Shown in pieces: positions 1 to 64,000 of a DNA stretch of 64,000 nucleotides (position 1 is its first letter; every line of letters starts with the position of its first letter). The translations under genes were made by a program, and so were the position numbers. The DNA is from Sabellastarte sp. h YS-2021 (taxonomy: Eukaryota > Annelida > Polychaeta > Sabellida > Sabellidae): the NCBI GenBank assembly GCA_964017235.1, contig OZ024938.1:45730332-45794331 (forward strand), given 5' to 3'. The notes beneath the pieces are model-generated. The model was not told the DNA's origin and searched no databases. It saw only the letters and a list, made by a program, of their open reading frames with translations.

Positions 1-830
1 ATTATATAAAACCTACAGAAAGGATTCAAGAATCTTGAACCAAGATGTTAAGATTTTTTACTAATTATTCTCTATATGGACACAATACTTGCTTTTTTAC
101 ATACATAAATTTTACAATCTTCAGAGACTCACTAGAACTGTTAATAAAACGGTATGTCTTACCTTTAAGTGTGTAAAAAAGTTTGAATTTAATTTCTTTG
201 AACCAGAAAGAAAATGAACAGCAGCGCTTGCACTGAGCCTTATATTTACCATCAGTTTCTGCTTGTAAGTGAAAATGATCAAATACACTTAAATTTGTTT
301 TGTTTTTACATTTGCCATTTCAAAAGACTGACAAGTGATACTTATTACTCAGAACTGAGAATATTAGAATGACAGTGACATCTGAATGCAGCCTTTATAC
401 CAGATTGATGGCATTTCATTTGTACTCACAATTCCATAGTAGTATTAATATGAAAGGGCGGGCTGAGTAGGTATGTCTACTCTGGGAGATTGTTAACTTA
501 TTAGTACTTTGCATCAAAAGGGTTAACTGTATTGTTCTTTTATTCTATTGATCATAGTTTCGTGAACATTAACCAAAATCCTAAGTACAATTGACTCCTA
601 CAACCCAATGGCCCACCAATACAGATTGCGTACCATTAGAATGATTTAGTATTAGTAGAATTGATTAATTATGCACTAATGATAACAAATGGTAATATTT
701 GAATACTACTGAATAATCTAAAAGTATTTTCTTTTAAGTTTTTTTCCCATGTAGTAGAACAAATAGAAACTGTGAGTGACAGTAAATGACAACTCTGGCT
801 TCATACAAAATAATTAACTTCAAACAAGTT
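1..830. other. AT-rich non-coding stretch
   Basis: No supported gene, RNA or clear repeat. The longest open frames are short, start at arbitrary ATGs and resemble no family. The base composition is strongly AT-rich, typical of the spacer in the rest of the window. Confidence 0.5.
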
Positions 831-1000
831 CAAATATTCATGAAAGAAGTAATGACAATGTAATATAAAAGTAATGTGAATTCATATTACTTTTCAAAAG
901 TAATGCATTACATTACACATTACTTTGCCCTTTTTAATGTGCATTACACATTACATTACTTTGGAAAATGTAATACATTACCATTACCACAGGCCTGCAT
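831..1000. repeat. TAATG/CATTA palindromic repeat
   Basis: The segment is built from repeats of AGTAATG, CATTACATTACACATTAC and their inverse complements, so it can fold back on itself. It reads as a small internally repetitive inverted element or simple-sequence expansion. No coding capacity is visible, and its ends are not sharply defined. Confidence 0.5.
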
Positions 1001-1148
1001 GGCACGATTGAAATACACGAATCAAAAGATTTGTTAGAAGCAAATACTGCTCAGCCAGTGAAGTTTGTCACCCAGTGAAGTTTGTCACCAGCATGTACTT
1101 GGTGACAAAATTAAAGAGTTTTAACCGTGACCTTTTGGCATACATGTA

Positions 1149-1211
1149 TACCTTGCTGCTGAAAGCTGCTATTCTATTTATTTAAATAAGAATATTGCCT
1201 GTCCTTGAGCA
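1149..1211 (+). repeat. Direct repeat, copy 1
   Basis: About 62 bp beginning ACCTTGCTGCTG and ending GCCTGTCCTTGAG recurs with few differences at 3321-3382. The two copies bracket the first LINE and the 130-bp tandem repeat. Related short blocks (CATACATGTATRCCTTGC; CAGTGAAGTTTGTCACC) recur nearby at 1060-1280, so the LINE landed in locally duplicated DNA. Confidence 0.6.
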
Positions 1212-1384
1212 ACTTTAATTGTGACAAAATTATAGAAGTTTTACTGTGAACTTTCGGCATACATGTATGCCTTGCGATTTACATGCAACTTGTGACAATG
1301 GCATCTCATGACCAACAACTCGTACCCACAACTCATATACAAACATTTTATAAGAATAAACATTTTTCTGCTTGAATATCAAAT

Positions 1385-1765
1385 ACGTAGCTCATAATAA
1401 TATTATAATATTGGGGTTTCCTAGCAATGTTTTAAAATAAGAATATGGAAATTACAAAATGTGTGGTCATGGAATTCCGTGGGGGTTTACTAGAACTATT
1501 ACAAATAAAATATGCAAATTAGAAAATGTGAGAAAACAGAACTCCGTGGGGTTTCCTAGAAATATTTTAAAATAAAAATATGCAAATTACAAAATGTGTG
1601 GTCATGGAATTCCGTGAGGGTTTACTAGAACTATTATAAAATAAATTATGCAAATTAGAAAACGAGAGAAGACAGAAGTCAGTGGTGTTTCCTAGCAATA
1701 TTTTAAAATAAGAATATGCAAAATTAGAAAACCTGAGAAGACAAAACTCCGAGGGGGCCGAACCG
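1385..1765 (+). repeat. Tandem repeat, about 130-bp unit, 3 copies
   Basis: Three units each begin near AATRTTTTAAAATAA (about 1430, 1560 and 1690). Each contains two half-units with ATGCAAATTA, GAGAA/GTGTGGTC and CTCCGTGGGG/ATTCCGTGGG blocks, so the array is dimeric at about 65 bp. The last copy runs into the 5' break of the LINE. Short frames here are by-products of the repeat. Confidence 0.7.
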
Positions 1766-1824
1766 TCTTTGAAAAATATTATCTTGGGTATAAGTTGTTG
1801 GTCACATGCTGCCATGGTCACGAG

Positions 1825-3320
1825 ATGCTCATATCCCAACCTGTCTCCGGCCTCAACTTCATCTCCAAACTTGTTGAACGTGTAGTGGTTTCCCAGTTAA
1901 ATGACCATGTCACCTCCAATGGTCTTCAAAATGTTAGTCAGTCTGCCTATAAGCAAGGTCATTCGACTGAAACTGCACTACTGTCTATTAAAAACGAAGA
2001 GAGGTGAAGCTACTGCTGTTGTTCTCTTGGACCAATCAGCAGCATTCGACACCATTGATCATAGTACGCTCATGGAATGTTTGAGTTCCTGGTTTGGTGT
2101 TGGTGGTGTGGTTCTGGACTGGTTCAGGTCGTACCTTTCTGACCGCTATCAGTGCGTCAAGATCGGCTCTGTTTTGTCTGATGCTAAAAGGCTAATGTAT
2201 GGTGTGCCCCAGGGCTCTGTCTTGGGTCCGATCCTTTTCTCATTATACACTACACCCCTAAGCAAGGTTATTCAGAATCACCCTGGCATACATTTCCACT
2301 TTTATGCGGATGACACGCAGTTATACATTCATCTCACACACAAGCATGCCACTCTGGCCTTTGAAAGGCTGAAAAACTGCTTGGATGATGTTAGAAAGTG
2401 TCTCTCAGTAAACAAGCTCAAACTCAATCCTGATAAGACAGAGTTTATTCTGTTCGGTTCAAAAAATGTCCGTACAAAACTTGGCAAATTTTTCACAGTC
2501 AATATACTTGGTACCCTCCTGTCACCTGCTGAGGCAATTAGGAACCTTGGTGTCTGGTTTGATTCAGATTTTTCCTTTTCTTGCCATATCAGGAATATCT
2601 GCAAGGCTTGTTTTGTTCATATCAGGGATTTAAGGCGACTCAGAGGGTATCTTACATGTGAAGATACATTGGTTGGAAGTCGGCTTGACTACTGTAATTC
2701 TGTTTTCAGAAGTCTCTCTGCTCTTGACTTTCGTAGGCTCCAATGTGTTCAGAACAGTCTAGCTAGAATTGTGGCGAATACCACCAAGTACTCACATATC
2801 ACTCCAGACCTGTAAGAAAGAGTCTTCATTAGTTGCCTATCATGCATCGCTCTATTTTCAAGTTCGCTCTTCTGGTGTACAAGTTTCTACATAGTGGCCA
2901 TCCAAAATACTTCGAACCTTTCCTTAAACCTAGACACAGTATGTACAGAACGCGTAGAAGTCAATCTCAGGGTGTTTTGCTTGAGGTCCCACATTTTGCA
3001 TCAATATACGAGTCAAAAAAGCAATTTGGCCTTAGCCTTGCATACGATGTTCCGATGATTTGGAATGATCTCCCTGATGATGAACGCTCAGCTAAATCTC
3101 TCTCCTCATTCAGGAAGAGTTTGAAAACTTACCTTTTTGAAAAAGCCTACCCACCCTAGTCTTTTTCCTCTGTTTTCATTTCGTCTTTCTCCGTGGTGCC
3201 GACCCCTGCAATGTCTCTGATTTAACGATTACGATCTCTGATTTTTGGTTTTATGCGTCTTAGAGTCTGTCAATAGATAGAGATTGAGCGCTATAAAAGT
3301 ACTATTAGAATTAGAATCCC
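1825..3320 (+). mobile_element. CR1/L2-type LINE copy 1, 5'-truncated
   Basis: This non-LTR retrotransposon lacks its 5' half: no ORF1 and no endonuclease domain are present, and it begins inside the reverse transcriptase. It ends with a 3' UTR whose last segment (TTAGAGTCTG then GAGCGCTATAAAAGTA) and short AATTAGAAT tail match the second LINE at 7400 and an inverted tail at 32600. A shared 3' end followed by a short A-rich repeat is the usual mark of target-primed insertion with 5' truncation. The flanking 62-bp direct repeat is too distant to be its target-site duplication. Confidence 0.85.
1840..3159 (+). pseudogene. LINE reverse transcriptase, frameshifted fragment
   Basis: This is the reverse transcriptase and C-terminal region of a CR1/L2-type LINE. 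In order it shows the SAYKQGHSTETALL helix (about 1944), AAFDTIDH with the first catalytic Asp (about 2040), GVPQGSVLGP (about 2200), the catalytic FYADDTQLY (about 2300), a thumb region (RLDYCNSV, about 2680), and a C-terminal block ending SLKTYLFEKAYPP. The frame changes near 2003, and a stop near 2815 separates the last block, so the copy is inactive. The palm motifs themselves are intact, which suggests moderate rather than great age. Confidence 0.88.
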
Positions 3321-3382
3321 TACCTTGCTGCTGGAAGCAGCTATTCCATTTACTTAAATATGAATATTGCCTGTCCTTGAGT
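3321..3382 (+). repeat. Direct repeat, copy 2
   Basis: Second copy of the 62-bp block at 1149-1211, immediately after the LINE 3' tail. The following CAGATGACATACTTTACTGG / GTGACAAAATTCACTGGC text resembles the CAGTGAAGTTTGTCACC blocks near 1060-1100, so the similarity continues in part. Confidence 0.6.
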
Positions 3383-5368
3383 GATTTATGGCAGATGACA
3401 TACTTTACTGGGGTGACAAAATTCACTGGCTGACCAGGACCATACGAATATGTACATCCATTTTTTCTATGTCTGTTTTGTTACTACTTTACTACCAGTT
3501 ATTTTATTACACTATTAAACTGCAATACACTAGTTTGTAGTTTTGATCTGTGATGTGCAGTGGTATCAGTTTTCTTCTACTTTCATTTCCTAGTAGAGTA
3601 AACAAATGTTTCATGAATTCAGACATTCATGTGATAGAATTTTATGATAAAATGTCCCCCCCCCATATTTATTTTTTGAGTTATCATCAAAAGTTTGTTC
3701 TGCATATATCCATGGTAACTTTAGCATTTTTTCCCTGTTTCAATTTTTTGATTAGTCAACACTTGATCCCTCTTTTTCCCACAAATTACTAGTGGGAAAA
3801 GGGTGAGAATTTAAATATTATTCAACAAAAAGCACTATTTTCAGGTTTCTTGATATTTATAGCATACCAGTCGACCTTGTGTACCTTGTGTTAATTTCAG
3901 TATTCTGATTACTGACAATTTGTTTTCTCTTCATTAACACAACTTCATTTCTTTTTTCTTAATCACCATAATTTTACTTCACACCACACTGGAACTGGAC
4001 TGTAAGCAGGATAAGATGTTAAGTGACAAGGACAAGCTGGTTTCATTGCAGATAAGATGTAAAAGGACAATGACAAGACATAAACTGACTAGGAAAGTGA
4101 TTAAGACATGTCAGTTTTGTTGTTGATGAAGCCATGGTCAGGATGAAGTGTCCAATATTGGCCCAGCAGTGGTCAAATCTAGAGATATGCAGCCAGAAAA
4201 GTGGTTTGAAAACCAAAGTTGGCCCAATATTTTTGCCCAAGGGTAGAAAAAACTGCTGACCATATGTGACCAATTGCCAATGTTGGCACAGTGGTGTAAT
4301 ATGCTATCTGGGTAAATAAGAGTTCTCAGAGTTTACATACATCTACCAAGGTCCAACACCTCAAACACGTCCAATAGTGCTTGTGAATGTAATGACATAA
4401 AATCCTTCAAATAATTAGAATAGTTTTATGGCACCATTGCAATTAATGAAAGAGCACAGTTGAAACCATAAACAAAAACTTTGCCCTGGGAATAGAACCC
4501 AGTTTTATTTTACCCTTTCAAAAAGTCAAAATATATTAAAAAGTAAATAAATATCCAGAATTTATTGTTATGAAATCATATAAAGTATTAAATATCATAT
4601 GTCAAACATAATGCGAGTCAAATATAAACCATATGTTATTACATGTCAGGTGAGGGTTATCCCAAGATTCCTAAAATTATAAGGGATAGAAAAATAATGT
4701 TACTGTATAATATTATTCATCGTTTGAATGTAGATTAAGTGCCATAAGAATTTATTAAAAGATAAAGTATGAAATATGATATCTCAAATATATGGTGATT
4801 CAAATGGCAACTATTTACAATTTTCTAATATCCAGATTATTATTTGTTATTTTGCGTATATTACTTGCACAGATGGGTGATATCTTCAGAGTGAAAAAAA
4901 AGGAGCCAAAGCTCTCTTAAAATACCGGTCTAATGATGTATATAAGATATACGTATCCAACACATTTACAGAAATATTAACATTAATGCTAATTTTTGAG
5001 AGCAGGTAGATTTTACAAAGTAGCAATGGGTAAAAAATAAGAGATACTATATCAAAACTGCTGCAAATAACTTACATATATTATATCTTGTATACAGAAC
5101 TAATCTATAGAATTTATTACATTATATCCACTTCTGATTCTTGCCTTAATATAGATACTCATGTAAGTTATTTTTTGCAACTTCCTGGTTCTTCTGTCAA
5201 AGACATTTTTTTTTTCTTTGGTTTACTCTACCAAATTAAATATTCAAAATGTCGGAAGGAACCCTTCTCTTTTAACAATGGTAACTGGATTATTCGCACA
5301 AAAGCGTGTTTGCACAATTATTCTTCAGTTGGTTCAAACAGCATGTGTATTAAAATATTGTTAGGGAA
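3383..5368. other. Non-coding spacer
   Basis: No gene is supported. A segment near 4130-4320 has repeated GGCCCA/CAATATTGG motifs and may be an old MITE remnant (its reverse complement starts near CCCAGATAGCATATTAC), but no terminal pair could be confirmed. The rest is AT-rich unique sequence. Confidence 0.4.
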
Positions 5369-6007
5369 CCCAGTAAGCATTTTTGGGTTTTGCAAATGTT
5401 TTGCAAGGGTTATAAAATAATGGGTACGAAAACCATTTATAATTAAAATGTTTTAAAACGTTTTATGTATACCGTTTATTAAATGTCTGAATAATAATGG
5501 GGTCAGAGGTCAAATTAAATATCTTTTTAAGGTTGCTCACTAATGAGAATATTGTTTTTATGTCTAAAATTGTAAGATAGAAATTGTGCCCCCATTCAAT
5601 TCTTACGTTTAGGGATTGCATATGGGGCAATTTTTGACAAAGTCCTCGAAATTCCCCTTTTATTGCTCACCGCCATCTTTGTTTGGAAATGTTTGAAGGT
5701 GAAGGTTTAATAAGCATTCTGGTGATATAGCTTTAAAAAAGTTTTGAAAGAATGTTTGGTATGAAGACCAGTTGCTATTAAATGATTGTAAAACATTTTC
5801 AGAGAAACATTTACAAAACTTTGTCAGTAAATGTTGTTTAAACTTTTTATATGTACTGTTTATCAAACATTTCATGATGAATATTTAAAAAACATTTCCA
5901 GTATAACCTTCATTTCTTCAGCTATTTTACAAATGTTTAAAACATTTTCAGTCAAATCTATTCTTGAGTTAATTTATAAAATTTTTCATAATTGTTTTCA
6001 GTGAACA

Positions 6008-7424
6008 CGTTTGTATAGATCCTAGACAATCTGCATACAAAAGTGGTCACTCCACGGAAACCGCCCTGCTGCATATCAAAAACGAGATCCATCTCTCACT
6101 ATCATGGGGTGAGCCTACTGCATTGGTCTTACTGGATCTGTCGGCTTCGTTCGACACAATTGACCACACTACTCTTCTTAATTGTCTTAAGTCATGGTTT
6201 GGTGTGTGTGGCACAGCCTTGAAGTGGTTCACGTCCTATCTTAGCCACCGTTTGCCAGCAATTAAAATTGGGTCAACCCTCTCTGAATTGCATGAGCTGC
6301 TGTTTGGAGTGCCACTAGGCTCAATTTTTGGTCCTCTGCTGTTCTCCTTATATACCACTCCTTTGAGTAAGGTTATTGGAATGCATCCCGACATCAAATT
6401 CCACTTTTATGCAGACGACATGCAGTTGTTTATTCATATGTCTCACAAAAATGCAGCCCTGGCTTTTGACAAACTGAATTCATGTCTTCTGGATGTTCAG
6501 AAATGGATGTTGTCAAGTATGCTCAAATTAAAGCCTGACAAAACAGAGTTTATCATCTTTGGATCCCATGCTCAACTCAAGAAATTAGATCCCTCTCTCC
6601 CAGTTAGGATATTTGGTAATTTCATGCATCCAGCAGTTGTTGTAAAGAAGCTTGGTGTCTGGTTTGATGCTAATTTCTCCTTTGCTGATCATGTCCGCAA
6701 TATTTGTAAGATATGTTTCATTCATATTCGTGATCTCAGGCGGGTTAGAAAGCACTTGACTGATGAGGCTGCTATCCTGGCAGCCAATGCCTTGGTGACC
6801 AGTCGCCTTGATTACTGCAACTCTCTCGTTAGGAGTTTGTCCTGTTTCAACATGTGCAAACTACCGTGTATTCAAAACACACTTGCTAGGATTGTCACAA
6901 ACTGTAACAAATACACACGGGCATCTCCTGTTCTTAAACGACTCCATTGGCTCCCAGTTGAATTTTGCTGTATCTTCAAAACTGCCACTCTCGTTTACAA
7001 GTTTCTTCACAATGGTCATCCCAGTTACTTTGGTCCTCTTTTATCTACTCGTTGTGGAAGATGTAGTACAAGATATAACCGTCCAGATGAAAGGTTCTTG
7101 GAGGTTCCTCAGTTCTGTCCATCTGTACATAAATCAAAAATCACTTTGGCTCCAGCTTTGCTTTTGATGCTCCCACACTTTAGAATCATTTGCCTGATGA
7201 GGTTCATTCTGCCCCAACTCTCGCCTGTTTCAGGAAAAGGTTAAAATCGTATCTCTTCAAAAAGGCATTTCCAACTAAGCATACACTCTTTCCGGCATCT
7301 CCGTAGTACTGGACCTGGCAGCGGGTATCGACAGATGATTTTTTGAATTTGATTTTGGTGTTGTGCCTTAGAGTCTGCCTAGCAGAGATTAAGCGCTATA
7401 AAAGTATAGAATAGAATAGAGAAT
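6008..7424 (+). mobile_element. CR1/L2-type LINE copy 2, 5'-truncated
   Basis: This is a second LINE of the same clade as 1825-3320. It begins inside the reverse transcriptase, has no endonuclease, and ends GAGATTAAGCGCTATAAAAG followed by a TAGAATAGAATAGAG tail. It inserted into repeat F1. The second F copy at about 34640-34670 supplies the empty-site order and suggests that around a dozen target bases were lost or replaced. It is about as diverged from LINE copy 1 as two old members of one family. Confidence 0.88.
6016..7304 (+). pseudogene. LINE reverse transcriptase, nearly open fragment
   Basis: The frame is open from about 6016 (DPRQSAYKSGHSTETALL) to 7244. It shows SASFDTIDH (about 6145), GVPLGSIFGP in place of the usual GVPQGS (about 6310), FYADDMQLF (about 6408), a thumb domain, TSRLDYCNSLV (about 6800) and the LKRLHWLPV block (about 6935) shared by CR1/L2 elements. 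The frame is lost shortly before 7200, because the conserved tail FRKRLKSYLFKKAFP lies in another frame and ends near 7304. The Gln-to-Leu change in the GVPQGS motif would be expected to impair activity. There is no start codon of its own. Confidence 0.87.
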
Positions 7425-7441
7425 GTTTATAAAACGGTTTT

Positions 7442-8110
7442 AACCCCAGCCCATAAAGACTGGGGTAATAGTTGTCACCTGCGCAGTCCAGGCAGTGGCA
7501 GCTGGCATAAAGCTTGTGGGTGTTCCACAGCCTAAACCCATGCAAGGATTTTCACCAAATTTTCAGGATATGTTTACCCCAAGAGGATCTAGAGCTGATT
7601 AGGTCTTGGGGTAACAAGTGTTGCCATGGCAACACCTTCAAATTTTTTGGTTTTAATGCTTGTGGCTGTTCCATGGCCTAAAGCAATGCAAAGATTATCA
7701 CCAAATTTTCAGGGTATGTCTACCCCAAGAGGATCTAGAGCTGGTTAGTTTTTCGGAGGAATCTGGTATTAACTGTTGCAATGGCAACACTTTTAAGAAA
7801 ACCCAACCTTGCCTGGTAGACAGTATTTTAATAACTGTAAGTGATCCGTTTACTTTGGTGCTTCAAAGTGACACATAGGATAAAGTTCTTGTATCTCCTT
7901 TATTATTGATCACAGGGTTTGAAATATGACATCAACATCACGGAAATCATGGGCTGACATCAGTGTTATGTCTAGGTCAATGGTAGGTGGTCTTTCCAAG
8001 AATGTCTCATATCCCAGAGATGTTGGATCTGAAAACCATTTATAGGAAATCATGTAAATCATGTGACCTTCTTTGTGGGGGTGAAGCTAATATCTGACCC
8101 CATTTTCAAG
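7442..8110 (+). mobile_element. Tandem-repeat element G, 5' part (Helitron-like?)
   Basis: It starts with a hairpin CCCCAG...CTGGGG (7444-7465) and then GGTAATAGTTGTCACC. This aligns well with the 5' end of element D (TTTTTACCCCACAG, hairpin, GGGGTATTGTTTTCACC). Two 148-bp units follow (about 7511 and 7659; shared AAATTTTCAGG, TACCCCAAGAGGATCTAGAG), then a degenerate unit at 7899-7970 related to the 147-bp monomer of element A (GAAATCATGGGCTGACATC). No 3' terminus was found. Frames here are by-products of the repeat. Confidence 0.5.
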
Positions 8111-9165
8111 TTCTAATGGAGTGGACTTTCTGTAATGGCCTCACAGTGACAATGTGTACGTCATTGTTATATTTATCTTTTTGTTGATGATTTTGTGCTT
8201 TTTGTAGAATTGATAATCATATTGAGAGGGTTTCTGGCCTTTTGTCCTTAACCTTCCTGTGTCCCATTTTCTCTATGAAGTGTGAAGTTATTTTTGTTTT
8301 TGTTGTATGATATTGGAAAAGATTATGCCAACTTTTGTGTAATGCGTTTGAATATGTGTTTTGGAAATCTGATTGAGAGATGTAATATTAGCAAAATATG
8401 TTGTCCATTTTTATTACATTTCTTGTGTTGTTTACTTTTAACATTTTAGCAATCAGATGGAATCACATTATAAATTTTACACCAGTTTTTTATACATTTG
8501 AACTGAACCTATCCAAATTAAGAAAGAATTGTAGATGAATGTGATAACCTTGGTTGTTTATTACTCTTGCATTATATGTGAAGCTGATCCTGTAAAGCTC
8601 ACTTAGAAAATGTATCATTAAGAGTTAAATGAAGTTGTAATTAATAATAGTAACAGTTAATTTCAACATTTTTTTCAAATTAATATAGATAAATAAAACA
8701 GTATAAATTAAAACAAATATTTCGTGTACAGATATTATTATTATTTGACTGACTTTCATCATCAAGTTAGCCTAATAAAGCATTCTGAATTTCAGATAAT
8801 CAATTGTATTTTGATGTTATTCAGTATTTATATATGACTGTTAATCTGTTGTATCAGTGTGAAGAGCATGTCAAGTGCATACAGTCATAGACTTTCTAGA
8901 TCAATGGTCTCTTTCAGCACTGACCTTGAAAATATTGACAATATCTTACACAGATAAACAAGTACAGATAAATCTGTCATTCTTATTAGAGCGGATAAAC
9001 AAACAATTCTTGTATAAATAACAAATAACTGAAAAGTGCCTTCTGTCTTGTGATTGTTATGATACAGTTACTTTAAATGCAATAAAAACAACTAATTTAT
9101 AAGTTAATGAAATTAAAATCCATCACTTAAATACCCAATCACACATTTGCAATATTGTCTCACAG
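8111..9165. other. Non-coding spacer upstream of the TKS-like gene
   Basis: AT-rich with no supported gene. It lies upstream of the first exon that can be suggested for the PX-SH3 gene, so a promoter or intron may be here. No TATA or initiator arrangement stands out. Confidence 0.4.
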
Positions 9166-9244
9166 GAATGTGTGTGAACATAAGGATGGTACATGGCAGT
9201 GAGGGAGGAGACATGGATTCATAAGACTAAGACTAATTCATTAG
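9166..9244 (+). other. Candidate 5' UTR exon of the TKS-like gene
   Basis: A good acceptor (TATTGTCTCACAG) ends at 9165 and a consensus donor (TTAG followed by GTAAGT) begins at 9245. The next good acceptor (CACTTTGATTTCAG) ends at 9666, giving a 422-bp intron. The exon from 9667 then runs through an in-frame TAA at 9758-9760 to the coding start at 9794. Splice-site reading is by eye, and no transcript evidence is available. Confidence 0.4.
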
Positions 9245-9793
9245 GTAAGTTACAATTTTTGTCAAGATGTATGTACATTTAATATTAAAATGCATTCTAC
9301 AGAACACTAAGTCATTCACCGTGAAATTTTGAATCCTTGCAGATCAGAAGCAATTCAGTAAAATCAAAGATGATATTCTTCAGCACATTAGGTTTTATTG
9401 AATTTATTCAAAGTTAGGCTTTGATATTAAAATACTGAGTTCAACCATTAAAAGTTGATCATTTCAAACAAAAGTAACTGCATTTTATCAGATTTTAAAG
9501 CCCAGTTGATCCACAGGAGCTTGCATATATTTTTCGCAGTGATATCACTCATCCTTTTTGTTATTGGTTTATAATTTTACTCCGCTCAGTATTTGTGGGA
9601 GGGAGGATCATGCTTTGAGAGAGAGTTGGAGTAAGTCATTTTAACAAATTATCACTTTGATTTCAGATAATGATGCTGGAAAAATGCTGTATTTCAAAGA
9701 ACCCTAAACATCACTGGCCAGGAGTGGATATCCTGTTGTACATCTACCTGAACAATATAAAAATCAATAGGAGTTAATGCTTTTTCTAATCGT

Positions 9794-11368
9794 ATGAGTA
9801 TGAAATATATATCGGATGTGAGTGTTTATGACATTGAAAAACGGAGATTTCCTGACAAACACTATGAATATGTGATTCGAGTGAAGTGGTCCAACGATGT
9901 GGTGAATGTGATTTATCGGAGGTATAGTCAGTTCTATGAGCTTCACTCTCAGCTGATTGACTTATTTCCTGTACAAGGAGGAGTATACAGACAGACTGAC
10001 AGAACACTACCGTATTTACCAGGGAAAATCTTATTTGGTAGAAGCCATATCAGAAAGGTTGCTCTAGACCGTCTGCAGCCTATAAGTGATTACTGTGGAG
10101 GACTCATTAAGTTACCGCATAATATATCTAGGTGCAGTTTGGTTATCCAGTTCTTCGAAACCAACAGCATTGATTTACTTCCCAGAGAAAGTGTCAAAAA
10201 GTTCCAAAGAGAATCGAAAAAGTCCATTAAGTCCATTTCACAGCCAATAACCTTAGAACAGTATGAGGTTCTTCAGAACTATGAGAAAGAAGAACAAAGT
10301 GAAATTTCAATTAAAGCTGGATCTGTTGTTGACGTGATTGAAAAGAGGGAAACTGGCTGGTGGTATGTACAAACAGGTGAAGGAGAGGGGTGGGTACCAA
10401 GCTCCTACCTACATAAGGTTGGAAGTGCCTCTGAGCAAGAAAATATCCTAGAACTCTCCGAGTCAGAGAAATTAAAATATATGTGTACCCGAAGTTATGT
10501 CCCACAGGAAGTGGATGAGATACAGCTTGACAAAGGATGTCAAGTGGAGGTTCTTGAGAAAAATCTTGGTGGTTGGTGGCTTGTCAGGTATAAAGGACAA
10601 ACGGGTAGAGCTCCTGCCATTTATCTGACCAGAACAGATACATTAAAAGCTCATCGTGTGCATGACTTTCAGCAGGAAAATGATGATGCCATTTCAGATG
10701 ACTTCAGTGGATCATCCTTTGATGAATTCTCAAGTTCGGATACTTCCACTGAAAATCTCAATCTTAGTTGGGAAGCACTCAATGACAAAGCATCACAAAA
10801 TCACACAAGACATCAAAGAAATCAGGAAAATATATCCAAGAAACCAGCAAGACCTCCCCCACCTGTTCCAGGTTTTAGAAGAGATGCACCTACTGGTGTA
10901 ACATCTGAAGTCCCAAGGCATGCTCAAACTCCATCAGAAGGAGTCTTAGGTAAGATAAGTATGTTTAATAAAAACAATCCATTGGCCCTCAGACGACCAA
11001 TTCAGGAATCCCATACAGTGATGGCAAAAATGAAACCTGCTCAGAACCTTTCCCAACAAAATTGTCTGCCAAGTTCAGCAGTTAAACGACCAGTTTTTAG
11101 GGACACAGAAGCTATAAAACCAAATCATTATCCTGCTATTCAGCCAAGACCTGTTGACCAAGAATACAAACAAGCAGACAGGCCTACTACAAATATAAAA
11201 ACTGGCCAGGTTGGACATCAGGCGTCAACTGGAAGTACACAGTTACCAGAGTTTTATAACATCCGTCTGAAGCCAGTAAAGGATAAAGCAAGTAGTGTTC
11301 AAGCTACTGTTTCAGGTGCAAGTAGCAATGGAAGGCCAGTTCCACCACCCAAACCAAAACTGAGTTGA
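9794..11368 (+). CDS. SH3PXD2-like: PX and tandem-SH3 adaptor (TKS / p47phox-like)
   Basis: A 524-residue cytoplasmic adaptor. Residues about 5-125 form a PX domain with the phosphoinositide-binding RRYSQFY and the LPYLPGKILFGRSHIR segment typical of TKS4/TKS5. SH3-1 spans about 154-209 (ends GWWYV...GWVPSSYL) and SH3-2 about 226-281 (GGWWLVRY...APAIYL). A Ser/Asp-rich patch (297-320), KKPARPPPPVPG (349-360) and a terminal PVPPPKPKLS follow. In this family PX binds membrane phosphoinositides and the paired SH3s bind proline-rich partners such as p22phox or NoxA1, organising NADPH oxidase or invadopodia. The tail lacks the extra SH3s of vertebrate TKS proteins, so the architecture equals p47phox/NOXO1 while the sequence looks TKS-like. 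An in-frame TAA at 9758 fixes the first Met at 9794; the Met two codons later has the better -3 base (A). The whole coding region is uninterrupted by introns, which is odd for this family. No clear polyA signal lies close downstream. Confidence 0.9.
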   Translation: MSMKYISDVSVYDIEKRRFPDKHYEYVIRVKWSNDVVNVIYRRYSQFYELHSQLIDLFPVQGGVYRQTDRTLPYLPGKILFGRSHIRKVALDRLQPISDYCGGLIKLPHNISRCSLVIQFFETNSIDLLPRESVKKFQRESKKSIKSISQPITLEQYEVLQNYEKEEQSEISIKAGSVVDVIEKRETGWWYVQTGEGEGWVPSSYLHKVGSASEQENILELSESEKLKYMCTRSYVPQEVDEIQLDKGCQVEVLEKNLGGWWLVRYKGQTGRAPAIYLTRTDTLKAHRVHDFQQENDDAISDDFSGSSFDEFSSSDTSTENLNLSWEALNDKASQNHTRHQRNQENISKKPARPPPPVPGFRRDAPTGVTSEVPRHAQTPSEGVLGKISMFNKNNPLALRRPIQESHTVMAKMKPAQNLSQQNCLPSSAVKRPVFRDTEAIKPNHYPAIQPRPVDQEYKQADRPTTNIKTGQVGHQASTGSTQLPEFYNIRLKPVKDKASSVQATVSGASSNGRPVPPPKPKLS

Positions 11369-11877
11369 TTGCCTTCAAGAAATACTTAAGAAAATAAGAG
11401 AAAAAACCCTGACACTCAAAGATGTAAAAGTATATTCTCAAAAGACTGTACTTGTGTATTTTAAATATGTACATATGATGTTTTTCAGTATGAATAATCT
11501 TAGGTTGTTGTCCTACACTATTGTTTTTACCATATATTCACAAATCAAGGGTGGATTTCATCATTATTAGAGTTTTACTTGTGGAACCTTCTTTTTTTTT
11601 AATTCAGTCTTTCTAAACAAAAAACAAACAATTCTTACCATTTTTATTGTCATTGCTGCACAATTGGTTCTGTTGGTATTCACGTTGTTTTTATACATGA
11701 CTTTGTTTTCAATGACCCTATAACTGCTATTTGAGCCAGCTATTTGATATATGGACCAAAAACTCAGGTGAATAGTTTAGTGTCAAATTGTAGTTTTCAC
11801 TGATTCCTATTGTATTCAGGAATCATAATCTCAGTATTCTGTCTGACTAGTGTTTAAAACCAGAGGTGCTATAAACA
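11369..11877 (+). other. Likely 3' UTR / downstream flank
   Basis: AT-rich unique sequence directly after the TGA. No AATAAA is obvious in this stretch. The first clear one (AACAATAAAAAG) is near 12199, beyond the SINE, so the 3' UTR could be long and include it. Confidence 0.35.
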
Positions 11878-12118
11878 GGTTTATTTATTTATTTATTTGG
11901 GGTTTTACGTTGCTTTCAACACTGTACAGGTCATATCACGACGGGTAGTTGGAAGGGTAGAGGAAACCAGTACATAGAGTTCATCAGGGTTCTGTACTGT
12001 AAACTGCCGACCAACGGCAAGCAAGTACCAGCTTTCCCACTTGAGGCTGTGCCGGGAACCGAACCCTGGCCTCAGAGGTGGAAGGCGAGAGTGTTACCAC
12101 TCTGCCACCGTGGCCCCT
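11878..12118 (-). mobile_element. tRNA-derived SINE
   Basis: Read on the minus strand, it starts GGGGCCACGGTGGCAGAGTG, with a pol III A box (TGGCAGAGTGG) and B box (GGTTCGGTTCC) spaced as in a tRNA. An unrelated body follows, then a 3' tail AACGTAAAACCCCAAATAAA with (AAAT)n. This is the standard layout of an invertebrate tRNA-SINE. It looks complete and little diverged in the promoter boxes. A similar tail (GACGTAAAACCCTAA) marks the older SINE at 20435. Confidence 0.85.
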
Positions 12119-12546
12119 ATATAAACAGGTTTAATGTCTAATGGCAACAGTAGTTCTAGTCAAGACTTTTTAGCTATGCACACAATTTGGCCAAATAACA
12201 ATAAAAAGTAGTGCTATGGTCAATTTTGAATGAGATCAAAGTTTCTCTTTGGAACTTATAATGCCTTAGGTCCAAACTATGTGGGATGGTCTAGTGGATC
12301 ATAAAGTTATACAGGAGAACTTTTGACTAATGTAAATTGTGCAACTGTGGGACCATAGTATTGTGCATATGAAGTTTAGTACTATTTTCACAGAAAGAAT
12401 CCCAGCTGTAACTTATGTGTGATATTTGTGTAGTCAAAGTAATTTGTGTGAGAAGGGAATGTTGGTTTTTCAGTCCCTATACTATATATGTATATTTGTT
12501 TTATTGTTGATATTGTTTTGATAGTATACCATGTCTTTGATCTTAA
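12119..12546. other. Non-coding spacer before element A
   Basis: No gene is visible. AACAATAAAAAG near 12199 could serve as a polyadenylation signal for the TKS-like gene. The stretch ends at the A that precedes element A. Confidence 0.35.
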
Positions 12547-12949
12547 TTAAGTGTCCCTGAAAGGGCGCTTCTTTGTTTTCGCCTCAGTTTCCTCGCCACC
12601 GCCGCTGCATTATGGTCTCCCTTGAATATCTCCCTTATTATTAGAAGGTTTCAAACCATATTTGGCAGTTATATACCTTAGGCTTGGGAAAATTTTTCTG
12701 CATGCTTAAATTTGACCTTTGACCTTTATGAAGGTCACATGATCAAAAACAGTTTTTTTAAGTACACCCCCCCGTCATCGCAGTTCAGGAAAAACTACTT
12801 GCTACACAGCCTTATAATTTGACACACCTGTTCATACTATCGAAAACGCGAGCTGATTAGATTTTGGGAGCAATCCCTTGAAAAATGTCTCATTTATGAG
12901 TGATTTTCTGACACCTTCCAATCTGAAAGCCTTAATTTTAGGTCAACCC

Positions 12950-14780
12950 CCCTATTATCTTCTTAAGTATTGCATTTAGAGCCATAAAATGTATTGGGAG
13001 GTAATAGGAAACCATATGTGGAGAGTCTAAATAGCTGGTCAGTTTTACCCCCCGGCCCCCCCTTATGGGTCAAACTGGGGTCATAAAATAGCTGATTTTG
13101 ATTTTTTGCCTTATATCTCCTTTATTGTTGCTTTTATAGCTTCAGAATGTATTAAGAGGTATTGGGAAAGCATATGTGGAGAGTCTAAATAGCCGCTCAG
13201 TTTTACCCCCCCGACCTCCCCTTATGGGTCAAACTGGGGTCATAAAATAGTTGATTTTGAGTTTTTGCCTTATATCTCCTTTATTGTTGCTTTTATAGCT
13301 TCAGAATGTATTAAGAGGTATTGGGAAAGCATATGTGGAGAGTCTAAATAGCCGGTCAGTTTTACCCCCCGACCCCCCCTTATGGGCCAAACTGGGGTCA
13401 TAAATAGCTGCTTTGGAGTTTTTGCCTTATATCTCCTTTATCGTTGCTTTTATAGCTTTGGAATGTATTAAGAGGTATTGGGAAAGCATATGTGTAGAAT
13501 CTAAATAGCCGGTCAGTTTTATCCCCCCCCCCCCTTATGGGTCAAACTGGGTCACAAAATAGCTGATTTTGAGTTTTTGCCTTATATCTCCTTTATTGTT
13601 GCTTTTATAGCTTCAAAATGTATTAAGAAGTATTGGGAAAGCATATGTGGAGAGTCTAAGTAGCCGGTCAGTTTTACCCCCCAACCCCCCCTTATGGGCC
13701 AAACTGGGGTCATAAATAGCTGCTTTGGAGTTTTTGCTTTATATCTCCTTTATCGTTGCTTTTATAGCTTTGGAATGTATTAAGAGGTATTGGGAAAGCA
13801 TATGTGGAGAATCTAAATAGCTGGTCAGTTTTATCCTCCGACCCCCCTTATGGGTCAAACTGGGTCATAAAATAGTTGCTTTGGAGTTTTGTCTTATATC
13901 TCCTTTATTGTTGCTTTTATACCTTCAGAATGTATTAAGAGATATTGGGAAAGCATATGTGGAGAGTCTAAATAGCCTGTCAGTTTTACCCCCCGACCCC
14001 CCTTGTGGGCCAAACTGGGGTCATAAATAGCTGCTTTGGAGTTTTTGCCTTATATCTCCTTTATCATTGCTTTTCTAGCTTCAGGATGTACTAAAAGGTA
14101 TTGGGAAAGCATACATGGAGAATCTAAGTAGCCTGTCACTTTTATCCCCTGACCCCCCCCCCCCCCCCCCCCCCCCCCCCTATGGGTCAAACTGGGGTCA
14201 TAATACAGTTGCTTTGGAGTTTTTGCATTATAACTCCGTTATTGTTTCTTTTATAGCTTCAGAATGTATTAAGAGGTATTGGGAAAGCATATGTGGAGAA
14301 TCCAAAAAACCGGTCGGTTCCCCGACCCCTCCCGAACCCCCCCTTTATGGCTGAAACTGGGCTCATAAAATAGGTCATTTGGAGTTTTTGCCTAAAATCT
14401 CTTTCATTGTTGGTTTTATAGCTTCAGAATGTATTAAGAGGTATTGGGAAAGCATATGTGGAGAGTCTAAGTGGCGGGTCAGTTTTACCGCCCGACCCCC
14501 CCCCCCCCTTATGGGTCAAACTGGGGTAAAAAAATAGCTGTTTTGGAGTTTTTACCTGATATCTCCTTCATTGTTGCTTTTATAGCTTCGGAATGTATTA
14601 AGAGGTATTAGGAAACCATATCTGGACAGTCGAAATAGCCGGTTAGTTTTACCTCCTGACCCCCATGTATGGGTCAAACTGGGGGCATAAAATAGCTTTT
14701 GCCTTTATTGTTGCTTTTATGCTTTCACAATGTATTAAAAGCTATTGCAAAACCCTGTGGACAATCTAAATAGAAATACA
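12950..14780 (+). repeat. Array A1, about 158-bp unit, about 11 copies
   Basis: Each unit has CAGAATGTATTAAGAGGTAT, GGGAAAGCATATGTGGAG, a C-rich block before TTATGGGTCAAACTGGGGTC, then CTTATATCTCCTTTATTG. CTTCAGAATG at 13140 and 13299 gives the period. The C-rich block varies from six to 28 C; the 28-base run is at 14153-14180. Last units are decayed. Confidence 0.9.
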
Positions 14781-15339
14781 TACTTGCACACATGGTTATA
14801 TATGAAGTTATCAATACTCGTTACTGAAATGCTTTGTAGCATTTACACAAAATTTACTTAAGTTATTCTTGACACTTAAACAGTGTGAAATATACACATC
14901 AGAATATTACTACAAGCATATTTAGTAGGCTTGGCTTAATGTTTTAATTAGAATAGGACATTTCCTCAAAAAAGCATAATATATGTGTACGCGTCCGCGT
15001 GACAAACTTCTTCTCCAAAACTACAAGACCCAGAGACATGCTGTTTTTTTTAAAAGATACCTTAACTATCGAGGATGATAAATCGTAAAATTCATGCAGA
15101 TCTGTCTGTTCGTCTGTTTGCCAGAGCCATTACAAGTGAGGTACCCCCACCCAAATTGTGAAAATTTCAACACTTGATCACAATTTTCTCATTCACTATT
15201 GCGGGGATTTTTCTCATATCTTGCATAGATGTAATAGGCCACTAGTAGAGTACCTTGTGTGAATATAAGACCTGGATCTGTCTTAATTTTTTTTTTATTA
15301 ATTTTTAAAATAATTTTTAATGCAATAAAATTCATGAAA
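14781..15339 (+). other. Linker between arrays A1 and A2
   Basis: Non-repetitive interior of element A, including a CTGTCTGTTCGTCTGTTTGC run near 15103. No gene is seen. Confidence 0.5.
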
Positions 15340-17125
15340 TCATGCGCTAAATCAATTATAACTTGAAAAGTATTGCATTTAGAGCATTTTGTTAAAATAT
15401 GTTATTCAGCTACTTTTTCCATAGCTACAACATGGTGAGTAACTTGGGTGTCTATCTCAATAGCTAAGTGAGTAATAGCTACTTTTGGACTTTTCAGTAA
15501 CTTCCATCATGAGTAAAATCACTTGTAACTTGAAAACTATTGCTTTTACACAATTTTGTATAAATATGTTATTCAGCTACTTTTGGGTCAGCTATAACAT
15601 AGTAAAATTTCAGACCTGTAGTTCATGGCATAGCTGAGTAATAGCTACTTTCGGGTTATCACTGTTGAGTAAATCACTTATAACTTGAAAACTATTGCAT
15701 TTACAGTAATTTGTTTGTATATGTTATTCAGCCACTTTTGGGTCAGCTATAACATAGTAAAATTTCAGACCTGTAGCTCATGGCATAGCTGAGTAATAGC
15801 TACTTTCAGGTTATCACTGTTGAGTAAATCACATATAACTTGAAAACTATTGCATTCACAGTAATTTGTTTGTATATGTTATTCAGCTACTTTTGGGCCA
15901 GCTATAACATAGTACAATTTCAGACCTGTAGCTCATGGCATAGCTGAGTAATAGCTACTTTTAGGTTATCACTGTTGAGTAAATCACTTATAATTTGAAA
16001 AGTATTGTATTTAGAGAATTTAGTTTCATATGTTATTCACCTATTTTCGGGTAAGCTATACCATGGTAAAATTCCAGACCAATGGCTCATTGCTTAGCTG
16101 AGTAATAGCTACTTTGAGGTTCTTACTCAACACTAAATCATTTATAACTTGAAAAGTATTGCAGTTAGAGCATTTTATTTAAATATGTTATTCAGCTACT
16201 TTTTCCATAGCTACAACATGGTGAGTAACTTGGGTGTCTATCTCAATAGCTAAGCGAGTAATAGCTACTTTTGGACTTTGCAGTAACTTACATCATGAGT
16301 AAAATCACTTGTAACTTGAAAACTATTGCATTTAGAGAATTTTGTGTAAATATGTTATTCAGCTACTTTTGGGTCAGCTATAACATAGTAAAATTTCAGA
16401 CCTGTAGCTCATGGCATAGCTGAGTAATAGCTACTTTTAGGTTATCACTGTTGAGTAAATCACTTATAACTTGAAAAGTATTGCATTTAGAGTATTTTGT
16501 TTCAATATGTCATTCACCTATTTTTGGGTCAGCTATAACATAGTAAAATTCCAGAGCAGTGGCTCATTGCATAGCTGAGTAATAGCTACTTTGAGGTTTT
16601 TACTCAACACTAAATCATCTATAACTTGAAAAGTATTGTATTTAGAGCATTTTGTGTAAAATATGTTATTCAGCTACTTTTGGGTAAGCTATAACATAGT
16701 AAAATTTCAGACATGTAGCTCATGGCATAGCTGAGTAATAGCTACTTTCAGGTTATCACTGTTGAGTAAATCACTTATAACTTGAAAACTATTGCATTTA
16801 CAGTAATTTGTTTGTATATGTTATTCAGCTACTTTTGGGTCAGCTATAACATAGTAAAATTTCAGACCTGTAGCTCATGGCATAGCTGAGTAATAGCTAC
16901 TTTCAGGTTATCACTGTTGAGTAAATCACATATAACTTGAAAACTATTGCATTTACAATAATTTGTTTGTATATGTTATTCAGCTACTTTTGGGTCAGCT
17001 ATAACATAGTAAAATTTTAGACCTGTAGCTCATGGCATAGCTGAGTAATAGCTACATTCAGGTTATCACTGTTGAGTAAATCACTTATAACTTCAAAAGT
17101 ATTTAGAGTATTTAGTTGTATCCAC
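15340..17125 (+). repeat. Array A2, 155-bp unit, about 11 copies
   Basis: TAGCTGAGTA recurs at 15631, 15786 and 15941, giving a 155-bp unit. Core blocks are CTATAACATAGTAAAATTTC, CAGACCTGTAGCTCATGGC, ACTTGAAAAGTATTGCATTT and TTATTCAGCTACTTTTGGG. These match, block by block, the 133-bp unit of element B (23560-25624), so the two arrays descend from one monomer. Confidence 0.9.
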
Positions 17126-17129
17126 CGGA

Positions 17130-18700
17130 CAGCAGGATATGTTCCTCATTATAAAATCTTGACTGCAAATATTTGGGTCCTCATTTTGAAAAAAAAAAAA
17201 ACATGGCCGCCACAGGTGTTTCTTTATCAGTCATGAAAAGTGGTTATAGGTCGCTTATTATCGGTCCTAGAGGTTTGGGATGGTAAACCAACATGTAGGA
17301 AATCATGGGCCGGGAATCTTTTGGTGTGGTCGGATTTGACCTTGGACCCCTCCTTCAAGGTCAGACAAGGATAGCCAAACTTAAAAGTGCTTATAACTCG
17401 CTTATTATTGGTCCTACAGGTTTGGGATGGTAAACCAACATATAGGAAATCATTGGCCTGGATTCCTTTGGTGTGGTCGGATTTGACCTTGGACCCCTCT
17501 TTCAAGGTCAAATGAGGATAGCCACACTTAAATGTGCTTATAGCTCACTTATTATTGGTTCTAGAGGGTTGGGATGATAGAACAACCTATAGGAAATCAC
17601 GGGCTGGGTATCTTTTGGTATGGTCAGATATGACCTTGGACCCCTCCTTCAAGGTCAAATGAGGATACCCAAACTTAAAAGTGCTTATAACACGCCTATT
17701 ATTGGTCCTAGAGGTTTGGGATGGTAAACCAACCTAAAGGAAATCATGGGCTGGGAATCTTTTGGTATTGTCGGATTTGAACTTGGACCCCTCCTTCAAG
17801 GTCAAACGAGGATAGCCAAACTGAAAAGTGTTTTTAAGTCGCTTATTATTGGTTCTAGAGGTTTGGGATGGTGAACCAACCTATAGGAAATCATGGGCCT
17901 GGATTCTTTTGGTGTGGTTGGATTTGACCTTGGACCTCTCTTTCAAGGTCAAACAAAAATAGCCAAACTTAAAAGTGGTTATAACTTGCTTATTATTGGT
18001 CCTAGAGATTTGGGATGGTAAACCAACCTATAGGAAATCATGGGCCTGGATTCTTTTGGTGTAGTCGGATTTGACCGTGGACCCCTCTTTCAAGGTCAAA
18101 AGAGGGTAGCCAAACTTAAAAGTGCTTATAGCTCGCTTATTATTGGTCCTAGAGATTTGGGATGGTAAACCAACCTATAGGAAATCATGGGCCTGGATTC
18201 TTTTGGTGTGGTCGGATTTGACCTTGGACCCCTCCTTCAAGGTCAAACAAAAATAGCCAAACTTAAAAGTGCTTATAACTTGCTTATTATTGGTCCTAGA
18301 GGTTTGGGATGGAAAACCAACCTCTAGGAAATCATGGGCTGAGAATCTTTTGGTGTGGTCGGATTTCACCTTGAAACCCTCCTTCAAGGTCAAACGAGGA
18401 TAGCTAAACTTAAAAGTGCTTATAGCTCGCTTATTATTAGTTCTAGAGGTTTGGAACGGAAAACCAACCTATAGGAAATAATGGGCTAGGAATCTTTTGA
18501 TGTGATCAGATTTGACCTTTGGCCCCTCTTTGAAGGTCAAATGAAGAAAGCCAAAATTAACAGTGCTTATATCTCGCTTATTTGTGTTCCTAAAGGTTTG
18601 CAATGTCACACCAACCCATAGGAATCATGGGCTAAGAATCTTTTGACATGGTCAGATTTCACCTTGAGCTCCAAGGTTAAGCATGTTTTAATGGCTTTTG
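17130..18700 (+). repeat. Array A3, 147-bp unit, about 10 copies
   Basis: GTGCTTATA recurs at 17387, 17534 and 17681. Units contain TATTATTGGTCCTAGAGG, TTTGGGATGGTAAACCAACC, GGAAATCATGGGC, GTGGTCGGATTTGACCTTGG and CTCCTTCAAGGTCAAA. Degenerate units of the same type occur at 7899-7970, 58560-58800 and 61300-61510. Frames of up to 94 codons across units reflect 147 being divisible by three, not genes. Confidence 0.9.
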
Positions 18701-18997
18701 TGAGTTTTCTGGTGGATACAATTTGCATCAGTTCTCCGATGCTATAGGTCTAGTTTCAGTGTGTTATTCACATATTTTGGGGTCAGCTATAACATAGTAA
18801 AATTAAAACTATTGCATTTGCAATATTTTCTTTAAATATGTTTTTAACTTACTTTTTACACCTTAACAGTTACCTTCTTAGTTTTCTTCCAAACACCATT
18901 TCCAGGGCACAACTTTTGTGTTTTTTTCTTCTGTCACTTCTACTCTGAAACTCAAAACACACAGTCAGCTGACACAGAGCCCGTTCACGGGCACTAA

Positions 18998-20434
18998 TTG
19001 CTTGTTTATGAAAGCAATGGAAAAAGCTGTATTTTTATGAAGTTTATTTTACTTGAACTTTCAGTATACTTTTTACAATATATATGTCACCAGAAAAAAG
19101 GGATATTGAGATGATGCAACAAAATATATATTTTCTTAAACATTGTATGTTGTAAAATAAGTACTTTCCCATGCAAGTCTATCATAATATGTGTTATGCC
19201 AGTTTCAGAATGAAACCACCACTAGAGCTTGGCTGGAATTTTTTCTTTTTTTTTTTTTTTTGATCAGTTATTTCTTTTTTTACATATAACTGACAGGCAC
19301 CATAATGCATTTAAATTCCATAGATTAACCAGTTCATCATTCCCGGTTTCATACAATTTGTTATTATTAGGCGTGTTGTTGTAACTATATAATTGCATAG
19401 CATTTGTTTCATTCATTTGTGTTAAAAAACAATGTGTGATTTCTGATTATTGAAAGTGGCTTAAGAAAATTAATATTGTCAACACACTTTGCATTTTTGT
19501 GAAACATGTATGTAAAATATGTGTGTGTTATCTTACAAGTGTATTACCATTCAAACTAAACTTCCAATTGTATTATCTTGATATTCCTGATTATGATGCA
19601 CTTATCAGTCTACTAATGTCCTTTACATTGAGCTTAATATGAATTGCTTCTACCTCTATTCCACTGTTGTGAGTTTGTCTTTCAACCATTCCAATAATGT
19701 AGTTATGTAATTTAGTTAAAATGTACAAGAGAAAGTTAATTTTAGAAATCTAGTGATTACTGCACAAGAATGGTCAAGGCTTTTATGAATTCTAGCAATC
19801 GGGAGCAGAACAATGTTTTCTCTGTGGACAAACCACCTGGTTTGTTGGTTTTCCACCCTTTCTTGACAAGATCAGCTTTGTCATTACCCTGAGTTTAAAA
19901 TTGGCGAGTTAAGTTGTGAAAGTGGAACAGTGGTATTTTGATGTAGCACAATGTTTTGACTCACACTAAATAATTACGGGATTCATTCAGAAAGTGTTTG
20001 GGAAGTTTTACTCATGTTTAGGTCAATTGTTTATGATTTTTTATTTCTCTCCTTGTTTTTGTTTGTGAATAAACATTACATTTATTTGGTCTGTTAATGC
20101 CAGAAGTCTCTACATTCTAAAAACAAAAAAATAATAATCTAATATTATATCCTTGTTTCAAGATACTAAAGTTAATACTCTGCACACCAGGGTACTGAAA
20201 TGTCAGGAAGATATATAAGTTTGTATGAACAGTATGCATGATGCCCTTCCTTTGTAAACTTGACCATAATGCAGATGGGGACTTGTAAAACACAGACATA
20301 TGGTCTTGTGGTCTATCAGATTTAAGGCTTGTAGATGTGATTTTTGCTCAAAGAAAGGAGATAAAGGCATTCGTATGTTTTTGGTCCCACTGCAGAGCGA
20401 TCATAGCTTTGGAGTCCCAAGGAAATGTAGAGGT
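18998..20434. other. Non-coding spacer
   Basis: AT-rich unique sequence with an oligo-T run near 19245-19260. No gene, RNA or repeat is recognised. Confidence 0.4.
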
Positions 20435-20578
20435 CCTCAGTGGCCTAATGGTTAGCATGTATGACATGTAACAAAAGGCTAACACCTCCAAGTCAAATCA
20501 ACTCGCATGTGACAATGCTGAAGGCCATTCTCCATATGACCCAAGCTGTTGAACAAGACGTAAAACCCTAACTTTCAC
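20435..20578 (+). mobile_element. Old tRNA-derived SINE
   Basis: It begins GTGGCCTAATGGTTAGCATG, resembling an A box, has a decayed B box (AAGTCAAATCAACTC), and ends with CAAGACGTAAAACCCTAAC, the same 3' tail type as the SINE at 11878. The body differs from that copy, so it is an older or different subfamily. Confidence 0.6.
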
Positions 20579-20935
20579 TTTGGTGCCAGAATACGTATGA
20601 AATTCATGGCAATCTTCTTAGCATGAACTTCTTCATGTCCTGCCAGAGTTTCAGGCTTATAGATAAACTTTGGAAATAATTATGGGACATAAGCATATCT
20701 TTGGAGTATTTAGGTGTGGCACCCATCGCTGGATAAATATCAATTTCGTACATATTCTCCATGTCATTTTAAATTATCTTGCAAACTTGAACAACACTTG
20801 TGGCAGAAAATAAGTCTGTTAGTTCTTTAATTGTAGTCCTTGGTGCACACATGATGGAAAAATCCCAAAACCTATCCCTTATTTCTCAGCACCAGAATCT
20901 ACATATCCTATAAAATTTCCAGGAATAACATTTTT
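20579..20935. other. Non-coding spacer
   Basis: No gene or repeat is recognised. Confidence 0.35.
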
Positions 20936-21470
20936 AGGCGGGTTTCGTGTAACCAACCTAGCAATGAGATTGATGTGTCCGACGTCCGTCTGTCTGTCCA
21001 CGCACATTTTCGTTTCCGGACTCTAAATTGAAAGTGCTTTGTCCAATCGAATTCAAACTTGACAGGGAGATAGATCACCATCATAGCTAGGTTTCAGTCG
21101 AAATTGGTGTAATTCCGTCTGTTCATTTGTCCATTTTTTGTCCATTTGTCTGTCCATCAACATTTCCGTTTCCAGACTATAACTTGAAAATGCTTTGTCC
21201 AATCGAATTCAAACTTGACAAGGAGATAGACCACCATCATAGCTAGGTTCCTTTCGAAATTGGTGTAATTCCGTCTGTTCATTTGTCCGTCAACATTTTC
21301 GCTTCCGGACTCAAACGCGAAAATGCTTTATCCAATTGAATTCAAACTTGACCGGGAGATAGATCACCATCATAGCTAAGTTGCTTTCAAAGTTGGTGTA
21401 ATTCCATCTGTTTGTCCGTTTATAGCGATACAATAGATAGATACAATTATGTAACCTAGATTACAAGTTT
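20936..21470 (+). repeat. Short array, 133-158 bp unit, 3 copies
   Basis: Three units carry GTCCGTCTGTCTGTCC-like runs, TTTCCGGACTCTAA, GCTTTGTCCAATCGAATTC, AAACTTGAC and AGATAGATCACCATCATAGC; unit starts are about 21018, 21176 and 21309. The flanks read GGCGGGTTTCGTGTAACC and ATGTAACCTAGATTAC. This resembles a small member of the same tandem-repeat element class as A-D, but clear termini were not found. Confidence 0.65.
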
Positions 21471-21547
21471 TACATTTCTTAGCACATCTAACACATTTAC
21501 CTTATCTGGGTGACCTAACATTTCTTTCCTTGTTTCTAAATTTAATT

Positions 21548-21569
21548 AAGCGTCCCGCAAGGGACGCTT
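21548..21569 (+). other. 5' terminal hairpin of element B
   Basis: A 9-bp perfect stem with a GCAA tetraloop. The corresponding places in A, C, D and G also form hairpins, though the stem sequences differ. Confidence 0.8.
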
Positions 21570-21929
21570 GTTTGTGTATGGGAGAGCTTCCGGCTCCGGC
21601 GGCTCCGGCGGCTCCGCATTTTGTTTTCCTTATAACTCTGTAACCGTTAGGCGGATTCTTTTCAAATTTGGCAGGTTTAGGCAGTAGCCTTGGGGAATTT
21701 TTTTGAATATGCTGCAGTGACATTTCAACCAATCAGAGAGGTCACATGACCAAAAAGTCTTTTTTCGATGGGGAAGCTTGTCCGGATGATAACTTGAAAG
21801 GAATTTTATCAATTCACCTGAAACTTGGCAAATACATTCATTCTATTAAAATCTGGAAATCATTAGATTTTGGCATTGATTGGTCAAGAAATGGCCGAGT
21901 AATTAATGATTAATTAATCATTACGAATT

Positions 21930-23560
21930 TTCCAAATAAGGAAAACACAAAAATGCTTATATCTCGAAAACCGTGCTAGATAGAGCGATTTCGACGAAAT
22001 TTTTGACCCGCAGGGTATCTCTGCGGCGTAGTTTTCCCAATTTTCAAAAAATTTTTGTCTCGCCCAAAATGGCGGCCATTTTGAATTTTCGAAATTTTCG
22101 CAAAAATTGCAAAACACAAAAATGCTTATATCTCAAAAACCGTGCTAGATAGAGCAATTTCGACAAAATTTTTGACCCGCTGGATATCTCTGCGGAGTAC
22201 TTTTCCCAATTTTCAAAAAATTTTTGTCTCGCCAAAAATGGCGGCCATTTTGAATTTTCGAAATTTTCGCAAAAATTGCAAAACACAAAAATGCTTATAT
22301 CTCGAAAACCGTGCTAGATAGAGCGATTTCGACGAAATTTTTGACCCTCAGGGTATCTCTGCAGAGTAGTTATCCCAATTTTGAAAAAATTTTTGTCTCG
22401 CCAAAAATGGCGGCCATTTTGAATTTTCGAATTTTTCGCAAAAATTGCAAAACAAAAATGGTTATATCTCGAAAACCCTGCTAGATAGAGCGATTTCGAC
22501 GAAATATTTGACCCACAGGGTATATCTGCAGAGTAGCCATGCCAATTTTCAAAAAAATTTTGTCTCGCCAAAAATGGCGGCCATTTTGAATTTTCGAATT
22601 TTTCGCAAAAATTGTAAAACATAAAAATGCTTATATCTCAAAAACCCTGCTAGATAGAGCGATTTCGACGAAATTTTTGACCCGCAAGGTATCTCTGCAG
22701 AGTAGCCATGCCAATTTTCAAAAAATTTCTCGCAAAAAATGGCGGCCATTTTGAATTTTCAAATTTTTCGCAAAATTGCAAAACACAAAAATGCTTATAT
22801 CTCGAAAACCGTGCTAGATCGAGCGATTTCGACGAAATTTTTGACCCACAGGGTATCTCTGCAGAGTAGCCATGCCAATTTTCAAAAAAATTTTGTCTTG
22901 CCAAAAATGGCGGCCATTTTGAATTTTCGAATTTTTCGCAAAAAATTGCAAAACATAAAAATGGTTATATCTCGAAAACCCTGCTAGATAGAGCGATTTC
23001 GACGAAATTTTTGACCCACAGGGTATATCTGCAGAGTAGCCATGCCAATTTTCAAAAAAATTTTGTCTCGCCAAAAATGGCAGCCATTTTGAATTTTCGA
23101 ATTTTTCGCAAAAATTGCAAAACATAAAAATGCTTATATCTCAAAAACCCTGCTAGATAGAGCGATTTCGACGAAATTTTTGACCCGCAGGGTATCTCTG
23201 CAGAGTAGCCATGCCAATATTCAAACAAAAAATTTCTCGCAAAAAATGGCGGCCATTTTGAATTTTCAAATTTTTCGCAAAATTGCAAAACACAAAAATG
23301 CTTATATCTCGAAAACCGTGCTAGATAGAGTGATTTCGACGAAATTTTTGACCCACAGGGTATCTCTGCAGAGTAGCCATGCCAATTTTCAAAAAAAATT
23401 TTTATCTTGCCAAAAATGGCAGCCATTTTGAATTTTCGAATTTTTGCGCAAAAATTGCAAAACACAAAAATGCTTATATTTCGAAAACCATGTTACATAG
23501 AGCGATTTCGACGAAATTTTTTATCTTCAGGGTATCTCTGCAGAGCAGCTATCCCAAAGA
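21930..23560 (+). repeat. Array B1, about 168-bp unit, about 10 copies
   Basis: GTGCTAGATA recurs at about 21972, 22142 and 22311. Blocks are CTTATATCTCGAAAACC, AGATAGAGCGATTTCGACG, GACCCGCAGGGTATCTCTGC and AAAATGGCGGCCATTTTG. The last is a perfect 17-bp palindrome (AAAATGGCGGCCATTTT). The monomer is clearly related to that of element C. Open frames of 60-137 codons on both strands arise because the period is near a multiple of three. Confidence 0.92.
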
Positions 23561-25624
23561 GCTTTCACTTGGTGAAGTTTCAGACCCATAGCTAATTGCT
23601 CACCTACTCAAAAAGAGTAAATGCGAATTACCTCTAAAAGTATTGCAGATGGCCAATTTTTCTCAAATAACTCATTCACCTACTTTTGGAAGAGCTTTCA
23701 CATGGTGAAGTTTCAGACCCATAGCCAATTATTCACCTACTCAAAATGAGTAAATGCGAATTATTTCTAAAAGTATTGCAGATAGCCAATTTTTCTCAAA
23801 TAACTCATTCACCTACTTTTGGGAGAGCTTTCACATGGTGAAGTTTCAGACCCATAGCTAATTATTTACCTACTCAAAATGAGTAAATGCTAATTATCTG
23901 TAAAAGTATTGCGGATACCCAATTTTTATCAAATAACTCATTCATCTACTTGTGGGAGAGCTTTCACATGGTGAAGTTTCAGACCCATAGCTAATTACTC
24001 ACCTACTCAAAATGAGTAAATGCGAATTATCTCTAAAAGTATTGCAGATAGCCAATTTTTCTCAAATAACTCATTCACCTACTTTGGGGAGAGCTTTCAC
24101 TTGGTGAAGTTTCAGACCCATAGCTAATTACTCACCTACTCAAAATGAGTAAATGCGAATTATCTCTAAAAGTATTGGAGATAGCCAATTTTTCTCAAAT
24201 AACTCATTCACCTACTTTTGGGAGAGCTTTCACTTGGTGAAGTATCAGACCCATAGCTAATTACTCACCTACTCAAAATGAGTAAATGCGAATTATCTCA
24301 TAAAGTATTGCAGATAGCCAATTTTTGTCAAATTAATCATTCACCTACTTTTGGGAGAGCTTTCACTTGGTGAAGTTTCAGACCCATAGCTAATTACTCA
24401 CCTACTCAAAATGAGTAAATGCGAATTATCTCTAAAAGTATTGCAGATAGCCAATTTTTCTCAAATAACTCATTCACCTACTTTTGGGAGAGCTTTCACT
24501 CTGTGAAGTTTCAGACCCATAGCTAATTACTCACCTACTCAAAATGAGTAAATGCGAATTATCTCTAAAAGTATTGCAGATAGCCAATTTTTCTCAAATA
24601 ACTCATTCACCTACTTTTGGGAGAGCTTTCACTTGGTGAAGTTTCAGACCCATAGCTAATTACTCACCTACTCAAAATGAGTAAATGCGAATTATCTCAT
24701 AAAGTATTGCAGATAGCCAATTTTTGTCAAATTAATCATTCACCTACTTTTGGGAGAGCTTTCACTTGGTGAAGTTTCAGACCCATAGCTAATTACTCAC
24801 CCACTCAAAATGAGTAAATGCGAATTATCTCTAAAAGTATTGCAGATAGCCAATTTTTCTCAAATAACTCATTCACCTACTTTTGGGAGAGCTTTCACTC
24901 TGTGAAGTTTCAGACCCATAGCTAATTACTCACCTACTCAAAATGAGTAAATGCAAATTATCTGTAAAAGTATTGCAGATAGCCAATTTTTCTCAAATTA
25001 ATCATTCACCTACTTTTGGGAGAGCTTTCACTCTGTGAAGTTTCAGACCCATAGCTAATTACTCACCTACTCAAAATGAGTAAATGCGAATTATCTCTAA
25101 AAGTATTGCAGATAGCCAATTTTTCTCAAATTAATCATTCACCTACTTTTGGGAGAGCTTTCACTTGGTGAAGTTTCAGACCCATAGCTAATTACTCGTC
25201 TACTCAAAATGAGTAAATGCGAATTATCTCTAAAAGTATTGCAGATAGCCAATTTTTCTCAAATAACTCATTCACCTACTTTTGGGAGAGCTTTCACTTG
25301 GTGAAGTTTCAGACCCATAGCTAATTACTCACCTACTCAAAATGAGTAAATGCGAATTATCTCTAAAAGTATTGCAGATAGCCAATTTTTCTCAAATAAC
25401 TCATTCACCTACTTTTGGGAGAGCTTTCACTCTGTGAAGTTTCAGACCCATAGCTATTTATTCACCTACTCAAAATGAGTAAATGCTAATTATCTGTAAA
25501 AGTATTGTGGATACCCAATTTTTATCAAATACTCATTCATCTACTTGTGGGAGAGCTTTCACATGGTGAAGTTTCAGACCCATAGCTAATTACTCACCTA
25601 CTCAAAATGAGTAAATGCGAATTA
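23561..25624 (+). repeat. Array B2, 133-bp unit, about 15 copies
   Basis: GAGCTTTCAC recurs at 23825, 23958 and 24091. Units contain GTGAAGTTTCAGACCCATAG, CTCACCTACTCAAAATGAG, AGTATTGCAGATAGCCAA and CTCATTCACCTACTTTTGGG. Units are very uniform, suggesting recent amplification. The array is cut by C1 after GCGAATTA and resumes at 28337 with TCTCTAAAAG. Confidence 0.93.
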
Positions 25625-28336
25625 TTATGTCCACCCCCCTGGGGGGTGGATATATTATTTTTGCTTTTTTCGCCGTCCGATGTCCGATGTCCGGCGTCCG
25701 GCGTCCGATGTCCGGCGTCACGCATGGTTTCCGCTCATTTAAAGGAAAAGTATTAGAGCTATTGTCACCAAATTTGGTATGCAGGCTTATTGGGTCAGTA
25801 GCTTGCTTGGGATTGCTTTTGGCTGTTGTACCTCTTTTGCTTACTGAGTAATACTTAAGTACAGCTATTTTCAGTACCCATTGGTTTCCGTGCATTTAAG
25901 CCAAAATAATTAAAGATATTTTACTACAATTTTGAATACAAGATTGTTATGTCCATAGCTCGCTTGGTATTGCATTTGGGACTGATAGCTTTGTCAGTAC
26001 ATGAGTAATAGCCATTTAGGTACTTCATTGTGTATTTTCAGTACTACTTTTGAGTAATTTGCTAATATCTCAGAAACCGTAAGAGATAGAGCGATTTCGA
26101 CAGAATTTTTGACCCACAGGGTATCTAAGGAATGCAATCTATGCAATTTTCCAAAAATTTTCCCCTCCCCAAAAATGGCGGCCATTTTGAATTTTTGAAT
26201 TTTTGCCAAAAATGGCAAAACACTAATTTGCTTCTATCTCCTTAACCGTGCGAGATAGAGCGATTTCGGCAAAATTTTCGACCCACAGGGTATCTAAAAA
26301 TTCCACTCTTGCCAAAAATTTTCCCCTCCCCAAAAATGGCGGCCATTTTGAATTTTCGAATTTTTGCCAAAAATGGCAAAACACAAATTTGCTTCTATCT
26401 CCTTAACTGTGCGAGATAGAGCGATTCCGTCGAAATTTTCGACCCACAGGGTATTTAAGGAATGCAATCTGCAATTTTCCAAAAATTTTCCCCTCCCCTA
26501 AAATGGCGGCCATTTTGAATTTTTCGAATTTTTGCCAAAAATGGCAAAACACAAATTTGCTTCTATCTCCTTAACCATGCGAGATAGAGCGATTTCGTCG
26601 AAATTTTCAACCCACAGGGTATCTAAGGAATGCAATCTTTGCAATTTTCAAAAAATTTTCCCCTCCCCAAAAATGGCGGCCATTTTGAATTTTCGAATTT
26701 TTGCCAAAAATGGCAAAACACAAATTTGCTTCTATCTCTTTAACCGTGCGAGATAGAGTGATTTCGTCGAAATTTTCGACCCACAGGGTATCTAAGGAAT
26801 GTAATATTTGCAATTTTCAAAAAATTTTCCCCTCCCCAAAAATGGCGGCCATTTTGAATTTTTGCCAAAAATGGCAAAACACTAATTTGCTTCTATCTCC
26901 TTAACCGTGCGAGATAGAGCGATTTCGGCAAAATTTTCGACGCACAGGGTACCTAAGCAAGGCAATCTTTGCAATTTTCAAAAAATTTTCCCCTCCCCAA
27001 AAATGGCGGTCATTTTGAATTTTTGAATTTTTGCCAAAAATGGCAAAACACTAATTTGCTTCTATCTCCTTAACCGTGCGAGATAGAGTGATTTCGTCGA
27101 AATTTTCGACCCACAGGGTATCTAAGGAATGCAATCTTTGCAATTTTCAAAAAATTTTCCCCTCCCCAAAAATGGCGGCCATTTTGAATTTTCGAATTTT
27201 TGCCAAAACTGGCAAAACACAAATTTGCTTCTATCTCCTTAACCGTGCGAGATAGAGCGATTTCGTCGAAATTTTCGACCCACAGGGTATCTGAGGAATG
27301 CAATCTTTGCAATTTTCAAAAAATTTTCCCCTCCCCAAAAATGGCGGCCATTTTGAATTTTCGAATTTTTGCCAAAAATGGCAAAACACTAATTTGCTTC
27401 TATCTCCTTAACCGTGCGAGATAGAGCGATTTCGTCGAAATTTTCGACCCACAGGGTATCTAAGAAATGTACTCTTTGCAATTTTCAAAAAATTTTCCCC
27501 TCCCCAAAAATGGCGGCCATTTTGAATTTTCGAAGTTTTGCCAAAAATGGCAAAACACAAATTTCCTTCTATCTCCTTAACCGTGCGAGATAGAGCGATT
27601 TCGTCAAAATTTTCGACCCACAGGTATTTGAGCATTGTATTCTTGGCAATTTAATAAAAAATTTCCCCTCCCCTAAAATGGCGGCCATTTTGAATTTTCG
27701 AATTTTTGCCAAAAATGGCAAAACACAAATTTGCTTCTATCTCCTTAACCATGCGAGATAGAGCGATTTCGTCGAAATTTTCAACCCACAGGGTATCTAA
27801 GGAATGTAATCTTTGCAATTTTCAAAAAAATTTTCCCCTCCCCAAAAATGGCAGCCATTTTGAATTTTCGAATTTTTGCCCAAAATGGAAAAACACAAAC
27901 TGGCCTTAACCGTGCAAAATAGAGTTATTTCGTTGAAATTTTCGACCCATAGGGTATCTAAGGAATGTACTCTTGGCAATTTTCAAAAAAATTTCCTTTT
28001 CCCAAAAATGGCGGCCATTTTGAATTTTCAAATTTTTGCCAAAAATAGAAAAACAGGAATTTGCTTCTATCTTCTTAACCGTGCAAGATAGAGTGATTTC
28101 ATCAAAATTTTCAACCCAACCAATGCAAAAAGGCATGAAGCTGAAATAATTTACATCTACACTAACAAATATTTAAGCATCATTGATATATTTTACAAAT
28201 GAAACAGGGTCTTGTAAGACTACTGTACAATTTGGGCAAAAGGTTCATGGGTGGACATTACACATGATAATGTGTGTTCTTCTATGCTATCCTGTTTCTA
28301 TTCGCATCTACTATCAACAGGGCGGCCTATTTCTAG
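25625..28336 (+). mobile_element. Helitron-like element C1
   Basis: It inserted into array B2. Removing it rejoins GCGAATTA and TCTCTAAAAG exactly as in neighbouring monomers, with no lost or duplicated base. The insertion point is therefore A|T, the left end TTATGTCCACC and the right end TTTCTAG (CTRR). The left end has a hairpin TCCACCCCCC/GGGGGGTGGA (25630-25650), then short GTCCGATGTCCGGC repeats, a unique 5' region to about 26080, a 168-bp array, and a unique 3' tail (28110-28336). No protein gene is present. Confidence 0.78.
26080..28110 (+). repeat. Array in C1, about 168-bp unit, about 12 copies
   Basis: GCGATTTCG recurs at about 26091, 26260, 26421 and 26589. Units have CTTCTATCTCCTTAACCG, GCGAGATAGAGCGATTTCG, CGACCCACAGGGTATC, TTTTCCCCTCCCCAAAA and the palindrome AAAATGGCGGCCATTTT. 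Frames of 60-80 codons occur on both strands and are not genes. Confidence 0.92.
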
Positions 28337-28545
28337 TCTCTAAAAGTATTGCAGATAGCCAATTTTTCTCAAATAACTCATTCACCTACTTTTGGGAGAG
28401 CTTTCACTTGGTGAAGTTTCAGACCCATAGATAATTATTCACCTACTCAAAATGAGTAAATGTGAATTATCTCTTAATAGTATTGCAGATAGCCAATTTT
28501 TCTCAAATAACTCATTCACCTACTTTTGGAAGACCTTTCACACAC
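28337..28545 (+). repeat. Array B2 resumed
   Basis: About 1.6 further 133-bp units, continuing in register from before C1, up to CTACTTTTGGAAGACCTTTC. Confidence 0.85.
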
Positions 28546-28905
28546 GAAAATGAAAAATTGTGAATATCTCGGAAAAGCTATTTCTTCTGCTTTAATGCTC
28601 GGCGGGAGATACACACCACGGCAGTGGTCTTGACAAAAATTTTTGTCTCCCCAAAAATGGTGGCCATTTTGAATTTTCAAAGTTTTTGCAAAACACAAAA
28701 ATGCTTATATCTCGAAAACTGTGCTACATGGAGCGAACTCAACAAAATTTTGGACCTGCTGGGTATCTCTGCAGAGTAGCCATGCCAATTTTCAAAATAT
28801 TTTTGTCTCGCCAAATATAGCGGACATTTTTAATTTTTTTATTTTTTGCAAAACACAAAAATGCTTATATCGTGAAAACCGTGCTAGATAGAGCAGACTG
28901 AGCTG
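28546..28905 (+). repeat. B1-type units near the right end of B
   Basis: About two decayed 168-bp units (CTTATATCTCGAAAACTGTG; CCAAAAATGGTGGCCATTTT) lie on the far side of B2. Element B is thus flanked inside by the same monomer on both sides of B2. Confidence 0.75.
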
Positions 28906-29045
28906 ACTTTGGTTGCCACAACAGTATAAGGCTAGAAACGAAGCATTTTCTTAATACTTTAGCACTCACCTTTATATCCTTTTCGGGACGCTTTGTTTTT
29001 GCTATGCAAAAACATTATCTTTTTTTTTTGGGAGCGATCCTCTAG

Positions 29046-29651
29046 TTACAGCAGTCACTAACCTTATTGTTGCCTGTGCAACCTGCCTTTTGGGGCATTT
29101 CTGACCCTCTTGTTGATTAACTTAGAGCTATTATGAAAGTTAAATAAAATTTATATCTGAGGTCATGATGATTACTTGAGTCAAGTACTTGCTCTATTTA
29201 ATATTCATATAAGTTTAAGTTTTCTTTTGAAAAAGGAAGATTGCAGTATTTGAATATTGCATACCTTATTTACAACTGTTATTATTTTAAATGACTTCAC
29301 TTTCTTATTACCAATATACAGCTATGCCGTTCTTGTGGCATACAACTTATGCTTGTATTTGGCAATGTTTTTGCATGTTTATCAGAAAATTGCCTTGAAA
29401 ATAGTGTAAGATATGTCATTTACTTATGTGCACAAAATTTGAAGGCATTTATGTTGAAGTCTTGTACTTCATTTTAAATTACAATTAACAATGGTGTGAG
29501 TTCTGAAAACAAATCGTGCATCTCTATTTGGATTACAATATATGATCATGAATGAACACCTTTGCATTGATGTATTTATCAACCATTTATCAATGTAAAA
29601 AGAAGGGTGTAGCTAGATAAAATCGGTTTAAACAGCTGTTGAGTTGGTTGA
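29046..29651. other. Non-coding spacer between B and D1
   Basis: AT-rich sequence, no gene or repeat recognised. Confidence 0.35.
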
Positions 29652-29736
29652 TTTTTACCCCACAGCCCTTAAGGGCTGTCGGGGTATTGTTTTCACCCAT
29701 GGTGTCCGGATGGGCGGGCGGCGGGAAATAGTTTGT

Positions 29737-30890
29737 CCGGGCTGTATCTCAGAAACCGTAAGGTGTAGGAAGTTCATACTTGGCAGGGACATTGGTTGGG
29801 TGGTGTAGGTGTGCAACGTCATGGTCTGACCTTGATTTCACCTTTGACCTTGCGATAGTGACCTTGAGTTTGAAAATCTTGTCCGGGCCATATCTCGCCA
29901 ATCATAAGGTGTAGGAAGTTGATACTTGGCAGGGACATTCGTTAGGGGTTGTAGGTGTGCAACGTCATGGTCTGACCTTGATTTGACCTTTGACCTTGCC
30001 GTAGTGACCTTGACCTATAAAATCTTGTCCGGGCTATATCTCGGAAACTGTAAGGTGTAGGAAGTTGATACTTGGTAGGGAAATTGGTTAGGGGGTGTAG
30101 GTGTGCAATGTCATGGTCTGACCTTGATTTGAACTTTGACCTTGCCGTAGTGACCTTGACCTATAAAACCTTGTCCGGGCTATATCTCAGCAACTGTAAG
30201 GTGTAGGAAGTTGATACTTGGTAGGGACATTGGTTAGGGGGTGCAGATGTGCAACGTCATAGTGTGACCTTGATTTGACCTTTGACCTTGCTGTAGTGAC
30301 CTTGACCTATAAAACCTTGTCCGGGCTATATCTCAGCAACTGTAAGGTGTAGGAAGTTGATACTTGGTAGGGACATTGGTTAGGGGGTGTAGATGTGCAA
30401 TGTCATAGTGTGACCTTCCTTTGACCTTTGCCGTCGTGACTTTGACCTATAAAATCTTGTTCGGGCTATATTTCGGAAACTGTAAGGTGTAGAAAGCTGA
30501 TACTTGGTGAGGACATTGGTTGGGGGTAGTAGGTGTGCAACATCATGGTGTCACCCTGATTTGACCTTTGACCTTGACCTTTGACCTTGCCGTAGTGAAC
30601 TTGCCGGGCTATATCTTGGAAACCGTAAGGTGTAGGAAGTTGATACTTGGTAGGGACATTGGTTAGGAGGTGTAGGTGTGCTACATCATAGTGTGACCTT
30701 GATTTGACCTTTGACCTTGCTGTAGTGACCTTGACCTATAAAATCTTGTCCAGGCTATATCTCAGAGACTGTAAGGTGTAGGAAGTTTATACTTGGTAGG
30801 GACATTGGTTGAGGGTTTTAGGTGTGCCATGTCATGGTGTGACACTGATTGACCTTTGACCTTGCTGTATTGACCTTTAAAATCTTGTTG
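29737..30890 (+). repeat. Array in D1, 146-bp unit, about 8 copies
   Basis: GTCCGGGC recurs at 29881, 30027 and 30173. Units contain GTAAGGTGTAGGAAGTTGAT, ACTTGGTAGGGACATTGG, GTGTGCAACGTCATGG and the nuclear-receptor-like string TTTGACCTTTGACCTTG, then TGACCTTGACCTATAAAA. Late units are decayed. Confidence 0.92.
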
Positions 30891-30950
30891 CACCTTTGGG
30901 TCTGTCTGTTGATGCAGATTAAGCACTGTTAAAGTCATATTAGAAATCAT
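30890..30950 (+). repeat. LINE 3'-tail segment inside D1
   Basis: TTGCACCTTTGGGTCTGTC, then GATGCAGATTAAGCACTG and TTAAAGTCATATTAGAA aligns with the LINE tails at 3255-3315 and 7355-7415 (TTAGAGTCTG; GAGATTAAGCGCTATAAAAG). The same segment is in D2, so it was present before the two copies separated. Confidence 0.6.
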
Positions 30951-31354
30951 TAAGAATTTCCTTTTGCAAATTCCCATTGTAACAGATGGAATTTCATCAA
31001 GTGAGCCACAGGCTTTTCTCCAACACCACACATAAGCATTCATTGAATGTATTGCCACTTCTGTATGCATGGGTAATATTCAAAACATCCAAACCATAAT
31101 TCGGCCATTTTTGGTTTACTGATAAGTGCTGTCATTTTATTATTGAATTGTTTTGTTTTAATACTTCATCTTTACATACATTTCTTTTCCTTAGATATTA
31201 TTTTCTCTACTTAAGCATTATTTGGACCTTAATATAACTGACACTGCTCTGAAAGTATCCTGAACTTTGTAATGTTATACTACTTCTATATCTCATGGTG
31301 TTGAAAAATATTTCCCCAGGCTGTGGGGTACGGCCATCTCTGATGCTATTTTTC

Positions 31355-31816
31355 AATATGTGAAACTTCTTTAGAATATAGTGGAGTATCTTCGACCATG
31401 GCCTACAAGAAACAAGCCTCTTTCTGCAAACCCAATATGTTAATTTATGTTACTACTCATTCCACTTTTTAATTCTTTTAACATTCGTAACATGTAACAA
31501 TAAAACCATATTAATATTTATAATTACTTATCATTTGTTATCCACCGCACAGGGCATTTGACTTAAATATCAGGACATACAGTTACAGATTTTTTTATTT
31601 CCTGGTGTACCTTGCCATGTGTTAGAAAGGCGTACGTTAAGTTAGTTAAAAATTAAGGTGCATGAGAACGCCTTAGTGTTATTCTGCACCAATAAAATTT
31701 ATAAATGCTCAACTAAACAATTTATACAATATGAACAAATATACAACTGTTCAACTCCAGTTTCACAGCTAAATATTTGTATTCTTTAATTAAAGATGAA
31801 ATTAATGTACTCGTTA
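31355..31816. other. Non-coding spacer
   Basis: No gene is seen. It ends with TTA, the likely target duplication of the next element. Confidence 0.35.
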
Positions 31817-32508
31817 TGTGGGTGTTCCACCAAACGACTAAGGCTCCCGATTAAGGGTTTTTGAGGGTCGGTTTAAAAAATTTGCTTAGTCCCAGGCGTC
31901 CTGTAAGGGTCGGTTGAGGCTGTGCGAAAAATCAAACATGTTTGATATTTCTCCCGACCCCAACCGATTATTTTTTCCCGCCATAAGCAAAATGTCCAGT
32001 CCCAGGCTTCCCCAGGCCTCCTCAGACCAAATTTACACAGTCGTATGTTGTCCCAGGCCACCTGCGACCCTTAGTCCCCGACCCTTAGTACCTTAGTCCC
32101 AGGCCTCCTGCGACCCTTAGTCCCATTGCAAAACAAGAATCGGCTATCTCGGTCTGGGGACGCCTGGGGACGCCTCAGGACACCTTGTGGGGTCGGGACT
32201 TAATCGTGGGTTAGTCGGGGCTTAGTCCCAGGAGGCCTGAGGCGTCCTGGGACCCAGTCGGTTTGTCTACGACAGGATCGTGGTTCAAACCGACCAGAAA
32301 AATGGCTTAGTCAGTTCTTAGTCCCAGACTAGTTAGGGACTGTCTGGGGCCGCCTGAGGCGTCCTGAGGCTTCCTGAGGACGATCTGTACTTAATCCCAG
32401 ACTTTGAAACCGATCCAGTTTTCCCACCCAATTTTTTTTTTCACCAACTGTCCACGATTAAGGGTCCCAGACAGGATTGGGACTTAATCCTTTGGTGGAA
32501 CAAGGGCA
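31817..32508. mobile_element. PIF/Harbinger-type MITE, 692 bp
   Basis: The ends are inverted: TGTTCCACCAAACGAC near 31822 pairs with CCTTTGGTGGAACA near 32488. TTA flanks both sides (31814-31816 and 32509-32511), matching the TWA target duplication of PIF/Harbinger elements. The interior is unusually GC-rich for the window and made of repeated GACCCTTAGTCCCAGGC and GCCTGAGGCGTCCTG blocks in both orientations. No transposase is present; short frames are by-products. Confidence 0.75.
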
Positions 32509-32511
32509 TTA

Positions 32512-32597
32512 TTGAAGCAAAGTATTGGATAATAAAGTAAAAGAATAACCTCAGAGATACCTGTAGCCCACAAAGTGGGGAAATTGCACTGTACACC
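32512..32597. other. Short spacer
   Basis: Nothing recognised. Confidence 0.3.
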
Positions 32598-32900
32598 ATC
32601 TAATCTAATTTGGCTTTTATAGCGCTTAATCTCCATCACTGATGGACTCTAAGGCGCAACTTGAACATAAAGCAAGGCAGTTAACATTAATCGGAGGACG
32701 TAGCCAGGTCATACCAAGGAGACACAGGGTGACAGGGGAGGCTATGGCGGATAGGCATTTGCAAACAGGTAATTAAGTTATAGAGTATTTTAAGAGTGTT
32801 TTAAGTATGTCACCATGAGATACAGAACAGGCGAAAAAGGACAGAGAAGGAGTTTTAGAACAGTGCAAGTTATGTAAAGGTGCAGGGTAAGAAACACTTA
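32598..32900 (-). mobile_element. LINE 3' end fragment, inverted
   Basis: On the minus strand it reads TTGCGCCTTAGAGTCCATC, then GGAGATTAAGCGCTATAAAA, matching the 3' ends of the two CR1/L2 LINEs. Sequence to about 32900 probably belongs to the same 3' UTR or to a SINE sharing that tail. No reverse transcriptase part remains. Confidence 0.65.
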
Positions 32901-33832
32901 TAGAGAAAATGTGTGCAAAGACAAATTATTAAAACTAGACAATTTACTAGATGATGGAATTATGTTTCAAATGTGACAGAAGCACAGTTACTTGAATCCA
33001 TATAGCTTTGTGATAGGGAGGAAACATTTCTCAAATGTGACAGAAAAGAGCTTGCTGATAGAGCCAAGGTCAACACCAATTTCAAACCATGATGTCGCAC
33101 AGCTACCCTCTAAGGTAGATTCTACATACTTTAAATTTTAAAAAATTGTTTCAACAACAGTCATTTATGTCACATCCCAGGATGTGTAGTCGGGATGGAT
33201 CGAATTGAGTCCTGTAGAAAAGGAAATATGGTGCTGAGTATGAATACACAGTAATACCAATTGTACCAGTGTTTTTCTGCTTATAATATATTCCAACAGA
33301 TGTAAACAATAGCTAGCCAGATACTGTAGCCCACCAGAAAACTAAATAATGTGAACTTCTAGTCGACAAATTTATAAATTATATAATTTAACTTTTTTGG
33401 TAGAATCGTTGTCTTTTAAAATACAACTCCCTGACTTAAAGATTTTAAATTCCTTAAAAACAAAATTAATGTCCTAACCATTCGACGACTTTTTCCTGAC
33501 AAGTAAATTTCCCTGTTTTTTTTTTCAATTGGACTTTCTGATGTACATTTTTGGGTGCAACAGACTGACACAAAACGAGCAGGCCATTTGAAAGGGGTTG
33601 TTTCATTCCTGTGTTGAAGAAACTTCTCACATCACTGTATTCTTTAGGCAACCACAGTAAAGCGACAGCCAACACAGGATTCTCCGAAATTGTCGGTGGG
33701 ATTGTCTTCCAATTTGTGACTATTTTATTGTATTATCTATGAATTCACACAACTGAATCTCGTGCCGCATGCAGCAATTATATTTAGAACTGAAAATATC
33801 CAAATGTGTCGTGGTTGAGCATCCAATGGTGG
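32901..33832. other. Non-coding spacer
   Basis: A minus-strand open frame of 69 codons near 33466-33675 looks protein-like in composition but matches no family I know and lacks context. No gene is called. Confidence 0.35.
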
Positions 33833-34793
33833 TTCAGTAAATGTTTCTAATTGTTGTAATATTTTCGTGCAAAGGTTCAACACGTTTTCCAAAATGATGG
33901 GCATGAAACCTATTTGTAATAAAACGTTATCTCAGCGTTTTATGTGGACCATTTCTTAAACATTAAAGGAAAAATGTTTGAAAACTGTTACAAATGCATG
34001 ACTTGTTTAAAATATTTCAACATTGCTTTCCAATATACTAACCTAACAGGGGGCCAGATGTCAAATTACACCTGTTTTCTGACCAATGGGAATATCATTT
34101 TATGTCTTAAGTTGTAAGACAGTGACTTAAAGATTGTGCAATCATTCAATTCTTATTTTTAGGGATTGCATGTCGGATAATTTTTGACAAAGTTATCTAT
34201 ATTCACTGTTATTGTTTGCTTCCATCCTTGTAAATGTTTGAAGGCAAACGTTTCATAAGCATTCTGAAAATATGAGTACAAAAATCAGTTGGGATAAAAT
34301 ATTGTTAAAACCTTTTATATAAATCATTTAAAAAACAAAAACATTTTAAAATGGTGGGTATTAAAAGCCGTTGCTATGGAATGCTAATGAAACATTTCGG
34401 AGGAAGTATTTAAAAAAACATTGTCAACAAATGTTGTTTAAATATTTTATGTATACTGTTTATTGCATGTTTAATGATGAATATTTCCAGCATAGCCTTT
34501 ATGTCTTGAGCAATTTTATAAATGTTTAACATAAATTCACAACAGAGCTTTTTGATCTTCAATAGCTTTGGAAATGTTTCCAAAATATTTCCAGTCATAC
34601 CTGACTTTCTTGGTTATTTTGTCAATGTTTGATGAATGTTATCAGCGAAAATTGGTTAGAAAGAATGTTTATAAAACGTTTTTAACTGCTAAACTGTAAA
34701 CTGAACCCTTGGAAATGTTCGGTACCCCCAAAGAGATCGTAAACGTTTTATAAACGTTCAAACCTTTTAAAAACGTTTCTAATGTTTGCTGGG
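33833..34793 (+). mobile_element. CCCAGCAAACATT-type repeat F2
   Basis: This is a fuller copy of repeat F1, from TTCAGTAAATGTTTC to AATGTTTGCTGGG. It is rich in AACGTTTT/AAAACGTT and ATGTTTAA motifs with repeated ATGTATACTGTTTATT blocks. The TTCAGTAAATGTT and AATGTTTGCTGGG ends are roughly inverted. No coding capacity. Confidence 0.6.
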
Positions 34794-36240
34794 GGATTAG
34801 TAAATGAAACATAAATATTCAAATCATTGTGGGCCATCTGACAGTGAAAGTAAGCATATCAGCCACTTGAACTATCAAAATTTGTATTTATTCCATCAAA
34901 AGTATTCATTCAAAACAAAAATCAATACAGCTTCAGAACGTATACTTTAGTATCCACTTCTAAAAATCTCAGTTTCAGACTATCGAGCTATCGTTGAGAA
35001 ACTAAACGAAAAATAGCCACATCCATCGACTCCGATACTCAACTAATGAATATTCATAAGCAAATCAATAGGTTTTGGAACATTTGCTTGACAATTCAGC
35101 TCATGGTCAAGCAATTGGACAATCCACCAGCAAATATATAGTCCAATTATGTCATTGTTAAAAATAAAGAATTCCACCATACATACACGTCATGTTTTCG
35201 TCATCATCAAAGAGAAATCTTTTTTAACTGAATCAGTAGTTCCATTCCTTCTGAACAACTACTAACTCCAAAAGTTGAAGGCTATACAAATGAGAATATC
35301 ATTTGGAGAATGGAATTCACTTCATTTTAGTTAAGAGATGAACATGTTTATCTGTAGCATAGTTCTTCTGTCCATAGACAACAGGGAATACAATAAAACC
35401 ATCTGTTTGCATGTAAACGAATGTCCCAAAATCCTACCAAGTTTAAGCATAACAACGTGAAAGCCATTCACATTCTTTGATTAATAATGAGTTCTCGATA
35501 TTCGTTTAAGGTAACAATGATGTGGCAGACATAGAAAATAATTTACTTAACTGGAACATCTCAGTCGCCATTTTTAAAAAAGAAAGCTTGTTTCAAAAAT
35601 AAGTGCCTACAGTTAGACCGTGGAACTAAAATCCCTGTCACCTGTGAGGACATGTGTGTTATATATTTCTACAGTATCCAGTGTTTTACTTAAATTCTTG
35701 CAATTTATTGAGATAAGGAACAAAATGCAAATGGTATCATGACGTCCTCGTATAGGGAGTTTTTCGCTTGGATGCACCCTCCCCCGTGTCGTCATTAAAA
35801 CGTGTCAAACTGTTTGTTGACACTTTCCTTTTATGGTATGCATTGATCATTAAAGAGAGCCAGTACTTCAGACAAACTCAATGATTTGTACTTAATGTGT
35901 ATTGTGCCTCATGTACTGGATATATAATAGCTATCAAATTTACTTACAAACTATTGTAGTAACAATTTAATGCTTATCAGTGTACCACATCAGAATATTA
36001 AGAAAGTTGTAGATTGCAAGAATTTTGTAAAATATAAGGGGTCTACCACGTTTATCAGCGTGAAAAGAGGAGAGACAAAGGAGGTAAGTAGAAGTGTCAT
36101 TGTCATATTTTATGAGTCACAATGTCATCACTTATACAGTTTAAAACTAGTGAACAGAAACATATAGCACTAACCCAAAGATGCCAAAATGGTTGGTGTA
36201 AGCAGGAGGCGGAAATACTTCACATTCTTGTGAAGATCAT
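34794..36240. other. Non-coding spacer
   Basis: AT-rich unique sequence. A GAGGTAAGTAG near 36081 has donor consensus, but no convincing exon surrounds it. Confidence 0.35.
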
Positions 36241-36845
36241 GGCCAGTATTCACAAAGATTCTTATTCTTAGAATAAGTCTTATTCTTAGAATTTTTCTGA
36301 GAATTGTCGTTTTTCTTAGAAAATTTTTAAGAATAAGAATTTTCCTATTCACAAAGATTCTTATTCTTAGAATTATGCTTATTCTTAGAATTTTTCTAAG
36401 AGTGGTTTTTATTCTTAGAATTTTTCTAATAATAAGAATATTCTATTCACAAAGATTCTTAAGAAAAATAGTTGTTTTGGTGATAATAGTGAAGCAACTG
36501 ATTGCAAATCGACATCCAGAACAGAGCGTTACATATTAAGTTGTCTATTGTGTGTACTGTAATGAAATGCAGCCTCTTTATTTTATTTCAAAATTTCGAA
36601 CTTTCTGTTCATATATGCCAAGATCTGTATTCTTAGAATTTTTCTCAGAATTACACTTAGTTTAAGAAAAACTCTAAGAATTGTATACATTTCCTTTTAC
36701 TTCTATTCTTAGAATTGTTCTTAGCTAAGAATTGTTTTGTGAATAGGATTTTATTCTAAGAATAAGAAAATTCTTAGCATAGAATTTTTCTTAGACTTAA
36801 ATGTAATTCTAAGAAAAATTCTAAGAATCTTTGTGAATACAGACC
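36241..36845. mobile_element. TTCTTAGAATT-rich inverted-repeat element
   Basis: The left terminus GGCCAGTATTCACAAAGATT and the right terminus (inverse complement GGTCTGTATTCACAAAGATT) form inverted repeats of about 24 bp. The interior is a dense series of TTCTTAGAAT palindromes, with internal copies of TTCACAAAGATTCTTA near 36350 and 36445. This is a MITE that can fold almost completely. Superfamily is not determined; flanks give only a 2-3 bp possible duplication. Confidence 0.72.
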
Positions 36846-37631
36846 ATGTCTTTAAAACATTGTCTATGTGTACGTCATGGTATACGTTGATTGTTGTAGG
36901 ACTAAACCTCTGTTTCTTATGGACGTTTTTTTTCATTATCGGGATTCCTGAATTTAAGGTAGTTGCATAAACAAATAGATAAAAAGTACATCTTACATCG
37001 GATCAGTAAGACCATTTAAAAACGTATGCATTACAGTTTCGTGACATTAGCAATGCTTTGGTGATCCATGATTTCAAAGTTCCATAAAGTTAAAAATACG
37101 TCATTATGACCAGTTTACATTTTAAGACGATTTTGTGACAGGAAACTTTTCAAAGCCCCCTTTTATCATAAACACTGATATTTTTCAAGATTTTTCAGTT
37201 TCTAAAATATTAAAAGAATCAAATTTTATATTCAGATTGACTGCACCTTTGAATGAACTTTTCTCTGATGCTATTTTAAGCTTTACCATTATGTCCTAAA
37301 AACGTATTTTATATCAACAGCTTGCTTCAACTTCAAGAGAAACTTCAATTGCATCACATTCAGCCTCTGGTTACTTAAGGCTTTACATTTCAATCAACCC
37401 ACTTAGCTGCCTGCAAGGGTAAATTTCAGCAAACTTATTTGTGTCCAAAAATCATATGTTTCTTGTGTTCGTACTCCTTGACAAGTTGGCAGAGTTTTGC
37501 AGTTGCACCATCCGATTTCAGACAATCTCTTCTTGGAAAACCAGCAGCTCAGTGGATATTCACATGAATTTTGGTCATGAAGTTTTCCATTAAATCAAAT
37601 TGATCCAATCAATCAAATCTGGTCTCACTTT
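36846..37631. other. Non-coding spacer
   Basis: No gene is recognised. It ends in TTA (37629-37631), the likely target duplication of the Harbinger element. Confidence 0.35.
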
Positions 37632-38305
37632 ATGGGAGTGTTCCACTGGAGCTGACCCTATAACCGACTCTACGACCCTAGGGTAGGTTGCAAAAGTCGC
37701 GGATCGGGGATGAAAATCCAGAAAAAAGTGCATGAAAATTTTGGGTTGGTTTCATTTCCCCGATAGGACATAGTACGTCCCAGCTTGTCTGGACCAAAAT
37801 TCTGACCTGACCTGGGGTCAGGATGTTTTTCTCCACGACTAGATGAGAAACTACTAGGAAAAGCTGTAAACACCTAACAGACAAGCCGTATCAGGCCCCA
37901 ACAAATGGTACTGACAAATCGACAGGACTGGAGCATTTCCCTGATTCACCCCGACTGGACTGTTTAATTTCTGGAATTGGGATCGAGAGTCTGGATCAAA
38001 CTAAAACTATATAAACCCTCTCTGGCTGACATTAATCTGAGACTTTCTGCAGAAGCTTAGGATACTTTTGTTTCTTATTTAGGTTAATATTTAGATTTTC
38101 ATAATGATTTGCAGACAGAAAAGGAGAAATATGAACCCAGGACCAGCACCCACCCTAAAGTCAGCACCGCAGCCACAGCAACAACCACCACCAATAGAAT
38201 AAGAAAGCCACCAAATCTCTGGGACATGCCCAGGATCCTTCAAAGAGAAGAATGCTATAGAACCCTCCTAGCCGACTAAGACTGATATACCAAGCTACCA
38301 GAATT

Positions 38306-39150
38306 TTGTCAGGATGTCATCTGCATTTTTTTTACCTCGTCGAAGAACACATACACCACCACATCAAGAGGTCAGTCAACAAATTTAGAAAGCCTTTAGA
38401 AGTTGGATTGAAACTGACAATAACACTGAGACACCTGGCAACAGGAGACGCATACACTTCCTTACAGTATCACTGGCTGGTTGGCTGAACCACGATCTGT
38501 AAATTTGTCCCTGTTTGACCTGCCCTACTGATCCTGCAGACTGGAAAAGGGTGGAGGAGAAGTTTGGAACCAGATGGAATGTCCCCATCCAGTAGGGGCA
38601 CTAGATGGAAAACATATCGCCATGAAGAAGCCAAAGAAATCTGGGAGTGAATATTACAACCACAAGGGCTTCTTTTCCCTGGTGCTGCTAGCCCTGGTCG
38701 ACACAGAATACAAATTCTTTTGGGTAAATGTTGGGTCAAGTGGATCTTTATCAGATGCACAGATTTTTAACCAAAGCAAGTTAAGGGAGAAGATCAAGGA
38801 TGGCATCTTGGGGCTTCTGCCGACTGAACCACTGGGGGAGGTAGGGCCAGATTTGAACTATTTATTATTTGCTGGGTGACGATAACTTTGCCTTGATGCC
38901 ATGGATGGTGAAAACCTACAACAGAAGACAACTTACAAGGGAAGATACAATAGCAAACTACAGGATCTCCAGAGACAGGAGGGTGGTGGAATATTCAGAA
39001 TATTAGTGAGCAGATTCAGGGTACTATTGGGCACCATGGAGCAAATGCAAAAGGTTGTCAGAGACATTGTTTTATCTTGTGTTGCACAACATGCTGAGGA
39101 CACATCATGGCAGAGCAGACAGGGCACCCACCCCAGCAAATGATGACAAA
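38306..39150 (+). pseudogene. HARBI1-like DDE transposase, frameshifted
   Basis: An RKPLEVGLKLTITLRHLATG block (about 38376-38440) matches the helical N-terminal region of HARBI1-like nucleases. GALDGKHIAM carries the first catalytic Asp (about 38600), GSLSDAQIF the second (about 38750), and RRVVE the Glu (about 38970-38985), so the DDE triad is present. These blocks lie in different frames: breaks occur between 38488 and 38570, near 38875 (one extra G before GACGATAAC), just after the Glu near 38987, and near 39085. In living elements this nuclease acts with the Myb/MADF companion to cut at TWA sites. This copy cannot make a whole protein. Confidence 0.85.
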
Positions 39151-39591
39151 ATGAACAGGTGGCATATGTGCCAGATGACAACTACAGAAATCCTTCGAGG
39201 GAGGCCAAATATCAGCAAGACCTACTGAAAGACTACTTTAATCATATTGGTGCATTGGCTGGGCAGGACAGGATCTAAAATGGGAGCTACCCTGGGGACA
39301 GAAGAAGCTGGCATCTGTCAGTCCTTTTCAGGATTACCCAATTATGTTAAGAACTTTTATTTGAGCTACTGTTGCTGCCAACAAATTCCCCCCACCCCCA
39401 TAAAAAGAAAAAAAATCTGATACATTTCCAACAAGTTTCAAAACTATTTCCAACAAAATCACAAAACCCTCAACTCAAGTTCTGTGAAAATCTACCACAT
39501 TGAAAATTCAAATTTGTTAACCTTAAAAGTTATTTTTTAAATATCTTTTTCTGGCAAATTTTCAAAGATATTACTAAACTGTCCAAATCGT

Positions 39592-39880
39592 TTGAGAACT
39601 TTCAAATTTTCTCAAAGGTCAAAACTGAAAAGGTCAGAGCCAAAGGTCAAAATCATTCACAAAAATGTCAAACCTTCTTATGTTTCCAACTTTTTGAGGT
39701 CCAATTTTTTTGGCCAAAGTTTGATTTTGGGTCTTTGGCCAAATTTTCATTTTTTGGCCAAAGTTTCATTTTGGGTCTTTGGCCAAACTTTTAATTTTTT
39801 TTTTCGGCCAAAGTTTTTTTTAAAGTCATTATTTCCAAATTTTGTAATTTTTTTTTTCAAAGTTCAAAATCTTTAAAATT
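39592..39880 (+). repeat. Low-complexity GGCCAAAGTTT repeat
   Basis: Several imperfect TTTTGGCCAAAGTTTCATTT units of about 40 bp, plus T-rich runs. The 94-codon open frame over it is a by-product of composition. Confidence 0.6.
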
Positions 39881-40080
39881 AATTGAAGTTTTTTCATTTC
39901 AAATTTTCACTCACTCAATAACTCATTTTTTTTGTGTGTGTGTGTGTTTGGGGTTACGTGTTTGGCATGGGGTGGTGTAATGCTTCTAGTTTTGGGATTT
40001 TTTAAGCATTCAGCTGAATAATTGTTTTTGGAAGATTTGGGTGGTCCTGAGAAGGACCTGTAAATTTTTCATCAGTGGTC

Positions 40081-40900
40081 CTAAAAAGTAGCGATTTTAG
40101 GCAACTGCAGTGGTTCTACTGCTGCTGCTTCTTGGGTTTGGCTGACTGTTGGGGAGGCTTGCTGCTGATGTTGCTGTGCTGTGGTGGTTAGAGAAGAGGT
40201 GGCTTGTGGATGTGTGTCATTTGGTGGAAATGGTTGTGGTGTGCTGCTCTGCTGGTAGTTCATCACTGACTGTAGATTCCCAAAGAAGTTAGAGAGTCCT
40301 GATATGATTTTCTTTGCCTGTGGCAGAGGCAAATGATGGTGGGTTGAATTAAGTGGTCATGAAGGCCCGGGTTCTTGGTCATCAACAACTACGAAGGAAG
40401 TTGGCTGCCCCCTGGGTTGCTGCTGTCCTTTGGTTGCCACTTGGCTCTGCTGAACTGGTTGGATGACCTGGTATGCTGGCATCTGAGTCTCCGGGATGGT
40501 TAACATGTATTCCCTGGCAGCTGGTGCTGATTGCTGTGGCTGTTGACAAGTGTGTGGCACAAATGTAGAAGTTGCACTGGAGCTCCTAGAAAGTGTAGGT
40601 TGCTAGGGCTGATAGGTCCTTAATGTTATAGAAACATTTGTTATTGCATAAAAAGTCAACAATAGCCTGTTTGGTGTGGTAACTGAGGTACACGGTCTTA
40701 ATCCTTCCCTTCTCCTTTCTTCTGCTTGCTAGATAACCCTGCAACAGTAGTGTCCATGAAGTTTCAGTTCCCCCTTGTTTCCAGTGTTCCTGCTTCGTCA
40801 TGGGTCTCAAATTCCTGGGTCTCCTGCTTCTCAGACTCTTAGATCTCAGGGATGACAGTAAGGGAGGGAGGCAACTCCCGGCTTCATCTGTGGTGTCTTC
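40081..40900 (-). pseudogene. Harbinger Myb/MADF-like companion gene, decayed
   Basis: On the minus strand, KQAIVDFLCNNKCFYNIKDL (about 40605-40665) resembles the first helix of a MADF/SANT-type DNA-binding domain. A Gln/Pro-rich tail follows (QQPQQSAPAAREY; QQSQVATKGQQQP; QQHQQQASPTVSQ). Such proteins accompany PIF/Harbinger transposases and bind the element ends. The rest of the expected domain is missing or frameshifted between 40590 and 40560, and the tail is in two frames. The domain assignment is tentative; the position opposite the transposase supports it. Confidence 0.55.
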
Positions 40901-41370
40901 TCAGCAGCTAAAAACTTCCTCCTGACTTTCTTGGTGACTTTTTCAAAAATAACTTAGATTATTGAAATAGAAGTTTCTCTGTAAAATGTCATTGTTATTT
41001 GTACAAACACTGATGATGCCAATTAAATGGTGAAATAAAAACTGGTTTTTAGAGTGTAAGGACTAAGTTCTTGAACCAACCCCTCCACATGGTCACGGGA
41101 CTATCATGTTTCACTTTCCACTCGTTACACTGAGTTATCTTTACTTTGACCTTCACCATCTGGGTTCTCAGAAGGATAACATTGTATAATCCTCAAAGAC
41201 AGCTGTGTGGCCCTGATCACACTTGGCAGCCAAAACATATATATAAAAGCTACATTTAAGTAATTAAAATTTTCAATTTTATTGCGCTACAATAGCTTAC
41301 CATGTGGAACTGAATGCTGAATCCAACCGTTCGATGGAGGGATTACAGCTGAGACTGGAAGAATAGACAA

Positions 41371-43072
41371 TTTTTACCCCACAGCCCTTAAGGGCTGTCG
41401 GGGTATTGTTTTCACCCATGGTGTCCGGATGGGCGGGCGGGCGGCGGGAAATAGTTTGTCCGGGCTGTATCTCAGAAACCGTAAGGTGTAGGAAGTTCAT
41501 ACTTGGCAGGGACATTGGTTAGGGGGTGTAGGTGTTCAACGTCATGGTCTGACCTTGATTTGACCTTGCCGTAGTGACCTTGAGTTTGAAAATCTTGTCC
41601 GGGCTATATCTCGGCAACCATAAGGTGTAGGACGTTGATACTTGGCAGGGACATTAGTTAGGGGTTGTAGGTGTGCAACGTCATGGTCTGACCTTGATTT
41701 GACCTTTGACCTTGCCGTAGTGACCTTGACCTATAAAATCTTGTCCGGGATATATCTCGGAAATTGTAAGGTGTAGGAAGTTGATACTTGGTAGGAACAT
41801 TGGTTAGGAGTTGTAGGTGTGCAACATCATGGGCTGACCTTGATTTGACCTTTGACCTTGCCGTAGTGACCTTGACCTATAAAACCTTGTCTGGGCTATA
41901 TCTCAGCAACTGTAAGGTGTAGGACGTTGATAATTGGTAGGGACATTGGTTAGGAGGTGTAGGTGTGCCATGTCATGGTCTGACCTTGATTTGACCTTTG
42001 ACCTTGCTGTAGTGACCTTGACCTATAAAATCTTGTCCGGGCTATATCTCGGAAACCATAAGGTGTAGGAAGTTGATACTTGGTAGGGACATTGGTTAGG
42101 GGATGTAGATGTGCAACGTCATGGTGTAACCTTGATTTGACCTTTGACCTTGCTGTAGCGAACTTGACCTATAAAATCTTGTCCAGGTTATATCTCAGCA
42201 ACTGTAAGGTGTAGGAAGTTGATAATTGGTAGGGATATTGGTTAGAGGGTGTAGGTGTGCAACGTCATGGTCTGACCTTGATTTGACCTTTGACCTTGCT
42301 GTAGTGACTTTGACCTATAAAATCTTGTCCGGGCTATATCTCGGAAACCGTAAGGTGTAGGAAGTTGATACTTGGTAGGGACATTGGTTAGGGGTGTAGA
42401 TGTGCAACGTCATGGTGTAACCTTGATTTGACCTTTGACCTTGCTGTAGCGACCTTGACCTATAAAATCTTGTCCAGGTTATATCTCAGAGACTGTGTAG
42501 GAAGTTTATACTTGGTAGGGACATTGGTTGAGGGTTTTAGGTGTGCCATGTCATGGTGTAACACTGATTGACCTTTGACCTTGCTGTATTGACCTTTAAA
42601 ATCTTGTTGCACCTGTGGGTCTGTCTGTTGATGCAGATTAGGCACTGTTAAAGTCATATTAGAATTCATTAAGAATTTCCTTTTGCAAGTTCCCATTGTA
42701 ACAGATGGAATTTCATCAAGTGAGCCACAGGCTTTTCTCCAACACCCCACATAAGCATTCATTGAATGTATTGCCACTTCTGTATGCATGGGTAATATTC
42801 AAAACATCCAAACCATAATTCGGCCATTTTTGGTTTACTGATAAATGCTGTCATTTTATTATTGAATTGTCTTGTTTTAATACTTCATCTTTATATACAT
42901 TTCTTTTCCTTAGATATTATTTTCTCTACTTAAGCATTATTTGGACCTTAATATGATTACACTGCTCTGAAAGTATCTTGAACTTTGTACTGTTACATTA
43001 CTTCTATATCTCATGGTGTTGAAAAATATTTCCCCAGGCTGTGGGGTACGGGCATCTCTGATGCTATTTTTC
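41371..43072 (+). mobile_element. Tandem-repeat element D, copy 2 (inside the DIRS fossil)
   Basis: Same ends and order as D1: TTTTTACCCC after a host A, the ACAGCCC-TTAA-GGGCTGT hairpin, about eight 146-bp units (41457-42600), the LINE-tail segment (42605-42668), and the 3' region to GATGCTATTTTTC. It is one base different in length from D1 (1,702 against 1,703 bp), and the unique 3' regions differ at only a small number of positions. It is therefore younger than the DIRS copy it interrupts. Confidence 0.7.
41457..42600 (+). repeat. Array in D2, 146-bp unit, about 8 copies
   Basis: Same monomer as in D1 (GTAAGGTGTAGGAAGTTGAT; TTTGACCTTTGACCTTG; GACCTTGACCTATAAAA). Minor differences between units suggest partly independent drift of the two arrays. 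Confidence 0.92.
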
Positions 43073-43739
43073 TTGGTTTGAATTAATAAATAAATAGAAT
43101 GAATATTTGAAAAAAACAGTCTGAGTCCCATTTACACAGCCCCAATTCTGAAAATCGGACCTGTAAGAAGCCAAAAACCAAAAATGAATGAGTGACAGTA
43201 CCGATACTGTCTGGATGTTTTAATAGAAGGATTAAGTGCAGCTGTACTCACTTAGCGAATATAGCCACCAAGGGCATCACTGCAATGAATACCAGCCCTA
43301 GGTTTCAATCTCATTAACTTGCCACCCTAAATATGAGATTATGGCACACGGATTAAAACTAAATACATTATACAGTTAAATACAGAAATGATAGATAAAA
43401 GACCTTACCATAACATCCTGGAGAGGTAACCAAATACCTATACCCTGGGATTAGACTCCTGAAGACTTGGCTGCAGTGGATGTGCCCCCCTTCTTTTCTT
43501 TCCGAGGATGAGTAGTCTCAGAGGGTCTAGGACTTGTGCCGCTACTACTGGTCTCAGATACATATTGTTGTCATTGTCTGATCAAGTAAGGTCTTTTAGG
43601 TAAAAATTTGCTAATGTGTTGTGAGCTTTCCAGTGACACGCTTGCATGATTTGGGCCACCGATACCTCCCCGTAAAAGGCCTTAGAGGCCGCAAAGACCC
43701 TAATGTCATACACGTTGACTTGGACCAGGTCCAAGGCTT

Positions 43740-44620
43740 GTTAATCTGCTTGTTTGTAACAAAATAGGATAGTTTGTTTTAGCCAAGAATAGAGTGTAGT
43801 GGGTCTGATGTCTGAGGTATGTCCTTTCTTAAAGGAGATAAAAAGAAGGGATCGAGACCCTCTTAGGTCTTTGGTTCGATCCAAATAGTACCTCAGGGCC
43901 CGTACCGGACACAAGGTCCTGTCTTCTTTGAATTGTCTATCCACAAGGGTAGTTAGAGGAGGAATAGTCACCTGAGACACACTTTGGGAACCTTATCTTG
44001 CTAGTTGGTTTTTGGCAATGAAATCTGAAGAAGGAAACAAAGCAACCTTTTCCCATTGGCCTCGATTAGATACTTTGTTTGCAACCCAGGCATGAATTTC
44101 GCTATGGTGCTTGCCAGAGGCCAAAGCTAGCAAGAAAGCAGTTTTGAGGGTAAGATGTTCAAGGTCTGTGTCTTTCATAGGCTCAAAGGGTGCTTTTGTG
44201 AGTACAACAGAAAGGTTCCACTTAGGAAGATTCCTGGAACTTTTGGGATGGTCCCTGTGAAAACTGGAGAGTAACCTGTTAAGGTCTGAACTTTGGGAAA
44301 TATGGAGCCCCGCTGGGCCTAAGGTGTCAACAATGGCTGTCCTATAACCATCAATGGTCTGAGTCTGAGACTTGCTTCACAGAGGGAGTGGAGAAACCCA
44401 CCAAATTTTCTCTGCACCATTTCTCAAGTAAGACCCACTTTGACTTGTAGATGGTCCTTGTTGATGACCTCTGAGGGGCAGCAATTCTCTCTGCCACCTC
44501 CACAGAGAAGCCTTATTCTTGGAGCTGTCCACTCCTAGACACCAGGCGTGGAGGTTCAGATGTTGTGGATTGCTGTGAAACACATGGTTGTGGGACTGTT
44601 TGAGAAGAGTTCTTGACATT
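43740..44620 (-). pseudogene. DIRS tyrosine recombinase region (fossil)
   Basis: It contains an HLTLKTAFLLALASGK helix and a downstream CPVRALRYYLDRT segment characteristic of the catalytic half of DIRS recombinases, with a weaker N-terminal portion upstream. In living elements this enzyme integrates the circular DNA without target duplication. This copy is broken. Confidence 0.82.
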
Positions 44621-44719
44621 GGTAAATGAAGTGGGATCTCTGTTGAGAGCTGCACTAGGTCCCAAAACCAGGGCATCCCTGGCCAGCCTGGTGTTATTAC
44701 AATGATCAGACAACTGGAT

Positions 44720-46300
44720 TACCTGATTTTTTGGATCACCCTGTGAAGGAGAGCCGTAGGATGGTAAGCATAAGCAGTGAGACCTGACCAGTTTATGTTC
44801 AGAGCATCTATGTCCCAAGCATTTTGGTCTGGAACTGGAGATACGTACAGTGGAACTTTGTGGTTCAGACGAGTGGCAAATAGATCTACATGAGGAGTGA
44901 ACCACTTGTGACCGATCTGTTTGAATACCTCTGGATGCAGTGACCATTCTGTTGACTGGACTTGGTTCGACCTGGACAGAAGGTCAGCCATCACATTCAG
45001 ACACCCTGAAATGTGTCTGGCGTTTAAGGTTATCTGGTAATGATGGCACCAGGTCATGATCTTCCACAGGAAAGTGCACATCTCCGCCGAGTGGGTTCCT
45101 CCTTGTTTGTTTATGTAGGCTACTACTGTTGGGTTGTCTGTAGCAACCAACACTGTTTGGTTTTGATACTGGTCCTTGAACCTTTGAAGGGCCAGAGAAA
45201 TCGCCTTCAGCTCTAGAACATATGTGTAGCCTTTTTTGTAGCCTTGTCTGACCACAGACTCTTTGTAGAGGCTTGCTGTAAGTGAGCACCCCAGCCTTTG
45301 TTTGAGGCGTCTGTAAAGAGTTGGATACAGTGGTCTTTGGGATGAAGGTCTGCAACTTTCATCACATTTATGGGATTCTGCCACCACTTTAGGTGTGTTG
45401 AAATGGTTTCTGTCCAAGGAATTAGGCTGTCCAACGACTGAGGATATCTCTAGTGCTCCTTGAGGTGAAGCTGAAAGGGCCTCATGTGAAGGCGTCCGTC
45501 CAGGACCATTTTCTCCGTTGAGGCAAGCAACCCAATTAATGACAGCAAACATATTGCAGTCAAAACATGTTTTTGACTTGAGTCATAGGATCAAATCCTG
45601 AAGTTTGAACCATCTCTCTTGAGTGGATTTTACAAGGGCTGGATGTAGATGGCATTCGTAGCCTTCGAACGAAAACACTTGAGTGGGTTTTAGTTCAGAT
45701 TTCTCCTGATTTATTATCCACCCCAAGGACTGGGTCAGATCTACCACTGTCTGAGTGTTCACTTGTGCTTCTTCCTGAGACTGGGCCCTGATAAGCCAGT
45801 CGTCCAGGTACTGGTGAAGTCTGATTCCTCTCCATTAGCTTCACTTCTTTTACAATCATTGTAAAGACCTGTGGGACCATGGCTAGCCTGAAGGGAAGGG
45901 AGGTGGAACACCTGTGACTTGTGACAAAACCTTAGGTACTTCCTTGAGTTTGGGTGGATGGGGATGTGAAGGTAGGCGTCTGATAAGACTATTGACGACA
46001 CCCATTCCCCTGGAATCAGAGAGGCCCTGATGGACTCTGGTGTTTCCATTTTGAACCTTTCTACAAGTAGGAAGGTGTTGAGATTTTACATTTTCCACCC
46101 TTTCTATTGCGTTCTTTGACAGAAGAGACTGGATACAAGAAGCCAGAGCTTGGTCTTTTTGAAGGGCCTTGTAATGATCGAATCAGGGGAGCTGTGACTA
46201 ATTTTTAGATGATTGGAAGAATGTAACCATTGGTGATAATGTTTAACACGTTGTCTGAACATTTGTTTGCTAGCCAGTCTCTTCTGAAAGAACGGAGACA
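44720..46300 (-). pseudogene. DIRS reverse transcriptase and RNase H region (fossil)
   Basis: The RNase H part shows LFTDASNKGWGAHL and VATDNPTVVAYINKQGG, followed by the DIRS-specific LNVMADLLSR and VDLFATRLNHK blocks. The reverse-transcriptase part lies to the right, with motifs such as SIVLSDAYLHIPIHP. The set is diagnostic of DIRS rather than Gypsy or LINE elements. This copy is broken. Confidence 0.85.
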
Positions 46301-46899
46301 ACCTCCTACTGGTGGACTGAGGGAGGCTTTTAAGGAGTCATTAAGGGGACGGGTTTCCACACCCTTGTCCCCATGAATGGGGGCGAAAATGACCTCTGAA
46401 GCCTCTGTTAATAGATTTCCCCCTACCTGAGGAAAACGATTGGTTACTGCTTTGGGGGGAATTGCCCCCATAGGGGCGTTTCCTGTAGGAGCCGCTTTTC
46501 TTATTGTGGTGGGGACCACGAAAGGGCTTATTTTGATAGGGTCCAAAACCCTGTGAGTCTTTAGGGGTGCCTTTTTTAAGGAGGAAGTCTTCTCCATCCT
46601 TGACTAATTGTGACTTGAACAGAGGAGTATGCCAGAAAGGCAAATTCCTGAGTTCTTAACATCTAGAATCACCTAGATGTGGTTGAAGGAGGGTCATCTC
46701 AGCCTCTCATCTCAGCAGGCCAGTGTTGCCCATGGTATACAGCTCCTTCTGGAGAATATGGGCTACAGATTTGCTTAGGCAGGATAAGGCTCTCTGTTGA
46801 GTAAGGATTCTCTTATTCAATATCTCAAAATATTCACAGGCGTGTTCATAGCCACGCCTGGCAGCTTTTTTAGGATTGGCACCCTTCTGAATCTGGCTT

Positions 46900-48460
46900 T
46901 TAACCCTTTTAAAGGTAGCCTTAAGACTGTGTTGACACTTCTCTATAGTAGTGTTACAAGTGGAAGCAGTCTTTGGAAAGTAGTTGTAAAATTGATGGTA
47001 GAGAGATTCTGCCTAGCTTGGTGCTCAAGTTCCTTTAGAACTTGTAGGGGAACCATGCCCATGGGAGCCCCAGAGAGTTTAGGAGAAATACAGATCTTGG
47101 CAAAGTCTGGATTAAGCTCATGAAGTTTTTCCTCAAAACAAGGTTGTCCCACCTTGTAATATTTTGCTGTTGAAGCAGGGGGTTATATATTTACCCTCAG
47201 GTAAATTAAAGGCCAGGAAGTCCTGCTCAAATTTCTCAAAGACATCTTTGAGATATGGACTTAAAGGGAGCATAGCTGATGGGCTTCTTGGCCTGAGCTC
47301 CTGTTGGCCTTTTTCATCGTCCAGGCCAAGCACAGTGGTAGAGGACCTAGGCATAGTTTCCCTGGGTCAGGGAGATCAAGTATGTGCCTAAAAGTCTCAG
47401 CTTCCCCTGCGTACTGTGAAGGGAGGTCAGACATATCTACCTCCCTGTAAAAGACTGGGTCTGGGTTATCCTGGGTTGTTGATCTTGCTCAGCAGGAGCC
47501 TGTTGAGGCGTACCAGACTTTTTAACAGGGACAGAGGACTGATCCTCCACTGAAGATGAAGATTGTGAATAGTATTTTGCCCGAACCTTGTAAGTGTTTC
47601 TTTTTGTCTGAGTGTTTCTTGGCTCTAGAAGAACACACCCTTTGAGGTTGTTCTGAGTGTTCGGATTGAAGATCCGAGTGTTTGGATTGAAGATCCGAGT
47701 GCTTGAAGCCATGATCAGACTGTACACTTTGGGTGAACCGTGGTAGAAGTGAGGGACCATAGAAGTCCGTTTCCATAGGTTGAGCATTCAAGTGATCGGA
47801 TCACCGAGGGTTCGGATGTATGATCGGGTCAGATTGTTTACTAGGTCCAGCTTTTGAAGTTGAAGTGGAGGTCTTATCTACCTCCGCTTTGGAGGCTTTT
47901 TTCATAGATTGCATTTCCTCTCTAAGAGATTCCATAGCCTCCAGCATGGATGCTTGAAAGACCCCCATTTGCTGTTGGAGGTGGATGTTGAATTGATTAC
48001 CCAGGGATTTTTCTAGTTTACTTTCTATCTTGTGTAAAGCTGTACCTGGGGTGGGTGGGACAGTTTCAGGTGTCCTTAAAGACAAAGACTCAAAAAGTAA
48101 GGGTTGGGGGTGTGGAGGAGATGAAAATAAGTTTTCAGCAGCACCCTCAAGGTCTGCTTGAGATCCAGAAAATGCCTCCACGTCATCCCCCAACGAGTCC
48201 AGATCATCATCTTTAGATGTATTACAGGTATTGGACACTTTTTGCTTTCTTACATATCTTTGTCTGTGCTTTATTTTAATCAGCTGTACTTCACTAAAAC
48301 CTGAGCAAATATTGCACGGCTTTTCATTGGTGACACAAGGGTCATCCCCTTTGCCAGCTTCTCTGCACGTGGCACAGTAGTTATGGGTATCAAAAGTAAA
48401 GCAAAAATGCCTGCATTTGGATGATCTAGGCTTGTTAGAACTCGTTTGGTGGGAGAACAT
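46900..48460 (-). pseudogene. DIRS Gag-like region (fossil)
   Basis: The N-terminal part has a Cys/His cluster (HFCFTFDTHNYCATC, then GKGDDPCVTNEKPCNIC) of the zinc-binding type found in DIRS Gag-like proteins. A charged, Ser-rich middle with a coiled-coil-like stretch and further low-complexity sequence follow. It is broken and gives no whole protein. Confidence 0.7.
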
Positions 48461-48850
48461 TTTTACAGCAATAAATCCAAGCAGTACACACCGGAACTCT
48501 CACAACAATGAAATATTTAAATGAATACTTATGCTGCACAATTTAAAGTTTATCAGAATAAGCTATGACATAAAATAAAACAAATGGCTGAATGGTAACA
48601 TCCAACAATATGTATATCCTGAGAAAACAGTGAAATAAAGTAAACTTATTTTAAACACTTGCAAGTCACGCAGCCAATGAGAGAAGAAGGATGAGACATG
48701 AGATTAAACTGCTATGGTACACTCTCAGGAGGGGATTCGATCAATACGAGACGTCTATTTTTCTTGGACGTTGGCCGGATGCCTGCGGCCTCACAAGAAA
48801 GTATTCAGTTCCACATGGCAAGTTATTGTAGCGCAATAAAAAGTGAGATT

Positions 48851-49434
48851 CATAACTGTGTTACAACTTACCTTTTCTTGTGAGAGTCTCACTGGCACCA
48901 AATAAGATTATTTTCACAAGATTAGTCAGATCTTGAAAAAAAATAATAAAACTCAAAATTTAAGCCTTATTGCAGTTTTAATTTGACAAATTGAATCACA
49001 AATACAATATAGTTAAAACAGTGAGGGTCACTGTCAAAAAATATGTATAAATCTTTTGGTTGTTTCAGAAATAGAGGAAGAAAGAAAGTATGACTGTTTT
49101 ACATGGCCTAAAGGTATTAGCAGAACGAAAGGTAACATATTTCCAATGATTTTACAATTAAAATTTTACAATAATGATTGACATTGGTCATGTAAGGTTT
49201 AATGGCCAAAAGTAGCATGCCTTTGTTTGAAACTGGGGTATTACAGGCACATTTTTGGCACCTTTCATACCTATAGACATGTGGGAGAGCCTATAACAGT
49301 AGTGTAATACTGCTTCTAGGAGGGAACTTCTGCTTCACTTGATCATGTGTTTGGAGAAGTAAGTTGCTTTGATATGAGAGTAAGATCATGAAAATGGGGA
49401 ATTCCCCTAAACTGGTGTGGGTTACACATCTTAT
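48851..49434. other. Non-coding spacer
   Basis: No gene is recognised. Confidence 0.35.
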
Positions 49435-49580
49435 GACCTGGTGGTGAGCACGTTTGGCATCTAATTACAGACTGTCACCTCAGTATGGGCTTGATTCTCA
49501 CAAGTGGCAATGCTGAAGATCTGTCGCAATGCCACACTGGCTGTTAAAATGGTTATAAGCCCTAATATGGACGTTTAGCT
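49435..49580 (+). mobile_element. Decayed tRNA-SINE-like fragment
   Basis: ACCTGGTGGTGAGCACG, then GGGCTTGATTCTCAC at A-box and B-box-like spacing, followed by GCAATGCTGAAG as in the SINE at 20435, and TATAAGCCCTAAT at the end. Similarity is weak and the boundaries are uncertain. Confidence 0.45.
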
Positions 49581-49689
49581 GGCACATCTAATATGCACTC
49601 TTTGTAGAAATAAATCAAATGCAGAAAATGAAAGAATCAAAACAGTTATGTCTGTTATAGATTCTCAATTAGATTCTCCCTATAGATAT

Positions 49690-52001
49690 CACATTATTTT
49701 GATTTTGGATAATATTATAAAGTATTCTTATCCTGGAAATCATATGTTCTAACAAACGTTAATAGTGCCACTCTATTTATGCCCTGCCCCAATTTCAGCA
49801 TTACTACTCAATTTTTGACATAACAAAATGCACAGGGTACTTGAGTCATGACCTAAGTAAGGGAGTAAGATGATTGTACCACATAGATTTAAGGGTGTAG
49901 CTATTCCATAGCTGTAAGTGTTATCCTGATTATGCTCTGGTTAATTTACGTGTTACATCTCAACTTTTGCATGAGTTATGAAATCAACAAGATGCACAGG
50001 GTACTTAAATGTTAAGCCAAGTCAGGGTGGAACAGGTTAGTTCTTGTGACAGGTGCTAAGTTTCAACATTACATCTCAACAGTTGACTGAGTTATGGACT
50101 TAACACGATGCAATGGATATTTTAGTTACGAACTGAGTCAGAGGTAAGATGACTCAACCACCTAGATGTAAGTACGATAGCTATTCCGTAGTTATTAATA
50201 ACACCTTGTTTATGACCTGTTCAAATTGCAGGATTACATCTCCACTTTTGAGTTATTGTCTTAAAGATGACAGGGTACCTGTGACAAGAGCCAAGTTAGT
50301 TGACAAGAAGTCTGTCCAACATAGATGCAAGTGTTGTAGCTAATCCATAGCTGTGCCACCCTGATGATAGCTATTCTGTAAGTGCCATTCTAATTATGCC
50401 CTGCCTAAACAAGATGCACAGGGTACTTGAGTCATAAACCTAGTCAGAGGTAAGATGACTGCCCCCTAGATGTAATTCAGATAGCTGTTCCATACCTATA
50501 AGTGCTATTCTGATAATGATCTGCCCAAATTTCAGCATTATATCTCAATCTTTGAGTTATGGACTTAACAACATACAAAGGATACTTAGTTTATAAGACA
50601 AGTCAGGGGTAAGATGGCATCCCCACCTAGATGTATGTCAGATAGCTGTTCCATAGTTATAAGTGCTAGCATGATTATTCTCTGCCTAAATTTCAATGCT
50701 ATATCTCGACATTTGACTGAGTTCAGGATTTAACAAGACACAGAGTCCTTAAATCATAAGCCAAGCTGGGGGTAAGATGACCCGCTCACCTATATGTAAG
50801 TCTGGTAGCTATTCCACAGTTATTAGTGCCACCCTGATTATGCCCTGCCTGAATTTCAGCTTTACATCTTAAGTTTTGACCGAGTTTCTGACTTGACAAG
50901 ATGCACAGTGTACATAAATCTAGTAGGGGGGTAAGATGACTGTCCCCCTAGATATAAGTCAGATAGCTGTTCCATAGTTATAAGTGCTTCCTGAGTATGC
51001 CCTGTCCAAATTACAGCATTGCATCTCTGTATTTGACTGAGTTACTGACTTCACAAAATTCCTTGGGTACTTAGTTCATATGCCAGGTCAGGAAGTACGA
51101 TGGCTTCCCCACCTAGATGTAGGTGATATAGTTATTCCACAGTTATAAGTGCCATCCCAATAAACCCTTGCTCAAATTTCAGCATTACATCTTATGTTTC
51201 AAATAAGTAAATGGACTTTAGATGTAAAGGGTACTTGAATCATTAGCATAGTGGGGTGATAAGATGACTATCACCCAAGATGTAAGTCAGATAGCTGTTC
51301 TGTACTTATTAGTATCATCCTGATTATGGCATGCCTAAATTTCAGCAATGCATCTCAATGTTTGACTGAGTTATGGACATAACATGCACAATGTACTTCG
51401 TTTATAAGCCAAATCATGGGTAAGATGCCGTAATCCCTACCTTGATGTAAGTCATATAGCTATACCATAGTTACAAGTACCACCCTGGTTATGCCCTACC
51501 CAAATTTCAGCGTTACATCTCAATATTTGACTAAGTGATGGACTTACCTGGATGCACAAGATACCTATTTCATAAGCCAAGTCAACCGGTAACATGGTTC
51601 TCTCATCTAGATGCGAGTCCAATAGCTAATCCACAGTAGTAAGTGCCACACTATTTATGCCCTGCTGAAAAATTTGAGCATTACTTCTCAAGTTTTGACA
51701 ACAACAAGATTCATATGGTACTTGAGTTAAGTTAAGTCAAGAGCCAAGTAAGCGGGCAAGATGACTCACCCACATAAATTTAAAACTGATAGCTATTTCA
51801 AAGCTATATTAGTGCCACCCTGACGATGCCCTGCCTTAATTTCAGCATTTGCTCTTAAGTTTGGACTGAGTTACTGACTTGACAAGATGCACAGGGCAAA
51901 GTCAGTGAGGTGAATGCTCCACCTAGATTTAAGCCAGATATCTATTAAAGAGATATTAGTGCCCTGATTATGCCCTGCTCAGTTACAGCATTACATCTTA
52001 A
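49690..52001 (+). repeat. Degenerate array E, about 165-bp unit, left part
   Basis: Units repeat AGATGTAAGTCAGATAGCTA, TTCCATAGTTATAAGTGCCA, CCTGATTATGCCCTGCC, AAATTTCAGCATTACATCTC, TTTGACTGAGTTATGGACTT and GATGCACAGGGTACTT. GACTGAGTT-type anchors at about 50713, 50879 and 51038 give a period near 165. Units are much more diverged than arrays A-D, so the array is old. It is cut by element C2. Confidence 0.85.
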
Positions 52002-55000
52002 TTATGTCCACCCCCCTGGGGGGTGGATATATTATTTTTGCTTTTTTCGCCGTCCGATGTCCGTTGTCCGATGTCCGGCGTCCGATGTCCGGCGTCACGC
52101 ATGGTTTCCGCTCATTTAAAGGAAAAGTATTAGAGCTATTGTCACCAAATTTGGTATGCAGGCTTATTGGGTCAGTAGCTTGCTTGGGATTGCTTTTGGC
52201 TGTTGTACCTCTTTTGCTTACTGAGTAATACTTAAGTACAGCTATTTTCAGTACCCATTGGTTTCCGTGCATTTAAGCCAAAATAATTAAAGATATTTTA
52301 CTACAATTTTGAATACAAGATTGTTATGTCCATAGCTCGCTTGGTATTGCATTTGGGACTGATAGCTTTGTCAGTACATGAGTAATAGCCATTTAGGTAC
52401 TTCATTGTGTATTTTCAGTACTACTTTTGAGTAATTTGCTAATATCTCAGAAACTGTAAGAGATAGAGCGATTTCGACAGAATTTTTGACCCACAGGGTA
52501 TCTAAGGAATGCAATCTATGCAATTTTCCAAAAATTTTCCCCTCCCCAAAAATGGCGGCCATTTTGAATTTTTGAATTTTTGCCCAAAATGGCAAAACAC
52601 TAATTTGCTTCTATCTCCTTAACCGTGCGAGATAGAGCGATTTCGGCAAAATTTTCGACCCACAGGGTATCTGAAGAGTGTACTCTTTGCAATTTTCAAA
52701 AAATTTTCCCCTCCCCAAAAATGGCAGCCATTTTGAATTTTAGAATTTTTGCCAAAAATGGCAAAACACAAATTTCCTTCTATCTCCTTAACCGTGTGAG
52801 ATAGAGCGATTTCGTCGAAATTTTCAACCCACAGGGTATCTAAGGAGTGTACTCTTTGCAATTTTCCAAAAATTTTCCCCTCCCCAAAAATGGCGGCCAT
52901 TTTGAATTTTCGAATTTTTGCCAAAAATGGCAAAACACAAATTTGCTTCTATCTCCTTAACCGTGCGAGATAGAGCGATTTCGTCAAAATTTTCGACCCA
53001 CAGGGTATCTGAGCATTGTACTCTTGGTAATTTTTAAAAAATTTTCCCCTCCCCAAAAATGGCGGCCATTTTGAATTTTCGAATTTTTGCCAAAAATGGC
53101 AAAACACAAATTTGCTTCTATCTCCTTAACCGTGCGAGATAGAGCGATTTCGTGGAAATTTTCGACCCACAGGGTATCTAAGGAATGTAATATTTGCAAT
53201 TTTCAAAAAAATTTCCCCTCCCCAAAAATGGCGGCCATTTTGAATTTTCGAATTTTTGCCAAAAATATCAAAACACAAATTTGCTTCTATCTCCTTAACC
53301 GTGCGAGATAGAGCGATTTCGTCGAAATTTTCGAGCGACAGGGGATCTAAGGAATGCAATCTTTGCAATTTTCCAAAAATTTTCCCCTCCCCAAAAATGG
53401 CGGCCATTTTGAATTTTCGAATTTTTGCCAAAAATGGCAAAACACAAATTTGCTTCTATCTCCTTAACCGTGCGAGATAGAGCGATTTCGTCAAAATTTT
53501 TGACCCACAGGGTATCTGAGCATTGTACTCTTGGTAATTTTTAAAAAATTTTCCCCTCCCCAAAAATGGCGGCCATTTTGAATTTTCGAATTTTTGCCAA
53601 AAATGGCAAAACACAAATTTGCTTCTATCTCCTTAACCGTGCGAGATAGAGCGATTTCGTGGAAATTTTCGACCCACAGGGTATCTAAGGAATGTAATAT
53701 TTGCAATTTTCAAAAAATTTTCCCCTCCCCAAAAATGGCGGCCATTTTGAATTTTTGCCAAAAATGGCAAAACACTAATTTGCTTCTATCTCCTTGACCG
53801 TGCGAGATAGAGTGATTTCGTCGAAATTTTCGACCCACAGGGTATCTAAGGAATGCAATCTTTGCAATTTTCCAACAATTTTCCCCTCCCCAAAAATGGC
53901 GGCCATTTTGAATTTTCGAATTTTTGCCAAAAATGGCAAAACACAAATTTGCTTCTATCTCCTTAACCGTGCCAGATAGAGCGATTTGCGTCAAAATTTT
54001 CGACCCACAGGGTATCTGAGCATTGTACTCTTGGTAATTTTTAAAAAATTTTCCCCTCCCCAAAAATGGCGGCCATTTTGAATTTTCGATTTTTTGCCAA
54101 AAATGGTAAAACACTAATTTGCTTCTATCTCCTTAACCGTGCGAGATAGAGCGATTTCGGCAAAATTTTCGACGCACAGGGTATCTAAGCGATGCAATCT
54201 TTGCAATTTTCAAAAAATTTTCCCCTCCCCAAAAATGGCGGCCATTTTGAATTTTCGAGTTTTTGCCAAAAATGGCAGAACACAAATTTGCTTCTATCTC
54301 CTTAACCGTGCGAGATAGAGCGATTTCGTCGAAATTTTCAACCCACAGGGTATCTAAGGAATGCAATCTTTGCAATTTTCAAAAAATTTTCCCCTCCCCA
54401 AAAATGGCGGCCATTTTGAATTTTCGAAGTTTTGCCAAAAATGGCAAAACACAAATTTCCTTCTATCTCCTTAACCATGCGAGATAGAGCGATTTCGTCA
54501 AAATTTTCGACCCACAGGTATTTGAGCATTGTATTCTTGGCAATTTTAAAAAAAATTTCCCCTCCCCTAAAATGGCGGCCACTTTTGAATTTTCGAATTT
54601 TTGCCAAAAATGGCAAAACACAAACTGGCCTTAACCGTGCTTCTATCTCCTTAACCATGCGAGATAGAGCGATTTCGTCGAAATTTTCAACCCACAGGGT
54701 ATCTAAGGAATGTAATCTTTGCAATTTTCAAAAAATTTTCCCCTCCCCAAAAATGGCAGCCATTTTGAATTTTCGAATTTTTGCCCAAAATGGAAAAACA
54801 CAAACTGGCCTTAACCGTGCAAAATAGAGTTATTTTGTTGAAATTTTCGACCCATAGGGTATCTAAGAAATGTACTCTTGGCAATTTTCAAAAAAATTTC
54901 CTTTTCCCAAAAATGGCGGCCATTTTGAATTTTCAAATTTTTGCCCAAAATAGAAAAACAGGAATTTGCTTCTATCTTCTTAACCGTGCAAGATAGAGTG

Positions 55001-55241
55001 ATTTCGTCAAAATTTTCAACCCAACCAATGCAAAAAGGCACGAAGCTGAAATAATTTACATCTACACTAACAAATATTTAAGCATCATTGATATATTTTA
55101 CAAATGAAACAGGGTCTTGTAAGACTACTGTACAATTTGGGCAAAAGGTTCATGGGTGGACATTACACATGATAATGTGTGTTCTTCTATGCTATCCTGT
55201 TTCTATTCGCATCTACTATCAACAGGGCGGCCTATTTCTAG
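52002..55241 (+). mobile_element. Helitron-like element C2
   Basis: Same ends as C1 (TTATGTCCACC ... TTTCTAG). It lies between host CATCTTAA and TTTTTGACTGAG, which together restore array E's text, again at A|T. The 5' unique region and the 3' tail (55015-55241) are nearly identical to C1. C2 is 3,240 bp, 528 bp longer than C1, which equals about three monomers. No protein gene is present. Confidence 0.78.
52455..55015 (+). repeat. Array in C2, about 168-bp unit, about 15 copies
   Basis: Same monomer as C1 (GCGAGATAGAGCGATTTCG; TTTTCCCCTCCCCAAAA; palindrome AAAATGGCGGCCATTTT). A longer duplicated block is visible: several hundred bases around 52960-53230 recur almost exactly at about 53465-53740, showing multi-unit amplification within the array. 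Confidence 0.92.
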
Positions 55242-56560
55242 TTTTTGACTGAGTTACTGACATGACATGATGCAAAGGGTACTTGTGTGTTTGAGTCGAG
55301 TCAGTGGGTAAGAGGATTCCCTCATCTAGACGCAAGTCATATAGCTATTTCATGGTAGTAAATGCCATCCTAGTTAAGCCCTGTCTAAATTTCAAAATTA
55401 GATCTTAAGTTTTCAATGAGTTACTGACTTAACAAGTCTGTGGGTAAGATGATTCCTCCATGTAGATGTAAGTTAGATATCTATTCCACAAATATTAGTG
55501 CCATTCTCATTATGCCCTGCTGAAATTTCAGGTTTACATATCAAGTTTTGATTGAGTTTTATGGACACAACAAGATGCACAGGATACTTATGTCAGGAGT
55601 CAGGGGATAAGATAATTCATCTACATAGATGTAAGTCTGATAGCCATTCCACAGTTTTTAGTGTCAACCTCATTATGGCCAGCCCAAATTTCAGTGTCAT
55701 ATCTTAGTATTTGACTGAGTTATGGACTTAACATGATGCACAGGGTACTAGCCGTAAGTCTAGTAGGAAGTAAGATGATTGTCCACTAAAAGTAAGTCAA
55801 ATAACTATTCCATAGGTAATTCAGTATTACCTCATAGTATTTGACTGAGTTATGGACTTAACATGATGCACAGCTTACTTCAGTCATGAGTCAAGTCAGG
55901 GGGTAAACTGGCTCACCTACTTACATAAGTCAGATAGCTAATCCATAGTTATAAGTGCCATTCTGATAATGCTCTGCCCACATTTCAGTATTACATCTCA
56001 ATATTTGACCGAGTTATGGACTTACAAATATGCCTAAGATACCCATTTCACAAGACAAGTCAGATGTTAGTGATTCCCTTGTCTAGATGTAAGGTAAGCT
56101 AAGGTAAAGTACAAAGCATTTATAAAGTGCCAAAATTGATGTAAACATCCTCTAAGACACTGATGTCCAAAAAGGGGATAGTCCAGGTCCAAAAAGGAGG
56201 TCAGTATCCATATTAGATGTAAGACAGATAGCTATTCTGTAGTTATAAGTACATTGCTATTAATACTCTGCCAAAATTTCAACATTATATTTCAAGTAGT
56301 GACCCATCTTGTGGATACAAGAAGATGCACAGGGTACTTGAATCTTGGGCTGAGTTAGGGGGTAAGATGACTCACCCATGTATACCTATACCTATGCCAT
56401 AGTTCTTATTTGCCACCCCGATTACACCCTGCACAAATTTCAGCATTATATCTAAAGCTATGACTTATTTGTGGACACAACAAGATGCACAGGTTACTTG
56501 AATCATGATCCACATCAGGGGCTAAGATGACTCACATACTTAGATATAAGTCCGACTACT
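55242..56560 (+). repeat. Degenerate array E, right part
   Basis: Array E continues with the same blocks (GACTGAGTTATGGACTTAAC; GATGCACAGGGTACT; TATTCCATAGTTATAAG) to about 56560. One unit near 56095-56205 is replaced by unrelated GTAAGGTAAGCTAAGGTAAA sequence. It ends about 150 bp before the glycosyltransferase exon, so the array probably sits in that gene's intron. Confidence 0.8.
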
Positions 56561-56709
56561 TGTTCCAATATAGCTTAAGCAATGTGTTGATAATGACACA
56601 AAGCCCTATTGAATTAATCCAAAATTATGAAATTACAAAAGCAGTTTATCAAAAGTGTAAAGCAGTTTGCTGATAAAACAATATTCTATAATGTTTCTTA
56701 TTGTTTCAG

Positions 56710-57798
56710 AAATCCACAGTGCTGTTGGCTTTCCTGGTGATAAACATAATCTGCTTCATCATTGGTATCACTCATCACAGCAACACTTTTGATGCCGCAG
56801 AAGATCAAGATGTTGATGTCATGCTGGTGGACCATGAAAGAGTAAAAGCCTCATCACATCAAGATAAATCATTAGACAATCTCCATGCAGAATGTAATTG
56901 TCCAAAGCTGGAAAAGCCAACATGTCCACCAGTTACTGGTAATAGCCCTAAGGATAAATCTAAACAGCCAGATGTTCCTCAGAAGATTGGAGAAGACTTT
57001 AATATTAATGATGAATTCCAAGTGCCAAATATAGTACATTACATTTGGTATAACACGAAGCCATCACCATTTCGCTTCCATCACATGCTAAGTGTCATGA
57101 GCGCTAGTAAGTTTTTGAATCCTGAGGTAATCTACTTCCACACAGACAATGAGCCGACAGGAGAATTCTGGGACAGAACCAAATCTCTGCCAAAACTGAA
57201 GATCAATAAACGTGACCCACCATTGAAATTATATGGTGAAGATGTGAAACCTCCACATTTTTATACATCACACTCAAACGTTGATAGAGTGAAAGTATTA
57301 ATGGAATATGGTGGAATTTACTTAGACTTTGATGTCTTTGTGATAAGATCCTTTGATGAACTCAGGAAAAAAGTCTGTACAGTTGGCTTGGAATCTGACA
57401 AAAAAGCATGTGGTAGTGTCATAGTGTGTTCAAAAGATGCTTTCTTTTTACGATTATGGATCAATTCTTACCTGGATGATTACCAAATGGATGAATGGGC
57501 ATACAACACTGGACAGGTGCCTTTTAATCTAGCCAGACGTTTCCCTGAATTAGTCAGTGTAGAGAAAACCAAAATAAACCGTCCAAATTTCAAAGAACTG
57601 GATACACTATGGGGAGATAAAACATTTAATTGGCGTGAAAACTATGCTGTACATACTTGGTATAGGTTATGGAAAGAATGGAGTGGCATGTTTAAAGGTG
57701 TGGAACCAGATCCTGAAAATATCAAAACACTTAACAATACATTTGGACAAATTGCCAGAACTATTTTGTATGGATCTTCTGATTTTGTACTCAAGTGA
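56710..57798 (+). CDS. Type II membrane glycosyltransferase, GT32-like, main exon
   Basis: The frame shows a short N-terminal stub, a hydrophobic anchor (LLAFLVINIICFIIGI), a stem rich in charged residues and Cys, then a catalytic domain. That domain has VPNIVHYIWY, a YGGIYLDFDVFVIRSFDEL segment with the metal/nucleotide-sugar-binding DXD motif (DFD), and TFGQIARTILYG near the end. This matches the Gly_transf_sug (DXD) families including GT32 and a Golgi luminal enzyme; the donor and acceptor cannot be read. There is no ATG before the anchor: ATTGTTTCAG at 56700-56709 is a good acceptor, so the exon starts at 56710 in phase 0 and the Met lies upstream. The TGA at 57796 overlaps a donor-like GTGAGT at 57795, leaving a possible spliced C-terminus. 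It is unlike the surrounding repeats in composition and shows no breaks. Confidence 0.85.
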   Translation, partial: KSTVLLAFLVINIICFIIGITHHSNTFDAAEDQDVDVMLVDHERVKASSHQDKSLDNLHAECNCPKLEKPTCPPVTGNSPKDKSKQPDVPQKIGEDFNINDEFQVPNIVHYIWYNTKPSPFRFHHMLSVMSASKFLNPEVIYFHTDNEPTGEFWDRTKSLPKLKINKRDPPLKLYGEDVKPPHFYTSHSNVDRVKVLMEYGGIYLDFDVFVIRSFDELRKKVCTVGLESDKKACGSVIVCSKDAFFLRLWINSYLDDYQMDEWAYNTGQVPFNLARRFPELVSVEKTKINRPNFKELDTLWGDKTFNWRENYAVHTWYRLWKEWSGMFKGVEPDPENIKTLNNTFGQIARTILYGSSDFVLK

Positions 57799-58030
57799 GT
57801 ATCTAGAACTAAAAGTTGCCACAGTTTGAGACATTCATCATGATAGGGCAGCATTTATAAGTAAGACAACATACTCAAATTGGTCAAAATTTTGCATCAT
57901 GAATATCAAATGCAGTCAAAATAATTACAAATGTCCAAGGAATTTTCCACAAGTTAAGAAAGGAGCAGGGGTTTCCTTACTGGCAATTCATAAACTGTGG
58001 CAATTTTTACATAATATTTTCTTACTGTAG
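57799..58030 (+). other. 3' UTR or possible last intron of the glycosyltransferase
   Basis: If the GTGAGT at 57795 is used, this is an intron ending in TTTTCTTACTGTAG at 58030. If not, it is 3' UTR. The two readings cannot be separated from sequence alone. Confidence 0.4.
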
Positions 58031-58073
58031 ATGTGATAAATTCAAGAGTCCTTCGAAAAGAGCGCTTATTTGA
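58031..58073 (+). other. Possible alternative last coding exon
   Basis: Joined to 57794 it keeps frame and would replace the terminal Lys-stop by KCDKFKSPSKRALI and a TGA at 58071. The acceptor is strong (pyrimidine tract then TAG). Known GT32-like proteins vary at this end, so it is not decisive. Confidence 0.3.
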
Positions 58074-59722
58074 TTTTTGGTATGGTTTTCTCAGTGCTGC
58101 CATCATGTTACGGTTTAATATCCACTTTAATATCTTAATGAAATTACTTTTGGCATGTATTTTCTTTGGAATTGGAAAACATGCTCTATCTCAGCCAAAG
58201 GCCCGGGGTTGGGAGATTATGAAATGCAAATGCCTTCTATGTGTGTGCATGCGTGTATTTGTCACATTTTTACATCAATCTTTATATCTCTTTGAAGATA
58301 TATTCACCAAATTTGCAGAGAATGTTTATGGCTGTGAAATCATGTCTGAAAAATGTTGTACTCATTTTAAACAACATGGCCATGATAGCCCATCGTTTGA
58401 AAATCGTTGATATGTTCTAAAATTAAAAATATTGCAGTTAGCTATGTCAGATTTGCAAAATGTAAATGGCCAGGAAAGCTTACCTGAGAGTAATTTTGGC
58501 CTTGTTTTGAAAACAAATTGGCCACCATATCACATCTTTAATGTTAAATGGGGGGCATATGAAAAGGCTCTAATATCTCATCATTGATTGCAGGATTTGG
58601 AATGAGAAAACAACTTTTTGGAAATCATGGCCTGCAAATCTTTTGCAAGTGTCAAATTTGACCTTTCACCCCTGCTTCAAGGTCGTGTGGGGTCATCATG
58701 CTAAAAGGGCCTTATACTTCCCTTATAATTGGTTCTAGGGCTTCAAAATATGAAAACAACTTGTAAGAAATCATGGCCTGTGAATCTTCCATCTGACAAC
58801 ATTTTATGGATTATGTATACTTCTTAGAGCTGAAGTTGTTCCAAAGATTTTCCCAAATCTCAAAGTTGTTGCCTATTTAGTTGTACCAGCAGGCTGGAGG
58901 TTCTTGCCTGCTGAGGCTGGCTATCTTTATTTTACTGTGGTACTAAGTGGTACACTAATAGAAATTGAAATTCTTCACAGTGAGTAGTTGAACTATTTTC
59001 TGTGAGGTTGTTTAAGGTTTGGTTCTCCAGCTGTTACATTTGTACTTACAAAAGGGTATTTAACACCAATACGTGACCTGTGTAGTGCTGTTGCAGAGCT
59101 TTGCTTTCAGATATAACTATTTAACATGGCAGAGTTTTCAAGAAGCCTATTTGTTGATGATATTCAATTTCAGGTCAGTTGGGGCCTTGAAACTTTTGGT
59201 AATTTTCTCACATTTTGGCCCATGTCCTGATAAATGCCTTATTATTGATCCACAGGATTTGGACTGTGACTCGACTTAGTAGTAGTACGTCAAAACACAA
59301 TTTGTGAATCGATTTGACCTGTGACATCTTTTTCAAGGTCAAGTAACACCACCATACATCACCTAACTTGGATGAATTTTCTGTGTATTGCACTGAATTT
59401 GTCCCATACATGGATATACTATGTTGAAATTCAATGTGTAGTTATTTTTCTACACCTTCTGCTCTCTCAAACTCCAGTGAATGTTTTGTTTTTGCAATGC
59501 AAAAACCATTTTTAAAGTTATTTATTATGACATTATAAAGTTCATGGTCATCAGATGTCATGTGAATATATACAGTGGTGCTTTAATTGTCTCACTGTGA
59601 ATCTATTGCAATATTCAATTCTGTAGATTCATTTCTACTATTTTATGAACCTACTGTTGTCCAAACAGAATATCACTCTCAGCATGATTGGATAATAGAG
59701 ATCCGACTGTATATACAAGTAA
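58074..59722. other. Non-coding spacer with decayed A3-type units
   Basis: At 58560-58800 two decayed copies of the 147-bp A3 monomer can be followed (TTATAATTGGTTCTAGGGC; AGAAATCATGGCCTG; CCTGCTTCAAGGTC). A further trace lies near 59230-59345 (TTATTGATCCACAGGATTTG; TTTTTCAAGGTCAA). Otherwise nothing is recognised. Confidence 0.5.
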
Positions 59723-60253
59723 GAGGGCTGTTCCATTTCTGTGATAAATTGTGAACTTTGCTCCCGATTGTCAACTTTCAGGAATCGGGAACTGATCTCA
59801 TACATCTTAATGATCTTAAAACCATCGTACAGAGATCCTGTTTGGAAAATATGGAACTTCTGCATAGGTTTACGACAGTTCCTGAGAAATTCAAACCTTT
59901 CCCAAATTCAGATTTTATAACATCGTAAACCAATTGTATTGTCATTTTTTAATCTTACAAGCAATCTTAAACCTATCTTACAGTCGTACAGCAATCTTTT
60001 CCATTTTACGGCAATCGCAAACCTATCTGTTTCATCTTCAGTCCATTGGATGGATCAGGAAACAATTGCAAACCTATCAGAAGATTTTCTGAGGCAATGG
60101 CAACATCAGTCTGGAGGCTTTTGGAAAAATATCTTGTGCATTAGGAACACATCCTAAAGCCATCGTAAACCTATCATAAACTACACCCTGAATCGTGCAT
60201 TTTCACAGGTGGGAGCAAGGTTTATGATATATCACAGAAATGGAACAGGCCCT
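59723..60253. mobile_element. PIF/Harbinger-type MITE, 531 bp
   Basis: The left end GAGGGCTGTTCCATTTCTGT and the right end (inverse complement AGGGCCTGTTCCATTTCTGT) extend as inverted repeats for about 40 bp. TAA flanks both sides (59720-59722 and 60254-60256), the TWA duplication expected for PIF/Harbinger. The interior has several AATCGTAAACCTATC blocks. No transposase is present. Confidence 0.8.
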
Positions 60254-60256
60254 TAA

Positions 60257-62865
60257 GACAGTGTTCAGTTGAATTTCAAGTGAATGGGAAAAGGATTTGT
60301 TTGTATCTGGGACCCTTGCATTACAAAGTCAATTACAATGGAACAAAATTGCTTCAGATGACTTGTTATATACTGGTATTGAAAAGAAAAGTCTGGTAAA
60401 AGTTTCTACTGAATTAGATGTGACAGTGTATACAGTTGAACCTTGTTAAGTTAAATCCCATAAAACTACCCATCATATATGACTTATACAGTGTCGAAAG
60501 TGATGTTAAAACTCATATAAATAATATATTTTCATTTAGCATAGAGTTCAATGTAAAAGGTTGCAAGGTGCTATGAGAATATAGATCTGTACATACTTTT
60601 ATATTTTCCTTATATTTATTGTATAATAAGAGTTTTAGATATAAAGTTACTAGGTACTATGACAATGTAGATGATATGTATGCAGTTTTGTATTTTATTG
60701 GAATAATACACTGGATGCCTCTGGTGGACACATTGGGTCATGTTACCTTAACACTACCACAGAGTATAGAAAGATTTGCTTGCTCTGAACACCTAGGTTT
60801 TTGAAATCTACACAATATGTTCATCACAATTTTATCTTATCCTGGAATAGTTTTGGTCTCACCCTCAAAAATAACACGTAAAATAATGAAATTTTTTTTC
60901 TGACAAACTGTGGCCGTTTCTGACTGGTGAAACGTGGAATTTCTTCATGGATGATGTTTAAATGGATATATATGCCCCCATCTCATCTGCACAGAGACAT
61001 TTGACCTTTTGACTTTTTATTCAAGATTATCCACGGAGTTGCAAGGTACCCCAGCATACACGACTTTGGTAAAACTTGTGCCTGTATCTAAATTACTACT
61101 GGTCTTAGAGTTTTTGATCTGAAACAAACTTACAGAAAACGATAGCCTGAATTTCACTTAATGTGGTCAGATGTCAACTTGACCCCTTACTTTGGTGTTA
61201 CATGAGGGTAGCCAAACTTTGAAGTGTTTATCATTCCCTTAATTTGGTCATAAAGGTTGTGATTTGAAACCAAACTAAGGCATCAGTGGCTAAGCATATT
61301 TTGATGTGGTCAGATATGACCTTGGGCCCCTCCTTGAAGGTCCAATGATGGTTACCAAACTTAAAAGTGCTTATAACTTGCTTGTTATTAATACTGGGGG
61401 TTTGAGATGTGAAACCAACAGATAGGAAATCATGGCTTTAAAAATGGGAGTCGTTGATGTGGTCAGTTTGGATCTTGGGCACCAAGTTGAAGGTCAAAAG
61501 GAGGGTGCCCAAACTTAAAGTTTCTTATTATTGCTCCTGTCATGGACTCTTGGTAAAGTGCCTGCTTAACTAGTAATAATGTTTTGTATTTTCTGTGGAT
61601 ACACCAAATGCATTACTTCTCTGATGGGATAAGTCTAATTTAGAACATGTAATAACTAAAAGGAGTATTTTTTATGTATTTCCACATTATATAATCTGTG
61701 AGAAATTAAAGGTTGACCTGATTGAGTTTTTGAAAGTCTTAAATACCCAAGTAAGGGTTATGTAAACTTGTAACTTTTTTAATATTACAGATGTTATATA
61801 TATGGAGTATTTAGTGTTAATTTTTGTTCATAAAGAGGACCTAATAGCCACACTACATGCTATCTAACAATATCAGATTCATTGGAAACTTACTTAAAAT
61901 CGAGAGCATAAATGCTTGGGTTATATAAACCTTCATAGAAGTTCACAATATATTCACTTTGTGTAATTGTTTATCAAACAGTTGATAAAGATTATCAATA
62001 AAGTTGTAGAAAATGTGAGTACCAGACTTAATTTGATTTTTGATAATACCATCTGAAAGTGTTCCTATCATATAATGGTGAAGGGCCATGCACACCAATT
62101 TGATGTGATATGAGACGATACACTCAAATACAAACCCTCTATAGACTGAAGACAACTGTGAAAATAATGAATTTGTCCAGAAAAAAGAAAGTTTTGTTCA
62201 TTTAAAATGAGCCCTGTGTTGTATGCTGTTGCTACTTACCGATCCAATACTAGTTACAGAATTCTTTACAAGAAAACTTGCTTCATGTTGGATCATGTTA
62301 TATTGTCAGCAGTGCAAACAAGGTACATCATAGTGAGTTTGAATTTATAACTAGATCATATTGCATCATCATTGTTGTGTATGGACCTTCAGTGTATGTT
62401 AAACCTTTGAGGACTTTCAAACATTTTGTCTATACTAGAGGGTTCACTTTGTCACTAAATTTCTTAACAATTACCTAATGCTTAATATAAATGGCATGTG
62501 TTGATTCAGAAAACTCCATCCTTTTGGTTTTGTTTGTGCAGGGTGTGTAATTTATTATTGTGCTGGCTTTTATTTCTAAATCTATGATGTCCATTTTAAA
62601 GGTAAATACTGATTCTAACAGGACACGGCTGTGTCCGTGATTCTGATTGGCTAAGGCACGAAAAATTGCTCTGTAAAACCCCGTATACTGATATGAATGT
62701 GCTGAAGTTTAAGGACCTTTAACAAAAAAAGGGGTTATCTTAATTTGTGGCTCTTCTAATAATTCAACGGCACCCTCGATAAAAAAATCTTTATAGAATA
62801 TTCGTATATTTTTCTATAAAATAGCTTCAAAACTAATTTTTATAACATCTTCTAAAATGTCATGT
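60257..62865. other. Non-coding spacer with decayed A3-type units
   Basis: Around 61000-61540 are three or so decayed 147-bp A3-type units (GGTCAGATATGACCTTGGGC; CTTAAAAGTGCTTATAACTT; GATAGGAAATCATGGC). The rest is AT-rich and without recognised genes. Confidence 0.5.
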
Positions 62866-63022
62866 TAGAATAGAAATAGACAACTCTGAGCTCGGGGTTA
62901 TAGGCGATTTTACAACGATTAGCGCATTAGAATCACTCAGGCTCCGCCTTCGTGATCCTAATATCACGAATTGTTGTAAAATCGCCTATAACCCCTCACT
63001 CGTCATTGTCTATTTCTATAGT
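62866..63022. mobile_element. Foldback element
   Basis: Long inverted arms: ATAGAAATAGACAA and GGTTATAGGCGATTTTACAA on the left pair with TTGTAAAATCGCCTATAACC and TTGTCTATTTCTAT on the right, about 55 bp per arm around a GC-richer centre. Such a stem would form a stable cruciform. It is probably a MITE of unknown superfamily. Confidence 0.75.
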
Positions 63023-63478
63023 AATCAGTACATTTATGATAACAGATAAATCAGTGGTAACTTGAAATGTTAAATATATGAGGCTGAAATAGTTCATCTC
63101 ACTTTGTTGACAGCTTCTTGTTTAAGATAGTGATTATTTATTGGTTAATCACCAAGTTAAACTCACCAGATATTTGAAATAACCTCATTAAAACAGTGGT
63201 TTGAATCACATTAAATAGAAAATGAGATGAGCATAGAACCATGGAACCAGCTAAGTACCTTTGAGAAGAGATAAAATACTTTATGAAGTCAGACAGAATT
63301 TTGTGAAAAGTTCCAAAGTGTTTGGTTAAGTTGTTCTGGTCATATTTGTGTAGATTTGTATAAATTTTACATGTTTTAGTTTAATAATTGATTTCAATCT
63401 GGTTAGTCTGAGTTTTTGTAGTGGTTAACCAGTTACATAATGGCTGCATCGGCTTGCCTTTGTAGAACCTAAAAATCA
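63023..63478. other. Non-coding spacer
   Basis: Nothing recognised. Confidence 0.35.
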
Positions 63479-63905
63479 AGTACTACGGTTGTAGGAATAA
63501 ATACCGATTGTGAGGGCATTTGTTGCAGGATATACGCACAGCAAAAATTCCAAATAATGCCAGAGTGCCATTAGGGCATTATTAAGGAATTTTTGCTGGG
63601 TGTATATCCTGTAACAAACGCCCGAGCATGAGGTATTTATTACTATTATAAAGACCGGCCTACCTAGTTTCAAGAAATATCCCTTTATTTTTATGCGATT
63701 ACACGAACAAGGACGCCACCATATTGTTTTGAATGCATGATTGCTCTCGTAAAAGCAGACGATTTTACTACCAACATACAATCGAGCAATTCGAAACAGC
63801 ACTTCGTTTTTCAGCGGGCGGTTATCGCATGTTTTACGCCCGGTGATTCTATGCGCACAGACGGGTTTTTGTTCACTGTGCACTTCCGGTCTTTATAATA
63901 ACTAT
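63479..63905. mobile_element. Nested foldback elements
   Basis: The first palindrome, 63490-63640: AATAAATACC, GGATATACGCACAGCAAAAA and GGCATT on the left pair with TTTTTGCTGGGTGTATATCC and GGTATTTATT on the right. A second inverted pair, ATTATAAAGACCGG (63647) and CCGGTCTTTATAAT (63885), brackets 63645-63900. The minus-strand open frame across this region has no family resemblance and is not called a gene. Confidence 0.65.
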
Positions 63906-64000
63906 TTAATCCTTAACCACAAATACAAGTCTGACTTGATTCTTGTTTTGTTATTTAACCATTTATGATGAACAACAACTTACTTAAGTTGCACTGAAGG
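63906..64000. other. Window end, nothing recognised
   Basis: AT-rich sequence running out of the window. Confidence 0.3.

Follow-up and report, generated by a model that had tools for sequence, protein, structure and literature searches.

Introduction

HINEs, the non-autonomous elements of the Helitron2/Helentron group, include DINE-1 (PMC4067079) and the Cg_HINEs of oyster (PMC7492417). They are thought to scatter satellite DNA in oyster genomes, and the authors of that study, in the account given there, linked none of them to autonomous elements. For Helitron2 elements of Fusarium, a TNAT|T target rule has been reported (PMC5148889). Here we describe five families, A to E, in a 64,000-nucleotide stretch of the Sabellastarte sp. 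h YS-2021 genome (contig OZ024938.1, hereafter the window). Very probably all five are HINEs moved by rolling-circle replication by the Rep/helicase(/endonuclease) protein of Helentrons in the same genome. A first-pass annotation of the window had proposed A, B, and C as elements with defined ends. The ends that it quoted are literally present, as are the arrays; the boundaries of B and C stand, and that of A had to be moved. The insertion of B into D and of C1 into B, and the two copies of family E, had escaped it.

Table 1. Positions of the elements and their parts in the window
Feature	Position	Strand	Evidence or remark
A left module: 5′ end TTAAG and hairpin AAGTGTCCC..GGGCGCTT	12547..12987	+	copy count, flanks, fold
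A array 1, unit ~155 bp	12988..14697	+	A1-type units also after another A-type left module (L048)
A array 2, unit 155 bp	15510..17103	+	similar to array 2 of B (z 9.7)
A array 3, unit 147 bp	17236..18666	+	
A right module with 3′ hairpin GCCCGTTCACGGGC, 3′ end ...CTTG at 19004	18667..19004	+	copies and conservation past 18997
D left part: 5′ end TTTTTAGGCGGG, microsatellite GTCC, array at 20984-21412, 3′ module (beginning)	20931..21545	+	
B left module: TTAAG, hairpin AAGCGTCCC/GGGACGCTT, CGGCTCCGG microsatellite	21546..21941	+	copy count, fold
B array 1, unit 169 bp	21942..23557	+	
B array 2 as far as the C1 insertion, unit 133 bp	23558..25624	+	
C1, complete C element inside B array 2, TTATG ... 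CTAG	25625..28336	+	empty-site comparison
B array 2, remainder beyond C1	28337..28542	+	
169-bp-type units separating B array 2 from B 3′ module	28635..28895	+	
B right module: 3′ subTIR CGGGACGCTT, palindrome GTTTTTGC-TAT-GCAAAAAC, end CTAG	28896..29045	+	
D right part: remaining 3′ module, end CTCTTG	29046..29112	+	
E1, first E copy (fifth family, HINE-like): hairpin TTTTTACCCCACAGCC and 146-bp array, with an uncertain 3′ end	29652..31354	+	
E2, second E copy	41371..43072	+	
C2, second C element, inside a diverged array of ~163-bp units	52002..55241	+	empty-site comparison

Elements B and C

B and C are genuine elements, and their ends are exact. The recurrence of ends expected by the first-pass annotation was borne out: with up to 3 mismatches allowed, the 5′ ends of A, B, and C are found in 3855, 8950, and 6784 genome copies and the reversed-pattern controls in none, these counts being lower bounds and those of A and B not additive, since 6 of the 29 bases distinguish their patterns and one copy may match both. 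The right modules of A and B have at least 11911 and 5105 copies at the same tolerance (control for B, 0). All 10 fetched copies of each of B and C diverge straight after CTAG, and TT follows CTAG in 20 of 20 fetched copies of the two families. Copies stopping at other bases had been named as evidence against the elements; the stop is constant in the fetched copies of B and C, and in A the end is shifted by 7 bases.

The two ends of B, and likewise those of C, occur as pairs. A matching 3′ end lies within 15 kb on the right side of 65 of 100 listed C 5′ places, against 4 on the wrong side and none on the opposite strand; the corresponding numbers for B are 47, 9, and 0 of 100. These comparisons, like the other end pairings below, cover listed places on one contig. 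Of the 100 listed 3′ places, 76 (C) and 70 (B) entered them; the others are on different contigs or outside the range of the 5′ places.

Empty sites agree with the claimed lack of target duplication. The joined flanks of C1 are identical over 119-120 bp to three other units of B array 2; those of C2 match units of the surrounding array at up to 82% over 105 positions, gap-free at the joint; and the empty site of B likewise has no duplication. Upstream of the 5′ end, T stands at −3 in 27/28 and A at −1 in 25/28 B copies (the first 30 exact places minus 2 loci with repeated flanks), and in 23/26 and 21/26 C copies (the first 30 minus 4 loci that are tandem joints).

The 5′ hairpins of B and C fold at −17.8 and −22.9 kcal/mol (RNA parameters). 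Tens of bases inside the 3′ end lies a palindrome, ACACAT/ATGTGT in C, as folded, and GTTTTTGC/GCAAAAAC in B, as identified by reading the sequence. Paired subTIRs of 10 bp begin at base 3 in B, C1, and C2 and were reached by 1, 0, and 1 of 1000 shuffles, respectively. C carries a GTCCGAT microsatellite, and the left modules of C1 and C2 are 99.3% identical.

The arrays are probably inherited within the left half of the element, not acquired anew. Within the first 1.5 kb, 169-bp-type units are present in 30/30 C copies and 28/30 B copies, with 133-bp units also in 20/30 of the latter. The proposal that copies would share ends and differ in arrays thus fails, as this region shows the arrays to be family traits; it is total length that varies. 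B array 1 and the C array are similar (z 47, 60 shuffles), and B array 2 is related to array 2 of A (z 9.7, 60 shuffles).

C also occurs in tandem: 13 loci together have 18 zero-gap head-to-tail C-C joints, against none for the reversed control. In one concatemer four consecutive units are 99.9-100% identical across 1531 bp. As a sequence pattern, such zero-gap copies fit rolling-circle transposition. Head-to-tail arrays could alternatively grow via unequal crossing-over once two copies are in tandem.

Element D and the Protein-Coding Helentron

C1 within B and B within D make up a three-level nest (20931-29112), which shows in what relative order they inserted and supplies empty sites that are exact. 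The left part of D is 77% identical to L081:688-1204 and 91% identical to L082:2702-2791, and its right part is 83% identical to L082:2795-2860; these loci, together with L007, are copies of a Helentron outside the window, in the same genome, with an open frame of 2245 aa. The encoded protein has Rep (PF14214, 91.3 bits) and PIF1 helicase (100.1 bits) domains, both above cut-off, and also matches Peptidase_C48. An endonuclease is probable, the Exo_endo_phos match of 24.1 bits lying just below the Pfam cut-off of 24.5. The 19 PDB matches of the helicase/endonuclease-side half are all helicases, Helraiser being the weakest, and none is an endonuclease; the Rep half gave no match in a phmmer search against PDB. 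The earlier statement that no Rep/helicase is present is correct for the window, whose contig has none of the 24 Helitron_like_N matches, but not for the genome.

Of four close Helentron copies, three were examined for their 3′ ends; all three lose similarity at CTCTTG, and their flanks differ. With an internal copy of the 5′ end, the Helentron has a subTIR of 12 bp (0/1000 shuffles); its outer 5′ end, seen in 1/3 copies, differs from the tested internal copy at 1 of the 12 subTIR bases. The subTIR of D is decayed (5 bp, reached by 838/1000 shuffles), and its microsatellite is GTCCGACGTCCGTC. Ends, microsatellite, and array are common to D and the Helentron, and by these sequence matches the common ends tie D to the protein-coding element. 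A Rep/helicase element with ends of the same kind, which the first-pass annotation had named as support, is present in the genome; its ends are the same as those of D, and no such element was found for A, B, or C.

A satellite array flanks the internal 5′-end copy on both sides in all three Helentron copies examined. Elements such as D may form by loss of the coding part with retention of ends and arrays, the arrays being built into the left half of Helentrons and not chance cargo of defective copies; we put this forward tentatively, rating it slightly short of an even chance. If true, Helentrons would both make satellite DNA, by re-initiation at repeated 5′ ends, and spread it.

For A, B, and C, BLAST and short patterns were applied to 20 Rep loci (~3.5 kb each) of the 24 matches, and no intact Rep element with their ends was found. 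Short-pattern end matches in L002, L008, L012, and L019 lie within or adjoining the Rep coding stretch and were judged to be chance. One decayed Rep relic, L017, stands next to C-like sequence, which precedes the broken Rep and has no C 5′ end; L013 and L014, longer relatives of this Rep, have 2.66 kb in common, with no recognisable end. Nor do ends of different families pair above background: right-side and wrong-side counts were 2/97 and 1 for A5-B3, 1/16 and 1/16 for B5-A3, 0/27 and 1/27 for C5-A3, and 1/97 and 4/97 for C5-B3 (opposite strand, 1). A 129-base DNA query had no match in a search that skips common words, and Rfam on the window returned a histone stem-loop only.

Elements A and E

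The 3′ end of A had been placed at a CTAA ending at 18997. Conservation continues past that point, through TTGCTTG, in 20/20 fetched copies (16 exact, 4 with one mismatch), and therefore the end is at 19004 (...CTTG|TT). TT follows it directly in 19/20 fetched copies, and 100/100 listed genome places have CTGA, not CTAA, at the position first proposed. The CTRR ending suggested as a common rule of the three families is thereby lost, A ending in CTTG. At the other end, T is at −3 and A at −1 in 20/20 flanks. The 5′ hairpin folds at −9.8 kcal/mol (RNA parameters), and a 3′ palindrome, GCCCG/CGGGC, also folded, lies ~12 nt inside the corrected end. No exact subTIR was found in A (longest 5 bp, reached by 917/1000 shuffles), and no clear microsatellite is listed.

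The ends of A are not regular partners, and A may be a composite. Whether it is in fact two elements, adjacent or nested, one with the A 5′ end and array 1 and the other with arrays 2 and 3 and the A 3′ end, seems to us an evenly balanced question. An A 3′ end lies within 12 kb of an A 5′ end as often on the wrong side as on the right one (2/37 each; 1/24 each with a second list of 3′ ends), that is, at background level, and the proposed halves are found separately: L048 has the 5′ end with array 1, and L038 has arrays 2 and 3 with the 3′ tail. Against this division, the stretch from 14698 to 15510 has no recognised additional 5′ or 3′ end, the 5′ hairpin matches the reverse complement of the 3′ hairpin at 14/17 bases, and the spacing of the two right-side pairs (8.5 and 10.9 kb) would be in keeping with a large element with three arrays. 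Units of the array 3 type stand upstream of an A-type 3′ module in 3/3 other loci examined (L032, L038, L052). The three arrays had looked unrelated; this is so for arrays 1 and 2 (z −0.6) and 2 and 3 (z 0.3), but not for arrays 1 and 3 (z 8.9; 60 shuffles each).

The two copies of E are 92.6% identical, with sharp breaks of homology; their subTIR was judged by eye only.

Discussion

The features expected of HINEs are distributed among the families as follows. Paired subTIRs, the 5′ copy a few bases from the end, are present in B, C1, and C2; A has no exact pair, and that of D is decayed. The 5′ hairpin and the 3′ palindrome occur in A, B, and C, and microsatellites in B, C, and D, with tandem arrays in the interior. 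The target is T-rich and unduplicated, as seen in the empty sites of C1, C2, and B and in the T-W-A|TT flanks, and ends in common with an autonomous Helentron were seen for D, none being found for A, B, or C. These elements are thus of a known kind and not the undescribed branch first suspected, because subTIRs, 5′ hairpin, microsatellite, tandem arrays, 3′ palindrome, and the missing 5′ TC already belong to the published anatomy of HINEs and Helentrons (Helitron2), as far as the cited accounts describe it (PMC4067079, PMC7492417, PMC5148889). The broader description of non-autonomous, Helitron-like elements with an A|T-type target and satellite arrays as their main content holds.

Canonical Helitrons (Helitron1), with 5′ TC, 3′ CTRR, a hairpin ~11 nt inside the end, A|T insertion, and a Rep/helicase without endonuclease, are a very unlikely alternative. 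The A|T-compatible insertion without duplication, the CTAG ends of B and C, and the distance of the A hairpin from its corrected end would suit them, but, as the first-pass annotation had already noticed, the usual 5′ TC is missing, the ends being TTAAG, TTATG, and TTTTTAGG; A ends outside CTRR; B and C combine 10-bp subTIRs with palindromes far from the end; and the matching protein-coding element looks Helentron-like. We reject this class for the missing 5′ TC and the CTTG end of A. Still less probable are cut-and-paste transposons of MITE-like or foldback type: the inverted repeats and the hairpins at the ends recall them, and Pearl was first described as a MITE according to the oyster paper, in the passage cited (PMC7492417), but the inverted repeats are asymmetric, the joints are head-to-tail with zero gap, and the absence of target site duplication leads us to reject MITEs and TIR transposons. 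That these are plain satellite arrays, whose common edges stem from array expansion and not transposition, is the least credible reading, since, although tandem repeats make up most of each element and related arrays recur in different families, thousands of copies have the same unique ends in unrelated flanks, and paired ends and clean empty sites reject it for B and C.

For HINEs moved by a Helentron protein, we infer the following steps. Rep would nick at the 5′ TT and the helicase would peel one strand away, until the 3′ palindrome and CTWG bring this to a stop; a circle joined as CTWG-TT would then insert at T-W-A|TT. Missed termination would give head-to-tail concatemers, and array length could be changed by recombination or by repeated rolling within arrays.

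A satellite-bearing HINE (D) and a Helentron with the same ends, microsatellite, and array help to explain how satellites are dispersed through a genome. With this link, two ideas become open to test: an origin of satellites within functional Helentrons, and growth of arrays driven by repetition of the 5′ end.

Comparison with Known Systems

A close likeness, within the published descriptions cited here, is to the Cg_HINEs of Pacific oyster (PMC7492417), which have a left module with subTIR, complementary inverted repeat, and microsatellite (GTCY/GTCC/GTCK in several), tandem units of 140-180 bp, a right module with subTIR and palindrome, and no target duplication. Their arrays are of one, exceptionally two, types in consecutive order, whereas A may carry three; and the oyster authors, in the account cited, related none to their 10 autonomous elements, whereas D is tied to a Helentron. 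DINE-1/HINE elements and Helentrons as described in PMC4067079 agree in a 5′ subTIR a few bases from the end, an inverted repeat, a microsatellite, tandem repeats in some copies, a 3′ palindrome, a T-rich target, and a Rep/helicase/endonuclease partner; they differ from the present elements in the strong preference here for A at −1 (T-W-A|TT) and in the ends TT...CTWG. These ends are close to those of the proto-Helentron outlined in the same paper (5′TT, 3′CTAG, A|T, Rep/helicase without endonuclease), and B and C agree with it in their ends and target, no coding partner with such ends having been found for them.

The FoHeli Helitron2 elements of Fusarium (PMC5148889) have asymmetric terminal inverted repeats, and some have hairpins at both ends; they insert between TNAT and T, a rule that the T-W-A|TT target follows, and joined-end intermediates have been suggested for them. 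Their host is a fungus, and satellite arrays are not mentioned in the portion of that report cited. Finally, truncated Helitrons in tandem are described from plant centromeres (Xiong et al. 2016, as summarized in PMC12628747). They resemble our elements in forming head-to-tail arrays and in having several 5′ ends to one 3′ end, but in our case it is within a protein-coding Helentron that the 5′ end is repeated.

Ends, copy number and anatomy of elements B and C

The ends quoted in the first-pass annotation for the Helitron-like elements B and C are present in the window and recur throughout the assembly (1.786 Gb in 647 contigs; the window lies on contig C19). With pattern counts taken as lower bounds and reversed patterns as control, the 5' end of C was found at at least 6784 places (31 bases, up to three mismatches) and its 3' end at at least 9014 (22 bases, up to two); the corresponding figures for B are at least 8950 (29 bases, up to three) and at least 5105 (44 bases, up to three), and all reversed controls gave none. 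At 100 listed exact 5' places of each element on contig C1, the element's own 3' end was sought on the same strand within the next 15 kb downstream. It was present at 65 places for C (opposite-strand control 0, wrong-side control 4; median length of paired copies 4.2 kb) and at 47 for B (controls 0 and 9; 4.6 kb). Similarity ends at CTAG in 10/10 fetched copies of C and 10/10 of B, with TT as the next two bases in all 20. In the 5' flanks (30 loci each, less four C tandem joints and two B loci with repeated flanks), T stands at -3 in 23/26 C and 27/28 B loci, and A at -1 in 21/26 and 25/28, respectively.

Both elements carry a subterminal inverted repeat (subTIR). In C it is ATGTCCACCC, which lies at base 3 and recurs inverted 78 bases short of the 3' end, ahead of the palindrome ACACAT-GATA-ATGTGT; in B it is AAGCGTCCCG, with the inverted copy 52 bases short of the 3' end, ahead of the palindrome GTTTTTGC-TAT-GCAAAAAC. 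Such matches were reached in 0 to 1 of 1000 shuffles of the 3' part. No exact subTIR was found in elements A and D, where shuffles equalled the best match in 917 and 838 of 1000, respectively. The 5' hairpin energies, computed with RNA parameters, are -9.8 (A), -17.8 (B) and -22.9 kcal/mol (C).

Within the first 1.5 kb from the 5' end, 169-bp-type units occur in 30/30 C and 28/30 B loci, and 133-bp units in 20/30 B loci as well. Wherever the repeat finder reported both arrays of B (10/30), the 169-bp array came first. The exceptions are one B locus with no array in this interval and one with 133-bp units alone.

Nested elements, empty sites and target

The window contains a three-level nest, C1 within B and B within D. 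A fifth family, E, starts with a hairpin and contains 146-bp units and GTCCGG-type sequence; a candidate 12-bp subTIR was identified by eye. Together the listed elements occupy 21.3 kb, or 33% of the window.

Coordinates of elements and other features (window positions unless a contig or locus is named)
Feature	Position	Remarks
A, as first drawn	12547-18997
B	21546-29045
C1	25625-28336
C2	52002-55241
D	20931-21545 + 29046-29112	split by B
E, two copies	29652-31354, 41371-43072	92.6% identical
Protein-coding Helentron	C3:168666688-168678957	~12.3 kb by its ends
Diverged array of ~163-bp units	49758-56567	~64-74% between pieces; C2 inserted within; own ends not found
Relatives of A array 3	58596-58780, 61093-61528	diverged (~70%); outside recognised elements
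Helentron host array of A array 1 type	L081:1-90, L082:2860-2960	left ~79% by BLAST, right by eye
Rfam Histone3 stem-loop match	40017-40063	shortly before second E copy
Open frames, non-LTR reverse transcriptase-like pieces	1901-2815, 5973-7244	by eye
Open frame, PX + SH3 adaptor-like	9761-11368	535 aa; by eye
Open frames, DIRS/Ngaro-type retroelement-like pieces	44513-45582, 47801-48499	by eye
Open frame, DXD-type glycosyltransferase-like	56692-57798	368 aa; by eye

The earlier claim of insertion without target duplication holds at the empty sites of C1, C2 and B. The host of C1 is the 133-bp array of B, and the joined C1 flanks are identical to three other units over 119-120 bp; therefore no bases were gained or lost, and either C1 inserted recently or the array has been homogenised. 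C2 lies in the diverged array, where the joined flanks match by up to 82% over 105 positions and the joint is gap-free. For B, inserted in D, three related Helentron copies have AATTTAATGAGAGCAG unbroken, and the window has AATTTAA, then B, then TTACAGCAG. Because element and target both start with T, an A|TT break is indistinguishable from AT|T, and the rule TNAT|T given for Fusarium Helitron2 describes the same site (PMC5148889).

Exact head-to-tail CTAG-TTATG joints (25 bases, up to two mismatches; reversed control 0) number 18 at 13 loci. Two loci are multi-copy: three joints at C5:47.70 Mb have an even spacing of 2988 bp, and at C1:17.09 Mb, with four joints, four consecutive units are 99.9-100% identical over 1531 bp, and the unit that opens the row is 92% identical. 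Head-to-tail joints recovered by data mining have been cited in favour of rolling-circle transposition of Helitrons (PMC5876387); unequal crossing-over could also have multiplied an initial head-to-tail pair.

Element A

The 5' end of A is a genuine element end, found at at least 3855 places; among 20 fetched flanks, T at -3 and A at -1 are invariant and A at -2 occurs in 18. The 3' end had been placed at CTAA, and this placement fails: in 20/20 copies (12 chosen as exact CTAA, eight as CTGA) conservation runs past it into TTGCTTG (16 exact, four with one mismatch), followed by TT in 19 and then by divergence. All 100 listed 3' places of a separate listing read CTGA, so that CTAA at the window copy is coincidental. 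A second form of this end, GTGCCCGTTCACGGGCACTCTCCTCTTG followed by TT, occurs at loci L032, L038 and L052, its final CTCTTG being the same as in D and the Helentron.

The two ends of A are not regular partners. A 5' end lies within 12 kb of the 3' end on the right side in 2 and on the wrong side in 2 of the 37 3' ends in range; the same script gave 46/70 and 8/70 for B. The left module is followed by array 1 at another locus (L048), and array 3 precedes the right module in 3/3 other loci, one of which also has array 2, upstream of array 3. A could be a composite; alternatively, it may be a large element whose copies the strict patterns under-sample.

A protein-coding Helentron with the ends of D

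Helitron_like_N gave 24 genome matches among 36 scored candidates. One of the loci is a Rep/helicase element with the ends of D, a Helentron whose 2245-aa open frame contains Helitron_like_N and PIF1 helicase domains, together with an Exo_endo_phos match slightly under the Pfam cut-off and a weak Peptidase_C48 (Ulp1) match slightly over it. Structures matched by the helicase half are of Pif1 type, with a weak match to Helraiser. D is 77% identical to it over the 5' module and array, and 83-91% over the 3' module. The Helentron starts with TTTTTAGGYGGGTTGCG, with a complementary inverted repeat and a GTCCGACGTCCGTC microsatellite, and ends with CTCTTG, exactly past which similarity between three copies is lost, their flanks being unlike. 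This 3' end (36 bases, up to three mismatches) occurs at at least 2840 places.

From the outer 5' end to the coding part the order is a 187-bp array, a second 5'-end copy and a 164-bp array. Both other copies, fetched in part (one starting inside the first array, one in its last unit), show the same succession of an array, the internal 5' copy and the 164-bp array, with 98-99% identity; the internal arrangement is thus seen in 3/3 copies and the outer 5' end in 1/3. The 12-bp subTIR formed with the internal 5' copy was reached in 0/1000 shuffles; between internal and outer copy, one of the 12 bases is different. The internal copy could alternatively descend from an old nested insertion. In the host array of A array 1 type, the units adjoining the Helentron resemble its empty site.

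The sole lead for C is locus L017: a broken Rep there is directly preceded by two 169-bp units and repeats resembling the C left module, and the C 5' end is absent.

Comparison with known systems

Earlier work has set out the structure and tandem-repeat content of HINEs, the non-autonomous Helentron elements, in Drosophila, mite and mosquito (PMC4067079) and in oyster (PMC7492417); the oyster authors report being unable to connect any of 10 autonomous elements with the HINEs. Repeats of the Helitron/Helentron central-array kind are reported to be abundant in oyster satellitomes (PMC11136912), and a 2025 review regards such arrays as a common satellite source (PMC12628747). Among the matches listed in the open-licence literature, an autonomous Helentron appears together with a tandem repeat in PMC7492417 and PMC4067079 only, and titles and abstract openings on autonomous Helitrons and satellites announce no protein-coding Helentron with arrays. 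Since HINE anatomy and arrays are already published, the elements of the window are assigned to a known kind, and the array-bearing protein-coding Helentron is the part worth following.
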